A program made the position numbers and the translations under genes. A stretch of DNA of 64,000 nucleotides, from positions 149,466 through 213,465 of the forward strand of contig NZ_AOIS01000067.1 of the NCBI RefSeq assembly GCF_000337495.1, read 5' to 3'. The stretch comes from Haloterrigena salina JCM 13891. GTDB taxonomy: Archaea > Halobacteriota > Halobacteria > Halobacteriales > Natrialbaceae. This document shows, piece by piece, positions 1 to 64,000 of the stretch. Position 1 is the first letter of the stretch, and every line of letters begins with the position of its first letter. The notes under the pieces were generated by a model that saw nothing but the letters and a program-made list of their open reading frames with translations, did not search any database and was not told where the DNA came from.

Positions 1-172
1 CGTTTCTGGCTGCGACGACCACCGGATCATCATGGCGCTGGCGCTCGCGGGGCTGGTCGCCGACGGCGAAACGATCATCGAGGGCGCCGACCACGTCGAC
101 GTCTCGTTCCCCGGCTTCTTCGAACTGCTCGAGGAGTTGGGCGTCGCTCTGGAGCGCGACGACGGGCAGTAG
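1..172 (+). CDS. aroA: 3-phosphoshikimate 1-carboxyvinyltransferase (EPSP synthase), 3' end only
   Basis: Only the last 56 codons are present; the gene starts before the window. The reading frame gives SGCDDHRIIMALALAGLVA, the conserved C-terminal block of EPSP synthases that includes the DHR(I/V) motif contacting phosphoenolpyruvate, and then the usual ending with a VSFPGFFELL stretch. The enzyme joins shikimate-3-phosphate and phosphoenolpyruvate in the cytosol, the penultimate step to chorismate. The last step, aroC, is encoded 2.7 kb downstream on the same strand, so two successive shikimate-pathway genes lie close but are separated by a thiolase and a lipoprotein gene. Identification of the family is firm from the motif; completeness of the gene cannot be judged. 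Confidence 0.9.
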   Translation, partial: VSGCDDHRIIMALALAGLVADGETIIEGADHVDVSFPGFFELLEELGVALERDDGQ

Positions 173-181
173 CGACGGCAC

Positions 182-406
182 TTACTCGGGAATCTCGAAG
201 CATTCGAGTACGATGTGGTGTTCTGGCTCCGGCCCTCGCCACGAGACCGCGAGGTACTCGCCGGGATCGGCGCTCGAGTTCGTCGACTGATCGTCGTCGG
301 TTTCGTCGGAGAGGTCGTCGCTCAGACAGCCCGCAGCACCGGTCGCTCCGGCGGCGAGCCTCGGAGGAGGATCTGGCGGCGCCGAACCATATTGCGTATT
401 CACCAT
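182..406 (-). CDS. Small acidic lipoprotein-like protein, possibly shortened
   Basis: A 74-residue acidic protein I cannot assign to a family. Near its N-terminus it has RLAAGATGAAGC followed by an acidic linker, which resembles a haloarchaeal lipobox ending in the lipidated cysteine, but the usual twin-arginine and hydrophobic stretch before it is replaced by a proline-rich segment (SAPPDPPPR). That suggests a worn-down signal peptide. The start at 406 is supported by a TATA-like sequence 18-28 bases upstream, giving a leaderless transcript. It is convergent with aroA, only 9 bases from that stop codon. It may be an extracellular anchored protein or a decaying remnant; expression is unproven. 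Confidence 0.45.
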   Translation of the reverse strand: MVNTQYGSAPPDPPPRLAAGATGAAGCLSDDLSDETDDDQSTNSSADPGEYLAVSWRGPEPEHHIVLECFEIPE

Positions 407-423
407 ATAAGTAGTTGTGTTTT

Positions 424-434
424 TGATATATAGT
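424..434 (-). promoter_or_regulatory. TATA-like box of the small lipoprotein gene
   Basis: On the minus strand the sequence reads ctatatatcaa in an otherwise G+C-rich region, about 20 bases before the ATG at 406. The spacing fits a leaderless haloarchaeal promoter. Confidence 0.5.
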
Positions 435-600
435 GCCGAAATGGTCTGAACGCGACGGGGGCGCCAGCGCGGCGGGCGGTCGGGCACCCGAACGGGAGCG
501 GCGCTTTCGAGTGGCGCGGCTCGAGAACCGTGGGTCTCGACGTTCGGTGGCACTGCTCCAGCGGCCGGGCGGGTCGACCGTCGCTTCCCGGGGAAGTTAA

Positions 601-609
601 CTATTTACG
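601..609 (+). promoter_or_regulatory. TATA-like box of the thiolase gene
   Basis: ctatttacg lies 24-32 bases before the ATG at 633 in a short A+T-rich stretch, the spacing expected for a leaderless transcript. Confidence 0.5.
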
Positions 610-632
610 ATTACGGACAGTTGTGCTATACA

Positions 633-1775
633 ATGGCAGACACTACACCGGTGATAGTTAGCGCTGTTAGAACGGCACAGGGTAAAGAGGACGGTGCGCT
701 CGCGGACGTCCGCAGCGAGGATCTCTCGATTCCGCTGGTCGACGAGATGCTCGCGGAGACCGGGCTCTCGGGCGAGGACGTCGACGACCTGATGTGGGGC
801 TGCGCCCAGCAGCGCGAGGAACAGCGGACGAACATCGCCCGCCAGATCGCGCTGTTCTCGGATCTGGGGGAGGCGGTCCCGGCGACCACCGTCGACCGGC
901 AGTGCGCTTCCTCGGCGCAGGCGATCATCAGCGCCGCGGACTCGATCGCTGCGGGCCGCCACGACGCGGTCGTCGCCGGCGGCGTCGAGAGCATGAGTCG
1001 TGTGAAGATGGGGGCCGCCGAGAGCGGATCGATGTACCCCAAACTCGACGAGGAGTACGGGATGGAGAACCTCATGATGGGCCAGACGGCCGAGAAGGTC
1101 GCCGAGGAGTTCGACATCAGCCGCGAGGAGCAGGACGAGTACGCCGCCCGCAGCCAGCAGCGCGCGGTCGAAGCCACCGAGGAGGGCACGTTCGACGACG
1201 AGATCGTCCCCATCGAGACGGGAGACGGCGTCCACAACGAGGACGAGGGGCTCCGACCCGGTACGACCACGGAGAAACTAGCCGAACTGCCGACCGTCTT
1301 CAAGGAGGACGGCACCGTCACGCCGGGCAACGCCTCGCAGATCGCCGACGGCGCCGCCGGCGTCATGCTGACCAGTCGCGAACTGGCCGAGGACCGCGGC
1401 CTCGAGATCCTCACCGAGGTCGGCACCAGTTACGTCGCCGGCGTCGACCCGACGATCATGGGGGTCGGCCCCGTCCCCGCGACGAAGGGGCTGCTCGAGC
1501 GCGCCGGCCGCGAGATCGACGACTACGGACTGGTCGAGATCAACGAGGCCTTCGCCAGTCAGACGCTCTACTCCGCACGCGAGTTGGGGATTCCGATGGA
1601 CCGACTGAACGTCAACGGCGGTGCGATCGCCATCGGCCATCCGCTGGGCTGTTCCGGAGCGCGCCTGCCCGTGACCCTGATCCACGAGATGAACCGCGAG
1701 GGCGTCGACCGTGGTATCGCCACCGAGTGCGTCGGCTTCGGGCAGGGCGCGGCGATCGAGTTCGAACTGCCCTGA
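633..1775 (+). CDS. Acetyl-CoA C-acyltransferase (thiolase)
   Basis: A 380-residue thiolase that cleaves 3-ketoacyl-CoA with CoA or condenses two acetyl-CoA units, in the cytosol. The catalytic residues are all visible: nucleophile Cys91 in DRQCASSAQ, His336 in [17 protein letters not shown], and Cys366 in [10 protein letters not shown], so the protein is complete and of the bacterial-type CxG thiolase family rather than the archaeal HMG-CoA-linked SCP-x type, which lacks this pattern. The ATG at 633 was chosen over the in-frame TTG at 621 because it follows a TATA-like box at leaderless distance and begins [17 protein letters not shown]. It is a single gene; beta-oxidation versus biosynthetic use cannot be decided. 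The last 34 bases recur about 186 bases downstream. Confidence 0.92.
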
Positions 1776-1791
1776 GAGGGTTGGTCTGGGC

Positions 1792-1796
1792 TTTTT
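1792..1796 (+). terminator. Possible T-tract terminator after the thiolase gene
   Basis: A run of five T residues lies 17 bases after the thiolase stop codon, inside a G+C-rich sequence. Archaeal termination often needs only such a T-tract. Confidence 0.3.
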
Positions 1797-1850
1797 GGTC
1801 CAGATTTTGCGAGCGAGGCGCGGTTCGAACGGAGTGAGAACCGCGGAATG

Positions 1851-1877
1851 CGAGCGGGGAACGATGTGACCCGCGAG
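1851..1877 (+). repeat. 27-base dispersed repeat, copy near the thiolase gene
   Basis: This stretch matches 43211-43237 at 25 of 27 positions (cgagcgggga then a variable base, and cccgcgag at the end). The two copies lie 41 kb apart, both in gaps rich in gagcga/gtgagc words. The 1776-2194 gap otherwise shows no credible gene on either strand. Confidence 0.6.
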
Positions 1878-1928
1878 CCAGACCGTGAGCGAAGTGAGCG
1901 TGTCGAGCGAGACAAAAGGTGGTCGCGT

Positions 1929-1962
1929 CAGGGCGTGGCGATCGAGTTCGAACGACCTTGAG
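1929..1962 (+). repeat. Second copy of the thiolase gene 3' end
   Basis: These 34 bases match the end of the thiolase gene at 1743-1776, including the stop codon region, with a few mismatches concentrated in the last third (the middle block ggcgatcgagttcgaac is identical). The 186-base offset points to a tandem duplication or to a removed gene between two copies. Only the tail of the gene is present, so this is not a functional coding region. Confidence 0.65.
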
Positions 1963-2084
1963 GAGATCGCTCCCGTTTATTGCGCCTTTCTCGAGCAGCG
2001 CTCAGTAGCCGAGATCGAACGCCCGGTTCGCGGCGAGCGCGCGGACCGCCGTTCGATACGGCCAGCGCATCGGAGCCGGTTCTC

Positions 2085-2160
2085 GTCTCGACGGTCCCGT
2101 CTTCGAGGACAACAGCTCGGTCGACGGACAGGGCTCGTCGAACGATGACGGCTCGAGCGC
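2085..2160 (-). pseudogene. Decayed C-terminal remnant of a lipoprotein paralogue
   Basis: On the minus strand this stretch first encodes SSFDEPCPSTEL, identical in its core to the C-terminal part of the neighbouring lipoprotein (2195-2662). One base is then missing relative to that gene; in the shifted frame it continues VVLEDGTVETRTGSDA, which lines up with VLEDDEFEMTTEPESD of the intact protein. No start codon or signal peptide precedes it. I read it as the frameshifted tail of a tandem duplicate. Confidence 0.5.
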
Positions 2161-2287
2161 CGTCTTCCGGCGATCGGAGTCCCTCGTCGACCGCTCAACA
2201 GTGGTCCGACTCGGGCTCCGTCGTCATCTCGAACTCGTCGTCCTCGAGGACGAACAGCTCGGTCGACGGACAGGGCTCGTCGAACGA
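2103..2287. repeat. Pair of 43/44-base direct repeats, 142 bases apart
   Basis: 2103-2145 and 2244-2287 are the same sequence except for a single-base deletion in the first copy; the last 35 bases are identical. The second copy lies inside the lipoprotein gene, the first just past its stop codon, so the pair reflects duplication of the 3' part of that gene. Confidence 0.8.
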
Positions 2288-2662
2288 CTCTTCCTCGAGG
2301 GTCGTCGATTCGACCTCGTCGCCGTCGACGGTCACGGTCACGGCGTACTCGGCCGGGTCGTGAAGGAAGACGACCACGTGCGCGTCGGGTTCGAGGTCGT
2401 AGTCCCCCTCGAAGGTGGCCGACTCGGCCTCGAGGTCGAGTCCGATCGACCGCTGGTCGTCGGTTCGGTTCCACAGACGGACGCGGTGGGGCGAGTCGTC
2501 GTCCGACGGGGAACCGATCGTCGCGCGAGCGATCGGATCGTCGGGGTTCGACGGGACCTCCGGGGTCGTCGACTCCTGGAAAACCGTCGCCTCGATCGAG
2601 GCGCAGCCCGCGATCGCGGCGCCCGAGGCGGCGACGCCGGCGAGCAGCGAACGGCGGTTCAT
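2195..2662 (-). CDS. Haloarchaeal Tat lipoprotein of unknown function
   Basis: A 155-residue secreted lipoprotein. It begins MNRRSLLAGVAASGAAIAGC: twin arginine, a short hydrophobic core and a lipobox with Cys20, so Tat export and lipid anchoring at the outer face of the membrane are likely. The mature part is acidic and looks like a small beta-sandwich (VRLWNRTDDQRSIGLDLEA, HVVVFLHDPAEYAVTVTV), a pattern common in haloarchaeal secreted proteins with no assigned role. It ends with a cysteine pair (DEPCPS and the terminal DHC). The start was fixed by the signal peptide; a 14-base inverted repeat abuts the ATG. A broken duplicate of its C-terminus lies immediately downstream. Confidence 0.8.
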   Translation of the reverse strand: MNRRSLLAGVAASGAAIAGCASIEATVFQESTTPEVPSNPDDPIARATIGSPSDDDSPHRVRLWNRTDDQRSIGLDLEAESATFEGDYDLEPDAHVVVFLHDPAEYAVTVTVDGDEVESTTLEEESFDEPCPSTELFVLEDDEFEMTTEPESDHC

Positions 2663-2676
2663 AGTGTGATGACACT
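2663..2676. promoter_or_regulatory. Inverted repeat abutting the lipoprotein start codon
   Basis: agtgt-gatg-acact is a perfect 5+4+5 inverted repeat directly before the ATG of the minus-strand lipoprotein gene. In a leaderless gene this would overlap the transcription start, so a repressor site is possible. No binding protein can be named. Confidence 0.3.
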
Positions 2677-2892
2677 TACACCACTCGGCGCAAAGACGCT
2701 TTGGGTGGGTCGAGACGGCCGAATTCAGGATTCCGGGAGAGTCCGTCCGTCGGTCATTTCGTCGCAGCGCTGGGACGGACGCTCGCCTCGATGCCGCGTT
2801 CGGTTGAGTCGCTCGGAACGGAACCGATTCGGCGGCGACCGGCCGGCGAAGATCCTGCACCGCTAAGTGGCCCCGTCTCCCAGGAAGCCGTA

Positions 2893-4044
2893 ATGAACGG
2901 CAACCGCTTCGGTCGCCTCTTTCAGGTGACCACGTTCGGCGAGAGCCACGGGGAGGCGATGGGCTGTACCATCTCGGGCTGTCCCGCCGGCCTCGAGCTC
3001 TCGGAGGAGGACATCCAGGAGGACTTAGATCGGCGAAAGCCGGGCCAGTCGATGATCACGACCAGCCGCGGCGAACCCGACGACGTCTCGATCAAGTCCG
3101 GGATTCAGGACGGCTACACGACCGGGACGCCGATCGGGCTGGTCATCCAGAACAAGGACGCCCGCTCGGGCAAGTACGAGCCGTTCATCACGGCGCCCCG
3201 TCCGTCCCACGGCGACTTCACTTACTCGGCGAAGTTCGGCACGCGAAACTGGGGCGGCGGCGGCCGCTCGTCGGCCCGCGAGACCGTCAACTGGGTCGCC
3301 GCGGGAGCCATCGCGAAGAAGCTCCTCGCGCGCGAGGGCATCGAACTCAAGGCCCACGTCAACCAGATCGGCGACGTCGAGGCGCCCGACGTGAGCTTCG
3401 AGGAGATCAAAGAGTACTCGGAGGAGAACGACGTCCGGTGCGCCCACCCCGAGACCGCCGCGGAGATGCAGGAGCTGATCGAGGAGTACCAGGAGGAGGG
3501 CGACTCCATCGGCGGCTCGATCTACTTCGAGGCACAGGGCGTCCCCGTCGGCCTCGGTGCGCCGCGGTTCGACTCGCTGTCCGCGCGACTCGGACAGGCC
3601 ATGATGGCGGTGCCGGCGACGACGGCCTTCGAGTTCGGCCTCGGCCGCGAGGCCCGCGAGTGGACCGGCAAGGAGCGCAACGACGACTGGGAATTCGACG
3701 AGGAAGGGAATCCGACGCCCGTCGAGAACGACCACGGCGGTATCCAGGGCGGCATCTCGAGCGGCGAACCGATCTACGGCGAGGTCACGCTCCACGCGCC
3801 CACGTCGATCCCCAAGTCCCAGCAGACCGCCGACTGGGAGACGGGCGAGCTCAAAGAGGAGAAGGTCATCGGCCGCCACGACCCCGTCCTCCCGCCGCGG
3901 GGCGTCCCGGTCGTCGAGGCGATGCTCGCGCTGACGCTCGTCGACTTCATGCTGCTGTCGGGTCGGCTCAACCCCGACCGCGTCGACGACCAGCCCGGCG
4001 AGTACGACACGGACTACCACCCGAGCAACCCGCAAAACGAGTGA
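2893..4044 (+). CDS. aroC: Chorismate synthase
   Basis: A 383-residue chorismate synthase, which eliminates phosphate from EPSP to make chorismate, the branch point to aromatic amino acids, using reduced FMN. The N-terminus GNRFGRLFQVTTFGESHG carries the conserved signature around the catalytic His. Further family blocks are RKPGQSMITTSRGEPD, GGGGRSSARETVNWVAAGA with the second conserved His/Arg region, and GGIQGGISSGEPI. The ATG at 2893 fits the family start; 64 in-frame codons upstream lack similarity to it. The previous step, aroA, ends at 172 on the same strand. Length is normal and no residue is missing. Confidence 0.97.
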   Translation: MNGNRFGRLFQVTTFGESHGEAMGCTISGCPAGLELSEEDIQEDLDRRKPGQSMITTSRGEPDDVSIKSGIQDGYTTGTPIGLVIQNKDARSGKYEPFITAPRPSHGDFTYSAKFGTRNWGGGGRSSARETVNWVAAGAIAKKLLAREGIELKAHVNQIGDVEAPDVSFEEIKEYSEENDVRCAHPETAAEMQELIEEYQEEGDSIGGSIYFEAQGVPVGLGAPRFDSLSARLGQAMMAVPATTAFEFGLGREAREWTGKERNDDWEFDEEGNPTPVENDHGGIQGGISSGEPIYGEVTLHAPTSIPKSQQTADWETGELKEEKVIGRHDPVLPPRGVPVVEAMLALTLVDFMLLSGRLNPDRVDDQPGEYDTDYHPSNPQNE

Positions 4045-4134
4045 TCGGCTAGTCGATCGACACGCCGATCTGTCGCATTCTCAGTCGTCGCTACCGGTGC
4101 TAACCGATAACTCGCTCCGCGTCGACGCCCGAGT

Positions 4135-4644
4135 ATGGGTACTAATAACATTCCACAGCTAGATGTCGAGATCCCGGAGCTCTCGCAGGTCGCGTTCGTC
4201 GTCGAGGACCTCGAGGACGGCATGGATCGGTTCGACGGACTCCTCGGCATCGGGCCGTGGGAGATCCACCGATTCGAACCGCCCGCGCTGACCGATCGGA
4301 CCTACCGCGGCGAGTCCCGCGAGTACTCGATGCGCCTCGCGCTCGCGCAACTCAGCGGGACGATGATCGAACTGATCGAACCGCTCGAGGGGCCGAGCAT
4401 CTACACGGAGCACCTGGAGGAACACGGCGAAGGCCTCCACCACGTCGCCTGTTTCGCGTTCGACGATCCCCACGCGGTCGTCGACGAGTTCGAGTCCGCG
4501 GGGCTACCTGTGCTCCAGAGCGGGAACTTCGACGGTACCGAGTTCTGGTACTTCGACACCGCCGACGAACTCAACGGCGCGATCTTCGAGACCGCGGCGA
4601 ACGTGGAGTCGATGCCGGAAGCGGACGCGACCTATCCCGAGTAG
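4135..4644 (+). CDS. VOC-fold (glyoxalase/epimerase-like) protein
   Basis: A 169-residue protein of the vicinal-oxygen-chelate superfamily, built of two beta-alpha-beta-beta-beta modules. Module 1 starts QVAFVVEDLEDGMDRF and ends with MIELIEPL; module 2 starts LHHVACFAFDDP and ends GAIFETA. These supply the usual four metal ligands as Gln, Glu, His, Glu, the first being Gln instead of the more common His. The layout is close to methylmalonyl-CoA epimerase and related dioxygenase-like enzymes, but the substrate cannot be read from the sequence. It stands alone after aroC, 90 bases downstream, with its own start. Confidence 0.8.
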   Translation: MGTNNIPQLDVEIPELSQVAFVVEDLEDGMDRFDGLLGIGPWEIHRFEPPALTDRTYRGESREYSMRLALAQLSGTMIELIEPLEGPSIYTEHLEEHGEGLHHVACFAFDDPHAVVDEFESAGLPVLQSGNFDGTEFWYFDTADELNGAIFETAANVESMPEADATYPE

Positions 4645-4689
4645 CGCGGTCGCGCAGTCGCGACGTTCCCGCCGGGCGACCGCCGACGG

Positions 4690-5094
4690 CTACAGCCGTT
4701 CCCACGCGATGTCCATCGGCGTCTCGTCCCCGACGAGCTGCGAGACGTGACAGCCCCGCTCGCCGAAGTCGACGAGGCGATCGACCGTCTCGTCGTCGGC
4801 GTCGGTCTCGAGTCGAATCGTCGCCTCGAGGCGGTCGACCGAGCCCCGTTCGGGTTCGGCCTCGGTCGTGACCTCGATGGTCTCGACCGGCGTCTCGCGC
4901 TTGTTCGCCTGGAAGCGAACGCTCAGCGAGAGACAGGAGGCCAGCGCGCCGAGGAAGACGTCGACCGGCGTCGGTCCTGTCTCCGAGCCGCCGGCCGACT
5001 CGGGTTCGTCGAACCGCCACTCGAACGAGCCGGCTTCGATAGTCCCGCCCATCCCTTCCGGGTTCCGGGCGGTGACGGTTCGCTCGGGCATCAT
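4690..5094 (-). CDS. OsmC/Ohr-family protein
   Basis: A roughly 134-residue OsmC-family protein, typically a thiol-dependent peroxidase acting on organic hydroperoxides in the cytosol. The two family cysteines are present: one in LGALASCLSLSVRF on the central helix and one in ERGCHVSQLV near the C-terminus. The N-terminal strand segment contains FEWRFDEPESAGGSETGPTP, which leads to the typical P(V/L)D.FLGAL motif. Start choice is between adjacent ATGs at 5094 and 5091; a longer upstream frame is open but basic in composition and was not used. It converges with the VOC gene. The specific substrate is unknown. Confidence 0.85.
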   Translation of the reverse strand: MMPERTVTARNPEGMGGTIEAGSFEWRFDEPESAGGSETGPTPVDVFLGALASCLSLSVRFQANKRETPVETIEVTTEAEPERGSVDRLEATIRLETDADDETVDRLVDFGERGCHVSQLVGDETPMDIAWERL

Positions 5095-5320
5095 TCGCGG
5101 ACCACCTCGATCGACGTCGGCGTCAATGCTGGCGTCGGCGACCGTCGTTTCGATTCCGCGCCGCGATCGGCGGACCGCGAGCGGTCGAGGTCCCGTCTTC
5201 GGTGTGCTGGTACGCGCATGTCGTTCGATCCTCACCGTTCGAGCTAATAAACGGCCGCCTACGGGCATCGATCTTGGTCACCGTTAGCGTTATACACTGT
5301 TCCATGGTACCGTGTGTCGC

Positions 5321-6367
5321 ATGGCCGACTACACACTAGAAACGGAGGAGGGGCGACGGGAGGCGCTCCGTCGAATGCTGACGATCCGCGAGTTCGATTC
5401 GACGGCCGGCGACTACTTCGCCGACGGAGAGATCCCGGGCTTCGTCCACCTGTATATCGGGGAAGAGGCAGTCGGTGTCGGCGCGTGCGCCGCGCTCGAG
5501 CCCGACGACTACATCGCGAGCACGCACCGGGGCCACGGACACTGCATCGCGAAGGGGTTGGACCCGAAGCTGATGATGGCCGAGCTGTTCGGCAAGCAGG
5601 ACGGCTACTGCAACGGGAAGGGCGGCTCGATGCACATCGCCGACGTCGACTCCGGGATGCTCGGCGCGAACGGCATCGTCGGCGCGGGGCCGCCGCTGGC
5701 GACCGGCGCCGCGCTGTCGATCGATTACGACGACCGCGAGCAGGTGGCTGTCGGCTTCCTCGGCGACGGCGCCGTCGCACAGGGACAGGTACACGAGGCG
5801 ATCAACCTCGCGGCGACCTGGGACCTGCCGGCGGTCTTCGTCGTCGAGAACAACCGCTACGGTGAGGGGACGCCCGTCGAGGAGCAGCACAACGTCGACG
5901 ACCTGAGCGACACCGCCGGCGCCTACGACATCCCCGGCGTCACCGTCGACGGAATGGACGTCACGGCCGTCGCCGAGGCCGTCGAGGAGGCGCGCAAGCG
6001 CGCTCGAGACGGCGACGGACCGACCATCGTCGAGGCCGAGACCTACCGCTACCGCGGCCACTACGAGGGCGACGAGCAGCCCTACCGAGACGAGGACGAG
6101 ATCGAGAAGTGGAAGGAACAGGACCCGATCGACCGGTTCTCGGAGCTGCTGGTCGATCGCGGCGAACTGACCGAGGAGGAACTCAAGGAGCTGCGGGACG
6201 AGATCGAGGCGGAGATCGAGGAAGCGGTCGAGTACGCTCAGGACGCCCCGCTACCGGACCCGAGCGAAGCCTACGAGGACATGTTCGCGGAGATGCCACC
6301 CGAGATCGAACGGTTCGCCAGCCAGGCCCGTGCGGACGGCGGTTCGCTCGGAGGTGATCGGCGATGA
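5321..6367 (+). CDS. Thiamine-diphosphate-dependent 2-oxoacid/acetoin dehydrogenase E1, alpha subunit
   Basis: A 348-residue E1 alpha subunit. The thiamine diphosphate-binding motif runs from GDGAVAQGQVHEA (from residue 148) to VVENNRYGEGT, the classical GDGX(~25-30)NN pattern. Other family blocks are FVHLYIGEEAVGVG, STHRGHGHCIAKG and GKGGSMHIAD. It decarboxylates a 2-oxoacid or cleaves acetoin and passes the acyl group to the lipoyl arm of E2. It overlaps the E1 beta gene by 4 bases and is followed by an AcoX-like gene, an order like bacterial acetoin dehydrogenase (aco) operons. Because porAB nearby should oxidise pyruvate, acetoin or a branched-chain 2-oxoacid is the more likely substrate; this is inference. 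Confidence 0.88.
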   Translation: MADYTLETEEGRREALRRMLTIREFDSTAGDYFADGEIPGFVHLYIGEEAVGVGACAALEPDDYIASTHRGHGHCIAKGLDPKLMMAELFGKQDGYCNGKGGSMHIADVDSGMLGANGIVGAGPPLATGAALSIDYDDREQVAVGFLGDGAVAQGQVHEAINLAATWDLPAVFVVENNRYGEGTPVEEQHNVDDLSDTAGAYDIPGVTVDGMDVTAVAEAVEEARKRARDGDGPTIVEAETYRYRGHYEGDEQPYRDEDEIEKWKEQDPIDRFSELLVDRGELTEEELKELRDEIEAEIEEAVEYAQDAPLPDPSEAYEDMFAEMPPEIERFASQARADGGSLGGDRR

Positions 6368-7371
6368 CCGCCCAGGCCGAGATCGAGCGCGCCGAGGAGA
6401 CCGAGGCGATGACCGTCCGCGAGGCGATCCGGATGGGGCTGCGTGAGGAACTCGAGCGCGACGAGGACGTCTACCTGATGGGCGAAGACGTCGGCAAGTT
6501 CGGTGGCGTCCTCGAGGTGACCAGCGGCCTCTGGGAGGAGTTCGGCGACGAACGCGTCCGCGACACGCCGATCAGCGAGGCCGGCTTCATCGGCGCCGCG
6601 ACCGGCGCCGCCGCGACCGGGACCCGGCCCGTCGCCGAGCTCATGTTCTCGGACTTCATGGGCGTCTCGATGGAGCAGATCATGAACCAGATGGCGAAGA
6701 TGCGCTACATGTTCGGCGGGAAGACGGAGATGCCGGTCACCGTCCGGACGACCGAGGGCGGCGGCATGGGCGCCGCGAGCCAGCACTCCGGGACGGTCCA
6801 CGCCTGGATCGCTCACTTCCCCGGCCTGAAGGCCGTCGCGCCGGGGACGGCCGCCGCAGCGAAGGGACTGACGAAGGCCGCGGTCCGGTCGGACGACCCC
6901 GTGTTCGTCTTCGAGAACAAGATGATCTACGAGCAGCAGGGCGAGGTCCCCACCGACGAGGAGTTCACCGTCCCCCTCGGCGAGGCCGCGGTCGAACGCG
7001 AGGGCGAGGACGTCACCGTGGTGGCGACCCAGCGGCTCGTCGGCGAGAGCCTGCAGACCGCCGACAGTTTGGCCGACGACGTCAGCGTCGAAGTCATCGA
7101 CGTCCGCTCGCTGTACCCGCTGGACACGGAGACCATCGCCGACAGCGTCCGGAAGACCGGCCGGCTGGTGGTCGCCGACGAGAGTCCGCTCTCCTACGGC
7201 GTCCACGCCGAGATCGTCAGCCGCGTCCAGGAGGAGGCCTTCTTCAGCCTCGACGCCCCGATCCAGCGGATCGGGACGCCGGACACCCACATGCCGTTCA
7301 GCCCCCCGCTCGAGCAGGAGGTCCTCCCCGACGGCGACGACGTACGGGAGGCGATCGAGCTGATCACGTAG
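6364..7371 (+). CDS. 2-oxoacid/acetoin dehydrogenase E1, beta subunit
   Basis: A 335-residue E1 beta subunit, partner of the preceding gene in an alpha2-beta2 E1. Its ATG lies inside the end of the alpha gene (gcgatga), so the two are translationally coupled. Typical segments are VYLMGEDVGKFGG, DTPISEAGFIGAATGAA, PVAELMFSDFMG and the C-terminal transketolase part VEVIDVRSLYPLDTETI with SPLSYGVHAEIVSRV. The subunit completes the thiamine diphosphate site and binds the peripheral-subunit-binding domain of E2. The length is normal. No E3 (dihydrolipoamide dehydrogenase) gene is visible in the window, so it would have to be supplied from elsewhere. Confidence 0.9.
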   Translation: MTAQAEIERAEETEAMTVREAIRMGLREELERDEDVYLMGEDVGKFGGVLEVTSGLWEEFGDERVRDTPISEAGFIGAATGAAATGTRPVAELMFSDFMGVSMEQIMNQMAKMRYMFGGKTEMPVTVRTTEGGGMGAASQHSGTVHAWIAHFPGLKAVAPGTAAAAKGLTKAAVRSDDPVFVFENKMIYEQQGEVPTDEEFTVPLGEAAVEREGEDVTVVATQRLVGESLQTADSLADDVSVEVIDVRSLYPLDTETIADSVRKTGRLVVADESPLSYGVHAEIVSRVQEEAFFSLDAPIQRIGTPDTHMPFSPPLEQEVLPDGDDVREAIELIT

Positions 7372-7399
7372 CGATGGCAGCGAGCCACGGAGCCGACGC

Positions 7400-8419
7400 G
7401 TGACCCGCGTCGGACTCATCGCGAACCCGGCCGCCGGCCGCGACATCCGGCGGCTCACCGGCGGCGCGAGCGTCGTCGACAACTACGCCAAGCGCCGCGT
7501 CGCCGAGTGCGTCCTCGAGGGGCTGGCCGTCGTCACCGAGCCGCCGGACGTCGCGGTCATGCCCGACCGGAGCGGCATCGCCGACCACGCCGTTTCCGAG
7601 GCGCCCGACGATCTCGCGGTCGAACGCGTGGAGATGACGGTCGAGGAGTCGGCCGCGGACACGCGACGGGCGGCCGCGCGCTTCCGCGAGAGCGCCGATG
7701 CCGTCGTCGTCCTCGGCGGCGACGGCACCACCCGCGACGTCGCGCTCGAGATCGGCGACGTTCCGCTAGTTTCCGTCTCGACGGGGACGAACAACGTCGT
7801 GCCGACGCCGGTCGACGGCACCGTCGCTGGGGCGGCCGCGGCCGCGGTCGCGACCGGCGCCGCGGACGCCGACGCGGTAACCGATCGGCACGGGCGGATC
7901 GACGTTCGAGCGGACGACGTCAACGGCGAGAAGCGACTCACCGGACTGGCGGCGGTCGAGATCACGGACCGATCGTTCGTCGGCACGCGGGCCGTCATCG
8001 ATCCGTCCGAACTGGTCGGGGGCGTCGTCTCGCGGGCGCACCCGAGCGACATCGGCCTCGGGAGCGTCGCCGGCTGTCTCGAGCCGCTGGCACCCGACGC
8101 GCTGGGCGGGGTCGCGCTCCGTCTCGACGATCCCGAGGCGACGGCGCGGTCGGTCTCGGCGATCGTCGCGCCCGGGATGACGGCGACGATCGGAGTCACC
8201 GAGCGCGACCGGCTGGAGTGGGACGAGCCGGCGACCTTCGACGTGTCGGACGTCGTCGTCGGCGCGGACGGCGAGCGCGAACTCGAGGTCGTGGACGCGA
8301 CGGTCGAGATGACGCCGACTGCCGACGGGCCGCGACTCGTGGACGCCGACGCCGCGCTCGGCGCCGCCGTCGAGGCGGGCGCGCTGGTCCGCGAGGGTCC
8401 GCTGCTCGAGGAGCGGTAG
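7400..8419 (+). CDS. AcoX-like NAD-kinase-superfamily protein
   Basis: A 339-residue protein starting at a GTG (7400), 28 bases after the E1 beta stop; an ATG at 7374 runs into a stop at once and was rejected. It opens GLIANPAAGRDIRRLTGGAS, and residues 106-110 are GGDGT, the phosphate-binding motif of ATP-NAD/diacylglycerol kinases; STGTNNVVP follows. This matches the AcoX family found in bacterial acetoin-catabolism operons, whose biochemical role is still unclear. The position directly behind E1 alpha and beta strengthens the acetoin-type reading of the cluster. It is not the housekeeping NAD kinase: it is longer and has a different C-terminal half. Confidence 0.75.
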   Translation: MTRVGLIANPAAGRDIRRLTGGASVVDNYAKRRVAECVLEGLAVVTEPPDVAVMPDRSGIADHAVSEAPDDLAVERVEMTVEESAADTRRAAARFRESADAVVVLGGDGTTRDVALEIGDVPLVSVSTGTNNVVPTPVDGTVAGAAAAAVATGAADADAVTDRHGRIDVRADDVNGEKRLTGLAAVEITDRSFVGTRAVIDPSELVGGVVSRAHPSDIGLGSVAGCLEPLAPDALGGVALRLDDPEATARSVSAIVAPGMTATIGVTERDRLEWDEPATFDVSDVVVGADGERELEVVDATVEMTPTADGPRLVDADAALGAAVEAGALVREGPLLEER

Positions 8420-8428
8420 CGACCCCCG

Positions 8429-8433
8429 TTTTT
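8429..8433 (+). terminator. Possible T-tract terminator between convergent genes
   Basis: Five T residues follow a C-run (gacccccgttttta) 10 bases after the AcoX-like stop codon, at the meeting point with the convergent E2 gene. Confidence 0.3.
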
Positions 8434-9937
8434 ACTCACGACCGCGGTACGACCCGAGGACGAGTTCCGACGCCCGCTCGGCCCGGTCGAACAGTCGCTC
8501 GAGGAACGCGGCTGCCTCGTTGCCGCCGATCGCCCGCGCGTCGTAGGTCAGCGTCGCGACCACGAGCGGCCGGAGGCGCACGTCGTCGCCGTTCGGGACG
8601 GCCCGCTGGCCGGTCGGATCGATCTCGAGGGTCGCGACGGACGGCGGATCGACGAGTCGCCCGTTCGCCTCGGTCTCGGCGGCGTTGGCGACGGTGAACG
8701 TGGCCCGCTCGTCGGAGGTGGCGGCGTCCGCGTCGTCGCTGTCGACCGCCCGCCGCGCCTCGACGATCTCCGAAAGCGAGCGGTTCCGGGCGTCCGGGAC
8801 GACCACGGAGACCGGCCCGTCGTCGCTCCCGGCGACGAGCGCGATATTTTGCCGCTCTCGGACCTGATGGGTCGATTCCGCGTACGTGCCGTTCAGCACC
8901 GGGTGGTCGGCGAGCGTCGCCGAGGCGAGAACGACCAGCAGGTCGGTCATCGTGACCTCGTCTTCGAAGGCCGTCCGCACCGCTTCGGTCGCCTCGAACA
9001 GCGCGTTCGCGGCCGCCGGCGCGGCGACGGCCGTCGTCCGGTAGTACCGATCCGTCAGCGGGTCCCCGGGTTCGATCCGGCGGACGCCGGCGGCGTCGGT
9101 CGGTGCCGCCGAAATCTCGACGTCGGCCGTCGCCTCGCTCCCGGCTTCGGCTCCGGCCGCAGCAGTGGTCTCCGCCTCCGGCGCCGACTCGGCCGCGTCT
9201 TCCACGTCGGCTTCGGTAATCGATCCCATCGGCCCGGTCCCCTCGACGGTCGTCAGATCGACCTCGAGTTCCGCCGCCCGTTTCCTCGCGCGGGGCGAGG
9301 CCTTGATCTCCTCGCCGTTCGTCGCGTCGGCCGCAGTCGGATCCGCATCCGCTTCGGCGGCCGATTCCGCCGCGGCCTCGACGTCCGCCTCGGTAATCGA
9401 CCCCATCGGTCCCGTTCCCTCGACGGTCGTCAGATCGACCTCGAGTTCCTCGGCGCGCTTTCTCGCGCGCGGAGACGCCTTGAGGTCCTCGGGCGCCCCG
9501 CTCGCCCCGCCGCTTGAGGGTTGCGCGGCGGCCGCGTCGCCGCCGTCGGCAGCGTTCGCCTCGGACGTCGCGTCCGCGTCTCCGGCCGCGGCCGCGTCCG
9601 ACGCCGCGCCGGCGTCCGGACCGGCGGCCGCCGCGATCTCGGGCGCCTCCTCCTCGAGTTCGGCCTCGGCGTCGGCCCGCAGGTCCGAGATGTCGGCGTC
9701 CGGCGCCGCCAGGATGCCGATCGGCGTCCCGGGGGGTACCTCCTCGCCCTCTTCGACGTAGACGTGCCGGAGGGCCCCGTCCTCGCGGGCGTCGACCTCG
9801 CCGATGCTCTTCTCCGACTCGACCTCGACGAGGACGCCCCCTTCGTCGACGCCCTCCCCTTCGTCGACGGTCCACTCGAGGACGATCCCGCGTTCCATCT
9901 CGAGTCCCAGCTTCGGCATCTTGATAACATATCCCAT
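8432..9937 (-). CDS. E2-like lipoyl protein with doubled E3/E1-binding domain and altered active site
   Basis: A 501-residue E2-type protein convergent with the E1 genes. It has an N-terminal lipoyl domain (residues about 1-80, lipoyl lysine Lys43 in VESEKSIGEV), an Ala/acid-rich linker, two almost identical 42-residue peripheral-subunit-binding domains (about 151-192 and 210-251), and a shortened acyltransferase-like domain (about 285-501). In functional E2 enzymes the C-terminal motif is DHRxxDG, with His and Asp in catalysis; here it reads YDARAIGG, with Ala467 and Gly471 at those places. It may therefore be a structural or lipoyl-carrying subunit rather than an acyltransferase. The start at MGYVIKMPKLG is certain from the lipoyl fold. 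Confidence 0.85.
   Translation of the reverse strand: MGYVIKMPKLGLEMERGIVLEWTVDEGEGVDEGGVLVEVESEKSIGEVDAREDGALRHVYVEEGEEVPPGTPIGILAAPDADISDLRADAEAELEEEAPEIAAAAGPDAGAASDAAAAGDADATSEANAADGGDAAAAQPSSGGASGAPEDLKASPRARKRAEELEVDLTTVEGTGPMGSITEADVEAAAESAAEADADPTAADATNGEEIKASPRARKRAAELEVDLTTVEGTGPMGSITEADVEDAAESAPEAETTAAAGAEAGSEATADVEISAAPTDAAGVRRIEPGDPLTDRYYRTTAVAAPAAANALFEATEAVRTAFEDEVTMTDLLVVLASATLADHPVLNGTYAESTHQVRERQNIALVAGSDDGPVSVVVPDARNRSLSEIVEARRAVDSDDADAATSDERATFTVANAAETEANGRLVDPPSVATLEIDPTGQRAVPNGDDVRLRPLVVATLTYDARAIGGNEAAAFLERLFDRAERASELVLGSYRGRE
9185..9487 (-). repeat. Direct repeat encoding two peripheral-subunit-binding domains
   Basis: Two 126-base blocks (9362-9487 and 9185-9310) inside the E2-like gene encode 42-residue domains that differ at four residues, each starting (D/E)(L/I)KASPRARKRA. 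Many of the differences in the DNA are silent, so selection has kept both copies similar. Confidence 0.85.
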
Positions 9938-10013
9938 GATACCGGTACGCATCACATCCCGTTACTAAAGCGTATCTCCCGTCCCGCGGTTTCGGCGGCG
10001 AGGGAGTCGGCCG

Positions 10014-10952
10014 TCAGCGGACCGCGCCCCGGACCGCCGCGCCGACCTCGTCGATCGCCTCCCGCGCGCGGTCGAGTTCCGGATCGTCGAGCATCGGCAG
10101 GAATCCGTGGATCATCTCGCCGTACTCGAGGTGCCGAGCGGGAACGTCGGCGTCCTCCAGTCGGTCGACGAATGCACGTCCATCGTCCCGAACCGGATCG
10201 AACCCGGCCGTCACGACGAGCGACGACGGCATCCCCTCGAGGTCCGCCCGGAGCGGCGACGCGTAGGGGTGGCGCCCGTCCAGTTCGCTCCGGAGGTAGC
10301 CCCGCCAGAACCGCTTCATGTCCTCACGGGTGAGGAAGTACCCTTGCGCGTTCTCCTCGTAAGAGTCCGTGTCGAACGCGTAGTTCGTGGGCGGATAGAG
10401 AAGCGTCTGGTGGTCGATCGCCGGGCCGTGTCGGTCGCGGGCGAGCAGCGCCACGCCCGCGGCGAGCGTGCCGCCTGCGCTCTCGCCGCAGGTGGCGAGT
10501 CCCTCCGTCGTCGCGTCGATCGCCGTCCGGTTGTTCGCGATCCACCGCGTCGCCGCGTAACAGTCCTCGAGCGCCGCCGGAAACCGGTGTTCGGGTGCGA
10601 GTCGGTAGTCGACGGCGACCACGACACAGTCCGTCGCGTTCGTGAGCGCCCGACAGAGTCCGTCGTGGGTCTCGAGGTCGCCGAGGATCCAACCCCCGCC
10701 GTGGTAGAACACCAGCGGCGGAAACGGCCCGTCGCCCGACGGCGCGTAGATCCGAATCGGAATCTCGCCGGCCGGGCCGGGCACCGTCCGGTCGGTCACC
10801 GAGCCGACGGCGTCGGCCGATTCGTCGGAGACGGTGAGGTCGCGGTACGTCTCCCGCGCTTCCTCGAGCGAGAGGCGATAGAGCGGCGGGAGTCCCCGGT
10901 CCGACAGTTCGTGGAGGAACGCTTCCACCTGGGAATCGAGCGATACTGACAT
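10014..10952 (-). CDS. Alpha/beta hydrolase, hormone-sensitive-lipase type esterase
   Basis: A 312-residue carboxylesterase-type enzyme of the HSL family. It shows the oxyanion motif HGGGWILGD, the nucleophile elbow CGESAGG (family consensus GDSAGG) and, near the end, the catalytic Asp in GFDPVRDDG and His in MIHGFLPM. It should hydrolyse short-chain esters in the cytosol; there is no signal peptide. The ATG at 10952 was preferred over an in-frame GTG 15 bases upstream since MSVSLDSQVEAFL fits the family start and lies 28-37 bases after a TATA-like sequence. It is divergent from porA with about 300 bases between them. Confidence 0.9.
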   Translation of the reverse strand: MSVSLDSQVEAFLHELSDRGLPPLYRLSLEEARETYRDLTVSDESADAVGSVTDRTVPGPAGEIPIRIYAPSGDGPFPPLVFYHGGGWILGDLETHDGLCRALTNATDCVVVAVDYRLAPEHRFPAALEDCYAATRWIANNRTAIDATTEGLATCGESAGGTLAAGVALLARDRHGPAIDHQTLLYPPTNYAFDTDSYEENAQGYFLTREDMKRFWRGYLRSELDGRHPYASPLRADLEGMPSSLVVTAGFDPVRDDGRAFVDRLEDADVPARHLEYGEMIHGFLPMLDDPELDRAREAIDEVGAAVRGAVR

Positions 10953-10979
10953 GGTATCGCACACCAATCACTCGCGCCC

Positions 10980-10989
10980 GTATAATTCC
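10980..10989 (-). promoter_or_regulatory. TATA-like box of the esterase gene
   Basis: On the minus strand gaattatacg lies 28-37 bases before the ATG at 10952, consistent with a leaderless transcript. Confidence 0.45.
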
Positions 10990-11033
10990 ACCTCCGGTTC
11001 CACGCGAACCCCGTGTTACTGGTTTTGACAGCA

Positions 11034-11110
11034 AGTGCATTAATATCTAACTTTATAGTCCCTAAATTAGGTTTAAAATTATTAATCATGCTCTACTTTG
11101 GCTGATTTCC
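11034..11110. promoter_or_regulatory. A+T-rich divergent control region with a perfect palindrome
   Basis: The roughly 300-base gap between the esterase and porA contains an A+T-rich core unlike its surroundings. Within it, cctaa-a-ttagg (11061-11071) is a perfect palindrome. No open frame here looks coding; the frame that extends porA upstream to 11141 lacks family similarity. The core is a plausible binding region for a regulator, for example an Lrp-type protein, but this is inference. Confidence 0.35.
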
Positions 11111-11251
11111 CGGAGGAATCGAGTAGGGCAATGAGATAAAATGGATGGTTGTTCATTCCTCACGATAGATCTATGGCAATGTATAGCAAAGGCTTTAGGT
11201 CACGTAGAGCAAAATCCTGGTACGGTCGGCCCACCGGCCACTGATTTCACT

Positions 11252-13153
11252 ATGAGCGACGAACTTATCTGGCGAATCGCGGGCGGTTCCGGCGACGGAA
11301 TCGACTCGACGAGCCAGAACTTTGCCAAGGCGCTAATGCGCTCGGGGCTCGACGTATTCACGCATCGTCACTATCCGTCGCGAATCCGCGGCGGCCACAC
11401 CTACGTCGAGATCCGAGCCGCGGATCGGGAGGTACAGTCACGGGGAGACGGGTACAACTTCCTGCTGTCGCTGGGCGACTCGTTCGCTCGGAACCCCCAA
11501 GAGGAGGCTTACTACGGCAACGAGGAGATCAAGCCCCTCTCGGAGAACTTAGACGAACTCCGCGAAGGCGGAATCATCGTCTACGACGAGGGGCTGATCA
11601 GCGAGGAGGACGTCGAGGAAGTCAACCTCCACGAGCGCGCGGAGGAGAACGACTGGCACGTCTTCCCCGTCGATCTGCGAGGGCTCGCCAAGGAGCACGG
11701 TCGCGAGGTCATGCGTAACACCGCCGGCGTGGGTGTGACGGCGGCGCTGCTGGACATGGACCTCGAGCACATCGAGGACCTGATGTCCGACGCTATGGGC
11801 GGCGACATCCTCGAGGCGAACCTCGAGATCCTCCACGAGGCCTACGAGATGACCCGTGAGGAACACGACTTCGAACACGATCTGCGGGCGCCCGAGGGCT
11901 CCCACGAGACCGAGCAGGCGCTGCTGTCGGGTTCGAACGCGATCGCCTACGGTGCCATCGACGCCGGCTGTCGGTTCATCGCCGGCTACCCGATGACGCC
12001 GTGGACGGACGTGTTCACCATCCTCAGCCAGAACTTCCCCGACATGGGCGGGGTCTCTGAGCAGGTCGAGGACGAGATCGCCGCGGCCGCGCTCGCGGTC
12101 GGCGCGAGCCACGCCGGCGTCAAGGCCATGTCCGGCTCCTCCGGCGGCGGCTTCGCGCTGATGAGCGAACCGCTGGGGCTCGCGGAGATGACCGAGACGC
12201 CCCTCGTCCTCATCGAGGCGATGCGCGCGGGTCCCTCGACGGGGATGCCGACGAAGCCCGAACAGGCCGACCTGGAGCACGTCCTCTACACGAGCCAGGG
12301 CGACTCCCAGCGCGTCGTCTTCGCGCCCGGGAACATCGAGGAGGCCTACGAGCAGACGCGACTGGCCTTCGAGATCGCCTGGGACTACCAGATCCCGGCG
12401 ATCATCATCTACGACCAGAAGCTCTCCGGCGAGAACACCAACGTCGACGTCGAGTTCTTCGACCGCGATCCCCAGCCGGATCTCGGTTCGACGCTGACCG
12501 AGGAAGAGCTTCGTGAGGCCGCTCACGACAACTCCGGGAAGTTCAAGCGGTTCAACCACGAGGACGCCGAGAACGGCGTCGCGCCGCGCTCGATCCCCGG
12601 CCAGAAGGGCGGACGCTACCTCGCGACGGGGAACGAGCACAGCCCCGTCGGGCACATCAGCGAGGATCCCGACAACCGCGTCGCCCAGATGGAGCGTCGC
12701 CTCGAGAAACTCGAGTCGATCCGCGCGGAACTCGACGAGGAGCGGGACTCGACCCAGACCTACTACGGTCCGGACGACGCCGACTACGGCATCATCACCT
12801 GGGGCTCCTCCCAGGGTGCCGTCGCGGAGGCCATCGAGCGCCTGAATGCGCAAGGTCACTCGGTAAAAGGGATCAGCGTCTCCGACATGATGCCCTTCGC
12901 CGAGAAGGAAGTGACGGAGTTCCTCGAGAGCGTCGACGAGGCGATGGTCGTCGAGATGAACGCCACCGCGCAGTTCCGCGGCCTGATCCAGAAGGAACTG
13001 GGCCGGTTCGGCGACAAGATGACCAGCCTGCTGAAGTTCAACGGCAACCCCTTCGAGCCCGCCGAGATCGTCGAGGGCTACGAGGTTAACCTCGCCGACG
13101 AGGACCGTCAGCCAACCGCACAGGTACGAATCGAACCCGCTGCAGGTGACTAA
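11252..13153 (+). CDS. porA: Pyruvate (2-oxoacid):ferredoxin oxidoreductase, alpha subunit
   Basis: A 633-residue fused gamma-alpha subunit of the haloarchaeal two-subunit oxidoreductase, which oxidises a 2-oxoacid with CoA to acyl-CoA and reduces [2Fe-2S] ferredoxin. The gamma-type domain starts WRIAGGSGDGIDSTSQNFAK and contains HRHYPSRIRGGHTYVEIRA; the alpha part has GSNAIAYGAIDAGCRFIAGY and MSGSSGGGFALMSE. The ATG at 11252 starts MSDELIWRIAGG, as expected for the family; a longer in-frame extension upstream is not conserved-looking. The beta subunit follows after 3 bases. PorA rather than the 2-oxoglutarate paralogue KorA is favoured by the very PorB-like partner; the assignment rests on remembered sequence patterns. 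Confidence 0.88.
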   Translation: MSDELIWRIAGGSGDGIDSTSQNFAKALMRSGLDVFTHRHYPSRIRGGHTYVEIRAADREVQSRGDGYNFLLSLGDSFARNPQEEAYYGNEEIKPLSENLDELREGGIIVYDEGLISEEDVEEVNLHERAEENDWHVFPVDLRGLAKEHGREVMRNTAGVGVTAALLDMDLEHIEDLMSDAMGGDILEANLEILHEAYEMTREEHDFEHDLRAPEGSHETEQALLSGSNAIAYGAIDAGCRFIAGYPMTPWTDVFTILSQNFPDMGGVSEQVEDEIAAAALAVGASHAGVKAMSGSSGGGFALMSEPLGLAEMTETPLVLIEAMRAGPSTGMPTKPEQADLEHVLYTSQGDSQRVVFAPGNIEEAYEQTRLAFEIAWDYQIPAIIIYDQKLSGENTNVDVEFFDRDPQPDLGSTLTEEELREAAHDNSGKFKRFNHEDAENGVAPRSIPGQKGGRYLATGNEHSPVGHISEDPDNRVAQMERRLEKLESIRAELDEERDSTQTYYGPDDADYGIITWGSSQGAVAEAIERLNAQGHSVKGISVSDMMPFAEKEVTEFLESVDEAMVVEMNATAQFRGLIQKELGRFGDKMTSLLKFNGNPFEPAEIVEGYEVNLADEDRQPTAQVRIEPAAGD

Positions 13154-13156
13154 CCA

Positions 13157-14092
13157 ATGAGTGCATTCAACGCGATCGGTGAGGAACGCGAGATCGACCG
13201 GGACGAGTACACACCCGGTGTCGAACCGCAGCCGACCTGGTGTCCGGGCTGTGGCGACTTCGGCGTCCTGAAGTCGCTGAAACAGGCGCTTCCCGAAGCC
13301 GGGAAGACCCCCGAAGAGGTGCTGACCGTCACCGGAATCGGCTGTTCCGGCAAGCTGAACAGCTACCTGGACACGTACGGCTTCCACACGATTCACGGCC
13401 GCTCGCTGCCCGTCGCCCGGGCCGCGAAACTCGCCAACCCCGAACTCGAGGTCATCGCCGCCGGCGGTGACGGCGACGGCTACGGAATCGGTGGTAACCA
13501 CTTCATCCACACGGCCCGCGAGAACCACGACATCACGTACATCGTGTTCAACAACGAGATCTTCGGGCTGACGAAGGGCCAGACCTCGCCCACCAGTCCG
13601 AAGGGTCACAAGTCCAAGACCCAGCCGTCTGGCAGCGCGAAGACGCCGCTGCGACCGCTGTCGACGTCGCTGAACGCCGGCGCGAGCTACATCGCTCGCA
13701 CCGCCGCGGTCAACCCGAACCAGGCCAAGGAGATCATCAAGGAAGCCATCGAACACGACGGCTTCGCCCACGTCGACTTCCTGACCCAGTGTCCGACCTG
13801 GAACAAGGACGCCCGCCAGTACGTCCCCTACGTCGACGTCCAGGAGTCCGACGACTACGACTTCGACGTCAACGACCGCGCGGAAGCCGCCGAGATGATG
13901 CGCGAGACCGAGGACGTGCTCAACGAGGGCACCGTCCTGACGGGCCGGTACTACGTCGAGGACGACCGTCCCTCCTACTCCCAGGAGAAACACGCCGTCG
14001 GCGAGATGCCCGACCAGCCGCTGGCCGAGCGCTACTTCGACGACGACGCCGAGTGGGAGCGCAGCTACGACCTGCTCGAGCGCCACACGTAA
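13157..14092 (+). CDS. porB: Pyruvate (2-oxoacid):ferredoxin oxidoreductase, beta subunit
   Basis: A 311-residue beta subunit carrying the thiamine diphosphate site and the single [4Fe-4S] cluster of the haloarchaeal enzyme. The cluster ligands include PTWCPGCGDFGVLK and GIGCSGKLNSY, with a later cysteine in LTQCPTWNKDA. The thiamine diphosphate motif is GGDGDGYGIGGNHF followed by FNNEIFGLTKGQTSPTSPKG. It is separated from porA by only 3 bases, clearly one operon. A haloarchaeal cell uses this enzyme for pyruvate oxidation in place of a pyruvate dehydrogenase complex. A hairpin and a T-tract follow the stop codon. Confidence 0.9.
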   Translation: MSAFNAIGEEREIDRDEYTPGVEPQPTWCPGCGDFGVLKSLKQALPEAGKTPEEVLTVTGIGCSGKLNSYLDTYGFHTIHGRSLPVARAAKLANPELEVIAAGGDGDGYGIGGNHFIHTARENHDITYIVFNNEIFGLTKGQTSPTSPKGHKSKTQPSGSAKTPLRPLSTSLNAGASYIARTAAVNPNQAKEIIKEAIEHDGFAHVDFLTQCPTWNKDARQYVPYVDVQESDDYDFDVNDRAEAAEMMRETEDVLNEGTVLTGRYYVEDDRPSYSQEKHAVGEMPDQPLAERYFDDDAEWERSYDLLERHT

Positions 14093-14097
14093 CGGCC

Positions 14098-14142
14098 GTT
14101 CCCGCGGTCGGGAACGCTGTTCGCGACACTTCGCTGTTTTTT
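14098..14142 (+). terminator. Hairpin and T-tract after porB
   Basis: gttcccg-cggt-cgggaac (14098-14115) is a perfect 7-base stem with a 4-base loop just after the porB stop, and six T residues follow at 14137-14142. The 21-base gap between stem and T-run differs from a bacterial terminator; the T-run alone could act in archaea. Confidence 0.45.
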
Positions 14143-14171
14143 CGCGGTCCGACTCGGAGTCCCAACGATCG

Positions 14172-15332
14172 CTAGTCGCAGTCGTCGACTGACTCGGCAA
14201 CCGACAGTGCCGTCTCGCGATCGACCGATGCGGTCGCGAAGACGACGTACGTCCGCTCGCCGCAGGGCCACTCGACGGTCGTCCCGAGATCGCTCTCGGC
14301 GACGGTCCCGGACGCGCCGTTGACGGTGACCGTCTCGCCGGCGACGTCGAACGGCCGGGGGCCGTTGCAGACGCCGACCCGGATCGACTCGCCGACGCTC
14401 TCGTCGCCGGCGTACCTGACCGAGACCTCCCGCAGGTCGTCCGCGTACGGGTAGTCGGCGACGGCGGCCGTCGCGCGAGCGAAGCGCTCCGGCAGGCAAG
14501 TCGGTTCCGTCATCGTAACCCCTGCATCGGCTTCCGCGTCCGCGAGCGCGTCGTACCGGTCGAGGTAGGGGAAGACGTGTTCCTCGACGAGGGCGTCCTC
14601 CGGCGGATCGAACGCGAACAGGTCGTCCGAGACCGGCTCGTTCAGTTCGAGCGACGTGTAGATCGCGTCGCAATCGACCGCGTCCGTTTCGACCACCTGT
14701 TTGACCGGGAACAGCGTCTCTCGGTCGAACCAGACGTCGATCCGCTCGACAGACTCCTGTAGCTCCGTCGTCTCGCGCTCTTCCGTCTCGAGCGGGATCA
14801 CGAACTCCGTGTTGCCGGCGAGGACGCTGATCGAACGCTCGACGGCCTCGTCCGGCGGCGGATCGAACCGGACCTGGTAGACGTCTCTGCCGTCGAGCGT
14901 CGTCTCCTCGCGCACCGTCGCCTCGAGTTGGTCGAAGTACGTCGTCGTCTCGCCGTAGATGTAATCGATGTGGCTCTCGCCGTTCATCTCGGAGTCCAGC
15001 ACCGCGATGCGGTTTCGCTCGAGGTCGTGAAACCAAGCCCGCTCCCCGTCGTCGACGTTCCGAAAGGTGACGTCGTCGGTGGTCCCTTCGACGTACGTCT
15101 CGCCGCTGGCGCGGGCCGTGACCTCGTCTACGGTGACGGTCGTCGTCCCGCCGCGGTCGAACGTCGCCTCGACGGTGCCGGTCATCGTCTCCGGCCGATC
15201 GAGGTCGCCCAGTTGGCGTTCGAGTTCCGCGGCCGTCGTCGCGTCGGCGCCGCGAAGGCGGAGACAGCCCGCCGTCGCGATCGGTATCGAACCGACCCCG
15301 AGCGCGACGAACCCCCGACGTGTCTGTCGCAT
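14172..15332 (-). CDS. LolA-like secreted lipoprotein
   Basis: A 386-residue lipoprotein. The N-terminus MRQTRRGFVALGVGSIPIAT with AGC at 21-23 is a twin-arginine signal with lipobox. The next 230 residues read as an outer-membrane-lipoprotein-carrier (LolA)-like beta-sheet: MTGTVEATFDRGGTTTVTV, ERAWFHDLERNRIAVLDSE, VWFDRETLFPVKQVVE and LFAFDPPEDA, the last being a typical closing motif. The C-terminal 120 residues are a separate cysteine-containing domain (TCLPERF, VGVCNGPRPF, WPCGERTYVVFA) I do not recognise. Haloarchaea lack a classic outer membrane, so the role is probably binding of a lipid or hydrophobic ligand at the cell surface. It converges with porAB. Confidence 0.75.
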   Translation of the reverse strand: MRQTRRGFVALGVGSIPIATAGCLRLRGADATTAAELERQLGDLDRPETMTGTVEATFDRGGTTTVTVDEVTARASGETYVEGTTDDVTFRNVDDGERAWFHDLERNRIAVLDSEMNGESHIDYIYGETTTYFDQLEATVREETTLDGRDVYQVRFDPPPDEAVERSISVLAGNTEFVIPLETEERETTELQESVERIDVWFDRETLFPVKQVVETDAVDCDAIYTSLELNEPVSDDLFAFDPPEDALVEEHVFPYLDRYDALADAEADAGVTMTEPTCLPERFARATAAVADYPYADDLREVSVRYAGDESVGESIRVGVCNGPRPFDVAGETVTVNGASGTVAESDLGTTVEWPCGERTYVVFATASVDRETALSVAESVDDCD

Positions 15333-15410
15333 ATATCATCCCCACCGCCGATCTGTTAAATCAATTGTTGTTCGGGCGATACGCCGGCGAGGCCAACTCA
15401 GGCGGCGGAC

Positions 15411-15731
15411 TCAGTCTCGACTCCGCGCACCGAACCCGCGGGCGAACAGTTTCGAGAGATAGCTCAGGCCGAGCAACGCGACGAGGAGGCCACCGAGCGC
15501 GTACGGATGGAAGCCGTAGAGCAGTTCCCGAATCGCGTAGGCGACGACCAGCAGGCCCATGAGCAGGGCCGTGGCGCCGACCCACCGGGAGGCGTAGGCC
15601 GGATCTACCGACTCGTCGTAGTCGGAGTGGAGGTCGGCCCGCCCGCGGGCAGCGATCAGATAACCGAGAAACAGGATCGCGAGACCACAGCACAGCCAGA
15701 CCGCGCCGCTGACGTGATTGGCGTCGACCAT
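15411..15731 (-). CDS. Small membrane protein of unknown function
   Basis: A 106-residue protein with three likely membrane helices: GAVWLCCGLAILFLGYLIA, VGATALLMGLLVVAYAI and LGGLLVALLGLSYL. The loop between helices 1 and 2 is acidic (DLHSDYDESVDP), typical for a haloarchaeal membrane protein. The ATG at 15731 was chosen since the upstream in-frame extension is basic and lacks the acidic bias. I do not recognise the family. It is divergent from the Lrp-type regulator, with 152 bases between the start codons. Confidence 0.65.
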   Translation of the reverse strand: MVDANHVSGAVWLCCGLAILFLGYLIAARGRADLHSDYDESVDPAYASRWVGATALLMGLLVVAYAIRELLYGFHPYALGGLLVALLGLSYLSKLFARGFGARSRD

Positions 15732-15844
15732 GACGGGATACCGACACTCCGACCACGTGGCGAATAAGTCCGGCGGTCCGGCCGTCGGACGCCCGAAACG
15801 TCCGTCCCGAGGGCGTTTTCCCCTGCGTACCGGTCGTTTTCGTA

Positions 15845-15858
15845 TACAAAAGATATTT
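15845..15858 (+). promoter_or_regulatory. TATA-like promoter of the Lrp-family gene
   Basis: tacaaaagatattt lies 26-39 bases before the ATG at 15884 in a strongly A+T-rich patch, matching a leaderless promoter. Confidence 0.5.
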
Positions 15859-15883
15859 TTCCGTCGGAGCAAAAGAGACTATC

Positions 15884-16312
15884 ATGAGTACACAGGCTAC
15901 GGAAGATCGCATCCTCGAGGTATTAGAGGAGGATGCACAGGCGTCCTACGCCGAGATCGCCGAGCGGGCGGACGTCTCGAAACCGACCGTTCGAAAGTAC
16001 ATCAACCAGCTCGAGGAGGACGGCGTCATCGTCGGCTACTCGGCCGACATCGACCCGAAAAAGCTCTCGAGCAAGACGATCGCGATGGTGGGGATCGACG
16101 TCTCGAGCGAACGCTACGTCGAGGCGACGAAGGCGCTGAAGGACTTAGACGAGGTCGAGGCGCTGTACAGCTCCAGCGGCGACCACATGCTGATGGCCGA
16201 GGTCCGGGCCGCAGACGGCGACGCGCTGGGCGAGATCATCTCCGACCAGCTACTCGAGATCGACGGCGTCACTGCGGCACATCCCTCTTTCCTCCAGGAA
16301 CGACTGAAGTAG
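15884..16312 (+). CDS. Lrp/AsnC-family transcriptional regulator
   Basis: A 142-residue regulator with the full family layout. Residues about 1-55 form the winged helix-turn-helix: ILEVLEEDAQASYAEIAERA, then the recognition helix SKPTVRKYINQLEEDGVI. Residues 65-140 form the RAM (ACT-like) domain TIAMVGIDVSSERYVEATKAL ending in HPSFLQERL, which usually binds an amino acid and builds octamers. Proteins like this control amino-acid and central-carbon genes in haloarchaea. The target here is unknown; porAB lies 1.8 kb upstream and has a palindromic control region. The start codon is supported by the promoter spacing. Confidence 0.9.
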   Translation: MSTQATEDRILEVLEEDAQASYAEIAERADVSKPTVRKYINQLEEDGVIVGYSADIDPKKLSSKTIAMVGIDVSSERYVEATKALKDLDEVEALYSSSGDHMLMAEVRAADGDALGEIISDQLLEIDGVTAAHPSFLQERLK

Positions 16313-16432
16313 CCCGTCCGAACGGCGTCTCCCTCCGACGCCCGAGCGGACGATGTGGGTGGGGTACGTTCGGTCCGTCCGGACGGTGGTTTGGCCGTCC
16401 CGTTTTCCCGTCGGCCGGCGTAGTCGGGAACG

Positions 16433-16930
16433 ATGGCGACCTACGAACGTCGGACGACGATCGACGCGCCGCTCGCGGACGTTTGGGCGTTTCACTCGCG
16501 CGTCGAGGGCCTCGAGGCGGCGACGCCCGACTGGATGAACCTGCGCGTCGAGGCAATTCTCGGCCCCGACGGCGAGCGCGATCCGGAGATACTCGAGGTC
16601 GGGACCGAACTCGCGCTGTCGATACGTCCCTTCAACGTCGGGCCGCGCCAGCACTGGACGTCGCTGATCACGGATCGCGAGCGCGGCGACGGCAGCGCCT
16701 CCTTCCGCGACGAGATGATCCGCGGTCCGTTCGACCGCTGGGAGCACACCCACTCGTTTTTCGCCGCCGGCGATCGGACGGTGCTCCGGGATCGCGTCGC
16801 GTACGAACTCCCGGGCAGCGACATCGCCGGCGTCGGCCGTCTCACCGACGTCGCCATGCCGTTCTCGACGGTCGGCTTCGAGGCCATGTTCCGCAAACGG
16901 CATCGATTGACGAAGGCGCGCCTCGAGTGA
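16433..16930 (+). CDS. SRPBCC (START/polyketide-cyclase-like) domain protein
   Basis: A 165-residue cytosolic protein of the SRPBCC helix-grip superfamily. It begins YERRTTIDAPLADVWAFHSR, the typical first strand and helix in which a pathogenesis-related or cyclase-like domain opens, and contains IRPFNVGPRQHWTSLIT and the strand pair RWEHTHSFFAAGDRTVLRDR, ending in a long C-terminal helix (FEAMFRKRHRLTKARL). Family members bind hydrophobic ligands in a deep pocket; the ligand here is unknown. The gene is flanked by the Lrp-type regulator and the NosL-like lipoprotein, with gaps of 120 and 57 bases, so no firm operon can be claimed. Confidence 0.75.
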   Translation: MATYERRTTIDAPLADVWAFHSRVEGLEAATPDWMNLRVEAILGPDGERDPEILEVGTELALSIRPFNVGPRQHWTSLITDRERGDGSASFRDEMIRGPFDRWEHTHSFFAAGDRTVLRDRVAYELPGSDIAGVGRLTDVAMPFSTVGFEAMFRKRHRLTKARLE

Positions 16931-16987
16931 GCGGTCGCCGTGATTCGGGAACCGGACCACGCTCGTTTTGCCCCTCGCGGCGATACG

Positions 16988-17590
16988 ATGTGTATGAGCA
17001 TCGATCGCGGGGGACGACTCGAACGACGCCGACTGCTCGGGCTACTCGGAGCGGGCGCCGCAGTCGGCGTCGCCGGCTGTCTCGGGGGCGGCGACGAAGA
17101 CGTAGGCGAAGGCGAAGGCGAAGACGAGCCGCGGACGGTCGATCCGACCCTCGAACACCCGGGCGACGAACCCGTCGCGTTTACCGACGAGCAGAACTGC
17201 CCGATCTGCAATATGACGCCGGCGGACTACCCCAACTGGCACGGACAGGTCGCCCACGAGGACGGGACGGGAGCCGCCTTCGATACGCCGGGTTGTCTGT
17301 TCGCCTATCTCGTCATCACGACGTCCGACTCGCCCGTCGCCGGCGCCTGGACCGCCGACTTCGAGACGGGCGACCTCGTCGACGCGACCGAGGCGCACTT
17401 CGTGCTTATTACCGACGAGACCGCGGTCGACGATCCGATGAAGATCAATCCGCGGACCTTTGCCGACCGGGACGACGCCGTCGCCTTCCTCGAGGCGTAC
17501 GACGCCGAAGACCTGACCGAGGAGGACATCGTCGAGTTCGACGAGATCGACCGCGAGACGGCCGAGATCTATCGCGGAAATCGCATGTGA
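16988..17590 (+). CDS. NosL-like copper-binding lipoprotein
   Basis: A 200-residue secreted lipoprotein: twin arginine in ERRRLLGLLG, hydrophobic core and lipobox GVAGC. After an acidic linker (EDVGEGEGEDEP) comes the NosL-type motif NCPICNMTPADYPNWHGQV, equivalent to the CxxCxM copper-binding site, followed by a beta-rich domain with DTPGCLFAYL, HFVLITDETAVDDPMK and a C-terminal VAFLEAYDAEDLTEEDI. NosL normally serves copper delivery to nitrous-oxide reductase, but no nos gene is visible here, and stand-alone NosL-like proteins are common in haloarchaea. The ATG at 16994 is an alternative start. Copper binding is inferred from the motif. Confidence 0.85.
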   Translation: MCMSIDRGGRLERRRLLGLLGAGAAVGVAGCLGGGDEDVGEGEGEDEPRTVDPTLEHPGDEPVAFTDEQNCPICNMTPADYPNWHGQVAHEDGTGAAFDTPGCLFAYLVITTSDSPVAGAWTADFETGDLVDATEAHFVLITDETAVDDPMKINPRTFADRDDAVAFLEAYDAEDLTEEDIVEFDEIDRETAEIYRGNRM

Positions 17591-17614
17591 GCGTCGGCCT
17601 CTCGGCCCGTCCCG

Positions 17615-18484
17615 TTAACTTCGCCGCTGGATCACGATGACGCCGACGACGACCAGCATACCTCCCACCACCGTCGTCGCCGTTACCGGTTCGCCGAGCA
17701 CCGCCGCGCCGAGGACGACGGCGACCGCCGGTTCGGCCGTGCTAATGATGCTCGCCCTGCTCGCCCCGATTTTCGGCAGGCCGGCGTAGAGGAGACTGAT
17801 CGGAATCGCCGTCGAGAACATCGCGAGCGCGGTCAGCACGATCCACGCGGTCGTCTCGGTCGCCGCCGGCACCGCGAACGTCCCCCGCGCCGCGCCGATC
17901 GCGAGAAACAGGAGCCCCGACGCCGGCAACACGTGGGCCGTCAGCACCTGCGGATCGACCGACTCGAGGACGCGCTCGCTGCCCAGCATGTAGCCCGCGT
18001 AGCAGATCGCCGAGCCGAGCACGATGACCACGCCCCGCGGATCGGCGCCGGCGGGGTCCGCGCCGACGATCAGCGCCACGCCGCCGAGCGAGAGACAGAG
18101 CGCCGCGACGAGGGGTCCGCTGATCCGGTCGGGAGACGTGAAGAGCGTGGCGGCGACGACGATCGCCGGAAACGTGAAGAGGACGATCGCGACCAGTCCC
18201 GCGGTGAGATACTCGAGTCCCCAGAAGTAGAAGCCGCTCATGCCACCGTAGCCGCCGATCCCGAGGAGGACCGCCCAGCCGAGCAATCGTCCGCTGAGAA
18301 GGTTCTGGCGTCCCTGCACGGCAAGCAGGCCCCAGAGGACCGCCGACGCGATGGCGAACCGAAACGCGAGAATCGTCGGAATCGAGAGACCGATGTCGCC
18401 GCCGAGCGTCCCGAAGATGCCGACAGCTCCGAACCCGACGGCCGACGCGAGCACGTAGCCGATCCCGACCGTTCGCTCGTCCAT
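17615..18484 (-). CDS. EamA (DMT-superfamily) transporter
   Basis: A 289-residue membrane protein with ten predicted helices in two EamA repeats (about 5-140 and 150-285). Helices such as GIGYVLASAVGFGAVGIFG and LVAIVLFTFPAIVVAATLF in the first half have counterparts GVVIVLGSAICYAGYML and VVGGMLVVVGVIVIQ in the second. The signature end of each repeat, AEPAVAVVLGAAVLGEPVT, is typical of drug/metabolite exporters. The start at 18484 (MDERTVGIGYV) precedes helix 1 directly; an upstream extension of 54 residues is basic and was rejected. The substrate cannot be predicted. The gene converges with the NosL-like gene. Confidence 0.88.
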   Translation of the reverse strand: MDERTVGIGYVLASAVGFGAVGIFGTLGGDIGLSIPTILAFRFAIASAVLWGLLAVQGRQNLLSGRLLGWAVLLGIGGYGGMSGFYFWGLEYLTAGLVAIVLFTFPAIVVAATLFTSPDRISGPLVAALCLSLGGVALIVGADPAGADPRGVVIVLGSAICYAGYMLGSERVLESVDPQVLTAHVLPASGLLFLAIGAARGTFAVPAATETTAWIVLTALAMFSTAIPISLLYAGLPKIGASRASIISTAEPAVAVVLGAAVLGEPVTATTVVGGMLVVVGVIVIQRRS

Positions 18485-18754
18485 ATTCCCACGAGACCGC
18501 CTCGAGCGTATAGCGTCGGCGATTCGACGGGTTCGTTGAGAGTGATTGTCGCCCGCACTGAGCCGTTTCGGAACAGTTTGAGCGCCTGCGGAAACAGCGC
18601 CGACGTGAACCGGTCGGCGCTCGAGGCGACGGCTCGATCGCACCACCGCCGCGGGCGTCGCGGTCGCCGTCGTCCTCTCGGGGATCTATCTGACGACCGT
18701 CGGGAAGGACAGCCGCGGCGCTACGGATCGGGCGTCGCGGCGTCCGAGAAAACG

Positions 18755-18970
18755 TTACTCTGAGAGCGTCGTGAGATACTGTCGGCCGTCCTCGGTGATC
18801 GTGTAGACGCCGCCCGAGACCTGTTGCACGTGACCGTCCGACTGGAGATCGTAACACACCTGCGTCACCGTCACCGGATGCTCGTCGAGCGTCGCCGCCA
18901 GCGTCCCCACTTCGACCGCGCCGCGCTCGTCGAGCACCCGTAAGAGCCCTCGACTCGAGCAGTTGGTCAT
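18755..18970 (-). CDS. Small winged-helix DNA-binding protein
   Basis: A 71-residue protein that is almost entirely one winged helix-turn-helix: GLLRVLDERGAVEVGTLAA (helices 1-2), HPVTVTQVCYDLQSDGHV (recognition helix) and the wing QQVSGGVYTITEDGRQYL. It is probably a transcription factor. The start is fixed by a strong TATA-like box 21-32 bases upstream (leaderless). Three cysteines are scattered (Cys4, Cys43 region) but do not form a metal motif. It lies alone between the EamA transporter and the PAS transducer, so no target is evident. Confidence 0.75.
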   Translation of the reverse strand: MTNCSSRGLLRVLDERGAVEVGTLAATLDEHPVTVTQVCYDLQSDGHVQQVSGGVYTITEDGRQYLTTLSE

Positions 18971-18990
18971 TGTATAACCACGTATAACGG

Positions 18991-19002
18991 AGATATATAA
19001 AA
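18991..19002 (-). promoter_or_regulatory. Promoter of the small winged-helix gene
   Basis: On the minus strand ttttatatatct forms an almost ideal TATA box 21-32 bases before the ATG at 18970. Confidence 0.6.
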
Positions 19003-19413
19003 TAGTAGTTTCGGTACTGGGTACGAGGAATATAATATCAATAACAATGATACATGGTCGGCTCGACGGGCGGACCGTCGAGAGCCGTGACGACATCGGT
19101 CGAGACGGGCAATACCCATGCGTTCCGTGTCCCACCGGATGCCGCGGCCCGACGGCTCAGCCGCCCGGCGACGCGAACTACACGATTGACCAATTGTGGG
19201 TCGCTCTCGGCGAGGGCGCTCTGTCGATAACAGCCGTGCCCTCGAGACCGACGCACCGGTCCCCTCGAGCGCGGTCGACGGCCGTCCCACCGGCGCGGGC
19301 GACATTCTAGGGTGTCGCAGTGCCTTCATTTAGTACCAATATTCTGAGTAGTAACGATTGAGGTCAGGTGACGACCGCTTTCGTGCGATTTTCGATCCGC
19401 TGAGCGGCCACAG
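19003..19413. other. Intergenic stretch without a recognisable gene
   Basis: Between the winged-helix promoter and the transducer promoter I see no open frame with haloarchaeal (acidic) composition, no tRNA-like fold and no repeat shared with the rest of the window. The first 50 bases are A+T-rich; the middle is ordinary G+C-rich sequence whose short frames encode arginine-rich peptides, as random haloarchaeal DNA does. Confidence 0.4.
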
Positions 19414-19420
19414 TTTATAA
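19414..19420 (+). promoter_or_regulatory. TATA box of the PAS transducer gene
   Basis: tttataa lies 37-43 bases before the ATG at 19457, predicting a short 5' leader of about 10-15 bases. Confidence 0.55.
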
Positions 19421-19456
19421 ACGGTATCGAGATATGTTCTCCAAACGAGAATCACC

Positions 19457-20776
19457 ATGGCGATTGAGACAGGAACTCCCCCCAGCATCGAACCCGGAGC
19501 GGACGACGACGCGGCCGCCTTCTGGCGCGGCGCGTTCACCGGCCTTATCGACGTGTTTCCGGAGCCGGCGTTCGCCGTCGACGGCTCCGGCTACATCACC
19601 CGGTGGAACGACGGCGTCGAGGATATCACCGGCTATCCGGCCGGCGACGTCGTGGGGAAACACGCGTACGACGTCTTCGGGACCGAAGGCGAGGACGAGA
19701 CCCTCGCCGAAGAGGTCATCCGGACCGGACGCCCGATCCGGGAGGAATCGATCCGGGCGGCCGAGAGCGCCGACGGCGATACGGTACACGCCCGTGCGCT
19801 TGGCATCCCGATCACGAGCGAGGACGGCGACGTCGTCGGCGCCGTCGAGGTCCTCACCCGCGTGACGACGCTGATCGAGCAGCAAGAGCGGATCACGCAG
19901 CTTCAAGAACAGATGAGCGACGAGGTCGAGGGCGCCGTCGCGGAACTGCAGGACGCGGCGACGAACATGGCCGAGAACTCCCAGGAGATCAGCGAGTCCG
20001 CCGAGGAGCAGTCCGACAGCCTCTCCGAGGTGCAAGGCGAGGTGTCGACGTTCAGCGCGTCCGTCGAGGAGATCGCCTCCAGCGCAGAGGAGGTTAGCAG
20101 TCAGAGCGAGCAGGCCAAGTCCCTCGCCGAGGAGTCGGCCGACACCGCCCAGGAAACCCTCGAGACGATGGACGAGGTCGCCGCGGAGGCCGACAGCGTC
20201 GCCGACGACGCGGGCCAGTTGGCCGGCCGGATCGACGAGATCGACGAGATCGTCGAGATCATCAACAACATCGCCGACCAGACCAACCTGCTCGCGCTCA
20301 ACGCCAACATCGAGGCGGCCCGCGCCGACGGCTCTGGGAACGGCTTCGCCGTCGTAGCCAACGAGATCAAGGGCCTGGCGGAGCAGTCCAAAGAGCGCGC
20401 CGACGAGATCGAAGCCATCGTCGCCGAGATCCGCGAGACGGCCCTGGACACGGTCGACAGCGTCGAGACGACCAACGAGGAGATCGCCACCGTCGTGACG
20501 GAGATCGAGGCCGTCGTCGAGAACCAGGAAACCATCCGCAGCGCGATCCAGGAGACCAACGAGGGGATCACGGACATCGCCGCTGCGACGGACCAACAGG
20601 CCGCGAGTTCGGAGGAGATCACCGGCATGATCGACTCGGTCGCCGAGCAGAGCGACGAGGTCACGGCCGCGGTACAGAGCATCGCGGCCGCCACCGAGGA
20701 GCAGACGATGATGGTCGAGAACATCGAAGACAGTATCGAGGCCCTCGAGCGAGACATCGAGGACGTTCTCAACTGA
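19457..20776 (+). CDS. Soluble PAS-domain methyl-accepting transducer
   Basis: A 439-residue chemotaxis/phototaxis-type transducer without transmembrane helices. Residues about 25-140 form a PAS domain (FPEPAFAVDGSGYITRWNDG, ITGYPAGDVVGKHAYDVFG). The rest is a long methyl-accepting coiled coil with the hairpin tip NIADQTNLLALNANIEAARA, which binds CheW/CheA, and Glu/Gln-rich methylation helices on both sides (AATDQQAASSEEITGM). No HAMP domain is present, so the PAS domain must pass its signal straight to the coiled coil. The ligand or cofactor, possibly redox or a small molecule, is not evident. No che genes are in the window. Confidence 0.9.
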   Translation: MAIETGTPPSIEPGADDDAAAFWRGAFTGLIDVFPEPAFAVDGSGYITRWNDGVEDITGYPAGDVVGKHAYDVFGTEGEDETLAEEVIRTGRPIREESIRAAESADGDTVHARALGIPITSEDGDVVGAVEVLTRVTTLIEQQERITQLQEQMSDEVEGAVAELQDAATNMAENSQEISESAEEQSDSLSEVQGEVSTFSASVEEIASSAEEVSSQSEQAKSLAEESADTAQETLETMDEVAAEADSVADDAGQLAGRIDEIDEIVEIINNIADQTNLLALNANIEAARADGSGNGFAVVANEIKGLAEQSKERADEIEAIVAEIRETALDTVDSVETTNEEIATVVTEIEAVVENQETIRSAIQETNEGITDIAAATDQQAASSEEITGMIDSVAEQSDEVTAAVQSIAAATEEQTMMVENIEDSIEALERDIEDVLN

Positions 20777-20838
20777 CCGGACCGCTCGCGTTTCGCGGTC
20801 GACGCGCCGCCGGTCGGACAACTCCCGACGACTGCCCG

Positions 20839-21447
20839 TTACTTCTCGAGCGTCGGATACGACTGAGTGCCGCCCCGCGAGTTTCGCGCGACCAGCGTCG
20901 CCACCGCGGCCGTCCCGCCCGCGACGGGCCGCCGCCGCTCCGCGTAGGCGAGGATCGTCAGGTCGAGACACGCCCGCAGGAGGTCGTTCGATCGGTACCG
21001 GAAGCGCTCGCTCGAGGGGCCGACTTCGACCGGATCGGAAGAGCGGAGGTGGTGTTCGTAAATGAGGACGCCGCCGGGCGCCAGCGCGTCCTTGAGATCG
21101 GGCAGGCGCTCGAGCGCGGCGAAGAAGCTCACGGTGAGCACGTCGTACTCGTCGGTCGGGAGTTCGACGTCGGCCAGGTCTGCTCGCTGCCAGTTCACCT
21201 CGAGGCCGCGCTCGTCGGCTCGGTCTCGCGCCCGCTCGATCGCCGCGTCGGAGATGTCGATCGCGTCGACCTCGTACCCGTGCGCGGCGAGAAAGAGCGC
21301 GTTCCGTCCGGTCCCGGTCGCGACGTCGAGTGCCCGTCCCTCGGGCAGCGTGGCGATCCGCCGCTCGAGTTCCGGAATCGGCTCGTCGGGGAGTTCGAAC
21401 TCGACGTCGCCGTACCGCTCGTTCCAGCGCTCGCGCTCGTCGGTCAT
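20839..21447 (-). CDS. Class I SAM-dependent methyltransferase
   Basis: A 202-residue methyltransferase with the Rossmann-type SAM motifs: ALDVATGTGRNALFLAAHGY (motif I), VDAIDISDAAIERARDRA (motif II), WQRADLADVELP (post-II) and YDVLTVSFFAALERLPDL (motif IV). The layout is close to TehB/tellurite-resistance and thiopurine-type small-molecule methyltransferases. The substrate is unknown. It starts MTDERERWNERYGD, the usual opening for this family, so the start at 21447 is secure. It is divergent from the thioredoxin-like gene and convergent with the transducer gene. Confidence 0.85.
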   Translation of the reverse strand: MTDERERWNERYGDVEFELPDEPIPELERRIATLPEGRALDVATGTGRNALFLAAHGYEVDAIDISDAAIERARDRADERGLEVNWQRADLADVELPTDEYDVLTVSFFAALERLPDLKDALAPGGVLIYEHHLRSSDPVEVGPSSERFRYRSNDLLRACLDLTILAYAERRRPVAGGTAAVATLVARNSRGGTQSYPTLEK

Positions 21448-21574
21448 GGCTTCTACGACGGGCGTGGGACAGTTGTCTGTGGCGGTCTCGAGGAGGCGTC
21501 GCCGGCAGTGAACTCTTCTTTCGTCGCCCCGTACGGCCGGCCATGCCGGTCCCCGCTACACGGGGAGTGAGTCG

Positions 21575-22213
21575 ATGAACAGGCGCGAACTCCTCGCCGG
21601 CCTCGGAAGCGCGGGCGCCCTCGCCGGCGCCGGGACCTTGCTTCGAGTCGGGCCGCCGTCGTTCGGTGCCGACGGCCCTGAGACGAGCGATGGCAACGAA
21701 TCCCTCGAGGTGGAAACGATCGACGCGCGCGGAAGCGAGGCGGGAACGGTTCGGGTTCCGACCGACGCGGTCGCGCTCGTCACGTTTTTCGTCACCGGCT
21801 GCGGCAACTGTCAGGCACAGATTCCCGAACTCGCCGCCGCCCGCAATCGGTTCCGCGAGCGACGCGGCGACGCCGTCCGATTCATCGCGGCCACCTACCA
21901 GCGCTCCGAGACGCTGTCGCCGGCCGCGCTCCGCGAGTGGTGGGCGACCCACGGCGGCGACTGGGCCGTCGGCTACGACGCCGGACTGGCCGAGGCCTAC
22001 GGCGTCGTCGGCTACCCGACCACGATCCTCGTCGATCCGAACGGCGAGAAACGGTGGCACGAGACTGCCGTCCTCGATCGCGAAACGATCGTTCGGGACG
22101 TCGACGCCGAACTCGAGGCAGAGGGTTCCGACGGTGACCGTGGGGAGGAGAATCCGTCCGACGAAACGACCGGCGAGTCGACGGCGTCGCGCATCGACGG
22201 CTCGAGGCCGTAA
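21575..22213 (+). CDS. TlpA-like thioredoxin-fold protein, Tat-exported
   Basis: A 212-residue extracytoplasmic thiol-disulfide protein. MNRRELLAGLGSAGALAGAG is a twin-arginine signal without a lipobox cysteine. The thioredoxin fold has the active-site motif GCGNCQAQIPEL (CxNC instead of CxPC), the long TlpA insertion after it, and the cis-proline segment VVGYPTTILVDPNGE. Such proteins reduce disulfides or deliver electrons for cytochrome and copper-centre assembly outside the membrane. The C-terminal 35 residues are an acidic, low-complexity tail. The next gene, trkA, has its own start 148 bases away and is functionally unrelated. Confidence 0.85.
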   Translation: MNRRELLAGLGSAGALAGAGTLLRVGPPSFGADGPETSDGNESLEVETIDARGSEAGTVRVPTDAVALVTFFVTGCGNCQAQIPELAAARNRFRERRGDAVRFIAATYQRSETLSPAALREWWATHGGDWAVGYDAGLAEAYGVVGYPTTILVDPNGEKRWHETAVLDRETIVRDVDAELEAEGSDGDRGEENPSDETTGESTASRIDGSRP

Positions 22214-22360
22214 CGGCGGCTACTGGCGCGGTTCTCCGACGATCGGATCGGAGCCGTCGCACGCGGTACGGCGGATCGATCCCGATTTCGCCGGTATTGT
22301 CTCTTCCAGTGACAGGCAAAGATTTACGACTGCTTCCGCCTCAGTAATACGGGATCACAG

Positions 22361-23692
22361 ATGATTCTCATCATCGGTGCCGGGAGCGTCGGATCGAATT
22401 TGGCCGCTGACCTCGCGGAATCCAATGATGTGGTTGTCATCGACCGCGATGCGGATCTGGTCGATGAGCTTCGTTCACAACACGACGTGACCGGGGTCGT
22501 CGGCGACGGTCGTTCGGCATCGACGCTCCGGGAGGCGGGCATCGATCAGGCAGAGATCGTCGTCGCGAGCACCGACAACGACGCGGCGAACGTCATGGTC
22601 TGCAACGCGGCGAAGCAGGCCGGCAATCCCCACACCATCGCCCGCGTCAAGGAGGTCGGGTTGTTCGAGACCTGGCAGTCGCTCGACGAGGGGCTCGGCG
22701 TCGACACGATGCTGTGTATCGACAAGCTCGCGGCCGAAGCCGTCGTTCGGACGATCGCGCTTCCGGGCGCCCACGCCGTCGATACCTTCGCCGACGACCA
22801 GGTGGAGGTCGCCGAGTTCGAAATTGGGGTGGACACGCCGATAACAGGCCAGAGCGTCGCGGAAGCCGACCGGTACGCGTCGGCGACGTTCGCGGCGATC
22901 CTCCGGGACGACGACGTCATCATCCCGACCGGGGAGACCGTGATCCAGTCGGGAGACTGCGTTGTCGTGATCGGCAGTCTCGCCAGCATCAGCCGCTTCG
23001 CGGAGGACGTTTCCGCGCAGCCGCCGTTGAAATCCGAAGACGACATCGTGGTCGTCGGCGGCGACGTGCTGGGCTACCAGATCGCACAGCAGTTCGAGGC
23101 CCGGGGCTGGACACCGGAAATCGTCGAGCGCGATCCGGAGCAGGCGACGCAGTTGACGACCCGACTCCGAAGTTCGTCGGTCGCGGAGACCGACGTGACG
23201 AACATCGGTGGCTTCAACCCCAACGTGTTAACGGGCGCCGATCTGGTTGTCGGCACGGTCGACGATAACACGAACTACCTCCTGGCGCAGTTGGCCAGGG
23301 AGTTCGACGTCGCCAGAACCGCGGCCGTCGTCGACAACCCCGAGGTCGTCGATCTCTTCGAGGAAACCGGCCTCGACGTGATCGTCCACCCCGAAGACAT
23401 CATCGTCAGCGAGATCCTCCAGACCATTTACGAGCCGGGACCGGAGGAAGTCAGCGTCCTGGGACACGACGACGCCGAAGTGCTCGAGGTTGTCGTCGAC
23501 TCGGAGAGCGCCCTCGCCGGGAAAGCCCTCCGGGACGTTACCGACCAGCTTCCGTCCGGGATCGTGATCGGCGCGATCGTCCGCAACGAGCAGCTGCAGA
23601 TCCCGCGGGGCAACAAGATCATTCAAACCGGCGATCGGGTCATCGCGTTCGTCGACGCTTCCGTCGCCGCCGAGGTCGCCGAACTGATCTGA
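22361..23692 (+). CDS. trkA: Trk potassium uptake regulatory subunit
   Basis: A 443-residue TrkA with two RCK units. The first Rossmann half begins ILIIGAGSVGSNLAADLAES with GxGxxG nucleotide binding and the acidic end of strand 2 VVVIDRDADLVDEL; an RCK_C domain follows at about 140-220. The second Rossmann half starts DIVVVGGDVLGYQIAQQFE and again an RCK_C domain ends the protein (IQTGDRVIAFVDASV). TrkA binds NAD(H)/ATP on the inner face of the membrane and gates TrkH potassium channels, vital for cells holding molar potassium. No trkH is in the window. The domain order and length equal the bacterial TrkA type. Confidence 0.93.
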   Translation: MILIIGAGSVGSNLAADLAESNDVVVIDRDADLVDELRSQHDVTGVVGDGRSASTLREAGIDQAEIVVASTDNDAANVMVCNAAKQAGNPHTIARVKEVGLFETWQSLDEGLGVDTMLCIDKLAAEAVVRTIALPGAHAVDTFADDQVEVAEFEIGVDTPITGQSVAEADRYASATFAAILRDDDVIIPTGETVIQSGDCVVVIGSLASISRFAEDVSAQPPLKSEDDIVVVGGDVLGYQIAQQFEARGWTPEIVERDPEQATQLTTRLRSSSVAETDVTNIGGFNPNVLTGADLVVGTVDDNTNYLLAQLAREFDVARTAAVVDNPEVVDLFEETGLDVIVHPEDIIVSEILQTIYEPGPEEVSVLGHDDAEVLEVVVDSESALAGKALRDVTDQLPSGIVIGAIVRNEQLQIPRGNKIIQTGDRVIAFVDASVAAEVAELI

Positions 23693-23776
23693 CCGGATAA
23701 ACCGTCTCTGTTCGCGACGCCTACGTCAGCAACGACGTGTGCGATTCAGCGCTATTTCGCACCTGCTCTGGCGAGC

Positions 23777-26700
23777 TTAGGAGTCGCCGCCGAATCGAGC
23801 GCGCACCCGACCGTCGCGATCGGCGAGGCGCGACTCGAGGACCGGAATGGGATCTCGGTCTGCGTCCTCGAGCGGCGACTCGTCGTCCGACTGGGCACAC
23901 GCGGCCAGCGCGCCGGCGGCCGTCGCTCGGACGTCCGCGTCGGGGTCCTCGAGCGCCGCGAGCAGCGCCGGCACGGCGTCCGCGAAGCCGGCCGGGTCGT
24001 CGTCGGCCATCATCTCGAGGATTCGGCCGGCGGTGACCCGGACGACGGGACTGTCGGCCCCGAGCCCGCCGGCGATTTTCTCGATCCCGGTCGGTCGGAG
24101 CGTCGCAGACTCGTCGGCCAGCACGGCCAGCGCGAGGACGGCGAGGCCGGCGACCCACGGCTCCGCGTCCAGCCGGTCGCCCATCCCCGAGAGCTGGGTG
24201 TTGATCCCGTCGGTGTGGGTCGGCGTCTCGCCGCCGGCCGCCAGCGAGGCGGCGTCGAGCAGTCGGTCGTCGACCGCCTCGAGTTCGGATTCCAACGCGC
24301 TTCCGTCGTCGCGGCCGGTGACCGCGAGGGTGCCGAGCGCGAGCGCGGCGTAGCCCCGGATCGCCTCGTCGTCAGGCTCTCCGTCCCCGCTCCGTCCGGC
24401 ACCTCCCGCCCGCTCCGCGAGCAGGTCGGCCAGTCGGTCTCGCCCGGCCGCCGCGTCGTCGGGCGCCGTCGCCGCGAGCCGGGCGAGCTCCCCCGCGGTC
24501 GCGCGTCGGTCTCCGTCGGCATCGAGCCGATCGACCAGCGCTCCGGTGACGGTGCCGGCGTCGCCGCCGTCCGCCGCGACGGCCGTCGTCAGCGCGCGCA
24601 GGAGCGCCGGCGCGTCGGCCTCGCCCGGCGCGAACCGCTCGAGCAGCGACGGGACGGCCGCGGCGACCGGCTCCGAGTTCCGCTGTGCGACGTCCCCGAG
24701 CGCGGCGGCGACGGCGGCCGACCGGTCGTCGTCCGATAGCGACTCGAGAACCACGTCGGTCGGCGTCGGTTCGACGTCTGCGTCCGCCGCGAGCGTCGTC
24801 TCGAGCGCGTCCAGCGCCGCGACGCGAACGGCCGACGTCGGATCGACCAGCAGCTCACGGAGCGCTTCGACGACGGCTTCGGCCTCCGCTCCGGACTCGA
24901 AGCCGAGCGTGGCGAGAGCCTCGCAGGCGGCGACGCGGACCCGCTCCGCCTCGGCCGTCGTCTCCGCGACGGCCAGCGACAGTGTCGGCCGACAGTCGTT
25001 GCCGGCGTCGGATGCGACCTCGGCGAGGGTCCGGCGAACGGTCCGGCGAACGGAACGATCCGGATCGTCCAGCGCCGTCAGCAAGGAGACCAACACGTCG
25101 TCCTCGCGGACGTCGTCGGGAGTCGACGCCGCGACCCGCGAGAGGGCGATCGCCGCGTTGTTCCGAACCGTCGCGTCCTCGTCGGCGCTCCGCGCCTCCC
25201 CCCCGAGCCGTTCTGCCAGCGGGCCGACGGCGCCGCGAACCGCCAGCGGGCGTTCGGCCGCGACGGTCACGAGATCCCGCGTCGCGGCCCGCCGAACGGC
25301 GGCCGCGTCGTCGTCGAGCCGCCGGGTCAGCGACCGGACCGCCGGATGGGCGTCGGCGGTCGCCGACCGCGCGACGTCGGCGATGCCGCGGGCCGCGTGC
25401 CCCTGAACCCACTCGTCGCCCTCTTCCGAGGCGTTCTCCGCCTCGCCCTCGAGGGCCTCGAGGAGCGCGGAAACGTCGGTCCCCTCGGCACGCGTCTCAC
25501 GTGCGAGCGCGGCCAGCGCGTCGGTCGCGGGCCGGCGGACCGGTTCGTGGGGGTCGTCGATCCGATCCGCGAGGGCGGGGACGACCGGTCCGATCGCGTT
25601 CGGCGAGGACGCCGCTACGGCGGCGATCGCCCGGGCCGCATCGAGGCGAACGCTCTCGTCGTCGGCGTCGGCGACGGCGGCCAGTTCGGTCACGACGGGT
25701 TCGACCGCGTCCGGTTGCGCGTCCGCGACAGCCGCGATCGCCGTGACGCCGTGACGCTGAACCGGTTCGACGTCCGTCTCCAACCGTCGGGCCAGCGGGC
25801 GGACGGCGTCGGCGATCGCGGTCGGGCGCTCCGCCGCAACCGATGCGAGTGTCCCGGCGGCGTCCGTCCGAACGGCCTCGAGCGGGTCGTCGAGCCGGGC
25901 GACGAGCGCGGCGGTCGCCGACGCGACGCCGGCGGGTTCGGCCGCCGCGATTTCGCGCAGCGCGCCGACGCACTCGCGGCGGATCGCCGCCGCGTCGTCG
26001 AGTCGATCCGCAAGTCGATCGACGGCGTCGACGACCGCCCCGGGTCGATCGGTCGCGATCGACTCGAGGGCGAGGGCGGCGTCGTGACGGACCCCTTCTC
26101 GGTCGTCCGCGAGGCGGGCGGCGATCGGATCGACCGCGTCGGCGACGGCCGCCGGCGAGTCGTCGGCGATCGCTCGAAGCGCTTCCATCGCGTAGCCGCC
26201 GATCGCTCCGGCCTCGGCGGACGCGGTCGCGCCGTCCGGGTCGTCCGCCTGGTCCTCGAGTCGGTCGACCAGCGCCGGGACGGACTCGAGGACCGCGTCG
26301 GGAGCGGCCGTCGCGACCGCCGCGAGAACCGCCGTCGCGTTCTCGCGGACGGCGGCCGTCTCGTCGTCGGCCGCGGCGGCGACATCGTCGACGACGGCGA
26401 CGACCTGTTCGGGCTGGGCATCGGCGACGGCCGCGAGCGCGTCGGTCGTCCGAACCCTGACCCGCTCGTTCCCGTCGGTCGCGTAGCGCCCGAGCGCCTC
26501 GATCGAGTCGGCGACTGCTGCGGGAGCTTCGGCCGCGACGGCCGCGAGCGCGTCGGCCGCGTCCGCGCGGACGGTCGCACTCGCGGCTTCGTCGCTCGTC
26601 CTCGAGGCGCTCCGCGCCTCGCCCTCCAGCCGGTCGGTCAGCGCGGGGATCGACTCGCGAACGGCGCCGGGATGGTCGGCCGCGACGGCGGACAGCGCGG

Positions 26701-26941
26701 CGGCGGCGTGGGATCTGATCGACGGCTCGTCCTCGAGGCGGTCGGTCAGCGCCGGGACGGCCGAGCGAACGTCCGCCGGCCGCTCGGCGGCCTTCGTGGC
26801 GAGCGTGCGCGCGGCGTACTCACGAACGTCGGGATCGTCGGCCGCGAGGAACTCCTCGAGTTGATCGATTCCGACGGTGACTTCGATCCCGTCGCCCCCT
26901 CCGATTCCCGGTCCGTCAGCGATTTTGTCGGGTCCTGACAT
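23777..26941 (-). CDS. Very long HEAT-repeat (PBS-lyase-type) protein
   Basis: A 1054-residue protein made almost wholly of HEAT-like helical repeats of about 38-43 residues, roughly 25 of them. Recurring units look like AVPALTDRLEDEPSIRSHAAAALSAVA and AVDRLADRLDDAAAIRRECVG in pieces; each has an A-helix ending LxxRLDD and a B-helix VRxxAAxALxxIA. The first 25 residues are a non-repeat acidic leader (DGIEVTVGIDQLEEFLAADD). There is no signal peptide, membrane helix or catalytic domain, so a cytosolic scaffold is likely; some family members are lyases acting on bilin, but without nearby partners that cannot be claimed. The gene is alanine-rich and extremely G+C-rich, giving long empty frames on the other strand. 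Confidence 0.8.
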   Translation of the reverse strand: MSGPDKIADGPGIGGGDGIEVTVGIDQLEEFLAADDPDVREYAARTLATKAAERPADVRSAVPALTDRLEDEPSIRSHAAAALSAVAADHPGAVRESIPALTDRLEGEARSASRTSDEAASATVRADAADALAAVAAEAPAAVADSIEALGRYATDGNERVRVRTTDALAAVADAQPEQVVAVVDDVAAAADDETAAVRENATAVLAAVATAAPDAVLESVPALVDRLEDQADDPDGATASAEAGAIGGYAMEALRAIADDSPAAVADAVDPIAARLADDREGVRHDAALALESIATDRPGAVVDAVDRLADRLDDAAAIRRECVGALREIAAAEPAGVASATAALVARLDDPLEAVRTDAAGTLASVAAERPTAIADAVRPLARRLETDVEPVQRHGVTAIAAVADAQPDAVEPVVTELAAVADADDESVRLDAARAIAAVAASSPNAIGPVVPALADRIDDPHEPVRRPATDALAALARETRAEGTDVSALLEALEGEAENASEEGDEWVQGHAARGIADVARSATADAHPAVRSLTRRLDDDAAAVRRAATRDLVTVAAERPLAVRGAVGPLAERLGGEARSADEDATVRNNAAIALSRVAASTPDDVREDDVLVSLLTALDDPDRSVRRTVRRTLAEVASDAGNDCRPTLSLAVAETTAEAERVRVAACEALATLGFESGAEAEAVVEALRELLVDPTSAVRVAALDALETTLAADADVEPTPTDVVLESLSDDDRSAAVAAALGDVAQRNSEPVAAAVPSLLERFAPGEADAPALLRALTTAVAADGGDAGTVTGALVDRLDADGDRRATAGELARLAATAPDDAAAGRDRLADLLAERAGGAGRSGDGEPDDEAIRGYAALALGTLAVTGRDDGSALESELEAVDDRLLDAASLAAGGETPTHTDGINTQLSGMGDRLDAEPWVAGLAVLALAVLADESATLRPTGIEKIAGGLGADSPVVRVTAGRILEMMADDDPAGFADAVPALLAALEDPDADVRATAAGALAACAQSDDESPLEDADRDPIPVLESRLADRDGRVRARFGGDS

Positions 26942-27185
26942 GCTGTGAGGTGCGACGCCCGACGGCGTCGCGAGGTTGGTACTGACATATGCGAACAGAC
27001 TTAGTTAATTCTACTCCCGGGAGCGGCCGATTCAACCGCCGGCGATCGCACCGTTGACCCGCCGAACGCGTCCCATCAGGTGCAGGCATGTCGCACTCGT
27101 CGGTCGTCGCAATAGAGTCTACAACGGCCGAGTACACGACGACTCGACGAACGAGCGTGCCGACGACTGACGCAAACGAGTTCCG

Positions 27186-28781
27186 ATGACTGATCAGGGT
27201 GCGAACCGAACAGGCGGGATGACGCGACGCGACCTGCTCGTCGCTCTCGGCGGGGCGAGCACGGCAACGATGGCGGGCTGTTCGACGACGCTCGGAACGG
27301 ACGCGGGCTCGACGCTCCGCGTCGGAACGCTCCGGCCGCCGCTCTCTCTCGATCCGATCACCGCGCGGGCGATCGGTTCGGAGCAGGCGATCGATCGGAT
27401 CTTCGAGGGGCTCTACGGCTACGGCGAGGAAACCGATATCGTTCCCGCGATCGCGGCCGGCGATCCGGAACTCGATAACGGCGGCCGGGAGGTCGTCGTC
27501 GAACTCGACGAGGGCGCGCGGTTTCAGAACGACCGAGCGGTGACCGCCGAGGACGTAGTTTACTCCTACACCGCGCCGCTCGAGGAGGACGCGCCGACGG
27601 AATGGCTGGTGAGCCCGTTCGAATCGGTCGAGGCCGACGGCGAGCACACCGTTCGGTTCACGCTGGCGGAGCCGTACCCGGCGCTCGAGCACGCGCTCAC
27701 GCATCCGATCGTGCCCCGACAGGAGCGCGAGGACGATAAGGAGGCGTTCGCCGCGAACCCGATCGGCGCCGGCCCGTTCGAGGTGGCGTCGTTCAGCGCG
27801 GAGAAGAAGACCACGCTGCGGCGCTGGGACGACTACTGGGGCGAGACTCCGCCCGCGATCGATCGGCTCACGATGGTCTACGTCGAGTTTCCGGTGACCC
27901 AGCTGACCAGCCTCCGGACGAATCGCAACGATATGATCGAGCCGGTCTCGCCGCTGATCGTCGATCACGTCAGCGACGTCGCGAACGCGTCGGTGAAGCG
28001 CCGGCAGGGGTACACGTCGTTTTACTACGGGTTCAATCTGAACGAGGGGCCCACGACCGACCCGCGAGTCCGCGAGGCGATCAGCTACTGCATCGACCTC
28101 GAGAAGGCGGTCTCGGAGTTCATCGAGCCGATGGGCCAGCGCCAGTACGGCCCGCTGCCGCCGCCGGTCGCCGAGGAGTGGGACATGCCGACCGACGAGT
28201 GGGCGGAGCTCGCGAACGAGAAGAACCCCGAACGCGCACGCGACCTCTTTCGCGAGGCCGACGCGGCCAGCGGCCAGCTTCGCATCCTGACCTCGACGGA
28301 TCCCAAACACAAGGAGTTCGGCGAGGCGCTCGCCGGCGGCCTCCGGGACGCCAGCCACGGCGCGCTCACCGTCTCGACGTCCGAAACGAAATTCCTCGAG
28401 CGACACGTCTCCGGCTCCGAGCGCGACTACTCGGTGTTCGTCGGGGAGATCACGGGCACACCCGATCCGGACACGCATCTCTATCCGACGTTCCACGAGA
28501 ACATGACCGGCGTGACGAACGGGACCTTCTACCGCGAGGACGCGGTCATGGAACGACTCACGACGGCGCGAACGACGACGGATCGCGAGCAGCGACGCCG
28601 CCTCTACGAAACGGCGATCACCCGGTTGCTCGAGGATCGCGTCTGCCTGCCGATCTGCTCGTTCGAGAACAGCTTCGCCGTGGACGCGGGCGTCGAGAAC
28701 TTTCGCGTCCACCCGATCGCGCGGGTCAATCCCCGGCTCGTGTGGGAAAATAGCGTCGTAACGGTGGAGTCGGGATCATGA
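27186..28781 (+). CDS. Peptide/nickel-type ABC solute-binding lipoprotein
   Basis: A 531-residue family-5 extracellular solute-binding protein. It has a twin-arginine signal and lipobox (TRRDLLVALGG ... MAGCSTT), then the family motifs LDPITARAIGSEQAIDRIFE, VELDEGARFQNDRAVTAEDV, IGAGPFEVASFSAEKKTTL and LNEGPTTDPRVREAISYCID. Such proteins capture peptides or other ligands at the cell surface for an ABC importer. No permease or ATPase gene lies nearby; instead its stop codon overlaps the start of an APC-family permease by 4 bases, so both are translated together. It may therefore cooperate with an unusual partner. An internal Met at 27219 is an alternative start. Confidence 0.88.
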   Translation: MTDQGANRTGGMTRRDLLVALGGASTATMAGCSTTLGTDAGSTLRVGTLRPPLSLDPITARAIGSEQAIDRIFEGLYGYGEETDIVPAIAAGDPELDNGGREVVVELDEGARFQNDRAVTAEDVVYSYTAPLEEDAPTEWLVSPFESVEADGEHTVRFTLAEPYPALEHALTHPIVPRQEREDDKEAFAANPIGAGPFEVASFSAEKKTTLRRWDDYWGETPPAIDRLTMVYVEFPVTQLTSLRTNRNDMIEPVSPLIVDHVSDVANASVKRRQGYTSFYYGFNLNEGPTTDPRVREAISYCIDLEKAVSEFIEPMGQRQYGPLPPPVAEEWDMPTDEWAELANEKNPERARDLFREADAASGQLRILTSTDPKHKEFGEALAGGLRDASHGALTVSTSETKFLERHVSGSERDYSVFVGEITGTPDPDTHLYPTFHENMTGVTNGTFYREDAVMERLTTARTTTDREQRRRLYETAITRLLEDRVCLPICSFENSFAVDAGVENFRVHPIARVNPRLVWENSVVTVESGS

Positions 28782-30124
28782 GCGAAAACGGAGGCGACGG
28801 TTCGGAGGACGACGGCGGTAGCTTCGGCGTCGGAACGGCCGTCGCGCTGGGCGTCGGCGGCATCGTCGGCGGCGGGATCTACGCGGCGATCGGCATCGTC
28901 GTCGCCGCCGCCGGCGTCCTGACCTGGTTCGCCTACAGCCTCGCGACCGTCGTCGTCTGCTGCTGTGCGTACTCGTACGTCAAGCTCAACGACGCGACCG
29001 ACAGCAACGGCGGCTCGGTCACCTACATCGAGGAACTGACGGGGAGATCGACGACCGCGGGCGTCGTCGGCTGGACACTCGTCGTCGGCTACATCGGAAC
29101 GATGGCGATGTACGCCTACGCGTTCGGCATGTACGGCCAGATGCTGATCGGGTTCGAGTACGTCTGGGGGCTGCCGATCCGGCAGTTCCTCTCGGTCGGC
29201 GTGCTCGCGGTCTTCGTCGGGTTGAACCTCCTCGGCGCGGGCTCGTCGGCGGCGGTCGAGCGCTATCTCGTGTTCGTCCAGGCGGGGATCATCGCCGTCT
29301 TCGGCTTCGTCGGCCTCTGGTACGGCGCGGCGCACTTCCAGTTGCGGACCGGCTTCTCGCAACTCGGTCTCAACCCCGTCATCGCCGCCTCGGTCGGGTT
29401 CGTCTCCTTCGAGGGCTGGCAGCTGCTGTTCTACGATCAGGAGCAGTTCGACGATCCCGACGAGACCCTCGCGAAGGGCGTGGCCATCTCGATCCCGATC
29501 GCGGCCGCGATCTACATCCTCGTCGGGTTCGTCATCACGACGCTGTTGCCCGAAGAGGTCGTCACCGCCCAGCCCGAGCCGGCGCTGCTCTACGGCGCCC
29601 TCCTCATCTCGAAGTGGCTCGCGCTCGCGGTCGGGCTCGCCGGCCTCATCTCGACGGCCAGCGCGATCAACTCGACGCTGTTCAGCGAGGCCATCTTCGC
29701 CAAGAACCTGATCGACGACGACATCCTGCCCCACGAGATGGGCGATCCGGACGCCGACGCCGCGCCCAAGCGGACCGTGCTCGTCATCGGCGTCCTGACG
29801 GCCGCCTTCGCCGTCCTCGGGAGCCTCGAGGCCGTCGTGGAGTTCGCCTCGCTGGCCTTCATCGTCGTCTTCGGGACGATGTGCGCGCTCGCGCTGACGG
29901 TGCGCGATTCCGACGACGTCGACGTCAATCCGATTCCGCCGCTGGTCGGCGTGATCGGTTCAGCGGCGTTCTTCGTCATGCTGACGTGGTACCTCTACTC
30001 GCAGCTCCCCGCGGTCTTCTGGCTGGTCGTCGTCATCGCCGCGGCGGTCTTCGCGATCGAGGCGCTGTACTTCAAGCGGGAGACGCTCTCGGAAGGGGTT
30101 CGAACGGTCGAAAAACGGATCTAA
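28778..30124 (+). CDS. APC-superfamily amino-acid permease
   Basis: A 448-residue permease with about 12 transmembrane helices. Helix 1 contains the unwound substrate-binding motif GVGGIVGGGIYAAIG, characteristic of APC transporters, and helix 6 follows at SVGFVSFEGWQLLFYDQEQF. The N-terminus is acidic and cytosolic. It imports or exchanges amino acids or polyamines by a secondary mechanism; the exact substrate is unknown. The ATG overlaps the solute-binding-protein stop (tcatgagc), indicating translational coupling, although APC permeases do not normally use a binding protein. The gene ends 3 bases from the convergent topA gene. Confidence 0.88.
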   Translation: MSENGGDGSEDDGGSFGVGTAVALGVGGIVGGGIYAAIGIVVAAAGVLTWFAYSLATVVVCCCAYSYVKLNDATDSNGGSVTYIEELTGRSTTAGVVGWTLVVGYIGTMAMYAYAFGMYGQMLIGFEYVWGLPIRQFLSVGVLAVFVGLNLLGAGSSAAVERYLVFVQAGIIAVFGFVGLWYGAAHFQLRTGFSQLGLNPVIAASVGFVSFEGWQLLFYDQEQFDDPDETLAKGVAISIPIAAAIYILVGFVITTLLPEEVVTAQPEPALLYGALLISKWLALAVGLAGLISTASAINSTLFSEAIFAKNLIDDDILPHEMGDPDADAAPKRTVLVIGVLTAAFAVLGSLEAVVEFASLAFIVVFGTMCALALTVRDSDDVDVNPIPPLVGVIGSAAFFVMLTWYLYSQLPAVFWLVVVIAAAVFAIEALYFKRETLSEGVRTVEKRI

Positions 30125-30126
30125 CC

Positions 30127-32607
30127 TTACGCCTTCGCCTGCCAGGTTCGAACCCGATCGGCGCTGACGCCGTCGACGTCCTCGGCGACCGCGTCCGGAT
30201 CGGCCTCGGTCAGATCGTCCAGGCTCTCGATGCCCGCGTCCGCGAGTTTCTCGACGGTCTTGGCGCCGACGCCGTCCAGCGCCTCGAGGTCGGAGCCGGA
30301 GTCGCTCTCGCGGGCCTGGAACTCCTGGTAGTTACAGATCGGACAGCCCAGCTCCCAGGGATCGTCGCCGCTGTGGACGACGAGTTCGGGCAGGTCGTGT
30401 TCGTCGCAGCGCTCGTCGGTCACCTCGATATCGCCGCGCCGGGGCAGCGGCAGCGAGTACTCGCAGTCGGGGTAGCGCGTACAGCCAACCAGTCGAGAAC
30501 CGCTCTCGAGGGTTTTGACGGCGAGTTCGCCGTCGTGTTCGTCTCCGCAGTCCGGACAGGCACCCAGCACGGGCCCCTCGCCGGCGTCTTCGGCCTTACA
30601 GAGCGGGCAGCCGTGGACGAACGTCTGCCGCCCGGCGAGCATCTTGACCTCGTTTAAGCCGTGTTCCTCGCACTCGCTCTCGAGAATCAGCGGCTTGCCC
30701 GTCGAGGGTAGCGGAAGCGTGTTCTCGCAGTCCGGATAGCCGTCGCAGCCGACGAAGTAGGAGCCGTGGCGGCTGCGCCGGACGAGCAGATCCTCGCCGC
30801 ACTCGGGGCAGGGCCCCAGCCGCTTGTCGTCCTTGAGCGACTTGCGGAGGTGGTCGCCGATCTCGTCCCGGGAGTCGGCGAGGTTCGCGAAGATCTCTTC
30901 GAGCATCTCGCGGGACTCGTCGGTGACGTCGGCCAGCGTCGCCTCGCCGCTGGCGATGGCGTCCATGTCCTGCTCGAGCTGAGCGGTCATCTCCTCGCTG
31001 ACGACGCGGTCGGCGTAGCTCTCGGCCGCGTCGACGACGGCCATCGCGAGCTTGGTCGGCCGCGGCGGATCGCTCTCGATGTAGCCCCGGTCGTACAGTT
31101 TCTCCAAGGTGTTGTGTCGGGTCGACTTCGTCCCGATCCCCATGTCCTCCATGGTCTCGATGAGCCGCGACTGGCCGTAGCGGCGGGGCGGCTGGGTCTC
31201 TTTCTCCTCGAGTTCGACGTCGGTCAGCGCGAGCTCCTCGCCCTCGGCGACGTCGGGGACGTAGTTCTCGGACGTGCTGAAGTACGGGTAGACGTCGTGG
31301 TAGCCGGGCTCGACGAGGCGCTTGCCGTTGGACTTGAGCCGGTAGTCGTCGACCTCGGTGACGACCTTGAGGTGCTCCCAGACGGCCGCGTCGGCGACGG
31401 TCGCGTAGAACCGCCGGACGACGAGCTCGAAGACCTCCCACTCGTCGTCGGAGACGTCCCCGCGGGTCGGAATCTCGCCGGTCGGGTGGATCGGCGGATG
31501 GTCGGTCGTCTCCTCGTCGCCCTCGGTGGGGACGATTTCGTCGGCCTCGAGGAGGCTCTCGGCCGAGTCGCCGAGCGTCGGGTGGCTGACGAAGTCGTCG
31601 AGCAGTTCCTCGGGATCTAAGTCGTCGGGGTAGACGGTGTTGTCCGTCCGCGGGTAGGTGATGTAGCCGGCGGTGTAGAGGTCCTCGGCGATCGACATCG
31701 CCCGCTTGGCGGAGTAGCCGAGGGCGCCGGCCGCGCGGATGAACTGGGTCGTGTTGAACGGCGTCGGCGGCGTGTCGGTCCGCGTCCGGCGGTTGACGTC
31801 GACGACGGTCGCCGAATCGCGCTCGGCCAGCGTCTCGTAGACCTCGTCGGCGACGGCCTCCTCCCAGACGCGCTCGGCCTCGTTGTCGTCCTCGTCGCGG
31901 TAGAAGTACTGGGCCTCGAACGTGGTCTCGTCCTTGGTTAAGTCGCCGAACAGCTCCCAGTAGATCTCGGGATCGAACGCCTGAATCTCGCGCTCGCGGT
32001 CGACGATCAGCTTCAGCGTCGGCGACTGCACTCGCCCGACCGAGATGAAGTCGTTGCCGAGCTGGCCCGCCGACAGCGAGAGGAAGCGGGTCAGCGCGGC
32101 ACCCCAGATCAGGTCGATGATCTGGCGGGCCTCGCCCGCGGCCGCCAGATCGAAATCGAGGTCGTCCGGATCGTCGAAGGCGCTCTGGACCTCGTTTTCC
32201 GTGATCGAGGAGAACCGAACGCGGCGGATGGGGACCTCCTCGTCGACGTCGCGGACGATGTCGTAGGCCTCCTTGCCGATGAGTTCGCCCTCGCGGTCGT
32301 AGTCGGTCGCGATGGTGACGCGGGTGGCCTTGCGCGCGAGGATGCGCAGCGTCGCGACGATGTTCTCCTTCGTCGCCGTCTTCTCGACGTTCGCGTCGAT
32401 GAGTTCGACAGGCTCGACGTCGCGCCAGTCCGAGTACTCGTCCGGGAAGTCGACGCCGACGACGTGGCCCGACAGCCCCACGCAGCGCTTGCCGCCCCAC
32501 TCGTAGACGTTGACGCCGTTCTCGCGACTCGAGTCGTAGGTGCCGCCGGAGAGGATGTCGGCGATCCGTCGCGCGGCGTTGTCCTTCTCCGTGATTATCA
32601 GCTCCAC
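30127..32607 (-). CDS. topA: DNA topoisomerase I (archaeal type IA)
   Basis: An 826-residue type IA topoisomerase that relaxes negative supercoils. The TOPRIM domain has Glu7 (IITEKDNAARRIADIL) and ATDYDREGELIG with Asp102/Asp104. The catalytic tyrosine is Tyr318 in AGYITYPRTDNT. The C-terminus holds three Cys4 zinc ribbons (PCPECGEDLLVRR with YFVGCDGYPDCENT, then two more such as ACPDCGDEHDG and GCPICNYQEF), followed by a helix-hairpin-helix tail LDGVGAKTVEKLADAGIESL. Length and domain order match haloarchaeal TopA. The start MELIITEKDNAARR is the family start. It is convergent with the APC gene. Confidence 0.96.
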   Translation of the reverse strand: MELIITEKDNAARRIADILSGGTYDSSRENGVNVYEWGGKRCVGLSGHVVGVDFPDEYSDWRDVEPVELIDANVEKTATKENIVATLRILARKATRVTIATDYDREGELIGKEAYDIVRDVDEEVPIRRVRFSSITENEVQSAFDDPDDLDFDLAAAGEARQIIDLIWGAALTRFLSLSAGQLGNDFISVGRVQSPTLKLIVDREREIQAFDPEIYWELFGDLTKDETTFEAQYFYRDEDDNEAERVWEEAVADEVYETLAERDSATVVDVNRRTRTDTPPTPFNTTQFIRAAGALGYSAKRAMSIAEDLYTAGYITYPRTDNTVYPDDLDPEELLDDFVSHPTLGDSAESLLEADEIVPTEGDEETTDHPPIHPTGEIPTRGDVSDDEWEVFELVVRRFYATVADAAVWEHLKVVTEVDDYRLKSNGKRLVEPGYHDVYPYFSTSENYVPDVAEGEELALTDVELEEKETQPPRRYGQSRLIETMEDMGIGTKSTRHNTLEKLYDRGYIESDPPRPTKLAMAVVDAAESYADRVVSEEMTAQLEQDMDAIASGEATLADVTDESREMLEEIFANLADSRDEIGDHLRKSLKDDKRLGPCPECGEDLLVRRSRHGSYFVGCDGYPDCENTLPLPSTGKPLILESECEEHGLNEVKMLAGRQTFVHGCPLCKAEDAGEGPVLGACPDCGDEHDGELAVKTLESGSRLVGCTRYPDCEYSLPLPRRGDIEVTDERCDEHDLPELVVHSGDDPWELGCPICNYQEFQARESDSGSDLEALDGVGAKTVEKLADAGIESLDDLTEADPDAVAEDVDGVSADRVRTWQAKA

Positions 32608-32941
32608 GACGGCTCACCTCCTCGAGCGATCGATTCCGGTACGGACGGGCGAGTGTCCTGCATCGTCGCTCGCTACGACCGAGGATCTGATAACGCTTTC
32701 GCCGAAAACCGACCGACAGCGCGGGTGTGCGTGCGGTGTGCGCGGTCGTGCGGTCGCGTGTGCGCGAGGTGTCAGCGGGGATGCGACCACTCGAGGAGTC
32801 CGTTCCACTCCGCCGCGTGCGCCGATCGATCGGCCCCCTGTAACCGTCTGCAAAAGCCGCTCGGTGGAGTCGGTCGGCGTTCGGGCAGTCACCGATACCG
32901 ACACCGACACCGACGAGGGTGCTCGATTCGCGAGCAAGCGG
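32608..32941. other. Intergenic region with GT-rich low-complexity tract
   Basis: No credible gene is seen. Bases 32724-32768 are an alternating purine-pyrimidine stretch made of gtgtgcg, tgcgcg and cgtgtgcg words, and 32891-32920 has repeated ccgaca/ccgata hexamers. One minus-strand frame of 107 codons exists but is basic, serine/arginine-rich and unlike haloarchaeal proteins. The region separates the topA start from the 3' end of the GH97 gene and must hold the topA promoter. Confidence 0.45.
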
Positions 32942-35900
32942 TCACAACGGGACGAACGGGAGCGTCGCCAGCGAGTCCGCGTCGTACGCGAGCGCTTCGG
33001 ACTGGTCGACGTCCGGCGGCGTCAGGAGGTCGACGATTCGCGGCGCGTTCTCGACCGCGTCTTCGCGCGCGCCGCCGAAGACGTAGCCCTCGGCCTCGAC
33101 GCCGACGGCGCGGAACGTCCCGCGGTCCTCGGAGCCGACCACGGGGACGACCTCGGCGTTCGCGATATCAACGCCGAGCGCGTCCTTCGCGACCGAGAGA
33201 ACGGCCGTATCGCCCTCGAAGTCGACGATAGTCGTCGGCGATCCGAGGTCGGTCCCGGCCGCGTCGACGACGCTCGAGCCGAAGCCGCTGGCGGCGACGC
33301 GGTAGTGCCAGTCGTCGTCGAACGCGGCGGTGACCTCCAGGTCGCCGAGTTCGGTGGACCGACCGCCGTCTGCGGACGGGTCTCGGAGATAGACCGCGAA
33401 GTAGTGGGGCGAGAACTCCCCGCCGAAGGTGTCGTAGAGCTCCTCGACTTCGAAGGCGAACCGATACGCGTCGCCGGCCTCGTAGACGGCGAACGAGCGC
33501 AGGTCGAACGCGCCCTCCCGGAAGTCGTCGCTGGTCGGGTAGGTGTACTCGCCGGGGCCGTGGTCGTCGCCGGCCGGGTCGTCGAACTCGGCGACGAGGT
33601 CGCCGGGAGCGACGGTGACCGTTTCGGACGCGAGGACGGTCCCGTCGTCCGGGTCGCGCAGGACGACGTCGTACGTGCCGATCGACGCGATCGCGTAGCC
33701 GAGTTCGACGGTCTCGTCGGTCGCACCGGGCGAGAGTCGCACGTTGTCGACGGTCTCGCGCTCGCCGTCGATCCCGATCGCGATCGTCGTCCCGCCGACG
33801 AAATCGCCGTCGTTCGAGCCGGTGGCCGTAATGAACGGCTCGCCGAGCCCCGCCTGATCGTCGATCTCGTAACGCACGTCCTGGGAAGGGCGCTCGTAGG
33901 TCGGGAGCTCCTCGCGTTCCTCGCCCGTCGCGGGACGGAGTCGGATCGCCGTTCCGCCGCTGCGGGCCATCGACGCGAGGACCGTCGCGCTCGGATCGAC
34001 GACGGCCTCGTCGATCCTGACGGTCTCGGGATCGGACTCGTAGCCGCCGCCGAGGCCGTCCGAGTAGATCTCGGCGACGTACTTGGGGCCCTTGGGATCG
34101 TTGGCGCTGCCGTTCGAGCCCGTTCCGCGGCCCTGATCGCCCGAACTCCCCGGCGCGAGGAACTCGAGCGGCACGTCGACCGCGCGGCCGCCCTCGTCGG
34201 TCATCGCGCCGACGTACCACTCCTCGCCCTTTCGGCGGGCGGTGACGACGTAGTCGCCGATCTCGCTATCGACGACGTTCGTCTCGTCCCAGCCGGCCGC
34301 GGGAACGCTCTCGATGAACTCGAAGGCGGGTTTCGCGTCGAAGTTCTCGTTCTCGGGCGTGTAGCCCTCGTACTCGGCCGGGACCGGAGACGGCGCGTCT
34401 GGTTCGCTGACCCCGATCGTGTTGAGGTTGAAGCCGCCGACGTCGCCCTCGAACTCCTCGCCATCGTCGTACTGCAGTTCGATCGCGATCTCGTTGTCGC
34501 CGTCCTCGAGGTCGATCTCCGTCGTGAAGACCTCCCACTGGTCCCAGTAGCCGGTGAAGTCGGGGTTGACGGTCGTCGTCTCGCCGTTGACGCGCAGCGT
34601 CGCCTGGGTTTCGCCGGCCTCGACGACTCGCTGGGCGTTATCCTCGGGTGCTGCTGCGTATCGGAGGTGGAGTTCGTGCGTACCCGCGTCGGCGTCTTCG
34701 ACGGTGAAGGAGACCGACGACCCCGACGGGACGCGATTGGGGTCGACCGCGACGTAGTTCGTCCCGAAGGCGTTTCGCCACTCGTCTAACGTGACGAAGC
34801 CGTCGATGTCGCCCGAGGCGGCCTGCAGACACTCGCCGACAGCGAGGGTCTCGTCGACGTAGGCCTCGACGCGGTCGGCGACCATCTGCAGCCCGCTCAG
34901 GTAGTTCGGGTACAGGGCGAGCTGTTTCGCCCGCGTCGTCTGGATCTGCCCGCCCCGGTCGTCGTTGAACGTGATATCGAAGATTCCGGGCTGGTAGCTG
35001 ACCGGGCCGGCCAGATTCCGCGTGAACGGCAGCGTGACGTGGTGGTCCGGATCGACGTCGGCGCTCAACTGCTCGAAGCCGTCGTACTCCTGGGCCTTGA
35101 CGACCTCGCGGTTGGCCACGTTGGGGTAGGTCCGGATCTCCCCGGTCGGCTTGATCCCCTCGTGGATCTCGAGCAGTTGGCGGTTCGCGGCGGCGGCTTC
35201 GATGACGAGTCGATGGTGATTGATCGCGAGCTGGTTGTGCTGATTGTGCGTCGGCTCGGAGCCGTCGCCATCGATCCCCAGCCCTTCGTCGGAGACGTAG
35301 CCGTTCTTGATCGAGTGAATGCCGACGTCCTCGTACTGCCGGAAGATGTCGTCCTCGAGGATCTGGTCCTCGTAGTGGGGCAGCGCGCCCGCGGTCTCGT
35401 TGTGGATCGTCATCTCCACGTCGGACTCGAGCGAGCGCCCGAAGTCGGTCACCTCGCGGACGTCGAAGTCGGGGTAGGAGTCGTCGACGCCGAACTCGAG
35501 TCCGGTACCGTCGCCGGGATAGGTGTCCCAACCCTCATTCCATCCCTCGACGAGGACGCTGTCGAGACCGTTCTCCGCGGCGAAGTTCATGTACCGCTTC
35601 ATCCGTTCGGTCCGGGCGCCGTGGACGTATCCCGCCGCCTCCTCGGGGCTCTCGAACGAGTCGTCCGGACGGTACTCCCAGTTTGCGGAGCCGGCGATCA
35701 TCGTCCACCAGATGCCGACGTACTTTCGCGGCTCGATCCAGTCGATGTCTGGCTCGCCGTCGACGGTCGGCATGGCCGACTCCTTCAGGTCGGCGCTCAA
35801 CAGCGGGATCAGCTCCGACTCGATCAGATCGCCCGGCCGGCGGCCGATCTGGATCGTCCGCCACGGCGTCGCGTTTGGGAGTTCCAGCGACGCTTTCGTC

Positions 35901-36781
35901 CCGTCCGGCAGCGGCGTGAGCTCCGTGACGAGCTCCGTCCCGCCCTCGTCGGATCGCGGCGCGAGCGTCGCGGCCGCGTAGTCCTCGAGGTCCGCCTCGT
36001 GAACGCTCAGGTAGACGTCGCCGTCGCCTGCTTCGACGGTCAGCGGCGTGTGCGCGCCGTTTCGCATCGGCGTCCCCGTGGGCCGAGTCTCCCGCGAGCC
36101 GCCGGGAATCTCGCTGAGCGGCGTCTCCTCGTACTCCTGTTCGAACCGGGGGTTGGTGACTTCGTTTCGGATCCACCAGGCGGTGTCATCGTCGGCGAAC
36201 GCGAACGCGGTGTTCTCCGACGTGACGACGGCCCGTCCGCTGTTGCTCGCGAAACTGTCACCGAACACGACTCGGAGGCCGACCCCGTCGTCGAAGACGC
36301 GGACCTCGAGGTTCGCCGACCGGTCCGGTTCGGCCGTCTCCTCGAGTCCGACGATCAGCGCGTTGTACTCGGCGCTCACGCGGTCGTACGAGCCCCAGAC
36401 GGGCTCCCAGACCTCCGTTTCCGACGCGCGCTCGCTTCCGATGACCGCGACCTCGGAACCGGTCGTGCCGTCCGCGCTCGCTCCGAACGACGACTGGTTC
36501 CGGAAGTCGAATCCGATCGGTGACGGCTCGAGATAGGTCGTACCGTCGACCGCCACCGCGTAGCGCGGGGTCCCGTCGGAGACGTCGACGGTCACCTCGA
36601 CGGTGCCGTCCGGCGAACTGACGCGCTGGACTGCGTCGTCGTCGCCGTTCGCGACTCGCGCCGCCGCGCGTTCGGGGACGGCTCGCGTGTACGCTGCCGC
36701 GGCCGCGAGTCCCGTTACACCGCCGAGGAACTGACGGCGACTCGAACGAGAGAACGATTGTTGTAAATGTTCTTCAGGCAT
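32942..36781 (-). CDS. Secreted GH97-family glycosidase with inserted and C-terminal binding domains
   Basis: A 1279-residue exported glycoside hydrolase. Residues 14-42 are a Tat signal (SRRQFLGGVTGLAAAAA). A GH97 N-terminal beta-sandwich spans about 52-345 and the (beta/alpha)8 domain about 350-640, with acidic residues Glu462 (IHNETAGALP) and Glu541 (LEIHEGIKPTGEIRTYP) matching the inverting alpha-glucosidase type (SusB-like). Residues about 645-815 are an insertion resembling a carbohydrate-binding module; the GH97 sequence resumes at PAFEFIESVP. After a linker, residues 1062-1255 resemble the C domain of glucodextranases (DDPAGDDHGPGEYTYP). It probably attacks alpha-glucans outside the cell. 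A promoter-flanking inverted repeat lies at its start. Confidence 0.9.
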   Translation of the reverse strand: MPEEHLQQSFSRSSRRQFLGGVTGLAAAAAYTRAVPERAAARVANGDDDAVQRVSSPDGTVEVTVDVSDGTPRYAVAVDGTTYLEPSPIGFDFRNQSSFGASADGTTGSEVAVIGSERASETEVWEPVWGSYDRVSAEYNALIVGLEETAEPDRSANLEVRVFDDGVGLRVVFGDSFASNSGRAVVTSENTAFAFADDDTAWWIRNEVTNPRFEQEYEETPLSEIPGGSRETRPTGTPMRNGAHTPLTVEAGDGDVYLSVHEADLEDYAAATLAPRSDEGGTELVTELTPLPDGTKASLELPNATPWRTIQIGRRPGDLIESELIPLLSADLKESAMPTVDGEPDIDWIEPRKYVGIWWTMIAGSANWEYRPDDSFESPEEAAGYVHGARTERMKRYMNFAAENGLDSVLVEGWNEGWDTYPGDGTGLEFGVDDSYPDFDVREVTDFGRSLESDVEMTIHNETAGALPHYEDQILEDDIFRQYEDVGIHSIKNGYVSDEGLGIDGDGSEPTHNQHNQLAINHHRLVIEAAAANRQLLEIHEGIKPTGEIRTYPNVANREVVKAQEYDGFEQLSADVDPDHHVTLPFTRNLAGPVSYQPGIFDITFNDDRGGQIQTTRAKQLALYPNYLSGLQMVADRVEAYVDETLAVGECLQAASGDIDGFVTLDEWRNAFGTNYVAVDPNRVPSGSSVSFTVEDADAGTHELHLRYAAAPEDNAQRVVEAGETQATLRVNGETTTVNPDFTGYWDQWEVFTTEIDLEDGDNEIAIELQYDDGEEFEGDVGGFNLNTIGVSEPDAPSPVPAEYEGYTPENENFDAKPAFEFIESVPAAGWDETNVVDSEIGDYVVTARRKGEEWYVGAMTDEGGRAVDVPLEFLAPGSSGDQGRGTGSNGSANDPKGPKYVAEIYSDGLGGGYESDPETVRIDEAVVDPSATVLASMARSGGTAIRLRPATGEEREELPTYERPSQDVRYEIDDQAGLGEPFITATGSNDGDFVGGTTIAIGIDGERETVDNVRLSPGATDETVELGYAIASIGTYDVVLRDPDDGTVLASETVTVAPGDLVAEFDDPAGDDHGPGEYTYPTSDDFREGAFDLRSFAVYEAGDAYRFAFEVEELYDTFGGEFSPHYFAVYLRDPSADGGRSTELGDLEVTAAFDDDWHYRVAASGFGSSVVDAAGTDLGSPTTIVDFEGDTAVLSVAKDALGVDIANAEVVPVVGSEDRGTFRAVGVEAEGYVFGGAREDAVENAPRIVDLLTPPDVDQSEALAYDADSLATLPFVPL

Positions 36782-36836
36782 CCAAATAGTGCCTGTCACA
36801 CCCTCGCACATAAATGTAAGGGACATTCACAACAAC
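36757..36836. promoter_or_regulatory. Inverted repeat flanking the GH97 promoter
   Basis: attgttgtaaatgt (36757-36770) and acattcacaacaac (36823-36836) are inverted copies with 12 of 14 matching positions. They bracket the GH97 start codon and a TATA-like sequence (cttacatttatg on the minus strand, 36809-36820). The left arm lies inside the first GH97 codons. The layout fits a regulator that bends or loops the promoter; the MATE gene starts to the right. Confidence 0.4.
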
Positions 36837-36974
36837 CGTACTCCATATTTCGGCCCGCGAGTCCGAACCGTTTCGAACCGCGGACGCGCGAGTTCCAGCC
36901 CCGTGGAGTCGGCAACCCGTTCGCGGGAGGCGAGCGCTTTTCACTCGAGCGAGCGAGACTCGCACGGAAAGACA

Positions 36975-38474
36975 GTGGCAGAGACGGACTCGCAACCGGA
37001 GCGCAAGCGCGTCGACATGACGACGGGGGCGATCCCCCCGAAGCTCGCCCGCCTCGCGTGGCCGCTGGTCCTAGGGAACCTCCTCCAGACCGTCTACAAC
37101 CTCGCGGATATGTTCTGGGTCGGCCGCGTCAGCAGCGACGCCGTCGCCGCCGTCTCGCTGATGTTCCCCCTCTCCTGGCTGTTCGTCTCGACGGCGATCG
37201 GGATCACGGCGGCGACCATCGCCCTGGTCTCCCAGCACGTCGGCTCCGGGAACGACCGGATGGCCGACCGCGTGGTCGCCCAGACGATCCTGCTGACGCT
37301 GGCGGTCTCGGGCGTCCTCGCCGCGGTCGGACTGGTCTTTCGCCGCCCGCTGCTCGAGCTGATCGGCGCCCGCGGGCCGGTGTTCGCCGAGGCACTGGCG
37401 TACATCGAGGTCATCTTCCTCGCCTTACCGCTGACGTTCCTCTTCTTCGCGTTCCGGTCGTCCCTGCAGGGCGCGGGCGACACGAAGACGGCGATGTGGC
37501 TCGTCGTCGTCTCGGCCGGCGTCAACGTCGTCCTCGATCCGTTCCTCATCCTCGGCTGGGGGCCGTTCCCGGCGTGGGGGACCCGCGGCGCCGGCGTCGC
37601 GACGTTCCTCTCTCGCGGGATGGCCGCCGCCGCGGGGATCTACATCCTGCTCGACGGAAGCTTCGGCGTTCGCCTCCGACTCGAGGATCTCGCGCCCAAC
37701 GTCGACGTTCTGAGACGGCTCGTCGACGTCGGCTACCCGTCGACGATCGACGGCTGGGCCCGCAGTTTCGCCTCGGTCGCGATGGCCGGACTGGTCGCCC
37801 GCTTCGGCGCGACGCCGACCGCGGCCTACGGGATCGGCGTCCGGTTGATGTCCGTGACGTGGGCGGTCGCCGGCGCCGTCGGCAACGCGACCGCGACCGG
37901 CGTCGGACAGAATCTCGGCGCGGAGACGCCCGAGCGTGCGGCGGCCGTCGCGCGGACCGCGACCGCGGGGACGATGGTCCTGATCGGCGCCGTCGCCGCG
38001 GTCCTGATCGCGTTTCCGGCCCAGGCCATGCGGCTCTTCGTCGCCGACCCCGACGTGATCGCCGAGGGCGTCGTCTTCCTGCGAATTATGGCGCCGTTCT
38101 GGACCCTCTTCGCGGGCGTCATGGTCGTCCAGGGCGCCTTCCGCGGCGCCGGCAACACGCGGGAAGCGATGGTGCTCTCGTTCCTCTCGCAGTGGATCTT
38201 TCGGGTCCCCGTCGCGCTCGTGCTGGCGTTCGCGTGGACGGTGACCGTTCCCGTCCTCGGCCTCGAGATCGGCGGGCTCGACTGGGGAATCGAGGGGATC
38301 TGGTGGGCGTACTCGTTCGGCATGGTCGCCTCGTTCGTCGTCGCCGTCGCCTGGTTCCGGCTGGGAACGTGGCGCGAGGGCGTCATCGACGACGAGGGTG
38401 ACGGATCCGACGAGGCCGCGACTCGAGACGAACCGGCGACGGGTGAGAGCGATCCGGAGCTGACCGACGACTGA
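36975..38474 (+). CDS. MATE-family efflux transporter
   Basis: A 12-helix MATE exporter of 499 residues from GTG 36975, or 485 from ATG 37017. Helix 1 begins LARLAWPLVLGNLLQTVYN and carries the family's typical Leu/Pro/Gln pattern, followed by ADMFWVGRVSSDAVAAVS; helix 7 repeats it (STIDGWARSFASVAMAGLV), showing the two six-helix halves. The family expels drugs or metabolites using sodium or proton gradients. GTG was taken because the segment RKRVDMTTGAI before helix 1 aligns with the usual N-terminal tail, so Met at 37017 may be internal; both remain possible. It is divergent from the GH97 gene. The last 30 residues are acidic and cytosolic. Confidence 0.85.
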   Translation: MAETDSQPERKRVDMTTGAIPPKLARLAWPLVLGNLLQTVYNLADMFWVGRVSSDAVAAVSLMFPLSWLFVSTAIGITAATIALVSQHVGSGNDRMADRVVAQTILLTLAVSGVLAAVGLVFRRPLLELIGARGPVFAEALAYIEVIFLALPLTFLFFAFRSSLQGAGDTKTAMWLVVVSAGVNVVLDPFLILGWGPFPAWGTRGAGVATFLSRGMAAAAGIYILLDGSFGVRLRLEDLAPNVDVLRRLVDVGYPSTIDGWARSFASVAMAGLVARFGATPTAAYGIGVRLMSVTWAVAGAVGNATATGVGQNLGAETPERAAAVARTATAGTMVLIGAVAAVLIAFPAQAMRLFVADPDVIAEGVVFLRIMAPFWTLFAGVMVVQGAFRGAGNTREAMVLSFLSQWIFRVPVALVLAFAWTVTVPVLGLEIGGLDWGIEGIWWAYSFGMVASFVVAVAWFRLGTWREGVIDDEGDGSDEAATRDEPATGESDPELTDD

Positions 38475-38827
38475 GACCGTTCGAGACGAACGCGGGGCGT
38501 CAGGGAGCCACCACCCTGTATCGCAGGCACCTCCCGCGACTGGAAGAAACGTGTGCTCCAACTGGAGACGATTCGGAGCGAGGTACCCCGAGAGCTCCCG
38601 GCCGAGTGCGGAACCGACCCGCTCCCCTCGAGAAAGTCCGGACAGCCCGTAGACGACACGGGAACGGCGATCGAGAGGAAAGCGCGACTATCCTCCGTAA
38701 CCCACCCGGCTGTCAGTGTTCGGGTGAACTGGGACGACGGCAGCCCCGATCCCACGATTAATCACTGAAATTCGCCCGTGACACGTCTGCAAACTGAATA
38801 TTCGTGGTCCCATCACGATAGACTTTT
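38475..38827. other. Intergenic region before thi4, no gene seen
   Basis: About 350 bases between the MATE gene and thi4. Short frames exist on both strands but encode Ser/Arg-rich peptides without acidic bias. The last 70 bases turn A+T-rich and contain an aatatt box (about 38797) that could serve the thi4 promoter with a leader of roughly 25-30 bases. No repeat or tRNA-like fold is seen. Confidence 0.4.
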
Positions 38828-38848
38828 CACCACATGGTGCTACCACCA
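38828..38848. promoter_or_regulatory. Alternating CACCA/TGGTG half-sites before thi4
   Basis: The sequence reads cacca-ca-tggtg-ctac-cacca: three half-sites in alternating orientation, i.e. two overlapping inverted repeats, ending 6 bases before the thi4 ATG. This is where a repressor would block transcription. A ThiR-type regulator gene lies 3.3 kb away, so it is the natural candidate ligand; the link is inference. Confidence 0.5.
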
Positions 38849-38854
38849 AGTTGT

Positions 38855-39787
38855 ATGAGCGAATTCGAGCAGTTCAGTCAGGTGGGAGAGGCAGACGTTA
38901 CCCGCGCGATCGGACAGGAGTGGACCGAGGAGTTCATGGACTTCTCGGACTCGGACGTCATCATCGTGGGCGGCGGGCCCTCGGGGCTGACGGCCGCGAA
39001 GGAACTCTCCGAGCGCGGCGTCAAGACGATGGTCGTCGAGAAGAACAACTACCTCGGCGGCGGCTTCTGGCTCGGTGGCTTCCTGATGAACAAGGTCACC
39101 GTCCGCGACCCCGCCCAGCAGATCCTCGACGAACTCGACGTCTCGCACAAACAGTCCGAGGACAGCGAGGGGCTCTACATCGCCAACGGTCCGGAGGCCT
39201 GTTCCGGACTCATCAAGGCCGCCTGCGACGCCGGCGCGAAGATGCAGAACATGACCGAGTTCACGGACATCGTCATCCGCGAGGACCACAAGGTCTCGGG
39301 GATCGTCATGAACTGGACGCCGGTCCACGCGCTGCCCCGCGAGATCACTTGCGTCGACCCGATCGCCGTCGAGGCCGATCTGGTCATCGACGCGACGGGC
39401 CACGACGCGATGGCCGTCAAGAAACTCGACGAGCGCGGCGTCCTCGACGCCCCCGGCATCGCCGACGCCAAGGAATCCGCGACGGGCATGGACCAGACCG
39501 GCGACGACAGCTACGGCGCGCCCGGCCACGACTCGCCCGGTCACGACTCGATGTGGGTCGGCAAGTCCGAGGACGCCGTCGTCGAGCACACCGGTCTCGT
39601 CCACGACGGCCTGATCGCCACGGGGATGGCCACCGCGACGACCTACGGCCTGCCGCGAATGGGTCCGACCTTCGGCGCCATGCTCGTCTCCGGCAAGCGC
39701 GCCGCCCAGGTCGCGCTCGACGAACTCGAGGTCGACGCCGAACCCGTCGACATCACCTCGCGCGCGGCGACGCCGGCCGACGACTAA
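38855..39787 (+). CDS. thi4: Thi4 thiamine thiazole synthase
   Basis: A 310-residue Thi4 enzyme that builds the thiazole part of thiamine from NAD and glycine. The FAD/NAD-type Rossmann motif is [18 protein letters not shown], followed by [20 protein letters not shown]. Cys166 in [14 protein letters not shown] occupies the position of the sulphur-donating cysteine of yeast Thi4 (Cys205), so this is the Cys-type (single-turnover suicide or sulphur-relay) form rather than the His-type of methanogens. The closing segment [20 protein letters not shown] is family-typical. The start at 38855 matches the family; the frame upstream is not conserved. A ThiR-type regulator is encoded at 42148-43047. 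Confidence 0.93.
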
Positions 39788-39808
39788 CCGTCCCCTGCGA
39801 ACATCGTA

Positions 39809-39813
39809 TTTTT
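39809..39813 (+). terminator. Possible T-tract terminator after thi4
   Basis: Five T residues (cgtatttttcgg) follow 22 bases after the thi4 stop codon. Confidence 0.35.
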
Positions 39814-40038
39814 CGGCCGTATCGACGCTCGCCCAGTCGTTGGTACAGCCGGCGGATAGGGGTTCTTCGCAGTGCTCGCAGCCGTCTCTCGGCTGGGAGT
39901 TCCACCCAACATAACGGTAGTCGGGTTTCGATTTCGGCGACGTGTCGCCGCCTCCGAGCCCTTCATCCGCCAGCGCTGGAGTGCTCGTTCGCTTGAGGCC
40001 ACCAAACTCGCCGTCGACCGCAACTGTTTCATCGGTGG
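39814..40038 (-). other. Minus-strand fragment with a protein-like CxxC segment
   Basis: Between thi4 and the next gene, the minus strand reads DYRYVGWNSQPRDGCEHC and on through EEPLSAGCTNDW and VDTAEKYD in one frame. This looks more like real protein than the usual antisense noise and has a CxxC plus a further Cys, but there is no start codon, no signal and no stop until it runs antisense through thi4. It may be a gene fragment or part of a dispersed repeat. Confidence 0.3.
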
Positions 40039-40053
40039 TACAACTACGTTGTA
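40039..40053. promoter_or_regulatory. Perfect inverted repeat before the next start codon
   Basis: tacaac-tac-gttgta is a perfect 6+3+6 inverted repeat ending 1 base before the ATG at 40055. It would overlap the transcription start of a leaderless gene, an operator-like position. Confidence 0.4.
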
Positions 40054-40054
40054 T

Positions 40055-40873
40055 ATGGTCGATACCGTCGTCTGCTATCGCGCTCCCTCGACCGTCGCCG
40101 ACAGCGAGGCGTCTTCGACGCCTCGAACTGACGACGGAGTCGTCAACGTCGACGCGATCGGCGACTGGCTCGAGGCTCGCATCGACGCCTCGGTCTCGGT
40201 CCGCGACCGGTTCCTCGACGTCCACCGGAGCGACGACCTCGCCGAGCGGTTCGCCGAGGCGCGAGTCCCCTCGCCGTACGAGCGCGAGACCGGCAATACG
40301 ATGCTCGGCACGATCCGCTACGAGGAACGGGCCCTCGAACACCCCGAGCGCGAGGGCGGGGTCCTCTATGACGGCGCGCAGATCCAGCGGGCGCTCAACA
40401 GCGCGCTCCCGGCGGCCGAACGGGACCTCGAGACGCTCCACGTCGCGATTCTGGACCGCGCGATCGGTACCTGGGGCGACCACGACGGCCGCTGGCACAA
40501 GCGCGTGACCGTCCCCGGCCAGCCCGCGCTGGTGTCGGTGCCGGGACTCTACGAGGCGCCCGCCAAGCCCGAAGAATACTACAAGGAGAAACAGCGTCAC
40601 GCGCTCCTCGCCGGCGACGCGCCGCCACGAGAGGTCCTCGAGAATCAGGTCGAGGGCGAGTTCCTGGTCGAGAACGATCCGCGAACGACGGACGCGCTGA
40701 AGGGGTACGTCCTGCAGGCGTACCACTACCTCGAGACGGGCGAGGCCTTCTGCGACCGGGAGGGCTGTCGCCTCTACAACGCCCACTACCACGAGGACCT
40801 GATCGAGGCGCAGTTGCGCGAGCCGGCGTTCTGTACGGCACACGCCCGCCTGTACGAACAGCGAGAGGCGTGA
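40055..40873 (+). CDS. Uncharacterised haloarchaeal protein with C-terminal Cys/His cluster
   Basis: A 272-residue cytosolic protein I cannot name with certainty. A conserved-looking middle holds LHVAILDRAIGTWGDHDGR and ALVSVPGLYEAPAKPEEYY. The end has a metal-site pattern: Cys233 and Cys238 in EAFCDREGCRLY, then Cys260 and His263 in FCTAHARLY. The spacing CD-x3-C ... FC-x2-(C/H) recalls the structural zinc site of archaemetzincin peptidases, yet the catalytic HExxH before it is absent (AYHYLETGEAF stands there). It could be a degenerate zincin or a plain zinc-binding protein. The ATG at 40055 follows a perfect inverted repeat; upstream frame extension was rejected. Confidence 0.65.
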   Translation: MVDTVVCYRAPSTVADSEASSTPRTDDGVVNVDAIGDWLEARIDASVSVRDRFLDVHRSDDLAERFAEARVPSPYERETGNTMLGTIRYEERALEHPEREGGVLYDGAQIQRALNSALPAAERDLETLHVAILDRAIGTWGDHDGRWHKRVTVPGQPALVSVPGLYEAPAKPEEYYKEKQRHALLAGDAPPREVLENQVEGEFLVENDPRTTDALKGYVLQAYHYLETGEAFCDREGCRLYNAHYHEDLIEAQLREPAFCTAHARLYEQREA

Positions 40874-40963
40874 GCGGCCGTCCCGCTACGAAGCGCGAGA
40901 GTGCCGCTTGGAATTGCCAGAACCGCAGTCCTCTTTTGTGACAGCCGACTTCGACAACGTACA

Positions 40964-41374
40964 ATGAGTGCTCCGTTTACCGTCTCGGTTCCCGTCCGGT
41001 ATCGCGATCTCGATCCGCTGGACCACGTCAATCACGCCGTCTTCGCGACCTACCTCGAGATCGCGCGCACCGACTACCTGGAATCGGTCGTCGACATCCC
41101 CGCCGAAGAGATCTCCTTCGTTATCGCGAACCTCGAGATCGACTACGAGCGGCCGATCGTCAAGGGCGACGATCCCGAGGTCTCCCTCCGCGTCTCGCGT
41201 CTGGGCGACTCGAGTTGCACGATGACCTACGAGATCCGCGTCGGCGACGACGTCGCCGCGACGGCGGAGACGACCATGGTCCACATCGACCCCGAGACGA
41301 AACGACCCGCTCCGTTCCCCGACGAGATCCGCGAGCCGATCGCGGCGTACGAGGGCCTCGAGACGACGGTCTGA
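40964..41374 (+). CDS. Acyl-CoA thioesterase, hot-dog fold (4HBT type)
   Basis: A 136-residue single hot-dog-fold protein. The opening TVSVPVRYRDLDPLDHVNHA carries the catalytic aspartate region of 4-hydroxybenzoyl-CoA thioesterase-type enzymes, followed by the hot-dog helix FATYLEIARTDYLESV and strands ISFVIANLEIDYERPIVKGD. It should hydrolyse an acyl-CoA in the cytosol, working as a dimer or tetramer. The substrate is unknown. The ATG at 40964 starts MSAPFTVSV; upstream frame reads basic. It lies 90 bases after the Cys/His-cluster gene on the same strand. Confidence 0.85.
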   Translation: MSAPFTVSVPVRYRDLDPLDHVNHAVFATYLEIARTDYLESVVDIPAEEISFVIANLEIDYERPIVKGDDPEVSLRVSRLGDSSCTMTYEIRVGDDVAATAETTMVHIDPETKRPAPFPDEIREPIAAYEGLETTV

Positions 41375-41432
41375 GCCGACGCGCAACGGGCGACGCCGTG
41401 ATCGCTCAGTCGACCCCGAGCGACGCCGTCCG

Positions 41433-42146
41433 TCACTCGAGTTTCCCGCCGGTCAGTCGCACGACGCCGAAGACGTGGCGCTCGTCGGCGACGGCCGTCG
41501 ACCGCTCGCGGAGGCGCGCGTGGCCCGCTCGGATCTTCTCGTCTAACCGTCGGTGCGGATCGTCCTCGTAGCGCAGCTTCGTCGTCGGCGGCGTCGAGAG
41601 GACGACGATCGCCCGGAAGACCGCGTTGACCGCCGGCGCGTACCACTCCCGGCTCGAGGCGGCGTTGGCGAGGACGACGTGACCGCCGGGGCCGACGAGA
41701 TCGCACCAGTCGTCGACCGCGCCCGCGGGATCGGCGAGCATGCCGACGACGAACGTCGCGAGGATCGCGTCGACGTCCGAACCAGCGGCCAGCGGCGGTT
41801 GCGTCGCGTCGCCTCGAACCACGTGGACGTTGTCGTACTCGGCCGTCAGCTCCCGGGCCCGCTCGAGCACCGGCCCGGTGAAATCGATCCCGACGACGGT
41901 CCCCTCGGGACCGACCCGCTCGCGCAGGTACGTGAGGTTCGCGCCCGTCCCACAGCCCATCTCGACGACGGTGTCGCCGGGCTCGAGTCGGCAGGCGGCG
42001 GCCCCGCGCCGTCGCAGCTTCGGAATACCGGGGGTTCGACGCGCGACGAGATCGTAGAGGTCGGCCCACCGGCCGTAGAACTCCCGTGCGCTCTCGGCGT
42101 CGGTCTCCTCGCGCAGCGTTCGGAGCCGCGAGCGCAGGCCCGCCAT
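41433..42146 (-). CDS. Class I SAM-dependent methyltransferase (UbiE-like)
   Basis: A 237-residue methyltransferase. SAM-binding motifs: TVVEMGCGTGANLTYLRERV (I), TVVGIDFTGPVLERARELT (II), HVVRGDATQPPLA (III) and DAILATFVVGMLADP (IV). The N-terminal segment REFYGRWADLYDLVARRTPG is typical of the UbiE/COQ5 and phospholipid methyltransferase group. It is transcribed right after the ThiR-type gene, with 1 base between that stop and this start, so the pair is an operon. Whether the methylation is linked to thiamine metabolism is unknown; close spacing is routine in these compact genomes. Confidence 0.85.
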   Translation of the reverse strand: MAGLRSRLRTLREETDAESAREFYGRWADLYDLVARRTPGIPKLRRRGAAACRLEPGDTVVEMGCGTGANLTYLRERVGPEGTVVGIDFTGPVLERARELTAEYDNVHVVRGDATQPPLAAGSDVDAILATFVVGMLADPAGAVDDWCDLVGPGGHVVLANAASSREWYAPAVNAVFRAIVVLSTPPTTKLRYEDDPHRRLDEKIRAGHARLRERSTAVADERHVFGVVRLTGGKLE

Positions 42147-42147
42147 C

Positions 42148-43047
42148 TCAGATCAGCGCGCGAACCGTGTCCGCGACCGATTCGGCGTCCGGCCCCAGCA
42201 CGTAGATCAGCGGCTCGATCCCCATGCCGCCGGTCTGGTAGAGCACCGTCGCCTCGGGTTCGTCCTCGATCGCGGCGCCCACGCTCGAGGCGACGTCGCT
42301 GGATTCATCGAACTCGGCGGTCACGTGGCCCTGCTCGGTCAGTTCCGCGAGGAGGTCCGGATCGTAGCGGATATTGATCGCCGCCGACGCGTTCGCCCCG
42401 TGCTCGCGCGCGGCCAGCAGGACGCTCGCGACGTGTTCGGAGACGCCGAACTCGGGGTCGGACGGCACCGTCGCCTGCCCCTTGACGTCGAAGATCCGGC
42501 CGGGGACGCCGGCGACGTCGTCGACGTCGTCCGCGTCGGGCGTGCAGGCGACCAGATTGGCACCGACCGCCGGGATCAGGGTCGCGAAGCCGCCCGCGTT
42601 CTCGAGGATGCGCAGCCCGCGGCGCAGCGACGAGAGGACGCGTTCGCTGGTCCGCAGGTCGTTTTCGGGGTCGTGAACGCGGAAGCTCGCGCCGTGGTCG
42701 GCGAGTTCCGGGACGGCGTCCTCGTGGAGCTGAGCCAGGAGATCGCCGCCGCTCTCGAGGTCGCGAACGAGGACTTCGATCTCGATCAGTGCCTGGACGG
42801 GCGTGACGTCGCCGGCCGCGAGCCCGTCGGCGAGTTCGGAGACGAGCGCCTCGACGCGCTCGTCGTCGGCGATGCGTTCGTTGGTGGTGACGTCGCCGTG
42901 GGCGTACTTCGAGACGGCGCTCTGGCTGATGCCGAGCACGTCGGCGACCTCGCTCTGGGTGAGTCCGCGGTCGCGGAGTTCCCCGGCGAGCAGCGAGCGT
43001 ATCGTCGGGAGGAACTCGTCCACGACGATTTCTTCGACGAATTGCAT
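42148..43047 (-). CDS. ThiR-type regulator: helix-turn-helix plus ThiN domain
   Basis: A 299-residue regulator. Residues about 10-55 form an XRE-like helix-turn-helix (LLAGELRDRGLTQSEVADVL, then ISQSAVSKYAHGDV). The C-terminal half (about 120-295) is a ThiN-like thiamine-phosphate synthase domain: ENAGGFATLIPAVGANLVAC, GRIFDVKGQATVP and TVLYQTGGMGIEPLIYVLG. This architecture is that of ThiR, described as the thiamine-responsive regulator in archaea, where the ThiN domain binds thiamine phosphate rather than making it. thi4 lies 2.4 kb downstream on the other strand and bears an operator-like repeat. A free-standing ThiN or ThiD-ThiN enzyme is not seen here. Confidence 0.85.
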   Translation of the reverse strand: MQFVEEIVVDEFLPTIRSLLAGELRDRGLTQSEVADVLGISQSAVSKYAHGDVTTNERIADDERVEALVSELADGLAAGDVTPVQALIEIEVLVRDLESGGDLLAQLHEDAVPELADHGASFRVHDPENDLRTSERVLSSLRRGLRILENAGGFATLIPAVGANLVACTPDADDVDDVAGVPGRIFDVKGQATVPSDPEFGVSEHVASVLLAAREHGANASAAINIRYDPDLLAELTEQGHVTAEFDESSDVASSVGAAIEDEPEATVLYQTGGMGIEPLIYVLGPDAESVADTVRALI

Positions 43048-43146
43048 TTGCGATCCCTACGTCCGCCGGCGGAATAACTTGTGGGTCACGGACCCGGTAT
43101 GCGCCTGTGAGACACGGATCGACTGCAGAACGGTGACCGGTCCACT

Positions 43147-43348
43147 GCGGTGGCGCGCGCTGTGCCGCGGTGAACATGCGAGGCGCGAGGGAACCGAGCG
43201 CCTCGAGAAACGAGCGGGGACCGAAGTGACCCGCGAGTAACTGGTGAACCGCGGTACAAACGCGTGCGAGGGATGAGTGAGTGAACGAAGCGAACGAGCG
43301 AATCGGGTGGGGAGGGTGTGGTAATCCCCGTTGCCACGATAGCAGGGG
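43147..43348 (+). repeat. Dispersed haloarchaeal repeat, copy A
   Basis: The gap between the ThiR-type gene and dcd holds no gene. It contains one copy of a repeat that also occurs at 58121-58260 and, inverted, at 58313-58455. Shared parts are ggtggcgcgcgctgt at the left end, gtgcgagggatga (43264), then a variable stretch of gagtga/gaacga words, and finally ggggagggtgtgg with gccacgatagcagg at the right end. This copy has an extra 60 bases that include the 27-base repeat seen at 1851-1877. Confidence 0.75.
43211..43237 (+). repeat. 27-base dispersed repeat, second copy
   Basis: Matches 1851-1877 at 25 of 27 positions. It lies inside repeat copy A and is missing from copies B and C, so it may be an independent inserted word. 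Confidence 0.6.
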
Positions 43349-43429
43349 TACTCGTGGCGGTAATCTCACCGATACGACGGACGGACCGTTCTCTATCGGT
43401 ATCGCACGGAATACGGTATCGAACCCGAA

Positions 43430-44029
43430 CTACTCGCGCTCGAGTTGATCGCCGCCGAACTCGTGGTCGCTCTGGATCCGGGAGGCCTGCGGGCCGTCCT
43501 GGTCCTGGTACTTCGAGCCGCGCTCGCTGCCGTAGGGGCGCTCGGCCTCGGTCTTCAGTTCGGTGAACGTCAGCTGGGAGATCCGCATCCCGGGCGTGAG
43601 CGCGACGGGCGCGGTGCCGAGGTTCGACAGCTCGAGGGTGATCTGACCGCGGTAGCCGGGATCGCACAGCCCCGCCGTCGCGTGGACGACCACGGCGAGC
43701 CGACCAAGGGACGACCGGCCCTCGACGTGGGCGATCAGGTCCGGCGGGATCTCGACGCGCTCGTGGGTGGTCCCGAGCACGAAGTCGCCGGGATGCAGGA
43801 TGAAGTCGTCGCCGTCCTCGACGATGGTCTCGGTGACGTACTCGTCGACCTCCTGTTCCGAATTCGGATGGATGCAGGGGATGTTCGTCCGCTGGAACTC
43901 GAGGAACTCTCGGCCGAGTCGGAGGTCGATGCTCGCGGGCTGGATCTGCAACTCGGGGTCGTCGAGGGGGTCGACGACGAGGTCGCCGGCCTCGAGTCGC
44001 TCGAGGATGTCCGCGTCGGAGAGGATCAT
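43430..44029 (-). CDS. dcd: dCTP deaminase
   Basis: A 199-residue dCTP deaminase, which makes dUTP from dCTP and so feeds dTTP synthesis, working as a trimer in the cytosol. Family motifs are [39 protein letters not shown], the catalytic [19 protein letters not shown] and [14 protein letters not shown]. The ATG at 44029 begins [12 protein letters not shown], the universal start of the family; the upstream frame was dropped. Length is normal. It is divergent from the following uncharacterised gene. Confidence 0.94.
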
Positions 44030-44192
44030 ATCGAGTAGGGGCGTCCCACGGGTTCCTAAATCACCCGATCCGATTCGGCGGCCCCTGGACGAGTGACGGA
44101 AATCAGAACTGTCTCGATTCAGAATAACTACAAGAATACTTTCTCGGTCGCGGCCCGAATCAATTAGTAGGTGGTGCCCCGAACAGGTTTCC

Positions 44193-45008
44193 ATGGAGGG
44201 GAAACAGGAGCGGTTCAACGGCGATGCACGGATCTTGCATCAGCGAGCGGTCAGAATCCCGCTACCCGACGACGAGGCCGAGCGAGTCTTTCACGAGAAC
44301 ATGCGAACCATCGCGGAGGCCCACGAGCGGAAGGCGGACCTGCTCGCCGATCCGGACGTCCCGTTGCTCACCGCCTACGACGAGGAGTACGCACACGCCG
44401 CCGAGAGTTTCGAGCGGCGACTGCGACAGGTTGCGGGCGACGACTACGAGGAGGTCGCGATGGCGTACTTTCGGGGCGACCGCGACGACCGGGTCGCGAA
44501 GATCGCCGCGTACTACGTCGAGGGGGGGTGGCGGGTCCAGCAGTGGGCCACCGTCACGGAGATGGTGTACGCCCCGCTGATCCTTCGCTATCCGGACAGC
44601 TTCACGGTGAACGTTCGCTTCGCCGGCGGCTACACCACGTCGGCGGCGGTCTACTACGAGTCGCCGGAACACTGCTCGGAGGAGTTGGCCGACGAACACG
44701 CCGAGACGTACTACGAGGAGAGCCAGTACACGCAGCGACAGGCGGCGGAGTACGCCCGGGGGACCGCGGACCTCATTCGCGAGGAGTTCCCGGATCCCGA
44801 CGAGACTCCCTTCGAGGAACGCAAGTACGGCGGCGTGGCCTTGGCGGGGGGACGACAGGGATCGGTTTTCTCGGAGCTCTCCAAGCGCGTCGCGCCCGAT
44901 CCCGACCGGTTCTCCGAGTCGGTTTCGAAACCGACGCTCGTCGAAACGGGGCCGGAGGCCCGGCGAACCGAGTCCGAGCTCGGCCTCGAGCGGGAGATCG
45001 TCCGCTGA
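44193..45008 (+). CDS. Uncharacterised haloarchaeal protein
   Basis: A 271-residue cytosolic protein with no motif I recognise. It is largely helical and charged in the first half ([40 protein letters not shown]), with a possible beta-sheet in the middle ([20 protein letters not shown]). The last 60 residues are low-complexity and probably disordered. The acidic composition and strong codon bias make it a real gene. It lies upstream of pth2 with 44 bases between, possibly co-transcribed. No enzyme signature, signal peptide or membrane helix is seen. Confidence 0.65.
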
Positions 45009-45052
45009 TCGCGATAGTCAGGGCTAAAGGCGTTCCCGTCCTCTCCTCGGCC

Positions 45053-45391
45053 ATGAAACAGGCCATCGTCGCCCGCACCGATATCGGCATGGGGCAGGGA
45101 AAACTCGCCGCGCAGGTCGCCCACGCGTCGCTGTCGGCCTACGAGAAGGCGGACAAACAGCTTCGAAAGCAGTGGAAACAGGGCGGCCAGAAGAAGGTCG
45201 TCCTGAAAGGCGAGAGCGAGCGCCAACTCCACGAACTCGCCGCGATCGCCGACAGTGAGGGCATCCCCAACGCGATCGTGCGGGACGCGGGCCACACGCA
45301 ACTCGAGCCCGGAACGGTCACGGCGCTGGCTGTCGGCCCGGCGGGAGACGACCGCGTCGACAGAGTCACGGGCGAACTCTCCCTGTTCTGA
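45053..45391 (+). CDS. pth2: Peptidyl-tRNA hydrolase 2
   Basis: A 112-residue Pth2-type hydrolase, which frees tRNA from prematurely released peptidyl-tRNA. The full small domain is present: [52 protein letters not shown] and the C-terminal [20 protein letters not shown] with the strictly conserved D-A-G-x-T-x2-x2-G-(S/T) block. Archaea use this type in place of bacterial Pth1. The start at 45053 gives the family N-terminus. In haloarchaea pth2 often sits just upstream of truD, as here, with two small genes between. Confidence 0.93.
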
Positions 45392-45479
45392 GCGCGATCG
45401 ACGGCTCGGCGTCCGCGGATCGTTTCAACTGTCATACACCAGTAGATACTTCCCTTCGGGAGAATTCTCGTAAAATACA

Positions 45480-45737
45480 ATGGCAGTAATCTCGACGGAA
45501 GACGAAGGCAAGTTCCTGATGGACGTCAGAGGCGAGCAGATCGGCATCGTCACCGAGATCGATCCCGTCGAACAGGTCGCGTACGTCGACCCCGATCCGA
45601 GCCTGACGGAAGCGTGGGTCCAGAGCCTCGGCCGCGGCGACGCCAACGAGGACGACCTCGAGGTCCCGGCCGAGAGCATCGAGACGATCACCGACTCGGA
45701 GGTTCGCGTCGACGCCGACCTCAGTAGCGAGGCCTGA
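45480..45737 (+). CDS. Small PRC-barrel-like protein
   Basis: An 85-residue acidic protein with a beta-barrel-like pattern: KFLMDVRGEQIGIVTEIDP, then QVAYVDPDPSLTEAW and the closing VPAESIETITDSEVRV. Short strand-turn-strand order and the final DS(E/x)VRV resemble the PRC-barrel fold used by RimM-type and photosystem-associated proteins, but the match is weak. It probably binds another protein or RNA. The ATG at 45480 follows an A+T-rich patch with a small stem (cccttcggg). It lies between pth2 and truD, both tRNA-related. Confidence 0.65.
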   Translation: MAVISTEDEGKFLMDVRGEQIGIVTEIDPVEQVAYVDPDPSLTEAWVQSLGRGDANEDDLEVPAESIETITDSEVRVDADLSSEA

Positions 45738-45747
45738 GACGCGACGC

Positions 45748-45993
45748 TTAGAGCGCCAGCCAGATCGCCGCGCCGACGAGCACCACCGAGACGACGATCG
45801 CGCCGACGCGAGCCGTTCGCTCCTCGAGCGGTCCGTCGAGGAACGTAAGCGCCAGGAAGTACACCGGAACGAGGGCGATACCGAGCAGGAACCCGATGCC
45901 GGGAAGCTCGCCCCTAATGAGCGCCACGATCACGATCCCGGCGGCCATACTGACTGACAGCTTGAGCGGCCAACGAGGATCCGCCGTCTCCAT
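45748..45993 (-). CDS. Small membrane protein
   Basis: An 81-residue protein with two or three membrane helices: LKLSVSMAAGIVIVALI, GIGFLLGIALVPVYFLALTFL and VGAIVVSVVLVGAAIWLAL. A short cytosolic acid/base loop (DGPLEERTARV) joins the last two. The ATG at 45993 was taken because residues upstream are basic. Family unknown. It lies on the opposite strand between the PRC-barrel-like gene and truD. Confidence 0.65.
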   Translation of the reverse strand: METADPRWPLKLSVSMAAGIVIVALIRGELPGIGFLLGIALVPVYFLALTFLDGPLEERTARVGAIVVSVVLVGAAIWLAL

Positions 45994-46127
45994 ACGTTCC
46001 GATTCGGTCAACTCGTTGATAACTGGTTCGGTCGCGTCGGTGGCCGCTCTCGAGGCCCGGCTCCGAGACGGCGCGACCGCGAGAACGAACCGATTTATCC
46101 CCGGCCGCCTAAGCGCCGCCATCCAGC

Positions 46128-47507
46128 ATGCGCCCGGCACATTCCACGGAGCAGGCCGTCGGCATGGAGCACTACGTCACCGATACCGACGGCGTCGGCG
46201 GCCGCCTGCGAGCGGACGACGACCACTTCCGCGTGCGCGAACGCGAGCGCTTCGACACCGAACCCGTCGACGCGCCGACGGACGCCTACCCCTACCTCGT
46301 CGTTCGCGCGACGCTGTCGGGCTGGGACACCAACGACTTCGCCGGCCGGCTCTCGGACGCGATCGGCGTCTCCCGCGAGCGGGTCAACTGGGCCGGGACG
46401 AAGGACAAGTACGCGGTCACCACGCAGCTGTTCTCGATCTACGGCGCCGACCCCGAGGATCTCCCAGAGGTCCGCGGCGCAGACATCGAGATCGTCGGCC
46501 GCGCGGGCCGGTCGCTCGAGTTCGGCGACCTCGCGGGCAACGAGTTCGAACTGGTCGTCAGCGACCCCGACGACCCCCAGCGCGCGACCGAGATCACGGA
46601 CGAACTGCACGCCTTCGGCGGCCTCGAGGACGGCACCGACGAGACGGATGACGACGCGGCCGGCGACGAGACGACCGTCTCGATCGGCGTCCCCAACTTC
46701 TTCGGCCAGCAGCGCTTCGGCAGCCGCCGCCCGGTCACCCACGAGGTCGGCCTCGAGATCGTCCGCGACGACTGGGCCGGCGCGGTGATGGCCTACCTCG
46801 GGAACCCCGCCGACGCGGAACCCGAGTCCACGCAGGAGGCCCGCGCGTTCGTCGAAGAGACCCGCGACTGGCAGGAAGCCCTCGAGCGCTTTCCCAATCG
46901 CCTGCGCTACGAGCGCTCGCTCTGTCACGGGCTCGCCGAGGTCGACGGCGACCCCGACCCCGAGGACTACCGCGCGGCCCTCGAGCGCCTGCCGTCGAAC
47001 CTCCAGCGGCTGTTCGTCCACGCCGCCCAGTCGTACGCGTTCAACCTGATGCTCTCCGAGCGCCTCGAGCGCGGGCTCCCGTTCGACGAACCCGTGGAGG
47101 GAGACGTGGCCTGCTTTGCCGACACCGACTCGCCGGCGGGGCTCGAACTGCCCGATACCGACCGCCTCCAGCGGGTCACCGACCGTCGCGTGCGCTCGGT
47201 CCGGCGCCACTGCGAGCGCGGCCGGGCGTTCGTCACCGCGCCGCTGGTGGGCACCGAGACGGAGCTCGCCGACGGCGAGCAGGGCGAGATCGAACGCGCC
47301 GTCCTCGACGAACTGGACCTCGAGCCCGCCGACTTCGACCTGCCGGGCGAGTTCTACTCGAGTGGCACCCGGCGCGCGATTCTGGTTCGGACGACCCTCT
47401 CGCTCGGGACCGAGCCGCTGACTCTCTCGTTCGGTCTGCCGAAGGGGTCGTACGCGACGGTTGTCTGCCGGGAGTACCTGAAGGTCGATCCGGTCGACCT
47501 GGGATGA
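46128..47507 (+). CDS. truD: tRNA pseudouridine(13) synthase TruD
   Basis: A 459-residue TruD enzyme that converts uridine 13 in tRNA to pseudouridine. The catalytic Asp lies in [20 protein letters not shown], and other motifs are [20 protein letters not shown] (as [14 protein letters not shown]) and the TRUD insertion domain in the middle (about 220-390), ending with [20 protein letters not shown]. The N-terminus [19 protein letters not shown] has the usual archaeal form. An Asp/Glu-rich loop ([15 protein letters not shown]) is a halophilic insertion. It follows the pth2 region, a common haloarchaeal arrangement. Confidence 0.94.
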
Positions 47508-47515
47508 GGCGGAGG

Positions 47516-47520
47516 TTTTT
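47516..47520 (+). terminator. Possible T-tract terminator after truD
   Basis: Five T residues follow 8 bases after the truD stop codon, before the ATG of the next gene at 47545. Confidence 0.3.
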
Positions 47521-47544
47521 GAGGCCCTGTGGCGAAGTGAATCT

Positions 47545-47934
47545 ATGACTTCGGGAGGCCACGGATTCGTCGCGGATCGGAACGATCACGACGACCGACG
47601 CGACCGCGATGATGGCGCCGCCGAGCGGGGAACCGGCGTCGTCGGAACGAGCGGGGACCGCGCGCTCGTCGACTGGCGGAAACTGGACGTCGACGGGGCG
47701 ACGGTGTACGAACTCGAGTACGACCAACCGGCGCCGGAGCCGACGACCCGCGCGCCGACGTTCGGGCCGACCAGCGGCGGGACGGTACCCAGTCGCGAGC
47801 AGTCGGTTCGGCTGCCCGACGGCGAGCGGATCCCCGCGACCGAAGCGGCCTTCGAAACCGAGGGGACGACGCTTCGCGTCCGCCGCGAGGAGCCGTCGCT
47901 CCTCGCCCGCCTCCGCCGGTTTGTTCCGTGGTAA
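47545..47934 (+). CDS. Uncharacterised small acidic/basic protein
   Basis: A 129-residue protein of unknown family. The first 45 residues are His/Asp/Arg-rich and low-complexity (HGFVADRNDHDDRRDRDDG); the rest is beta-prone with proline-rich linkers (APEPTTRAPTFGPTSGG). The C-terminus LLARLRRFVPW is amphipathic and might touch a membrane or partner. It sits tail to tail with the membrane gene at 47945. Evidence for coding is frame openness, a good start after a T-tract and in-frame G/C third positions; function is not evident. Confidence 0.55.
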   Translation: MTSGGHGFVADRNDHDDRRDRDDGAAERGTGVVGTSGDRALVDWRKLDVDGATVYELEYDQPAPEPTTRAPTFGPTSGGTVPSREQSVRLPDGERIPATEAAFETEGTTLRVRREEPSLLARLRRFVPW

Positions 47935-47944
47935 CGTCCGGTTC

Positions 47945-48472
47945 TCACGCGAGCGCATCCCGGAGAACGATGCCGAAGCCGGCGGCGCCGACGCAGAGCG
48001 AAATGAGACCGCCGATCCCCGTCAGCGCGAGCGCACCGTTGATGGCTGCGGCGACGAGCAACGGCGTCAGCCAGCCGTCGTCGCGGCCGACCAGCCGCTC
48101 GGCGATGGCGAGGTAGCCGATGGCGGCGCCGACCGCCCACACCAGGTAGGCGACGACGACGAGCGGAATCGCGACGAGGATGCCGACGATGGTGATGACC
48201 AGCAGGAACGTCAGGAGACCGAGGCCGAGCAGCGAGAGGATCCCGTAGAGGAAGCCGCCGATGGGGTCCTCGATCACGGCGGCCATCATCCGTTCGGTGT
48301 ACCCGGGGGCGATCGCGACCAGAATCGCGCCGACGACCAGCGTCGTCAGGAACGCGCCGATCGCGCCGCCGGCGAGCCCGACCGGCGTGCCGACGTCGAC
48401 GTCGACTCCCGGGTTCGGATTCGCCTGTGCGATCGAGACGGCCATCGTGACGGACTGAACGAAGTCGATCAT
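47945..48472 (-). CDS. Membrane protein with four helices, uncharacterised
   Basis: A 175-residue integral membrane protein. Helices: VGLAGGAIGAFLTTLVVGAI, FLYGILSLLGLGLLTFLLVI, TIVGILVAIPLVVVAYLVW and LVAAAINGALALTGIGGLIS. The glycine-rich start (NPGVDVDVGTP) would face outside. This looks like the membrane domain placed beside or after bactofilin-like proteins in other prokaryotes, but no bactofilin is encoded nearby. Function unknown. It is divergent from the zinc-ribbon gene, 166 bases apart. Confidence 0.7.
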   Translation of the reverse strand: MIDFVQSVTMAVSIAQANPNPGVDVDVGTPVGLAGGAIGAFLTTLVVGAILVAIAPGYTERMMAAVIEDPIGGFLYGILSLLGLGLLTFLLVITIVGILVAIPLVVVAYLVWAVGAAIGYLAIAERLVGRDDGWLTPLLVAAAINGALALTGIGGLISLCVGAAGFGIVLRDALA

Positions 48473-48638
48473 ACGTCCCGTAGGACGCGCTCGAGGGTAA
48501 ACTGGCGCATTTCATCAGCGAGTGCGAACGTCCACTCGGCGAGTGCGATCGCGACACGGACGACCGAGCGACTGGGGCCGCGACGGCGCGAGCGACGACC
48601 GCTACTAGGCTTTTGTCCGCTGGAGTCCTACAACCCCC

Positions 48639-49148
48639 ATGCGCAGAACATCCGCGCGAAGTACCCGACTGCAACGGGAGATCGACGAGCTCGTCGCTCG
48701 GGGGTGGACGATCGAGGAGGAGGCGCCCGACCACGTGGTGATGATCGATCGGGAGTTCGGCTCGCTGGTCTCGCACCTGCTGGTCGCGATCCTGACGTTC
48801 TGGTTCTCGATGGGCGTCGGAAACGTCGTCTGGGGTGCCTACAACTACGTCGCGAACTCCCAGCGGCGCGTCCTCTGGGAGGATGGCCAAGAATGTCCGA
48901 ACTGCGGCGCCAGCGCCTCGCCGGACGCCGCCTACTGCCCGGACTGCGGCGAGGACCTCGCGAGCGGACGCGACTCGAGCGCCACCGTCGTCTGTCCCGA
49001 CTGCGAGGCCGCCGTCGACGCGGGCTCGCGGTACTGTCCGAACTGCGGGACGAGACTCGCCGACGCGGTCGGAGAGCGGACCGACGCGGTCGACAGTGGG
49101 GCCGGCGCGGTCGACGACAGGACTGACACGTTCGACACCGGTTCCTGA
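48639..49148 (+). CDS. Membrane-anchored double zinc-ribbon protein
   Basis: A 169-residue protein. After a basic N-terminus with an amphipathic helix (RLQREIDELVARGWTIEE) comes one or two membrane segments (SLVSHLLVAILTFWFSMGVG, VVWGAYNYVA). The C-terminal half holds two CxxC zinc ribbons of the DZANK type: CPNCGASASPDAAYCPDCG and CPDCEAAVDAGSRYCPNCG. The tail is acidic. It may bind another protein or nucleic acid at the membrane; this arrangement is common among haloarchaeal proteins of unknown role. surE follows after 71 bases. Confidence 0.75.
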   Translation: MRRTSARSTRLQREIDELVARGWTIEEEAPDHVVMIDREFGSLVSHLLVAILTFWFSMGVGNVVWGAYNYVANSQRRVLWEDGQECPNCGASASPDAAYCPDCGEDLASGRDSSATVVCPDCEAAVDAGSRYCPNCGTRLADAVGERTDAVDSGAGAVDDRTDTFDTGS

Positions 49149-49219
49149 GCCGCCCGCGGACGCGTCGTCGCGGAACCGAACCGATAGGTAGCTCGCCGTC
49201 CATGCCACGACTACGACGA

Positions 49220-50056
49220 ATGGATCCCCACGACGCGCCCCACGTCCTCCTGACGAACGACGACGGGATCGACGCGCCCGGCATCCGGGCGCTGTACGAC
49301 GCCCTGACCGAAGTCGCGACGGTGACCGTCATCGCGCCCGACCGCAACCAGAGCGCCGTCGGCCGGTCGCTCTCCTACGGGCGGACCGGGTCCGAGAGCG
49401 ACGACCGCTCGATCGACCTCGAGGCCGACGGCTTCACCTCGCCGGTCCCCCACGCCGACCACGAACTCGGCTACGCCGTCGACGGGACGCCCTGCGACTG
49501 CGCCATCGTCGGCGTCAACGCCCTCGAGCCCCGACCCGACCTCGTCGTCTCCGGCTGCAACTCCGGGGCGAACCTCGGTTCTTACGTCTTCTCGCGGTCG
49601 GGGACCGTCAGCGCCGCCATGGAGGCCGCCTTCCTCGGAACGCCCTCGATCGCCGTCTCGATGGACACGCTGGGCATGGAGTCGGAACTCGAGCCCGCGG
49701 ACTTCGCCCACACCGGCGAGATCGCCGCCGCGCTCGTCGAGGGGACGCCCGGAACCGGCCTGTTCGACCGCGTCGACTACCTGAACGTCAACGTCCCGCG
49801 ACCGGACGTCGAGAGGGAAGGGTTCGAACTCACCCGGCCGACAGAGGTGTACGAGATGGATGCGGCCCTCGAGAACGGGGAGTTCCAGCTCACGAACCGG
49901 CTCTGGCAGCAGATGGCCAACCGCGACATCCCCGATCCCGAGGACACGGACCGCCACGCGCTGCTCGAGGGGCAGCTCTCGGTCTCGCCGATGCGGGTCC
50001 CTTACGACGTCGTGGAAACGGACGCGGTGGCGAAGATTCTCGAGGACGTTCTGTAG
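49220..50056 (+). CDS. surE: 5'/3'-nucleotidase SurE
   Basis: A 278-residue SurE phosphatase that removes phosphate from nucleoside monophosphates, metal-dependent and cytosolic. Motifs: HVLLTNDDGIDAPGIRALYD with the metal-binding Asp pair, APDRNQSAVGRSLSYG, and DLVVSGCNSGANLG with the metal-binding Asn. It ends VVETDAVAKILEDVL. An in-frame ATG six codons upstream (49202) is the alternative start; the shorter form begins MDPHDAPHVLL, nearer to the family start. The gene is followed by the DUF2103 protein 127 bases downstream. Confidence 0.92.
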   Translation: MDPHDAPHVLLTNDDGIDAPGIRALYDALTEVATVTVIAPDRNQSAVGRSLSYGRTGSESDDRSIDLEADGFTSPVPHADHELGYAVDGTPCDCAIVGVNALEPRPDLVVSGCNSGANLGSYVFSRSGTVSAAMEAAFLGTPSIAVSMDTLGMESELEPADFAHTGEIAAALVEGTPGTGLFDRVDYLNVNVPRPDVEREGFELTRPTEVYEMDAALENGEFQLTNRLWQQMANRDIPDPEDTDRHALLEGQLSVSPMRVPYDVVETDAVAKILEDVL

Positions 50057-50183
50057 CGGCCGCCGGGCCGCAGAACGAGGGAGTGCGGAGCGGTACCGAC
50101 GACGCGACCGTCGCCGGAAGCGGGTCGTGGACCGGATTGGTCGAAAACGCGCCTGTTTTACATCCCTCTCCCGAACGGTCGAT

Positions 50184-50945
50184 ATGGAGTGTCGCCACTG
50201 CGCATCGCCGCTCGAGAAACCCGGCGATTTCTGTCTCGTCTGCCGGGAAGCCAACACGGAAGCGATCGTCCTCGAGGCGGCACGCGAACGCGCGACACTG
50301 ACGATGCTCGCGGCCGACGGTGACGGCGGAGACGGCGCCGACTCGGCGAGGCGGGACGACGATCCGATTCTGGGCGAGACGACGATCACCACGATGCCCG
50401 AAGACGGCGAGAACGAGGTCGTCGAACTCCGGAACTTCGCGGGGTTGATCGGCGACGAGATCCGCCGGAAACGACCCGAAGAGGTCTACGCCGGCGGCGA
50501 TCGGGCGGTGATCCAGGCCGTCCGCGAGGACATCCACCACCAGTTCTACCGCGTCGAGGACGAGGAACCCGTCGACGCCGTCCTCGAGCGGCGGGGCAAC
50601 CGCGCGCTGGACGTCGTCCAGACGCCGCCCGCCGAAAAGATCGGCGGCAGCCACTCGACGCTGATCGGCGGGCGAACGGGAATGCGGGCGATCCGTACCG
50701 TTGCCGGCCACCCCCACGTCAAGAAGGTCATTCCGGGGCCGATCGACGCCGGCGGGAAGGGCTCCCAGTCGGGGCTTCGCGCAAAAGTTACCCGCGCAGA
50801 CGACGGCGGCAACGTTCGCATGCTCCTGCGGGACGGCTCGAGCGTCCAAGAGAACCGGGTCGTCACGACCGCGCGCGATCGGGAGATGGGCGAGCGGATC
50901 CGCGAGGACCTCAACGAAGTGCTGACCGACGCCGAGTTTCAGTAG
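50184..50945 (+). CDS. DUF2103-type predicted metal-binding protein
   Basis: A 253-residue protein matching what I know as DUF2103. It opens with a zinc ribbon: MECRHCASPLEKPGDFCLVC. After an acidic linker comes a conserved C-terminal domain of about 100 residues: GGSHSTLIGGRTGMRAIRTV, HPHVKKVIPGPIDAGGKG and KVTRADDGGNVRMLLRDGSS. The domain is basic for a haloarchaeal protein and may bind nucleic acid; that is inference. The start at 50184 is directly before the first Cys motif. Function is not known. Confidence 0.75.
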   Translation: MECRHCASPLEKPGDFCLVCREANTEAIVLEAARERATLTMLAADGDGGDGADSARRDDDPILGETTITTMPEDGENEVVELRNFAGLIGDEIRRKRPEEVYAGGDRAVIQAVREDIHHQFYRVEDEEPVDAVLERRGNRALDVVQTPPAEKIGGSHSTLIGGRTGMRAIRTVAGHPHVKKVIPGPIDAGGKGSQSGLRAKVTRADDGGNVRMLLRDGSSVQENRVVTTARDREMGERIREDLNEVLTDAEFQ

Positions 50946-51132
50946 CGTCCTCATCCGCTGCGAAAGCCCAATATCACCGTCGCTGTTATCGCAGTCGGAG
51001 CATCGTCGCCAGTGACGGCCGCGCCCGTTCTCGACGCCGTTCGCGTAAATATTGTCACTACCTGATGGAAGAGACAGTCTCTGCTGGTTCTCAGGCCCTT
51101 ATCAGACCGGGTGTAATTAGATATAATTAGCC

Positions 51133-51336
51133 ATGTTCGAGCGTCCCGACGCCGTGCTGGCTGCGATTCCGCTGCTCGCGTTGAGTGGGCTCGTCCTCCG
51201 ATCGGCTATCGCGCTGACGGGCATCGGGACGGGACTGCTGGCCGCTCCCCTCGCCCCCGTCGGCTACCTCGCCGCGCTGTCGCTCGTCTTCCGGGAACTG
51301 CTCGCCGGGCCGGTCGCCGAGGAGGCGACGGAGTGA
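51133..51336 (+). CDS. Small two-helix membrane protein
   Basis: A 67-residue protein with two hydrophobic helices: AAIPLLALSGLVLRSAIAL and TGLLAAPLAPVGYLAALSLV, and an acidic tail (GPVAEEATE). The start is preceded by an A+T-rich patch (gtgtaattagatataattagcc), a good promoter candidate. Family unknown; haloarchaea carry many such tiny membrane proteins. It lies upstream of the ribosomal gene, 111 bases away. Confidence 0.6.
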   Translation: MFERPDAVLAAIPLLALSGLVLRSAIALTGIGTGLLAAPLAPVGYLAALSLVFRELLAGPVAEEATE

Positions 51337-51412
51337 CCGCGAGCGGGGCGGACCGATCGCCGCCGGCGCGCTCATCCCTCACGCGGCGCGTCGAAGCCGG
51401 CCGAACTCAACA

Positions 51413-51422
51413 GGTTTAAGAA
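51413..51422 (+). promoter_or_regulatory. TATA-like box of the rpl37ae operon
   Basis: ggtttaagaa lies 26-35 bases before the ATG at 51448, spacing for a leaderless transcript of the rpl37ae-rpo12-pcc1 operon. Confidence 0.5.
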
Positions 51423-51447
51423 TCCGCTGCCGATAGCTAGCCCTACT

Positions 51448-51711
51448 ATGGCCAAGAAAGGAAACGTCGGTAGCGCGGGCCGGTTCGGTGCACGCTACGG
51501 TCGCGTCGCCCGACGTCGCGTCAGCGAGATCGAAGACGACATGCAGAGCGCCGAGGTCGACGGCGACGACGTCACCCGCGTCGGCACCGGCATCTGGAAG
51601 AACGAGGAGACCGGCGAGGTCTTCACCGGCGGCGCCTACCGTCCGGAGACCCCCGCCGGCCGCACCGTCAAGCGCTCGATTCGCGCAGCGCTCGCCGAGG
51701 ACGACGAGTAA
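51448..51711 (+). CDS. rpl37ae: Ribosomal protein L37Ae lacking the zinc-binding cysteines
   Basis: An 87-residue large-subunit protein. The N-terminus [19 protein letters not shown] and the C-terminus [20 protein letters not shown] are clearly L37Ae. In the middle, where most archaeal and eukaryotic L37Ae have a CxxC...CxxC zinc finger (consensus HxCPxCG ... WxCxxC), this protein reads [29 protein letters not shown] with no cysteine at all. Here acidic residues occupy the loop. It is a cysteine-less form adapted to high salt, fitted to the same place on 23S rRNA. It heads the operon with Rpo12 and Pcc1. Confidence 0.92.
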
Positions 51712-51726
51712 CCCTCTCGAGCCAGT

Positions 51727-51861
51727 ATGAGTTACAAGTGCTCCCGCTGTAAACGCGACGTCCAGCTCGACGAGTACGGTGGCGTCCGCTGTCCCTACTG
51801 TGGCCACCGCGTGCTCCTGAAAGAGCGCAGCCGGGACGTCAAGGAAGTCGACGTCCAGTAA
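51727..51861 (+). CDS. rpo12: RNA polymerase subunit Rpo12 (RpoP)
   Basis: A 44-residue zinc protein, too short for many gene finders. It reads [19 protein letters not shown] then [16 protein letters not shown]: two CxxC pairs that bind one zinc, exactly the Rpo12/RPB12 pattern, with a basic C-terminal tail ending VKEVDVQ. It is the archaeal counterpart of eukaryotic RPB12 and helps hold the Rpo3-Rpo10-Rpo11 assembly. It starts 16 bases after rpl37ae and ends 6 bases before pcc1, an order known in other haloarchaea. Confidence 0.95.
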
Positions 51862-51867
51862 CCGCGC

Positions 51868-52131
51868 GTGCCTTCTCACGACGCGACTCTCGAGTTCGAC
51901 TACGAGACGCCGTCTCGCGCACGGCTCGTCGCCGAGAGCGTTGCCCGCGAGGTCGGCGAGATTGACGACGACCGTTCGCAGACGACCATCGACCGCGACG
52001 GCTCGACCGTCCGCATCGAGATCGACGCCGCGGACGTGATCGCCCTGCGAGCCGCGTTGAACACCTGGTTTACGCTGGTCGACGTCGCCGAGCAAGCGGC
52101 CGATATCGGGATGGCGGCCCTCGAGACGTAA
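51868..52131 (+). CDS. pcc1: KEOPS complex subunit Pcc1
   Basis: An 87-residue Pcc1, the small dimerising subunit of KEOPS, which makes the t6A modification at position 37 of ANN-decoding tRNAs. It shows the family pattern of one beta-hairpin, helix, and the end TWFTLVDVAEQAADIGM, which packs against Kae1. The start is a GTG at 51868, 6 bases after rpo12; there is no nearby ATG. The adjacent genes match the usual haloarchaeal order. The other KEOPS genes (kae1-bud32, cgi121) are outside the window. Confidence 0.88.
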   Translation: MPSHDATLEFDYETPSRARLVAESVAREVGEIDDDRSQTTIDRDGSTVRIEIDAADVIALRAALNTWFTLVDVAEQAADIGMAALET

Positions 52132-52207
52132 GCGCCGCGATCGGCGCCGCTATCGACGGTGCAGGTGCTGGTTTTCGATTTTTGCCCGTCGGCGCCGAGG
52201 CATCGGT

Positions 52208-52708
52208 ATGGCGACGGCTGACAGCCTGCGGCGACGACTCCTGCTCGCGGGGGGAACGATCGGCTTCGGATTCGGCGCCGTCGTCGACACCGTGATCTTC
52301 CACCTCACGTTACAGACCCACCACCTCCTGTCGGGTTACTACGATCCCTACAGTCTCGACGGCTACCGGACGAACGTGATGTTCGACGGCCTGTTTCTGA
52401 TCGCCACGCTCGCCATCACGTGCGTCGGCTTCGGACTGCTCTGGCGCGTGGTCAATGGCACGGATCGGCGCTTCTCGACGACGTACCTGCTCGGCTCGGT
52501 TCTCGTCGGCGCGGGCGTGTTCAACGTCTACGACGGGGTCGTCGACCACTACGTGCTCGACCTGCACAACGTCGTCCACGGGACCGAAGCGTGGAACCCC
52601 CACTGGGTCGTCGTCAGCGTCATCATGCTCGCGCTCGGGCTGGGTCTCCTGCGAGTGGCCGACGGCGCCGTCCGGCCGAGAAACGCCGACACGGGACACC
52701 TCGAGTGA
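52208..52708 (+). CDS. DUF2243-type membrane protein
   Basis: A 166-residue protein with four membrane helices (RLLLAGGTIGFGFGAVVDTV, MFDGLFLIATLAITCVGFGL, TTYLLGSVLVGAGVFNVYDG and VVVSVIMLALGLGLLRVADG). The conserved histidine segment FHLTLQTHHLLSGYYDP and the GAVVDTVIF start, with the later DGVVDHYVLDLHNVVHG, are typical of DUF2243 membrane proteins, which may bind a metal through the histidines. The function is unknown. It stands between pcc1 and prefoldin beta, unrelated to them by any visible motif. Confidence 0.8.
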   Translation: MATADSLRRRLLLAGGTIGFGFGAVVDTVIFHLTLQTHHLLSGYYDPYSLDGYRTNVMFDGLFLIATLAITCVGFGLLWRVVNGTDRRFSTTYLLGSVLVGAGVFNVYDGVVDHYVLDLHNVVHGTEAWNPHWVVVSVIMLALGLGLLRVADGAVRPRNADTGHLE

Positions 52709-52732
52709 GAAACCGCGGCGCGTCGACCCCGC

Positions 52733-53827
52733 TTAGAGCGCGTCCAGCGCCACCGTCACCGAATCGCCCTCGAGAAACGCGGTTTCGTACCCCTCGTGGC
52801 GCGCCACCTGCGGCGGCGTCTCGAGGTCGATCGCGAGCTCGCCGCCGCCGTCGAGGAGGGACGGCTCGACGGCCGTCCGGTAGCAGTGGCCGAGCCTGGC
52901 GTCGATCGCTTCCTCGAGGTGCGCGCTCGCGACTCGTTCGCCGTCTCGGGAGATCGCCGCGGAGAGTGAGGCGAAGGGGAGCGGATACGCGTTGTGGACC
53001 GTTCGCGCCGTCACCGCCAGCGTCGGCCGGTCGGTTCGGGCTCGATCCGCGCCGAGGAGCGTCGCGGCGTACTCGACGTCGGCGCTCGTCGCGCGGCCGA
53101 GTATTGCTGCGGATTCCCGATCGCGCTTGTCACTGTTCTCCGCGCCGACGGCGTGATCCATCGGCTCGAGCGCGTCGGCCTCGCCGCGGCCCTCGTCCTC
53201 GTCGATCAACCGGCGCTCGATATCGTCGATCGCGTCGGTCTCGAACGCGAAGTCGATCTCGACGCTCGTCTCGGCCTCGAGGCCGTCGGCGACGCCGCCG
53301 ATCGCGTCCGCGGTCGTCGCCCCGATCCGGATCGTCGCGGTGTACGGGCCGTCGCCCTCGAGCGGAACGTTGTCGCCGTAGTGGGGCCCCATCCGCTGGG
53401 AGAGCATCGGCCAGAGCGACCGCTCGTCGACCGTGTCGGCGGCGTCATCGCTGTCGTCGGTAGCGTCGCCGCGCGTCCGGATCGCCGTCCGCACCGACGC
53501 CGGAACGAAGGTCCCGGTCTCGGCGTCCCGGACGGTTACCATCAGGTGGACGTCGTGACGGGAGCGGATATCCGCCCGATTGCGCTCGTCGTCGGCGACG
53601 ATCCAAAAGGAGTGCGGACGGGTCGCCAGCAGGGCAATCTCGCGCCCGCCGCCGGTCGCGGTCCCATAGGTCACCATTCCGTCGGCATGGGGCGGGACGT
53701 AGACGCCCTCGGGCGGATCGACGACGAGTTCGCGCCAGGCGTCCTCCCGGCGAAACGTCTCGAGGCAGCCGGCGGACAGCCCCGCGAGGAGGGCGCCGCC
53801 GGTCGCGAGCGCCGTGCGCCGTCGCAT
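52733..53827 (-). CDS. Secreted lipoprotein with a P19/Tp34 iron-transport-like domain
   Basis: A 364-residue lipoprotein: MRRRTALATGGALLAGLSAG followed by Cys21. The first 160 residues of the mature part carry features of the P19/Tp34 iron-binding family: VYVPPHADGMVTYGTATGG with a possible His ligand, HDVHLMVTVRDAETGTFVP, and LWPMLSQRMGPHYGDNVPL, close to the family's MPM...GPHYG motif, then PYTATIRIG. The second half is a different beta-rich domain. In bacteria these proteins bind iron or copper next to FTR1-type permeases; none is seen here. The start is fixed by the signal peptide. Confidence 0.65.
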   Translation of the reverse strand: MRRRTALATGGALLAGLSAGCLETFRREDAWRELVVDPPEGVYVPPHADGMVTYGTATGGGREIALLATRPHSFWIVADDERNRADIRSRHDVHLMVTVRDAETGTFVPASVRTAIRTRGDATDDSDDAADTVDERSLWPMLSQRMGPHYGDNVPLEGDGPYTATIRIGATTADAIGGVADGLEAETSVEIDFAFETDAIDDIERRLIDEDEGRGEADALEPMDHAVGAENSDKRDRESAAILGRATSADVEYAATLLGADRARTDRPTLAVTARTVHNAYPLPFASLSAAISRDGERVASAHLEEAIDARLGHCYRTAVEPSLLDGGGELAIDLETPPQVARHEGYETAFLEGDSVTVALDAL

Positions 53828-53902
53828 CGCCCGTTCAACGCCGTCGCGACGGATAGGCCTGCGGGCTGCTGGTGCCGACTTCCCGGTCGATGACAAAGCT
53901 TG

Positions 53903-53910
53903 GCTTTATC
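53903..53910 (+). promoter_or_regulatory. TATA-like box of the prefoldin beta gene
   Basis: gctttatc lies 25-32 bases before the ATG at 53935, leaderless spacing. Confidence 0.5.
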
Positions 53911-53934
53911 AGTCCGGAGGGCGACGGTCGAGGT

Positions 53935-54336
53935 ATGCAGGGTAATCTGCCGCCGGAAGCACAAGAGAAAATCGAACAGCTTCAGGACCTTCAGGAGACC
54001 GCACAGCAGGTCGCCGTCCAGAAGCAGGAAGCCGAATCGAACCTCACCGAAGCCGAGAACGCCCTCGAGGAGCTCGACGAGATCGACGCCGAGACGCCGA
54101 TGTACCGCAAGGTCGGCGAACTGCTCGTCGAGACCGAGTACGACGAGGCCGAGGAGGACCTCGAAGAGAAGGTCGACTCCCTCGAGATCCGACTCGAGAC
54201 CCTCGAGAAACAGGAAGAGCGCGTCCAGGATCAGTTCGAGGAGCTCCAGGACGAGCTCGAGGAACTGCTCGGCGGCGCCGGCGGCGGCATGGGCGGCCCG
54301 GCCGGTCCGGGCGGCCCGGGCGCAGGCGGCGCATAA
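53935..54336 (+). CDS. pfdB: Prefoldin subunit beta
   Basis: A 133-residue prefoldin beta, a jellyfish-shaped chaperone holding unfolded proteins for the thermosome. It has the family's two long coiled-coil helices ([20 protein letters not shown] and [20 protein letters not shown]) joined by a beta-hairpin ([20 protein letters not shown]). The C-terminus is a glycine/proline tail ([20 protein letters not shown]), an extension common in haloarchaeal copies. The start at 53935 begins [13 protein letters not shown], the family start. The DUF3194 gene follows immediately (taaatg), so they are one operon. Confidence 0.94.
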
Positions 54337-54597
54337 ATGTCGACCGGCGAACCGACCGACGAGGAGGTCGTGCAGACGGCCTCCGACGCTGCGGAAGGCT
54401 ACGTCTTCTCGCAGTACAAGCAATCGGCAGTGCGTGATCTCGACGTCACCGTCACCTTCGAGGACGGCGTCCTCGAGGTCGACGTCTATCTGAACGCGCC
54501 CGGAGGTCCGGACGAGGACGATCCCGACCCCGAACGGGTCGCCGACGACGCCGCGCTCGTCGCGCGGGACGCCGTCGACGAACTGTTCGGCGAGTAA
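54337..54597 (+). CDS. DUF3194-type small protein
   Basis: An 86-residue protein whose ATG directly follows the prefoldin stop codon. It is very acidic and has the pattern of DUF3194 proteins, which in archaea stand behind prefoldin beta: EEVVQTASDAAEGYVFSQYK, VRDLDVTVTFEDGVLEVDVY and a C-terminal helix DDAALVARDAVDELFGE. A helix-strand-helix fold with a link to the prefoldin system is suggested by this conserved neighbour, but no function is known. Confidence 0.8.
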   Translation: MSTGEPTDEEVVQTASDAAEGYVFSQYKQSAVRDLDVTVTFEDGVLEVDVYLNAPGGPDEDDPDPERVADDAALVARDAVDELFGE

Positions 54598-54978
54598 CGG
54601 TCGAAACCGACCCCCTTCTCGATTGCTCTCTCGACGGCGAGCAACGGGTATCGCGGTTGACCGCCGGTTGCAGCCGATGCGGTACGGGTATCACGTCCCG
54701 TCCGAGACGGAACCGATATCCGCGCGACTACTCGAGTCAGCGACTCGAGACGACCGAACCCGCGCCGATGACCCAGCCGGGTGTCGAGGCCATGCCGTTT
54801 TTATCCTTCTATCCGTTCTCGCGGCGGCCTCGAGGGACCGGAACACGACTACGAGAGAACACGCCGGTGGGGATCCTCGGGACTGTCGCAGCTAGCGAAC
54901 GATAGCGAAACCGACAGATGGATGACTGAGCGGTAGAGAACCGGTGACGGATCGACCGATGAGACGGCTCGAGTCGTC
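54598..54978. other. Intergenic region with a strong hairpin
   Basis: About 380 bases with no convincing gene; frames on the plus strand give short, basic or neutral peptides. ctcgagtc-agc-gactcgag (54731-54749) is a perfect 8-base stem with a 3-base loop, not followed by a T-run. Its position, 134 bases after the prefoldin/DUF3194 operon, could mark the transcript end. Confidence 0.4.
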
Positions 54979-55533
54979 CTACCGAGACTCGCAGATCTCG
55001 AGGAAGTTCTCGAATATTTCGTCGCCTTCCTCGGTGTGGGCGACCTCCGGGTGCCACTGGACGCCGTAGAGGTCGCGGTCGGTGTCGCTCATCGCCTCGA
55101 CGCCGCAGACGTCGCTCTCGGCGGTGAGTTCGAATCCGTCGGGCAGTTCTTTGACCTCGTCGGCGTGGCTCGCCCAGACGCGGGTTTCCGGATGGAGCGA
55201 CCCGGTCAGCGGGTCGTCGTCGTCGACGATCTCGACGTTCACGTCGGCGTAGCCGCCGTACTCGCCGCCGCCGACGCGGCCGTCGAGCTCCTCGGCGATC
55301 AGTTGCATCCCCAGGCAGATGCCGAGTACCGGTACGCCCGCCTCGAGGTAGTCGGCGGAGCGGCCGATCCGGTCCATGTCGGGGCCGCCGGAGAGGACGA
55401 CGCCGTCGGCGTCGACGTCTTCGGGCGGCGTCTCGTTATCGATCAACTCCGTGTCGACGCCGAGGTCGCGAAGGGCCCGGCGCTCTAAGTGGGTGAACTG
55501 TCCGTGGTTGTCCACCACGACGATTTTCGTCAT
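54979..55533 (-). CDS. guaAA: GMP synthase glutamine amidotransferase subunit
   Basis: A 184-residue class I glutaminase that supplies ammonia to the separate GMP synthase ATP-pyrophosphatase subunit, as archaea split the enzyme in two genes. The catalytic triad is visible: Cys in VLGICLGMQLIAEEL, His and Glu in GVQWHPEVAHTEEG. VVLSGGPDMDRIG and YADVNVEIVDDDD are family-like. The start MTKIVVVDNHGQFTHLERRAL is the family start. The partner subunit is not in this window. Its start codon is 232 bases from that of the small gene at 55766. Confidence 0.93.
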   Translation of the reverse strand: MTKIVVVDNHGQFTHLERRALRDLGVDTELIDNETPPEDVDADGVVLSGGPDMDRIGRSADYLEAGVPVLGICLGMQLIAEELDGRVGGGEYGGYADVNVEIVDDDDPLTGSLHPETRVWASHADEVKELPDGFELTAESDVCGVEAMSDTDRDLYGVQWHPEVAHTEEGDEIFENFLEICESR

Positions 55534-55742
55534 TGGAGGGTCCTAGCCAGTCACTCGGTAAAAACGGTCCGGAAACCGTCGTCGCCGCGCGCCGGTCGCC
55601 GTCTGTGCTCTTATTCGCTACTACGCCCCTTTTCAATTTACTTTCTCGGAATGTAACGGTGTTCCATGCATCTTATCGACAGAATCGGCCAAGAATAGGA
55701 ATCATCCAACCACCGTATAGTACGATACCAAAACGTTCATAC

Positions 55743-55757
55743 ATACTCCTGGAGTAT
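55743..55757. promoter_or_regulatory. Perfect 15-base palindrome before a small gene
   Basis: atactcc-t-ggagtat is a perfect 7+1+7 palindrome ending 8 bases before the ATG at 55766. A longer imperfect inverted repeat, agtacgatac (55719-55728) and gtatcgtgtact (55754-55765), encloses it. In a leaderless gene this would cover the transcription start, as a repressor operator would. Confidence 0.5.
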
Positions 55758-55765
55758 CGTGTACT

Positions 55766-55939
55766 ATGACACTCGAGGCCGGATCGGTCGGAAGTGAGTC
55801 GGCGACCGACGGCGATGTCGTCGCCGCGATCGACGAAATCGACGGTCAGCCGCATCTCGTGATCGCCGATATCGGACGGGACGACGTCTGGCTCTCGATG
55901 ACCGAGGAGGACGCCGCCTCGCTGGACGAGTGGCGATAG
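55766..55939 (+). CDS. Small acidic haloarchaeal protein
   Basis: A 57-residue acidic protein: a polar N-terminus, then GQPHLVIADIGRDDVWLSMT and an ending EEDAASLDEWR. The short beta-hairpin plus helix pattern recurs, as I recall, in small haloarchaeal proteins of unknown function. Its length makes it easy to miss. The strong palindrome before the start and a clear ATG support expression under tight control. No enzyme or DNA-binding motif is visible. It stands alone, divergent from guaAA. Confidence 0.65.
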   Translation: MTLEAGSVGSESATDGDVVAAIDEIDGQPHLVIADIGRDDVWLSMTEEDAASLDEWR

Positions 55940-56047
55940 CGCCACACCGCGGGTTTGCTGTCCCGATGGCGGTGTCCGGTTCGCAACTAACAGCAACCGG
56001 TTCCGGGTTCCGGTACGCTTATACGCATCTCACGGAACGATACCAGT

Positions 56048-56185
56048 ATGGCAATCGATCTCAGTGAGTTCGATCATCCGGCGTGGCTCACCGCGGCCGG
56101 CGCGGGTCTCGGGTATCTGCTGATCCTCGCCGTGTTCACGGTCGCCCTGTTTGTCGTGCCGTACGTCGTCTTCACGACGCTATAG
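56048..56185 (+). CDS. Very small single-helix membrane protein
   Basis: A 45-residue protein: an acidic amphipathic start (MAIDLSEFDHPAWLTAAG), then one hydrophobic helix from GLGYLLILAVFTVALFVVP to YVVFTTL. The A+T-rich stretch just before (ggtacgcttatacgcatctc, 56011-56030) supplies a TATA-like signal at leaderless distance from the ATG. It would cross the membrane once; no family is known to me. It is between the 57-residue gene and the convergent pan gene. Confidence 0.6.
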   Translation: MAIDLSEFDHPAWLTAAGAGLGYLLILAVFTVALFVVPYVVFTTL

Positions 56186-56352
56186 TCGGTCCGCGTCCGG
56201 ATTCGGACTCGCACGAGTACCCTCGTTTTACCTTCAGGGTGGGGTTGTCTCTTCCGCTTCGAGCCGATAGCACGGCGCTCGAGGCGAAGTGTATCCGAGT
56301 AGCCCTCGGAACGCGTCGCTCTCGAGAGATGAAAACGGAGAGAGAAACTCGT

Positions 56353-57570
56353 CTAGGCGAAGGTCTTCGAGACGTCCTCGGTCTCGTCCGAGTCGGCTTG
56401 GACCTTGTCCCAGGCGCTGTGGAAGTCCTTCATACGGATTTCCGTGCGGTCGTCGCGGATAGCGAACATGCCGGCCTCGGTGCAGATCGCCTTGATGTCG
56501 GCCCCGGAGGCCTCCTCGACGTCCTCGGCCAGGTCGCCGAATTCGACGTCGTCGGCGACGTTCATGCCGCGGGTGTGAATCTTGAAGATGATCTCACGTC
56601 CCTCGGCGTCGGGCTTGGGGACCTCGATGAGGCGGTCGAACCGACCGGGCCGGAGGATCGCGCGGTCGAGCATGTCGAAGCGGTTGGTGGCGGCGATAAT
56701 GCGGATCTCGCCGCGTTCCTCGAAGCCGTCCATCTCCGAGAGGAGTTGCATCATCGTCCGCTGGACCTCGGCGTCCCCGGAGGTTTTGGACTCCGTTCGC
56801 TTGGCGGCGATGGCGTCGATCTCGTCGATGAAGATGACGGCGGGCTCGTGCTCGCGGGCGACGTCGAAGAGGTCGCGAACGAGCTTCGCGCCCTCACCGA
56901 TGAATTTGTGGACCAGCTCGGAGCCGGCCATCTTGATGAAGGTCGCGTTGGTCTCGTTGGCGACGGCCTTGGCGAGCATCGTCTTGCCCGTCCCCGGCGG
57001 GCCGTACAGCAGGACGCCGCTCGGGGGTTCGATCCCGACGTCGTCGAACATCTCGGGCTTCTCGAGGGGCATCTCGACGGTCTCGCGGACCTCCTGCATC
57101 TGCTCTTCTAAGCCGCCGATATCCTCGTAGCTGACCTCGGGGCTCTCGGTGACTTCCATCACGCGAGCGCGGACGTCGGTCTCGTTCGAGAGCGTCTTGA
57201 CGATCGACAGCGAGTTGTTGACGGCAACTCGGTCGTCGGGTCCGAGGTCCTCTCGCATCTCCTCGGTGACCTCCGTCAGCGCCTCCTGGTTGTTCCCGTG
57301 CTGTTTGATAATGACGCCCTCGTCCGTGAGTTCCTGGACGGTGGCGACGAACAGCGGCGACTGCTTGAGTTTCTTGTTCTCGTGGGTCAGTCGCTCGAGT
57401 TTCTGCTGGTACTTGTTGTTCTCGGCGTTCGCATCGAGGAGTTTGTCACGCATCTCCTCGTTTTGCGACTCGAGGACCTCCAGCCGTTCCTCGAGCGCCT
57501 GGATCTTCTCCTGTTGGGACGCCTCGTCCTCGTCGTATGGGAGGTCGACGTCGTCCACAGTGTCGCTCAT
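56353..57570 (-). CDS. pan: Proteasome-activating nucleotidase PAN
   Basis: A 405-residue AAA+ ATPase that unfolds proteins and feeds them to the 20S proteasome. An N-terminal coiled coil (about 15-75, KIQALEERLEVLESQNEEMR) precedes the OB domain (PLFVATVQELTDEGVIIKQH) and the AAA domain with Walker A GPPGTGKTMLAKAVA, Walker B VIFIDEIDAIAAKR and the second-region arginine motif ILRPGRFDRLIEVPKPD. The C-terminus is TFA: phenylalanine stands where the docking motif HbYX normally has tyrosine. The start at 57570 begins MSDTVDDVDLPYDEDE. It is divergent from the winged-helix gene with promoters at 57590-57668. Confidence 0.95.
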   Translation of the reverse strand: MSDTVDDVDLPYDEDEASQQEKIQALEERLEVLESQNEEMRDKLLDANAENNKYQQKLERLTHENKKLKQSPLFVATVQELTDEGVIIKQHGNNQEALTEVTEEMREDLGPDDRVAVNNSLSIVKTLSNETDVRARVMEVTESPEVSYEDIGGLEEQMQEVRETVEMPLEKPEMFDDVGIEPPSGVLLYGPPGTGKTMLAKAVANETNATFIKMAGSELVHKFIGEGAKLVRDLFDVAREHEPAVIFIDEIDAIAAKRTESKTSGDAEVQRTMMQLLSEMDGFEERGEIRIIAATNRFDMLDRAILRPGRFDRLIEVPKPDAEGREIIFKIHTRGMNVADDVEFGDLAEDVEEASGADIKAICTEAGMFAIRDDRTEIRMKDFHSAWDKVQADSDETEDVSKTFA

Positions 57571-57589
57571 CACCCGACCTTTGGGGGCT

Positions 57590-57600
57590 GGTTCATAAGA
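57590..57600 (-). promoter_or_regulatory. TATA-like box of pan
   Basis: On the minus strand tcttatgaac lies 20-30 bases before the pan ATG at 57570. Confidence 0.45.
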
Positions 57601-57657
57601 GGCTTCGGGTAGGTGCACTCGCCTCGTAATATGAACGTCGCGCATTTTTTGAAACAG

Positions 57658-57668
57658 AAAATATTATC
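57658..57668 (+). promoter_or_regulatory. TATA-like box of the winged-helix gene
   Basis: aaaatattatc lies 26-36 bases before the ATG at 57694. Confidence 0.5.
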
Positions 57669-57693
57669 AGCCTGTATTCGAAACGGGAGGGTG

Positions 57694-57963
57694 ATGAGCG
57701 CTTCAGAATCGCTTCGACAGGAGCCCGAGGAGCGGGGAACGTGGGACGACGTCAGAGAGCTTCCGCCGAGTGCCAAGCTCGTCGCGAAGGTCCTCGAGTA
57801 CAACGACACGATGACCCAACAGCAGATCGCCGACGAGACGCTGCTGCCCTCCCGAACGGTGCGGTACGCCCTGAACCGCCTCGAGGAGGAGAACGTCATC
57901 GACTCCCGGTTCTCGTTTTCCGACGCCCGCAAGCGTCTGTACAGCCTCGAGATCGAATCCTAA
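57694..57963 (+). CDS. Winged-helix (MarR/TrmB-like) transcriptional regulator
   Basis: An 89-residue regulator that is essentially one winged helix: AKLVAKVLEYNDTMTQQQIA (helices 1-2), then the recognition helix DETLLPSRTVRYALNRLEEE and the wing NVIDSRFSFSDARKRLYSLE. The polar N-terminus (ESLRQEPEERGTWDDVRELP) is typical of small haloarchaeal wHTH proteins beside pan. It is divergent from pan with 123 bases between, so it may control pan, itself or both. The start at 57694 follows a TATA-like box at leaderless spacing; upstream in-frame codons were rejected as basic. Confidence 0.82.
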   Translation: MSASESLRQEPEERGTWDDVRELPPSAKLVAKVLEYNDTMTQQQIADETLLPSRTVRYALNRLEEENVIDSRFSFSDARKRLYSLEIES

Positions 57964-58120
57964 GTCGGAATCGACTCTCCTACTGCTCGACTACGCGGCG
58001 TTGCCGTTCGACGCTTCTCTTCGCGTCTCGTTTTTCGCGTCTCCGCTCACAGCGAGTTCGGTAGTCGATAGTAAACACCCACTGCGGAGTCGCTCCGGTC
58101 CGGCCGATTACGCTTTGATT

Positions 58121-58260
58121 ACGGTGGCGCACGCTGTCGATCGCGTCCGAGCGAGAGTGAAGACCGATCGACGACACCGTGCGAGGGATGATCGAACGAG
58201 CGTAGCGAGTGAGTGAATCGGCTGGGGAGGGTGTGGAAATCCCTGCTGCCACGATAGCAG
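58121..58260 (+). repeat. Dispersed haloarchaeal repeat, copy B
   Basis: This copy carries acggtggcgcacgctgt at its left end, gtgcgagggatga at 58179 and ggggagggtgtgg with gccacgatagcag at its right end. It faces copy C, so the two form a large inverted pair with about 50 bases between. The remainder of the 57964-58562 gap shows no gene on either strand; short frames here encode peptides such as AIVAAGISTPSPADSL that are translations of the repeat. Confidence 0.75.
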
Positions 58261-58312
58261 AAGTCTCTTCTCGAGGAGCAAATGAACGAGAAGGGCGTCG
58301 ATGAAACGTGGC

Positions 58313-58455
58313 GTCCTGCTGATTCTGGCAACGGGGAATCGCCACGCCCTCCCCAGCCGATTCGCTCGCACCTACTGTCGCTCGCTCATCCCTCGCACGG
58401 TGTTATCGTCCGCCCTCACTATCGTTCGGTCGGACGACAGCGCGCGCCACCGTAG
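58313..58455 (-). repeat. Dispersed haloarchaeal repeat, copy C (inverted)
   Basis: Read on the minus strand, this copy has acggtggcgcgcgctgt, gtgcgagggatga (58386-58398) and ggggagggcgtgg with a degenerate right end (tgccagaatcagcagg). It is the inverted partner of copy B and ends about 105 bases before the mre11 start codon, so it may overlap the mre11 promoter. Confidence 0.75.
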
Positions 58456-58562
58456 TACCGCCGTCTTGCCGAAACGTCCATCTCACAAACGGGACGACTG
58501 TCGGTTTCACTCTCACGTCGGTCACGGAACCCCTTTAGGGAGCGCCTGCCAACGACTGTGCA

Positions 58563-59978
58563 ATGACGCGGGTTATCCATACGGGCGATACCCACATCGG
58601 GTATCAGCAATACAACTCTCCACAGCGCCGCGAGGACTTCCTCGAGGCCTTTCGCTCGGTCGTCGAGGACGCGGTCGCCGACGACGTCGACGCCGTGGTC
58701 CACGCCGGCGACCTCTTTCACGACCGGCGGCCGAGTCTGGTCGACCTCCAGGGTACCGTCGAAATTCTGCGCACGCTCGACGACGCCGACATTCCCTTTC
58801 TGGCCGTCGTCGGCAACCACGAGTCGAAACGGGACGCCCAGTGGCTCGACCTCTTCGCGGATCTCGGGCTGGCGACCCGCCTCGGCGCCGATCCCGAGAT
58901 CGTCGGCGACGTCGCCCTCTACGGCCTCGATTTCGTCCCCCGGTCGCGCCGCGATGACCTCGAGTACGCGTTCGAACCGGTCCCCGACGCCGCCGAGCAC
59001 GCGACGCTGGTGACCCACGGCCTCTTCGAGCCCTTCGCACACGCCGACTGGGACACCGAGGAACTGCTCGAGGAATCCACGGTCGACTTCGACGCCGTCC
59101 TGCTCGGAGACAACCACAAACCCGACACCGCAGAGGTCATGGATACCTGGGTCACCTACTGCGGGTCGACCGAGCGCGCGAGCGCCAGCGAACGGGAGGA
59201 CCGGGGCTACAACCTCGTGGACTTCGACGCGGACGGCGGCGTCGCGATCAGTCGCCGCGGGCTCGCGGACACCCGCGAGTTCGTCTTCGTCGACGTCGAA
59301 CTCGAGGCCGGCGAGGGCGTCGACCGCGTCCAGGAGCGAGTTCGCCAGCACGACCTCGAGGACGCCGTCGTCATCGTCACCGTCGAGGGCGAGGGGAAGC
59401 CGATCACCCCCGCGACGATCGAGGAGGCCGCCATCGACCGCGACGCGTTGGTCGCCCGGGTCAACGACCGCCGGGAACTACCCGACGAGGACGAAGAGGT
59501 CTCCGTCAGCTTCGCCGACCCCGATGCGGCGGTCCGCGAGCGCGTTCGAGAACTGGGACTCAGCGACGCCGCCCGGAGCATCGACGAGACCGTCCGCGAC
59601 GACGACCTGGTCGACTCGAACGTCCGCGAGACCGTCGAGCGCCGCGTTCGCGACTTACTCGAGGACGACGAGTCGGCGTTCGATCCCGCGCCCGAACGCG
59701 CCCCCGAGGACGAGGACGTGACGACCGTCGCGGACGAACTGGCCGGCGACGACGCGAGCGGTGATTCCACGGCGGCTGCCGACGCGGAACCGACAGTAGC
59801 GAACGGCGGGGAAACCGCGGCCGCAAACGGTGGGGAAACCCCGTCAGCGGCCGACGATGAACCAGAACCCGAATCCGAGTCCGAGCCCGAATCCGAGGCG
59901 ACGGAGGACGACTCGAGCGAGGAACCGACGGACGACCCGGCCGACGCCGACACCGCCTCGCTGGGTGATTTCGCGTGA
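58563..59978 (+). CDS. mre11: DNA double-strand break repair nuclease Mre11
   Basis: A 471-residue Mre11, the nuclease of the Mre11-Rad50 complex that processes DNA ends. All metallophosphoesterase motifs are seen: VIHTGDTHIGYQQY (D-x-H), VVHAGDLFHDRRPS, VVGNHESKRDAQW, VTHGLFE and LLGDNHKP (GDxH; the usual GH(x)H reads GDNH). The C-terminal 130 residues form a long low-complexity acid/Pro/Ser tail (EPEPESESEPESEATEDD), a halophile-type extension. The start at 58563 is the family's MTRVIHTGDTH. The stop overlaps the rad50 GTG by 4 bases, so the two are one operon. Confidence 0.95.
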   Translation: MTRVIHTGDTHIGYQQYNSPQRREDFLEAFRSVVEDAVADDVDAVVHAGDLFHDRRPSLVDLQGTVEILRTLDDADIPFLAVVGNHESKRDAQWLDLFADLGLATRLGADPEIVGDVALYGLDFVPRSRRDDLEYAFEPVPDAAEHATLVTHGLFEPFAHADWDTEELLEESTVDFDAVLLGDNHKPDTAEVMDTWVTYCGSTERASASEREDRGYNLVDFDADGGVAISRRGLADTREFVFVDVELEAGEGVDRVQERVRQHDLEDAVVIVTVEGEGKPITPATIEEAAIDRDALVARVNDRRELPDEDEEVSVSFADPDAAVRERVRELGLSDAARSIDETVRDDDLVDSNVRETVERRVRDLLEDDESAFDPAPERAPEDEDVTTVADELAGDDASGDSTAAADAEPTVANGGETAAANGGETPSAADDEPEPESESEPESEATEDDSSEEPTDDPADADTASLGDFA

Positions 59979-62665
59979 GGGTCGATCGCGTCCGCCTGCT
60001 GAACTTCAAGTGCTACGGCGAGGCCGATCTCGGTTTAGAACGGGGCGTCACCGTCGTCCACGGCGTCAACGGCAGCGGGAAGTCGACGCTGCTCGAGGCC
60101 GTCTTCTTCGCGCTATACGGCTCAAAGGCCTTAGACGACCGCACCTTAGACGACGTGATCACGACCGGCGAGGAGGAGTCCGAGATCGAACTCTGGTTCA
60201 CCCACGACGGCCGGGAGTACCGCGTCGAGCGACGGCTCAAACTTCGTGGCGATCGAGCGACCACGACGAAGTGCGTCCTCGAGACGCCGACCGAGACGGT
60301 CGAGGGGGCCCGCGACGTCCGTCGCGAGGTGACCGAACTCCTGCGGATGGACGCCGAGGCGTTCGTCAACTGCGCGTACGTCCGCCAGGGCGAGGTCAAC
60401 AAGCTCATCCACGCCTCGCCGGGCGACCGCCAGGACATGATCGACGACCTCCTCCAGTTGGGCGCGCTCGAGGAGTACCGCGAGCGGGCCAGCGACGCCC
60501 GACTCGGCGTCAAGACAGTCCTCGACGGCCAGCGAGAGGTCCTCGAGGACCTCCGCAAACAGGTCGAGCAGAAGGAAGCGAAGGATCTCCACGAGCGACT
60601 CAACGGGCTCGAGTCCCGCCGAACCGACGTCCGAGAGGAGATCGATCGCTTCGAGGAGCAACGCGAACAGGCCAGACAGACCCTCGAGACGGCCGAGGAC
60701 GTCCTCGAGCGCCACGAGGAGACCCGCGAGGAGATCGAGCGACTCGACGAGGAGATCGATAACCTGCGGTCGAAGATCTCCGAGACCGAACGCAAGCGCG
60801 AGGGCGCGAAAGACGAGATTCGGGATCTCGAGTCCCGACGCGAGGAACTCGCCGACGAACGCGAGGCGTTGCTGGCCGAGGTCGACCTCGACGACGCCGA
60901 GAGCGGAACCGGCGACGAGACCGTCGAAGACCGAATCGAGGAGCTCGAGGCCCGCGACGAGGAGCTCCGGGACGAACTCGAGGAGGTCCGCGTCGCGATC
61001 ACCGAGACTAACGGCGAGATCGAACGGCTCCGCGAGGAGGCCGACGACCTCGAGACCCAGGCGGAACAGGCCCGAGCGGACGCCGACGATCTCGAGTCGA
61101 AACTCGAGGCCGACGAGGAGACCATCGCGGACCGCGAAGAGAAACTCGAGGAACTCGACGAACAGATCGAGGCGGCGCGCGAACGGTTCGCGGACGCGCC
61201 GGTCGACTTCGGCGACGCGGCCGACCACCTCGAGTCCCTCGAGCGCGAACGCGACGAGTTAACCGACGAGATCGGCGACGTCACGGCCGACATCCGGACC
61301 GTCGAGAACGCCATCGACGAGGGGGAGCGACTCCTCGAGGAAGGAAAGTGTCCGGAGTGCGGCCAGCCCGTCGAGGACTCGCCGCACGTCGACGTCCTCG
61401 AGGAGAAACGGGAGGAACGCGACGAGCTCGAGGAGCGACGGGACGACCTCAAGGACGAGCGCGACGACCTCGACGAGCGGATCGAACGCGCCGAGGAACT
61501 GCGCGAGGCCGAGCGACGGGTCGACCGGCTCGAGGAGAACCGCGAGAACATCGAGCAGTTGCTCGCCGAGAAACGCGAGACCCTCGAGGAGCGCCGGGAG
61601 CAGCGCGACCAACTCCGCGAGGAGGCCACGGAGTACGAGGACGAGGCCGCGGAGAAACGCGCGCAAGCGGACGACCGCGAGGAGGAGGTGGCCGAGCACC
61701 GCGGCGAACTCGGCGCGATCAACACCGAACGCGGCGAGATCAGGGAATCGCTCGAATCGCTGCGCCGAATCGCCGAGATCGACGACGAGCGGGCGGAGCT
61801 CGCCGCCGAGATCGAGAACCGCCGGGAACGGCGCGACGACTGGCAGACGATGAACGACGAACGCCGCGAGACGCTCTCGAGCAAACGCGAGCGCAAGCGC
61901 GACCTCGAGTCGGAGTTCGACGAGGAGCGCATCGAGACGGCCCGCGGGGACAAGGAAAGCGCCGAACAGTACATCGCGAAGGTCGACGACAAACTCGAGG
62001 AACTCGAGGAGAACCGCACCGAGATCCAGAACGCCATCGGCGCCGCCGAACGGGAGTTCGAGGAGCTCGAAGAGCTTCGGGATCGCCTCGAGGCGATCGA
62101 GGAGCGCTGCGAGCGCCTCGAGTCGCTGTACGACGAGGCCGAGACGCTGCAGGCGACCTACGCGGACCTGCGGGCGGAGCTGCGCCAGCGCAACGTCGAG
62201 ACCCTCGAGCGATTGCTCAACGAGACGTTCGATCTGGTCTACCAGAACGACTCCTACGCGGGGATCGACCTCGACGGCGAGTACCGGCTGACGGTCTACC
62301 AGAAGGACGGCGAGGCACTCGAACCCGAACAGCTCTCCGGCGGCGAGCGGGCGCTGTTCAACCTCAGCCTGCGGTGTGCCATCTACCGACTGCTCGCGGA
62401 GGGCGTCGAGGGATCGGCACCGATGCCGCCGCTGATCTTGGACGAGCCGACGGTCTTCCTCGACTCGGGCCACGTCACGCAACTCGTCTCGCTGGTCGAA
62501 TCGATGCGGGATCTGGGCGTCGAACAGATCGTCGTCGTCAGCCACGACGAGGAACTCGTCGGCGCGGCCGACTCGCTGGTCCGCGTCGAGAAGGACGCCA
62601 CGTCGAACCGCTCGCGACTCGAGCGCGGCGAACCGCCGGAGGTCGAACTGCTCGCGTCGGACTGA
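59975..62665 (+). CDS. rad50: DNA double-strand break repair ATPase Rad50
   Basis: An 896-residue Rad50, starting with GTG at 59975 inside the mre11 end (gcgtgagg). Walker A is HGVNGSGKSTLLEAVFFALY, the signature is LSGGERALFNLSLR and Walker B is LILDEPTVFLDSGH. The middle is a long antiparallel coiled coil whose tip is the zinc hook KCPECGQPV with Cys459 and Cys462, so two molecules can join through one zinc. The coiled coil is extremely rich in Glu/Asp/Arg, fitting high-salt folding. Mre11 and Rad50 form a complex that tethers and processes DNA ends; in haloarchaea it also restrains recombination. Confidence 0.96.
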   Translation: MRVDRVRLLNFKCYGEADLGLERGVTVVHGVNGSGKSTLLEAVFFALYGSKALDDRTLDDVITTGEEESEIELWFTHDGREYRVERRLKLRGDRATTTKCVLETPTETVEGARDVRREVTELLRMDAEAFVNCAYVRQGEVNKLIHASPGDRQDMIDDLLQLGALEEYRERASDARLGVKTVLDGQREVLEDLRKQVEQKEAKDLHERLNGLESRRTDVREEIDRFEEQREQARQTLETAEDVLERHEETREEIERLDEEIDNLRSKISETERKREGAKDEIRDLESRREELADEREALLAEVDLDDAESGTGDETVEDRIEELEARDEELRDELEEVRVAITETNGEIERLREEADDLETQAEQARADADDLESKLEADEETIADREEKLEELDEQIEAARERFADAPVDFGDAADHLESLERERDELTDEIGDVTADIRTVENAIDEGERLLEEGKCPECGQPVEDSPHVDVLEEKREERDELEERRDDLKDERDDLDERIERAEELREAERRVDRLEENRENIEQLLAEKRETLEERREQRDQLREEATEYEDEAAEKRAQADDREEEVAEHRGELGAINTERGEIRESLESLRRIAEIDDERAELAAEIENRRERRDDWQTMNDERRETLSSKRERKRDLESEFDEERIETARGDKESAEQYIAKVDDKLEELEENRTEIQNAIGAAEREFEELEELRDRLEAIEERCERLESLYDEAETLQATYADLRAELRQRNVETLERLLNETFDLVYQNDSYAGIDLDGEYRLTVYQKDGEALEPEQLSGGERALFNLSLRCAIYRLLAEGVEGSAPMPPLILDEPTVFLDSGHVTQLVSLVESMRDLGVEQIVVVSHDEELVGAADSLVRVEKDATSNRSRLERGEPPEVELLASD

Positions 62666-62781
62666 GGCATCGATCGAGTCGCGGTCGAGTCTCCGTTCGG
62701 CGCGGCGTCACGGACGCTTCCGAGCCGCGGCGCTCGAGGCGGAAGCGGCGCTCGTCAAAACAAATTCGACTCCTTCCCTCG

Positions 62782-63270
62782 TTACGACGCGCTGTCGGGC
62801 ACCTCGCTCGAGGCGGCGCTCGAGGGTTCGACCGCGTCCTCGGCCTCGTCGATCGCGCCGATGGCCTCGAGCGCGTGTCGACACTCGTCGGTGACCCGAT
62901 AGCCGCGCTCGCCGGCGACCGTCGTCTCGGCGAGCAGTCCCGCGGACGTCAGTACCGTCAGCCGGCCGTGGAGGTCGCTCTCGCAGAAGGCGTCGGCGTC
63001 GAGGATCGTTTTGACCCCCAGGGGCCCCCGCTCGGCGAGTTCGATCAGGAGTCCGAGGGTCGCCTCGTCGTGGACCGTCGTCAGCAGCGTCCGCACCGGC
63101 CCGGAAACGGTCCGGGCGGCCGTCTCGAGGGGCGACTCGTCGACGTCCTCGAGGCGGTCGTTCTGAACGTAACACTCGTTGCCGTTCTGTGGATCGCGCA
63201 CCAGGCTCGCGTGTTCGGATCGCTTGAGAAGCAGGTATCGTTTGCCGGTGTCGTCTTGGACGGATTTCAT
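62782..63270 (-). CDS. Conserved haloarchaeal winged-helix-like protein
   Basis: A 162-residue protein. The first third, KSVQDDTGKRYLLLKRSEHA and SLVRDPQNGNECYVQNDRLE, has an 'RDPxTGxxCYxPNDRLE' pattern I have seen in haloarchaeal proteins beside rad50. The second third is a winged-helix unit (LLTTVHDEATLGLLIELAER, then DADAFCESDLHGRLTVLTSA with AERGYRVTDECRHAL). The C-terminal 20 residues are acidic. A DNA-binding or regulatory role is likely. It converges with rad50 with a 116-base gap. The ATG at 63270 was chosen because the upstream segment is basic. Confidence 0.75.
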   Translation of the reverse strand: MKSVQDDTGKRYLLLKRSEHASLVRDPQNGNECYVQNDRLEDVDESPLETAARTVSGPVRTLLTTVHDEATLGLLIELAERGPLGVKTILDADAFCESDLHGRLTVLTSAGLLAETTVAGERGYRVTDECRHALEAIGAIDEAEDAVEPSSAASSEVPDSAS

Positions 63271-63354
63271 GATCGATCGGTATCGCCCGGTGGCTGGTGT
63301 TGGGAGAGCCCGCCTCAAGTAGTTTCGGCTATGCGCACGGATGACAATAGAGTG

Positions 63355-63837
63355 TTACGTATCGTCGTTCGTTTCGGGAGCCGTCGCGACGCCGGCGTCG
63401 CTCGAGGCGTCGGGCCCCGGTTCGTCGTCGTCGTTGGCGTCGACGTACCGCTGATAGTGGCGATACCGGCGCGCGGTGAAGACGGTACAGGCGAGTCCGA
63501 TCACGAAGAGTATGCCGGCGGTTCTCGTCGCGCCCTCGAAGACGAGAAACAGCGCGGCGAGCGCGTACGTGAGCACCGCCCCGTTGACGAAGAGCACCAT
63601 CGCCCAGAAGGTTTCGCGTAGCTCCGTCGGGACGTCGGTCTCGTCGGTCGAAACCTCCGGTTCGGCGGGCTCGGCGGGCTCCTCGGACTCGAAATCTTCG
63701 CGAATATCCGACCAGAACCCGCCGCCCGCGTCCTCGGACGACACCTGCGGAATCGTGAGGGAATCGCTCTCGGGATCGCGAAACTCCTCTTCCGGATCGT
63801 ACTCGTCGCGTTCGTCGTCGGGCCGGTCGGATCCCAC
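63355..63837 (-). CDS. Acidic protein with two membrane helices
   Basis: A 160-residue protein. The first 70 residues are strongly acidic and likely disordered (DEYDPEEEFRDPESDS, FESEEPAEPAEPEVSTDE). Two membrane helices follow: FWAMVLFVNGAVLTYALAAL and TAGILFVIGLACTVFTARRY. The end is acidic again. Similar acidic-tail membrane proteins sit beside the winged-helix gene downstream of mre11-rad50 in haloarchaea, as far as I recall. Function unknown. It is on the same strand as the previous gene, 84 bases upstream of it. Confidence 0.7.
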   Translation of the reverse strand: MGSDRPDDERDEYDPEEEFRDPESDSLTIPQVSSEDAGGGFWSDIREDFESEEPAEPAEPEVSTDETDVPTELRETFWAMVLFVNGAVLTYALAALFLVFEGATRTAGILFVIGLACTVFTARRYRHYQRYVDANDDDEPGPDASSDAGVATAPETNDDT

Positions 63838-63918
63838 ACGTCAACGGTGGAGCAGCCAGCAAAAAAGGGTTCGCGTTCGGAGCGATCGGTCGGGCGGCGC
63901 AGGCGAGAGCGGAGTCCG

Positions 63919-64000
63919 TCAGGCCAGTTCGGACAGCATGAGGGTTCGAGAAGTCTCCACCCACGCGAGCGGGTTCTCGGCGTCGTAGAAGACGACACCG
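63919..64000 (-). CDS. 3' end of a small haloarchaeal protein, cut by the window edge
   Basis: Only the last 26 codons lie in the window; the gene begins beyond position 64000. The frame reads VVFYDAENPLAWVETSRTLM and ends LSELA. A (G)VVFYD-x-NPLAW(I/V)-E-(T/S)-SR(T/S)L ending is a pattern I recall from short haloarchaeal proteins of unknown function, so the complete gene is probably under 100 codons. The 81-base gap to the membrane-protein gene at 63837 contains its own small A+T patch (gcaaaaaagggttcgc). Confidence 0.65.
   Translation of the reverse strand, partial: GVVFYDAENPLAWVETSRTLMLSELA

Follow-up and report, generated by a model that had tools for sequence, protein, structure and literature searches.

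How a GH97 enzyme comes to carry a carbohydrate-binding-like domain inside its catalytic region, and what such a domain might do there, is a question raised by a gene in the 64,000-nucleotide stretch of Haloterrigena salina JCM 13891 DNA analysed here (hereafter, the window). The first-pass annotation, made from the sequence alone, had described a GH97 enzyme with a CBM6/35-type insert and a second extra domain at its end resembling glucodextranase C, an interpretation that is supported by the present analysis (Table 1). GH97_N, Glyco_hydro_97 and GH97_C all exceed their curated cut-offs (197.9, 272.6 and 81.1 bits vs 25.3, 32.5 and 25, respectively), and a confident AlphaFold2 model of the enzyme (pLDDT 89, pTM 0.91) contains the complete GH97 fold, matching PspAG97A (5hq4) over 646 residues at 1.9 Å (Z 45.2). 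The same three regions, together with catalytic and calcium-binding Glu residues, are found in the inverting GH97 alpha-glucoside hydrolases SusB/BtGH97a (2jka), PspAG97A and FjGH97A (8wg0), with fold Z scores of 42-45. A scan of the C-terminal piece at E<=0.001 yielded Glucodextran_C and nothing else, residues ~984-1076 having no Pfam match. GH15 glucodextranase (1ug9/1ulv) belongs to another catalytic family and shares only this accessory region (phmmer 4.9e-12).

Table 1. Features of the GH97 gene, with window coordinates.
Feature	Position	Strand	Basis
GH97 gene	32942..36826	(-)	ORF, 1294 aa; 36781 (Met16) a possible alternative start
Tat-type signal, SRRQFLGG then Ala-rich stretch, residues 29-50	36677..36742	(-)	Sequence
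GH97_N, residues 69-344	35795..36622	(-)	PF14508, E 2.2e-58
Portion of GH97 (b/a)8 barrel ahead of the insert (b1-b8), residues 360-658	34853..35749	(-)	PF10566, E 4.7e-81; strands from model
Barrel Glu codon E477	35396-35398	(-)	Residue mapping
Barrel Glu codon E556	35159-35161	(-)	Residue mapping
Barrel Glu codon E574	35105-35107	(-)	Residue mapping
Barrel Glu codon E580	35087-35089	(-)	Residue mapping
Inserted CBM35-type domain, residues 659-832, strands ~666 to 807	34331..34852	(-)	Profile, fold, model
Barrel helix a8 (residues 835-840) and GH97_C, residues 833-963	33938..34330	(-)	PF14509, E 7.2e-23; model secondary structure
Small all-beta segment, residues ~984-1076	33599..33877	(-)	Model secondary structure
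Glucodextran_C, residues 1078-1288	32963..33595	(-)	PF09985, E 1.4e-53

The start codon is ambiguous: among 41 related loci, exact alignment begins at residue 16, the start used in the first-pass annotation, in 16 cases and earlier in 11. The N-terminal motif, which we take to be of twin-arginine (Tat) type, gave only matches below cut-off (Pfam TAT_signal, E 0.48; TIGR01409, E 0.14; TIGR02811, E 0.029), and the enzyme is probably secreted by Tat export. Within the barrel, all four counterparts of BtGH97a Glu439, Glu508, Glu526 and Glu532, whose roles are described in PMC2670981, are present in the alignment as E477, E556, E574 and E580. Of the BtGH97a calcium-binding and catalytic-acid residues E194, E526 and E532, the latter two align with E574 and E580, while E229, placed by hand from the alignment, is the likely equivalent of E194. 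Glu occupies both base positions (E477 and E556), and G509 stands where retaining members possess a nucleophile Asp, as expected of the inverting type. The motifs themselves depart from the strict inverting forms, reading HNET and KNGY vs the reported HHET (general base) and K(T/S)GY; one HNET sequence is listed among six outliers of unsure type (PMC2670981). The only NCBIfam GH97 match was to a retaining alpha-galactosidase model, at 173 bits against a cut-off of 800. We infer calcium dependence, alpha-glucosidase activity and an inverting mechanism.

The insert comprises 174 aa between D658 and P833, slightly longer than the ~170 residues (34337-34849) given previously. It is flanked by the segments between which the GH97 sequence had been noted to break off and resume, namely LQMVADRVEAYVD (residues 646-658; 34853-34891) and PAFEFIESVP (residues 833-842; 34301-34330); the two strand peptides quoted at that time were likewise located, at residues 715-732 and 777-792. 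As had been stated of other GH97 enzymes, the three solved chains aligned (8wg0, 8wg1 and 5hq4) run on directly, without a b8-a8 insert; 8wg0, for example, departs from query residue 656 at chain residue 584 and rejoins query residue 832 at chain residue 588. In the AlphaFold2 model the insert forms a separate, looped-out domain rather than part of the normal GH97 fold; it follows strand b8 of the barrel and precedes helix a8, in what is, as modelled, a catalytic-face loop. The claim that the insertion lies within the catalytic region and not at an end can hence be strengthened, the (b/a)8 barrel itself being split in the model. An ordinary interdomain linker, first suggested by the Pfam boundaries at residues 660 and 846, was rejected since helix a8 follows the insert in the model, and since the SusB counterpart of query residue 656, residue 607, falls within the BtGH97a barrel as delimited by its authors (residues 318-636; PMC2670981). 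Also ruled out was an assembly artefact or frameshift: the reading frame is uninterrupted, and the insert recurs at 112 GH97 places spread over 100 genomes, the present one among them. Nor is the insert a product of chance, because it has recognisable CBM6/35 relatives and is conserved in haloarchaeal relatives.

Profile searches, fold comparison and phylogeny bear out the reading of the gene as a GH97 with a CBM6/35-type insert. In the full model it adopts a CBM35-type beta-sandwich (Z 16.4, rmsd 1.8 Å over 124 residues vs 4qb1; Z 11.8 for the insert alone vs 5x7o), and its best Foldseek match is the cycloisomaltooligosaccharide glucanotransferase (CITase) 3wnl (4.2e-7), at the inserted CBM35 of that enzyme (chain residues 419-547). 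The best PDB profile matches correspond to CBM35-type regions from alpha-glucan enzymes, led by GH31 6-alpha-glucosyltransferase 5x7o (1.2e-13) and the cycloalternan-forming enzyme 5f7u (4.9e-10), with isomaltodextranase 5awo lower (1.9e-6). In these three, which are among the closest PDB relatives by sequence, the matched stretches lie late in the chain and not in the barrel (5x7o, 874-966 and 1001-1100 of 1263; 5f7u, 942-1060 of 1063; 5awo, 502-598 of 610). Profiles were relied on in preference to phmmer, for which the best match of the insert core (5.7e-7, designed beta-trefoils) was built from short, individually weak pieces. Taken alone, the insert falls under the Pfam gathering scores (CBM_6, 19.7 bits vs 28.9; CBM_35, 14.2 vs 28), and it is therefore named CBM35-type by fold and profile kinship; at E<=0.1, 25 of 28 insert members match CBM_6 (best 2.4e-9) and 22 match CBM_35 (best 1.3e-4). 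The likely region-A Trp, W761 (34544-34546), and region-C Asn, N800 (34427-34429), assigned with a signature from PMC9843283 by motif and spacing and not by superposition, are retained in 55 and 56 of the 56 insert-bearing rows, respectively. Conversely, the structural calcium ligands of CBM35 (Glu, Glu, Asp) look degenerate, with Q668, A670 and N802 at the likely positions, deduced from the 5f7u alignment and the spacing to N800.

The closest precedent for the insert is GH66 CITase (PaCITase 3wnk, PsCITase 5x7g): this alpha-glucan-active (b/a)8 barrel has a CBM35 set into one of its catalytic-face loops, where it lines the substrate groove. CITase is a cyclising transglucosylase with its module in loop 7, whereas the query barrel is GH97, lacks a GH66 catalytic domain, holds its insert in loop 8 and belongs to a predicted inverting exo-hydrolase. 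Aligned over their full length, the two chains fail to superpose (rmsd 11.7-24.4 Å), and CBM35 placement therefore differs between them. According to excerpts of PMC5408701, the space separating barrel and inserted CBM35 in CITase harbours subsites -4 to -7, and the W515A and W507A substitutions lowered cyclic product by ~65% and ~25%; counting against the role proposed here for the insert, Y470A and Y519A in the same groove retained activity and the main product was unchanged in every mutant described there.

We consider it reasonably likely that the enzyme is an exo-acting alpha-glucan hydrolase whose inserted CBM35 holds the chain near the pocket and works with it. One branch of the haloarchaeal GH97 enzymes would have gained, in its common ancestor, a CBM35-type domain in the short b8-a8 loop, on the active-site face of the barrel. 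In the resulting enzyme, putatively a Tat-exported, calcium-dependent, inverting exo-alpha-glucosidase, the region-A Trp and region-C Asn may grip an alpha-glucan chain beside the pocket. The insert could in this way shape the substrate cleft, lengthening the binding site past the pocket such that polymer or long oligomers would be trimmed from the non-reducing end, with Glucodextran_C serving as a putative second accessory module.

Alternatively, the CBM35 might be an independent tether, binding starch, exopolysaccharide or a glycan on the cell's own surface and lodged in a b8-a8 loop merely tolerant of insertion. Such tolerance would suit the bacterial loci examined, none of which (0 of 36) has the insert and all of which possess at that point a short loop of 4-9 residues, readily lengthened. 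Accessory C-terminal modules also differ among the five relatives scanned, Glucodextran_C being missing in some, much as in ordinary modular enzymes. Yet the 56 insert-bearing rows hold an insert of 147-180 aa at a single point though their C-termini vary, and whole-model pTM hints at a defined placement of the CBM35. Binding modules are, moreover, mostly located at protein ends, unlike this one, which is modelled as interrupting the barrel. On balance, tethering alone appears rather unlikely.

Across haloarchaea, 112 of 147 GH97 places carry the insert; among 70 aligned rows 14 lack it, so the segment is not common to all GH97 members. Its presence and absence on the tree require one change. 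Insert-free GH97 paralogues exist, some in the same genome and, at related locus L021, next door. Searches for the same insert in bacteria returned only weak, partial profile matches: in the class of G394, 6 of 247 genomes had them, in that of G391, 2 of 229 (for either class, no more than 13-14 candidates were scored in any one genome), and among the genomes of the bacterial loci, 1 of 6. Among the listed places in the class of G394, compared by eye, no insert-like match is adjacent to one for GH97; for the class of G391, 210 genomes were searched for GH97, which may not include the two with insert-like matches.

A non-binding structural prop, capping or stabilising the barrel in high salt or shifting oligomerisation, is highly doubtful given that W761 and N800, the likely sugar contacts, belong to the invariant positions of the insert, even though its degenerate calcium ligands would suit such a role and the CBM35-like domain of dextran dextrinase lacks sugar-binding residues and is needed for activity (excerpt of PMC12446779).

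Binding of alpha-glucan by the insert, as the favoured chain-holding role would have it, is suggested by its kinship to CBM35-type regions of alpha-glucan enzymes. Counting against this assignment, CBM35s as a class bind many sugars, and several good matches to the insert bind uronates, xylan or galactose. Operon evidence for the substrate was sought and set aside: no glycoside hydrolase was found in 10 neighbouring window ORFs and nothing related to sugars in eight further ones, while of 10 ORFs scanned at related loci one encodes L021's second GH97, which lacks the insert, and none of the other nine a glycoside hydrolase. The genome has one GH15, and no match to GH13, GH57 or GH66; the absence of these three families, like that of glycoside hydrolases among the 10 window neighbours, counts against the favoured role. 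FjGH97A and PspAG97A act on dextran (excerpt of PMC10316084); against such a substrate, salt-lake haloarchaeal isolates covered in an excerpt of PMC9726719 did not use dextran. Among the matches listed from open-licence PMC articles, no title or abstract opening concerned a GH97 with an inserted CBM35; a table of PMC13260240 counts haloarchaeal GH97, and PMC1249566 includes one Haloarcula protein.

We tentatively raise the possibility that GH66 and haloarchaeal GH97 independently captured a CBM35 in barrel catalytic-face loops (7 and 8, respectively), each module joining the substrate cleft and here giving a polymer-holding, possibly processive exo-enzyme without an alpha-amylase partner. If so, an oligosaccharide-trimming exo-enzyme would have been turned into a polymer-holding one. 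These findings define a haloarchaeal GH97 subfamily by a seemingly single inherited domain insertion, providing a natural experiment in how a binding module may become part of a catalytic site, for which the insert-free paralogues are ready controls. They also point to an enzyme through which this archaeon, in whose genome GH13, GH57 and GH66 gave no match and GH15 a single one, might use alpha-glucan.

The CBM35-type insertion in haloarchaeal GH97 proteins is real, well defined and conserved. Both the catalytic family and the type of binding module were already known; their combination in this position was not found among the entries listed by searches of the open-licence PMC literature. As proposed by the first-pass annotation, the GH97 sequence of the window protein breaks off after LQMVADRVEAYVD (residues 646-658) and resumes at PAFEFIESVP (residues 833-842), where other GH97 enzymes are continuous. 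The three solved GH97 chains with printed alignments have <=3 residues between the break points (across the break, 584 to 588 of the 8wg0 chain corresponds to 656 to 832 of the query), and 4-9 residues occupy the insertion point at all 36 bacterial loci fetched, compared with 177 in the window protein. These loci comprise the best 30 places of one GH97 search and 6/6 of another; two repeat genes of loci L038 and L041. The extra C-terminal domain, also annotated earlier, was confirmed by Pfam as glucodextranase C-like.

Coordinates of the window GH97 protein, its domains and further loci discussed in the text
Feature	Location	Strand	Basis or remark
GH97 ORF	window 32942-36826	-	1294 aa
GH97_N	residues 69-344	-	Pfam
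Glyco_hydro_97	residues 360-660	-	Pfam
Insert	residues 659-832; window 34331-34852	-	CBM35-type
GH97_C	residues 846-963	-	Pfam
All-beta segment between GH97_C and Glucodextran_C	window 33599-33877		no Pfam match at E<=0.001
Glucodextran_C	residues 1078-1288	-	Pfam
Another ORF	window 23780-26941	-	1054 aa, HEAT-like repeats
Second GH97 of the same genome	G000:C3:128606-129307; L078:1366-3087		594-aa open frame, without insert
Halorubrum insert	L029:7966-8430		about 29 residues shorter
Haloarcula amylovorans GH97	L021:4045-7440		without insert
Adjoining H. amylovorans GH97	L021:7827 onward		with CBM35 insert

Pfam matches of the isolated 173-residue segment were sub-threshold, including CBM_6 (E 0.0011) and CBM_35 (E 0.057). 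Among the inserts of 28 relatives (alignment A2), 25 matched CBM_6 and 22 CBM_35 at E<=0.1, with best values of 2.4e-9 and 1.3e-4, respectively. When compared with the PDB, a profile of these 28 inserts matched CBM35-type regions of known enzymes: the GH31 6-alpha-glucosyltransferase 5x7o (1.2e-13), cycloalternan-forming enzyme (4.9e-10), the CsxA CBM35 (1.6e-8) and isomaltodextranase (1.9e-6). Modelled alone (pLDDT 75.6, pTM 0.77), the insert had as its top Foldseek match the GH66 cycloisomaltooligosaccharide glucanotransferase (CITase) 3wnl (4.2e-7), while VIA-align ranked 5x7o best (Z 11.8, 2.5 A, 124 residues) and aligned the CITase over its own inserted CBM35 (Z 10.4-10.6). Within the full model, 124 residues of the domain superposed on the free CBM35 4qb1 at 1.8 A (Z 16.4). 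Together, profile matches and fold comparison support the CBM6/35-like character first suggested by eye.

Excerpts of PMC9843283 give two conserved sugar contacts for CBM6/35 modules, Trp in region A and Asn in region C. From motif and spacing, the best candidates are W761, present in 55 of 56 insert rows (the exception being L029), and N800, present in all 56; the candidate pair lies 31-32 residues apart in shorter inserts, a spacing corresponding to residues 104 and 135 of BT0996-C (PMC9843283, in part). The L029 insert is shortened in frame and its WDxW motif is gone, through either a real deletion or an assembly fault. Since Q668, A670 and N802 appear to occupy the Glu/Glu/Asp calcium positions of CBM35, the structural calcium may have been lost in the window protein.

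In a predicted structure of residues 66-1078 (34-row alignment; pLDDT 89.1, pTM 0.91), the insert forms a domain of its own and the GH97 fold is otherwise complete, with 646 residues superposing on PspAG97A (1.9 A, Z 45.2) and 650-666 on SusB entries (Z 42.3-42.4). Strand b8 (residues 646-648, LQM) precedes the insert, helix a8 (835-840) follows it and the C-domain strands begin at 848, so that the model places the insert in loop b8-a8, within the catalytic region rather than at an end, as had been claimed. The b-a loops of (b/a)8 barrels form the active-site face. By strand count E477 ends b3, E556 follows b5, E574 ends b6 and E580 follows b6, in agreement with the published positions: in GH97, loops b3-a3 and b5-a5 carry the bases and b6-a6 the acid (PMC12446779, in part). 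The insertion point also falls inside the barrel by sequence alignment, since query residue 656 aligns to SusB 607 and barrel limits of 318-636 are given for BtGH97a (PMC2670981, in part).

The four glutamates map to Glu439, 508, 526 and 532 of BtGH97a, whose roles are taken from excerpts of PMC2670981, and Gly509 stands at the nucleophile-Asp position of retaining members; the catalytic set thus appears to be of the inverting alpha-glucoside type. A clean assignment is opposed by the base motif, HNET instead of HHET in 64 of 70 aligned rows, by KNGY instead of K(T/S)GY in the window protein, by the grouping of an HNET sequence with five other outliers, all six uncertain in type (PMC2670981, in part), and by the sole NCBIfam GH97 match, a retaining alpha-galactosidase model (173 of 800 bits). 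Haloarchaeal GH97s are annotated as amylose exo-alpha-1,4-glucosidases, mostly Tat-exported, in PMC13260240 (in part); according to excerpts of PMC10316084, FjGH97A and PspAG97A favour alpha-1,6 linkages and both act on dextran, and SusB favours alpha-1,4. The second GH97 of the genome carries KVDF and HG motifs, of retaining type.

Within the class Halobacteria, GH97 matches were found at 147 places in 114 of 391 genomes, and the insert profile gave 133 matches in 109 genomes, with 8 candidates scored per genome in the rows listed. The insert directly follows GH97 at 112 of the 147 places (100 genomes); of the 35 places without it, 28 match the GH97 profile to position 274 or 275, past the insertion point, and 7 are partial matches of little information. 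Both kinds occur in 14 genomes, the insert-free place being a mere fragment in two (G279 and G357). Besides the 112 adjoining GH97, two insert matches are second pieces of split inserts and 19 are weaker matches elsewhere, one of them in a protein (L074) resembling by eye a beta-helix polysaccharide enzyme. The segment is not common to all GH97 members, as it is absent from 14 of 70 aligned proteins and 36/36 bacterial loci: 56 proteins have 147-180 residues at the insertion point and 14 have 1-15 (74 ORFs minus four fragments, two from L020 and one each from L035 and L036; the window's own copy counted once, L043 without ORF match). C-terminal modules of insert-bearing relatives differ, with two Glucodextran_C stretches in L018, BetaGal_ABD2 in L030 and no Pfam match found in those of L022 and L027.

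When the insert columns were left out of the phylogeny, which was computed by a quick method with long-branch warnings among insert-free rows, a single change sufficed to explain the insert trait (SH-aLRT 100). The change count alone cannot separate gain from loss; gain is favoured because the insert is missing in the bacterial loci examined, and the simplest reading is that an ancestral haloarchaeal gene acquired the insert once. The adjoining H. amylovorans genes, with and without the insert, form a natural control pair.

The nearest worked-out case is the GH66 CITase, whose CBM35, in the seventh barrel loop, forms with the barrel a groove holding isomaltooligosaccharide subsites -4 to -7; W515A cuts cyclic product by about 65% and W507A by about 25%, and activity is kept in Y470A and Y519A (PMC5408701, in part). 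The module of the window protein occupies the next barrel loop along, again on the active-site face, and the whole chains are not superposable (rmsd 11.7-24.4 A). By analogy, we infer that the insert would probably hold the glucan chain where it leaves the exo-pocket. Dextran is a doubtful substrate, since in excerpts of PMC9726719 salt-lake haloarchaea do not use it and the lone listed dextran-using soda-lake isolate has three GH genes, GH97 not among them. Profile searches of the source genome (G000, listed 99.3% complete) gave one GH15 match and none for GH13, GH57 or GH66, profiles that matched in 13 (including Haloferax volcanii), 9 and 2 of 14 control genomes, respectively. The enzyme may therefore have to degrade polymer with no help from the customary endo-amylases; alternatively, it may act on something other than starch.

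Follow-up and report, generated by a model that had tools for sequence, protein, structure and literature searches.

Dispersed intergenic repeats with a G.A-zipper hairpin in haloarchaea, including a facing pair upstream of mre11

Results

The window, a stretch of 64,000 nucleotides from Haloterrigena salina JCM 13891, contains three copies (A, B and C) of one repeat. The genes neighbouring B and C are ordinary and encode a winged-helix protein, an Mre11-type phosphoesterase followed by an AAA/SMC-type ATPase, a dCTP deaminase and a ThiN/HTH protein. The name mre11 was taken from the original prediction; the Pfam matches at the locus were to Metallophos and AAA domains. Copy C ends approximately 107 bases before the mre11 start (58563).

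The three copies had been predicted to share their ends and their internal order, and a sequence check and the covariance model R1 both recovered them at the predicted places in that form (Table 1). A second covariance-model search returned the same places, with the end of copy A four bases later. The R1 scores of B and C were among the six best in the genome. B and C were confirmed as an inverted pair, C lying on the opposite strand to B with the 3' ends facing. Two tail-to-tail units give a hairpin of approximately 340 bases. Folded as one strand of DNA, B-C reached -122 kcal/mol, compared with -66.2 +/- 4.5 in shuffled sequences (z -12.35), and stands out as any long inverted repeat would. 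Frames through the repeats had been suspected of giving false small proteins; the frame ATGITTPSPPDS does run on the minus strand across the conserved 3' part.

Table 1. Repeat copies in the window and their parts (window coordinates).
Feature	Position	Strand	Basis
Copy A, long form, palindromes nested within helix 1	43141..43353	+	R1 match, 107.2 bits
Copy A, conserved 5' end GGTGGCGCGCGC, 5' side of P1 (closing helix)	43149..43160	+	Sequence, 50-copy profile
Copy A, helix 1 enlarged by nested inserts to 102 nt (compact copies, about 40)	43161..43262	+	Covariation, RNA fold
Copy A, GA-zipper helix	43272..43304	+	Parsed zipper segments
Copy A, conserved 3' end GCCACGATAGCAG	43333..43345	+	Sequence, 50-copy profile
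Copy B, compact form, upstream member of facing pair	58115..58272	+	R1 match, 143.2 bits
Copy B, helix 1, variable covarying hairpin	58135..58177	+	Covariation test
Copy B, CGTGCGAGG, 3' side of P1 (closing helix)	58178..58186	+	Alignment, segment parsing
Copy B, GA-zipper helix, 33 nt	58187..58219	+	Parsed zipper segments
Copy B, conserved G-rich motif GGCTGGGGAGGGTGTG	58220..58235	+	Alignment
Copy B, conserved 3' end GCCACGATAGCAG	58248..58260	+	Sequence, 50-copy profile
Copy C, compact form, downstream member, 3' end toward B	58304..58459	-	R1 match, 147.7 bits
Copy C, GA-zipper helix, 32 nt	58359..58390	-	Parsed zipper segments

The B-C pair was compared by BLAST with its own genome (4.84 Mb, 71 contigs). 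The 94 matches at E<=0.001 place the repeat far beyond chance. R1, built on 28 compact copies, gave 90 matches at the same threshold. The prediction of a dispersed family is thereby upheld, and the case that only the copies in the window exist is excluded by these genome-wide matches.

Among 146 genomes sampled from the order Halobacteriales, 67 contained R1 matches (60 of the 122 more complete ones), as did 27 of 41 relatives. The search of the relatives scored up to 73 candidates per genome under filters stricter than those of the own-genome search, and in it six genomes of the same genus carried from at least 63 to at least 73 matches each. No copies were found in several genomes of the same family (G036, G063, G087 and G156). 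Within a collection of named genomes, an exact 23-base core pattern matched 57 stretches, almost all of them from Halobacteria, including Natrinema, Natronococcus, Halopiger, Halococcus, Halorussus, Halolamina, Halobium, Halorientalis, Halostagnicola, Salinigranum, Haladaptatus and others. Matches were also present on three haloarchaeal plasmids. Viral carriage was considered and rejected: no phage record was matched, and the exact-core pattern had no match in viral contigs. One typical copy (L123) lies on a metagenome contig labelled Bacteroidetes, which is probably a misbinned haloarchaeal contig.

The units measure approximately 128 to 263 bases and comprise two hairpins between conserved ends. 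On the sense strand the order is GTGCGGTGGCGCGCGC, a variable helix 1, CGYGCGAGG, a second hairpin, TCGGYTGGGGAGGGNGTGG and GCCACGATAGCAG. CGYGCGAGG pairs back to GCGCGC to form the closing helix P1. Long copies carry extra hairpins at fixed positions, either nested in helix 1 or ahead of the second hairpin. The end profile was drawn from 50 of the 62 copies scoring at least 75 bits, with the 3' end misplaced by the motif search in a few. In four loci from several other genera (L107, L113, L155 and L157) the unit is followed by a common stretch like GGGACTGAAAGGGGCC, which replaces GCCACGATAGCAG.

Helix 1 is freely variable in sequence yet self-complementary: across 44 copies the longest stem was 8.5 when the two arms came from one copy and 5.1 when they came from different copies. 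The centre of the unit had been described as a variable run of gagtga/gaacga words. Its sequence does vary, but the run was found to be a regular helix, namely the second hairpin. In this helix, here called the GA zipper, tandem G.A/A.G pairs separate successive blocks of two Watson-Crick pairs. Of 85 copies scoring at least 40 bits, 51 were parsed with both hairpins and 34 were left unparsed; 33 of the 51 had a compact zipper. Columns were numbered from both ends inward across these 33 copies. Columns 1-3 were Watson-Crick in 100, 100 and 82%, 6/7 in 79 and 81%, 10/11 in 84 and 90%, and 14/15 in 96 and 78%. The intervening columns were G.A/A.G in 97 and 91% (4/5), 87 and 94% (8/9) and 83 and 91% (12/13).

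The Watson-Crick columns vary on both sides; column 14, for example, comprised C-G 10, G-C 7, A-T 4 and T-A 1. Watson-Crick pairs filled 83% of 172 such cells, compared with a mean of 55.5% and a maximum of 64.5% in 1000 partner reshuffles. The same pattern was present in 51 distinct segments from named haloarchaea and MAGs, a set that excludes loci without a recognisable junction. Among 131 distinct zippers, 73 were 33 bases long and 16 were 25 bases long, a step of one four-base word per side. Of the odd-length zippers (n=108), 73 had a GNA centre, and in 53 this was C(GNA)G. DNA hairpins are made very stable by sheared G.A pairs in a YGAR context and by C(GNA)G loops. The G.A pairs of the zipper are presumed to adopt the sheared geometry.

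Zipper hairpins were also seen outside this family, with 14 in 1.12 Mb compared with 0-1 per shuffled stretch. Examples lie beyond the window on its own contig (C67:53339-53411 and 298405-298423) and at 98538 and 183640 of a stretch of the same-genus genome G150. Several belong to another repeat, in which they are preceded by CTTTTTTGGTCCAGATTTTTGC and followed by GGAAAAAGGTGG.

The prediction of a structured unit is thus borne out, both variable hairpins being backed by compensating changes. Fold energies of single units were no better than those of shuffled sequences; for five sense strands, z ranged from -1.88 to 0.45 when folded as RNA and between -2.76 and 0.43 when folded as DNA. The structural case is therefore built on covariation. 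Three further pairings were tried and rejected. A terminal helix joining both ends, or terminal inverted repeats, found no support, complementarity being 2.72 within and 2.61 between copies. A 3' hairpin TGG..CCA was present in 50 of 60 copies, but its inner pairs did not covary (2.04 against 1.87). A GGGGA-TCCCC pairing, as hairpin or pseudoknot, had no covariation support in an alignment read by eye, because the loop side varies and the G side does not.

The original prediction had also allowed for a structured RNA. Copies would then be transcribed alone or within an untranslated region, and would bind a protein or regulate their neighbours. The covariation on one strand agrees with this, although it cannot distinguish RNA from single-stranded DNA. 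Also in keeping with RNA are some T.G pairs in the Watson-Crick columns of the zipper, the conservation of a single-stranded G-rich motif, and the retention of structure at orthologous sites despite differing helix sequence. Several observations point the other way. A TATA-like TTTAWA box was found within 100 bases upstream in none of 50 copies. Copies between same-direction genes in the own genome showed no strand bias (15 sense, 17 antisense). Helix-1 tetraloops had no GNRA preference (third base a purine in only 12 of 34), and C(GNA)G loops are frequent in the zippers. No fitting Rfam match was obtained at E<=1 across 42500-59000 of the window (16.5 kb). The box, strand, GNRA and C(GNA)G results are each not decisive. 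RNA as the acting form is the less likely reading and on balance an unlikely one.

None of the 62 copies scoring at least 75 bits lay inside a gene, as judged with a simple purpose-built gene caller applied to the own genome. The 85 copies scoring at least 40 bits formed 68 loci, 52 of them single. Adjacent copies comprised 13 tail-to-tail and no head-to-head pairs; a further four neighbours in the same direction probably each represent one long copy that was matched twice. In unselected stretches of two same-genus genomes, tail-to-tail pairs were to head-to-head pairs as 3 to 1 (G150) and 1 to 0 (G146). The only head-to-head pair seen is at C1:3050943-3051304 of G150. No probability is given for the count of 21 of 22 pairs, because some of those pairs were chosen by eye.

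Close neighbours numbered 17, compared with approximately 2 under random intergenic placement (maximum 7 in 500 trials). Scores were higher for paired copies (115.6 bits, n=26) than for single ones (99.4 bits, n=52), with a permutation p of 0.010. Scars of a lost partner were sought beside single copies of the own genome and were found downstream in 2 of 51, at or below the 9% background.

Loci were classified by gene context (n=67), giving 24 convergent, 10 divergent and 33 same-direction. The corresponding length shares, for a background of three stretches totalling 1.12 Mb, were 21, 28 and 51% (chi-square p 0.005). Loci are thus enriched between convergent genes and depleted between divergent ones.

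Contig C67 (340 kb) was compared with the syntenic stretches of two genomes of the same genus, G146 (94.3% identical) and G150 (83.3% identical). All seven C67 loci recurred in at least one of the two, four in G146 and six in G150, and orientation was kept in 10 of 10 comparisons. With seven of seven loci at conserved sites, the family is mostly inherited vertically. The few copies in the G146 stretch all sit at sites occupied in the own genome; G150 has further loci without a counterpart in either. Three of the seven loci have been lost in G146. At 144 kb the interior of a pair was lost there between two GCGC words, as an internal deletion.

The pair at the mre11 locus was kept in G146, G149 and G153, the last being of another genus. 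G147 retains C and a stub of B, G148 retains B and a stub of C, and G150 has neither copy. Between the winged-helix gene and mre11, G150 (L165) instead has two small reading frames, which we take to be possibly a DUF433 antitoxin and its toxin. In G149 (L162), the helix-1 sequence of copy C runs the opposite way to that of the own genome and G146, read on the same strand, as though the hairpin loop had been flipped.

Helix 1 can differ entirely between genomes at one site: at 42 kb the flanks in the own genome and G146 are 98% identical and the helices differ; the adjoining spacer differs too. At 297 kb G146 has an inner hairpin module of approximately 50 bases that the own genome lacks. From these sequences it looks as if helix sequences and modules have been exchanged between copies, and gene conversion would be the source of such exchange. 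At the site of copy A, sequences read by eye diverge between the own genome and G146 at about the rate of the flanks. Copy A changes no less than its flanks, so strong constraint on it is not demonstrated.

These sites bear on whether the repeat serves the host, as an insulator, a terminator, or a nucleoid or replication boundary, or at transcript ends, under selection and with any mobility long past. Such a role would fit the seven loci sharing site and orientation with at least one relative, the mre11 pair in another genus, and the convergent enrichment with divergent depletion. It fits poorly with the loss of three of seven loci in a 94%-identical relative and with the many members of the family that have few copies or, like the four named above, none. 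Copies also follow no orientation rule toward genes, and most lack a T run at the 3' end in the 50-copy profile. A host site is judged improbable.

The suggestion of a small mobile element was not substantiated. Species share the positions of their copies, no transposase was found, and neither a clean empty site nor a target duplication came to light. Among the relatives compared, there was no clean filled/empty pair from which a target-site duplication could be read, intergenic DNA having been replaced around the sites. The Y1 transposase domain (PF01797) had no match in the own genome. A RAYT/Y1 transposase was rejected as partner for this genome, being absent from the copy-rich genomes G000 (the own genome), G146, G148, G005 and G008 and present in the copy-free G063 and G087; it does not track copy number, which argues against Y1 in this role. 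No matching larger IS element was seen in a search that covered the Y1 family. A composite transposon in which the unit would serve as the terminal repeat was also rejected, since distant facing copies in G150 and the own genome enclose genes that looked by eye like ordinary cellular ones.

The same results weigh on a further explanation, by which the units would be decayed ends of IS200/IS605-type transposons, like the PATEs of Haloquadratum. According to PMC3119063, PATEs are haloarchaeal elements without a transposase, with near-terminal palindromes and no target duplications, and to that extent they offer a precedent. Set against it are the lack of a Y1_Tnp match in the own genome and of any link to copy number, and a search by the Y1 gene family in which no full transposon with such ends was seen. 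Decayed ends of this type are very unlikely.

Discussion

The explanation we prefer, with confidence evenly divided for and against it, is that the units form a haloarchaea-wide, REPIN-like, non-autonomous family of modular, palindromic DNA repeats that fold as single strands and depend on a putative enzyme. The unit, typically of some 140-210 bases, would fold on one strand into a closing helix, the variable helix 1 and the GA-zipper helix, which in many cases ends in a C(GNA)G triloop; a conserved G-rich 3' part follows. The folded single strand would be DNA exposed in replication. The putative enzyme would recognise, or would once have recognised, the folded strand and so copy or move the unit. 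DNA rather than RNA would be the acting form, and the enzyme would presumably act in trans.

A more specific proposal is offered tentatively and with more doubt than confidence. The GA zipper may be the recognition structure of replicating haloarchaeal repeats, read as single-stranded DNA by a putative non-Y1 enzyme, and the same zipper may be a wider building block of intergenic DNA.

With approximately 90 copies per genome in some haloarchaea and representatives in many genera, the family is a common part of intergenic DNA. If the preferred explanation is true, archaea gain a REPIN-like system with a distinct fold, and the enzyme that reads this fold is to be sought. The covariance model is ready for annotation, from which one source of false small proteins is removed. 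No description of the family was found in the literature searched (haloarchaeal repeats, MITEs, PATEs, REPs, Haloterrigena and tandem G.A hairpins); subscription papers were sparsely covered, so one may be in print.

Among known systems, the BOX elements of pneumococci are likewise modular intergenic repeats with optional inner modules, but differ in sequence, size and phylum. Unlike a MITE of a DDE transposon, the present units show no support for terminal inverted repeats, the complementarity of their ends within a copy being no greater than that between copies. They resemble the PATEs and small mobile repeats of Haloquadratum in being transposase-free haloarchaeal repeats with palindromes (PMC3119063). 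PATEs are related there to IS605 ends, and no such relation was found here; the two are set apart by description and not by sequence.

Differences from bacterial REP sequences lie in both form and host. The units are approximately 150 bases long with two hairpins and a GA zipper, whereas a REP has 20-40 bases and one stem. No RAYT accompanies them, and the host is archaeal. The end profile of 50 copies contains no GTAG; after the 3' end it shows a weak GACG, which reads CGTC on the opposite strand. The available portion of the REP account in PMC3733652 names bacterial phyla and has no word starting 'halo'. CGTC-tagged REPs, as described in that portion, are alike in having no dedicated transposase and in forming dimers; they differ in their stems of 8-9 bp, their mostly head-to-head arrangement and their bacterial hosts.

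The units resemble the bacterial REP/BIME and REPIN sequences described in PMC3116915. Those sequences too are intergenic palindromes present in tens to hundreds of copies, both as singles and as inverted doublets that form a large hairpin. REPIN doublets are reported there to be better conserved than singles, and the higher scores of paired copies in the present family follow the same pattern.
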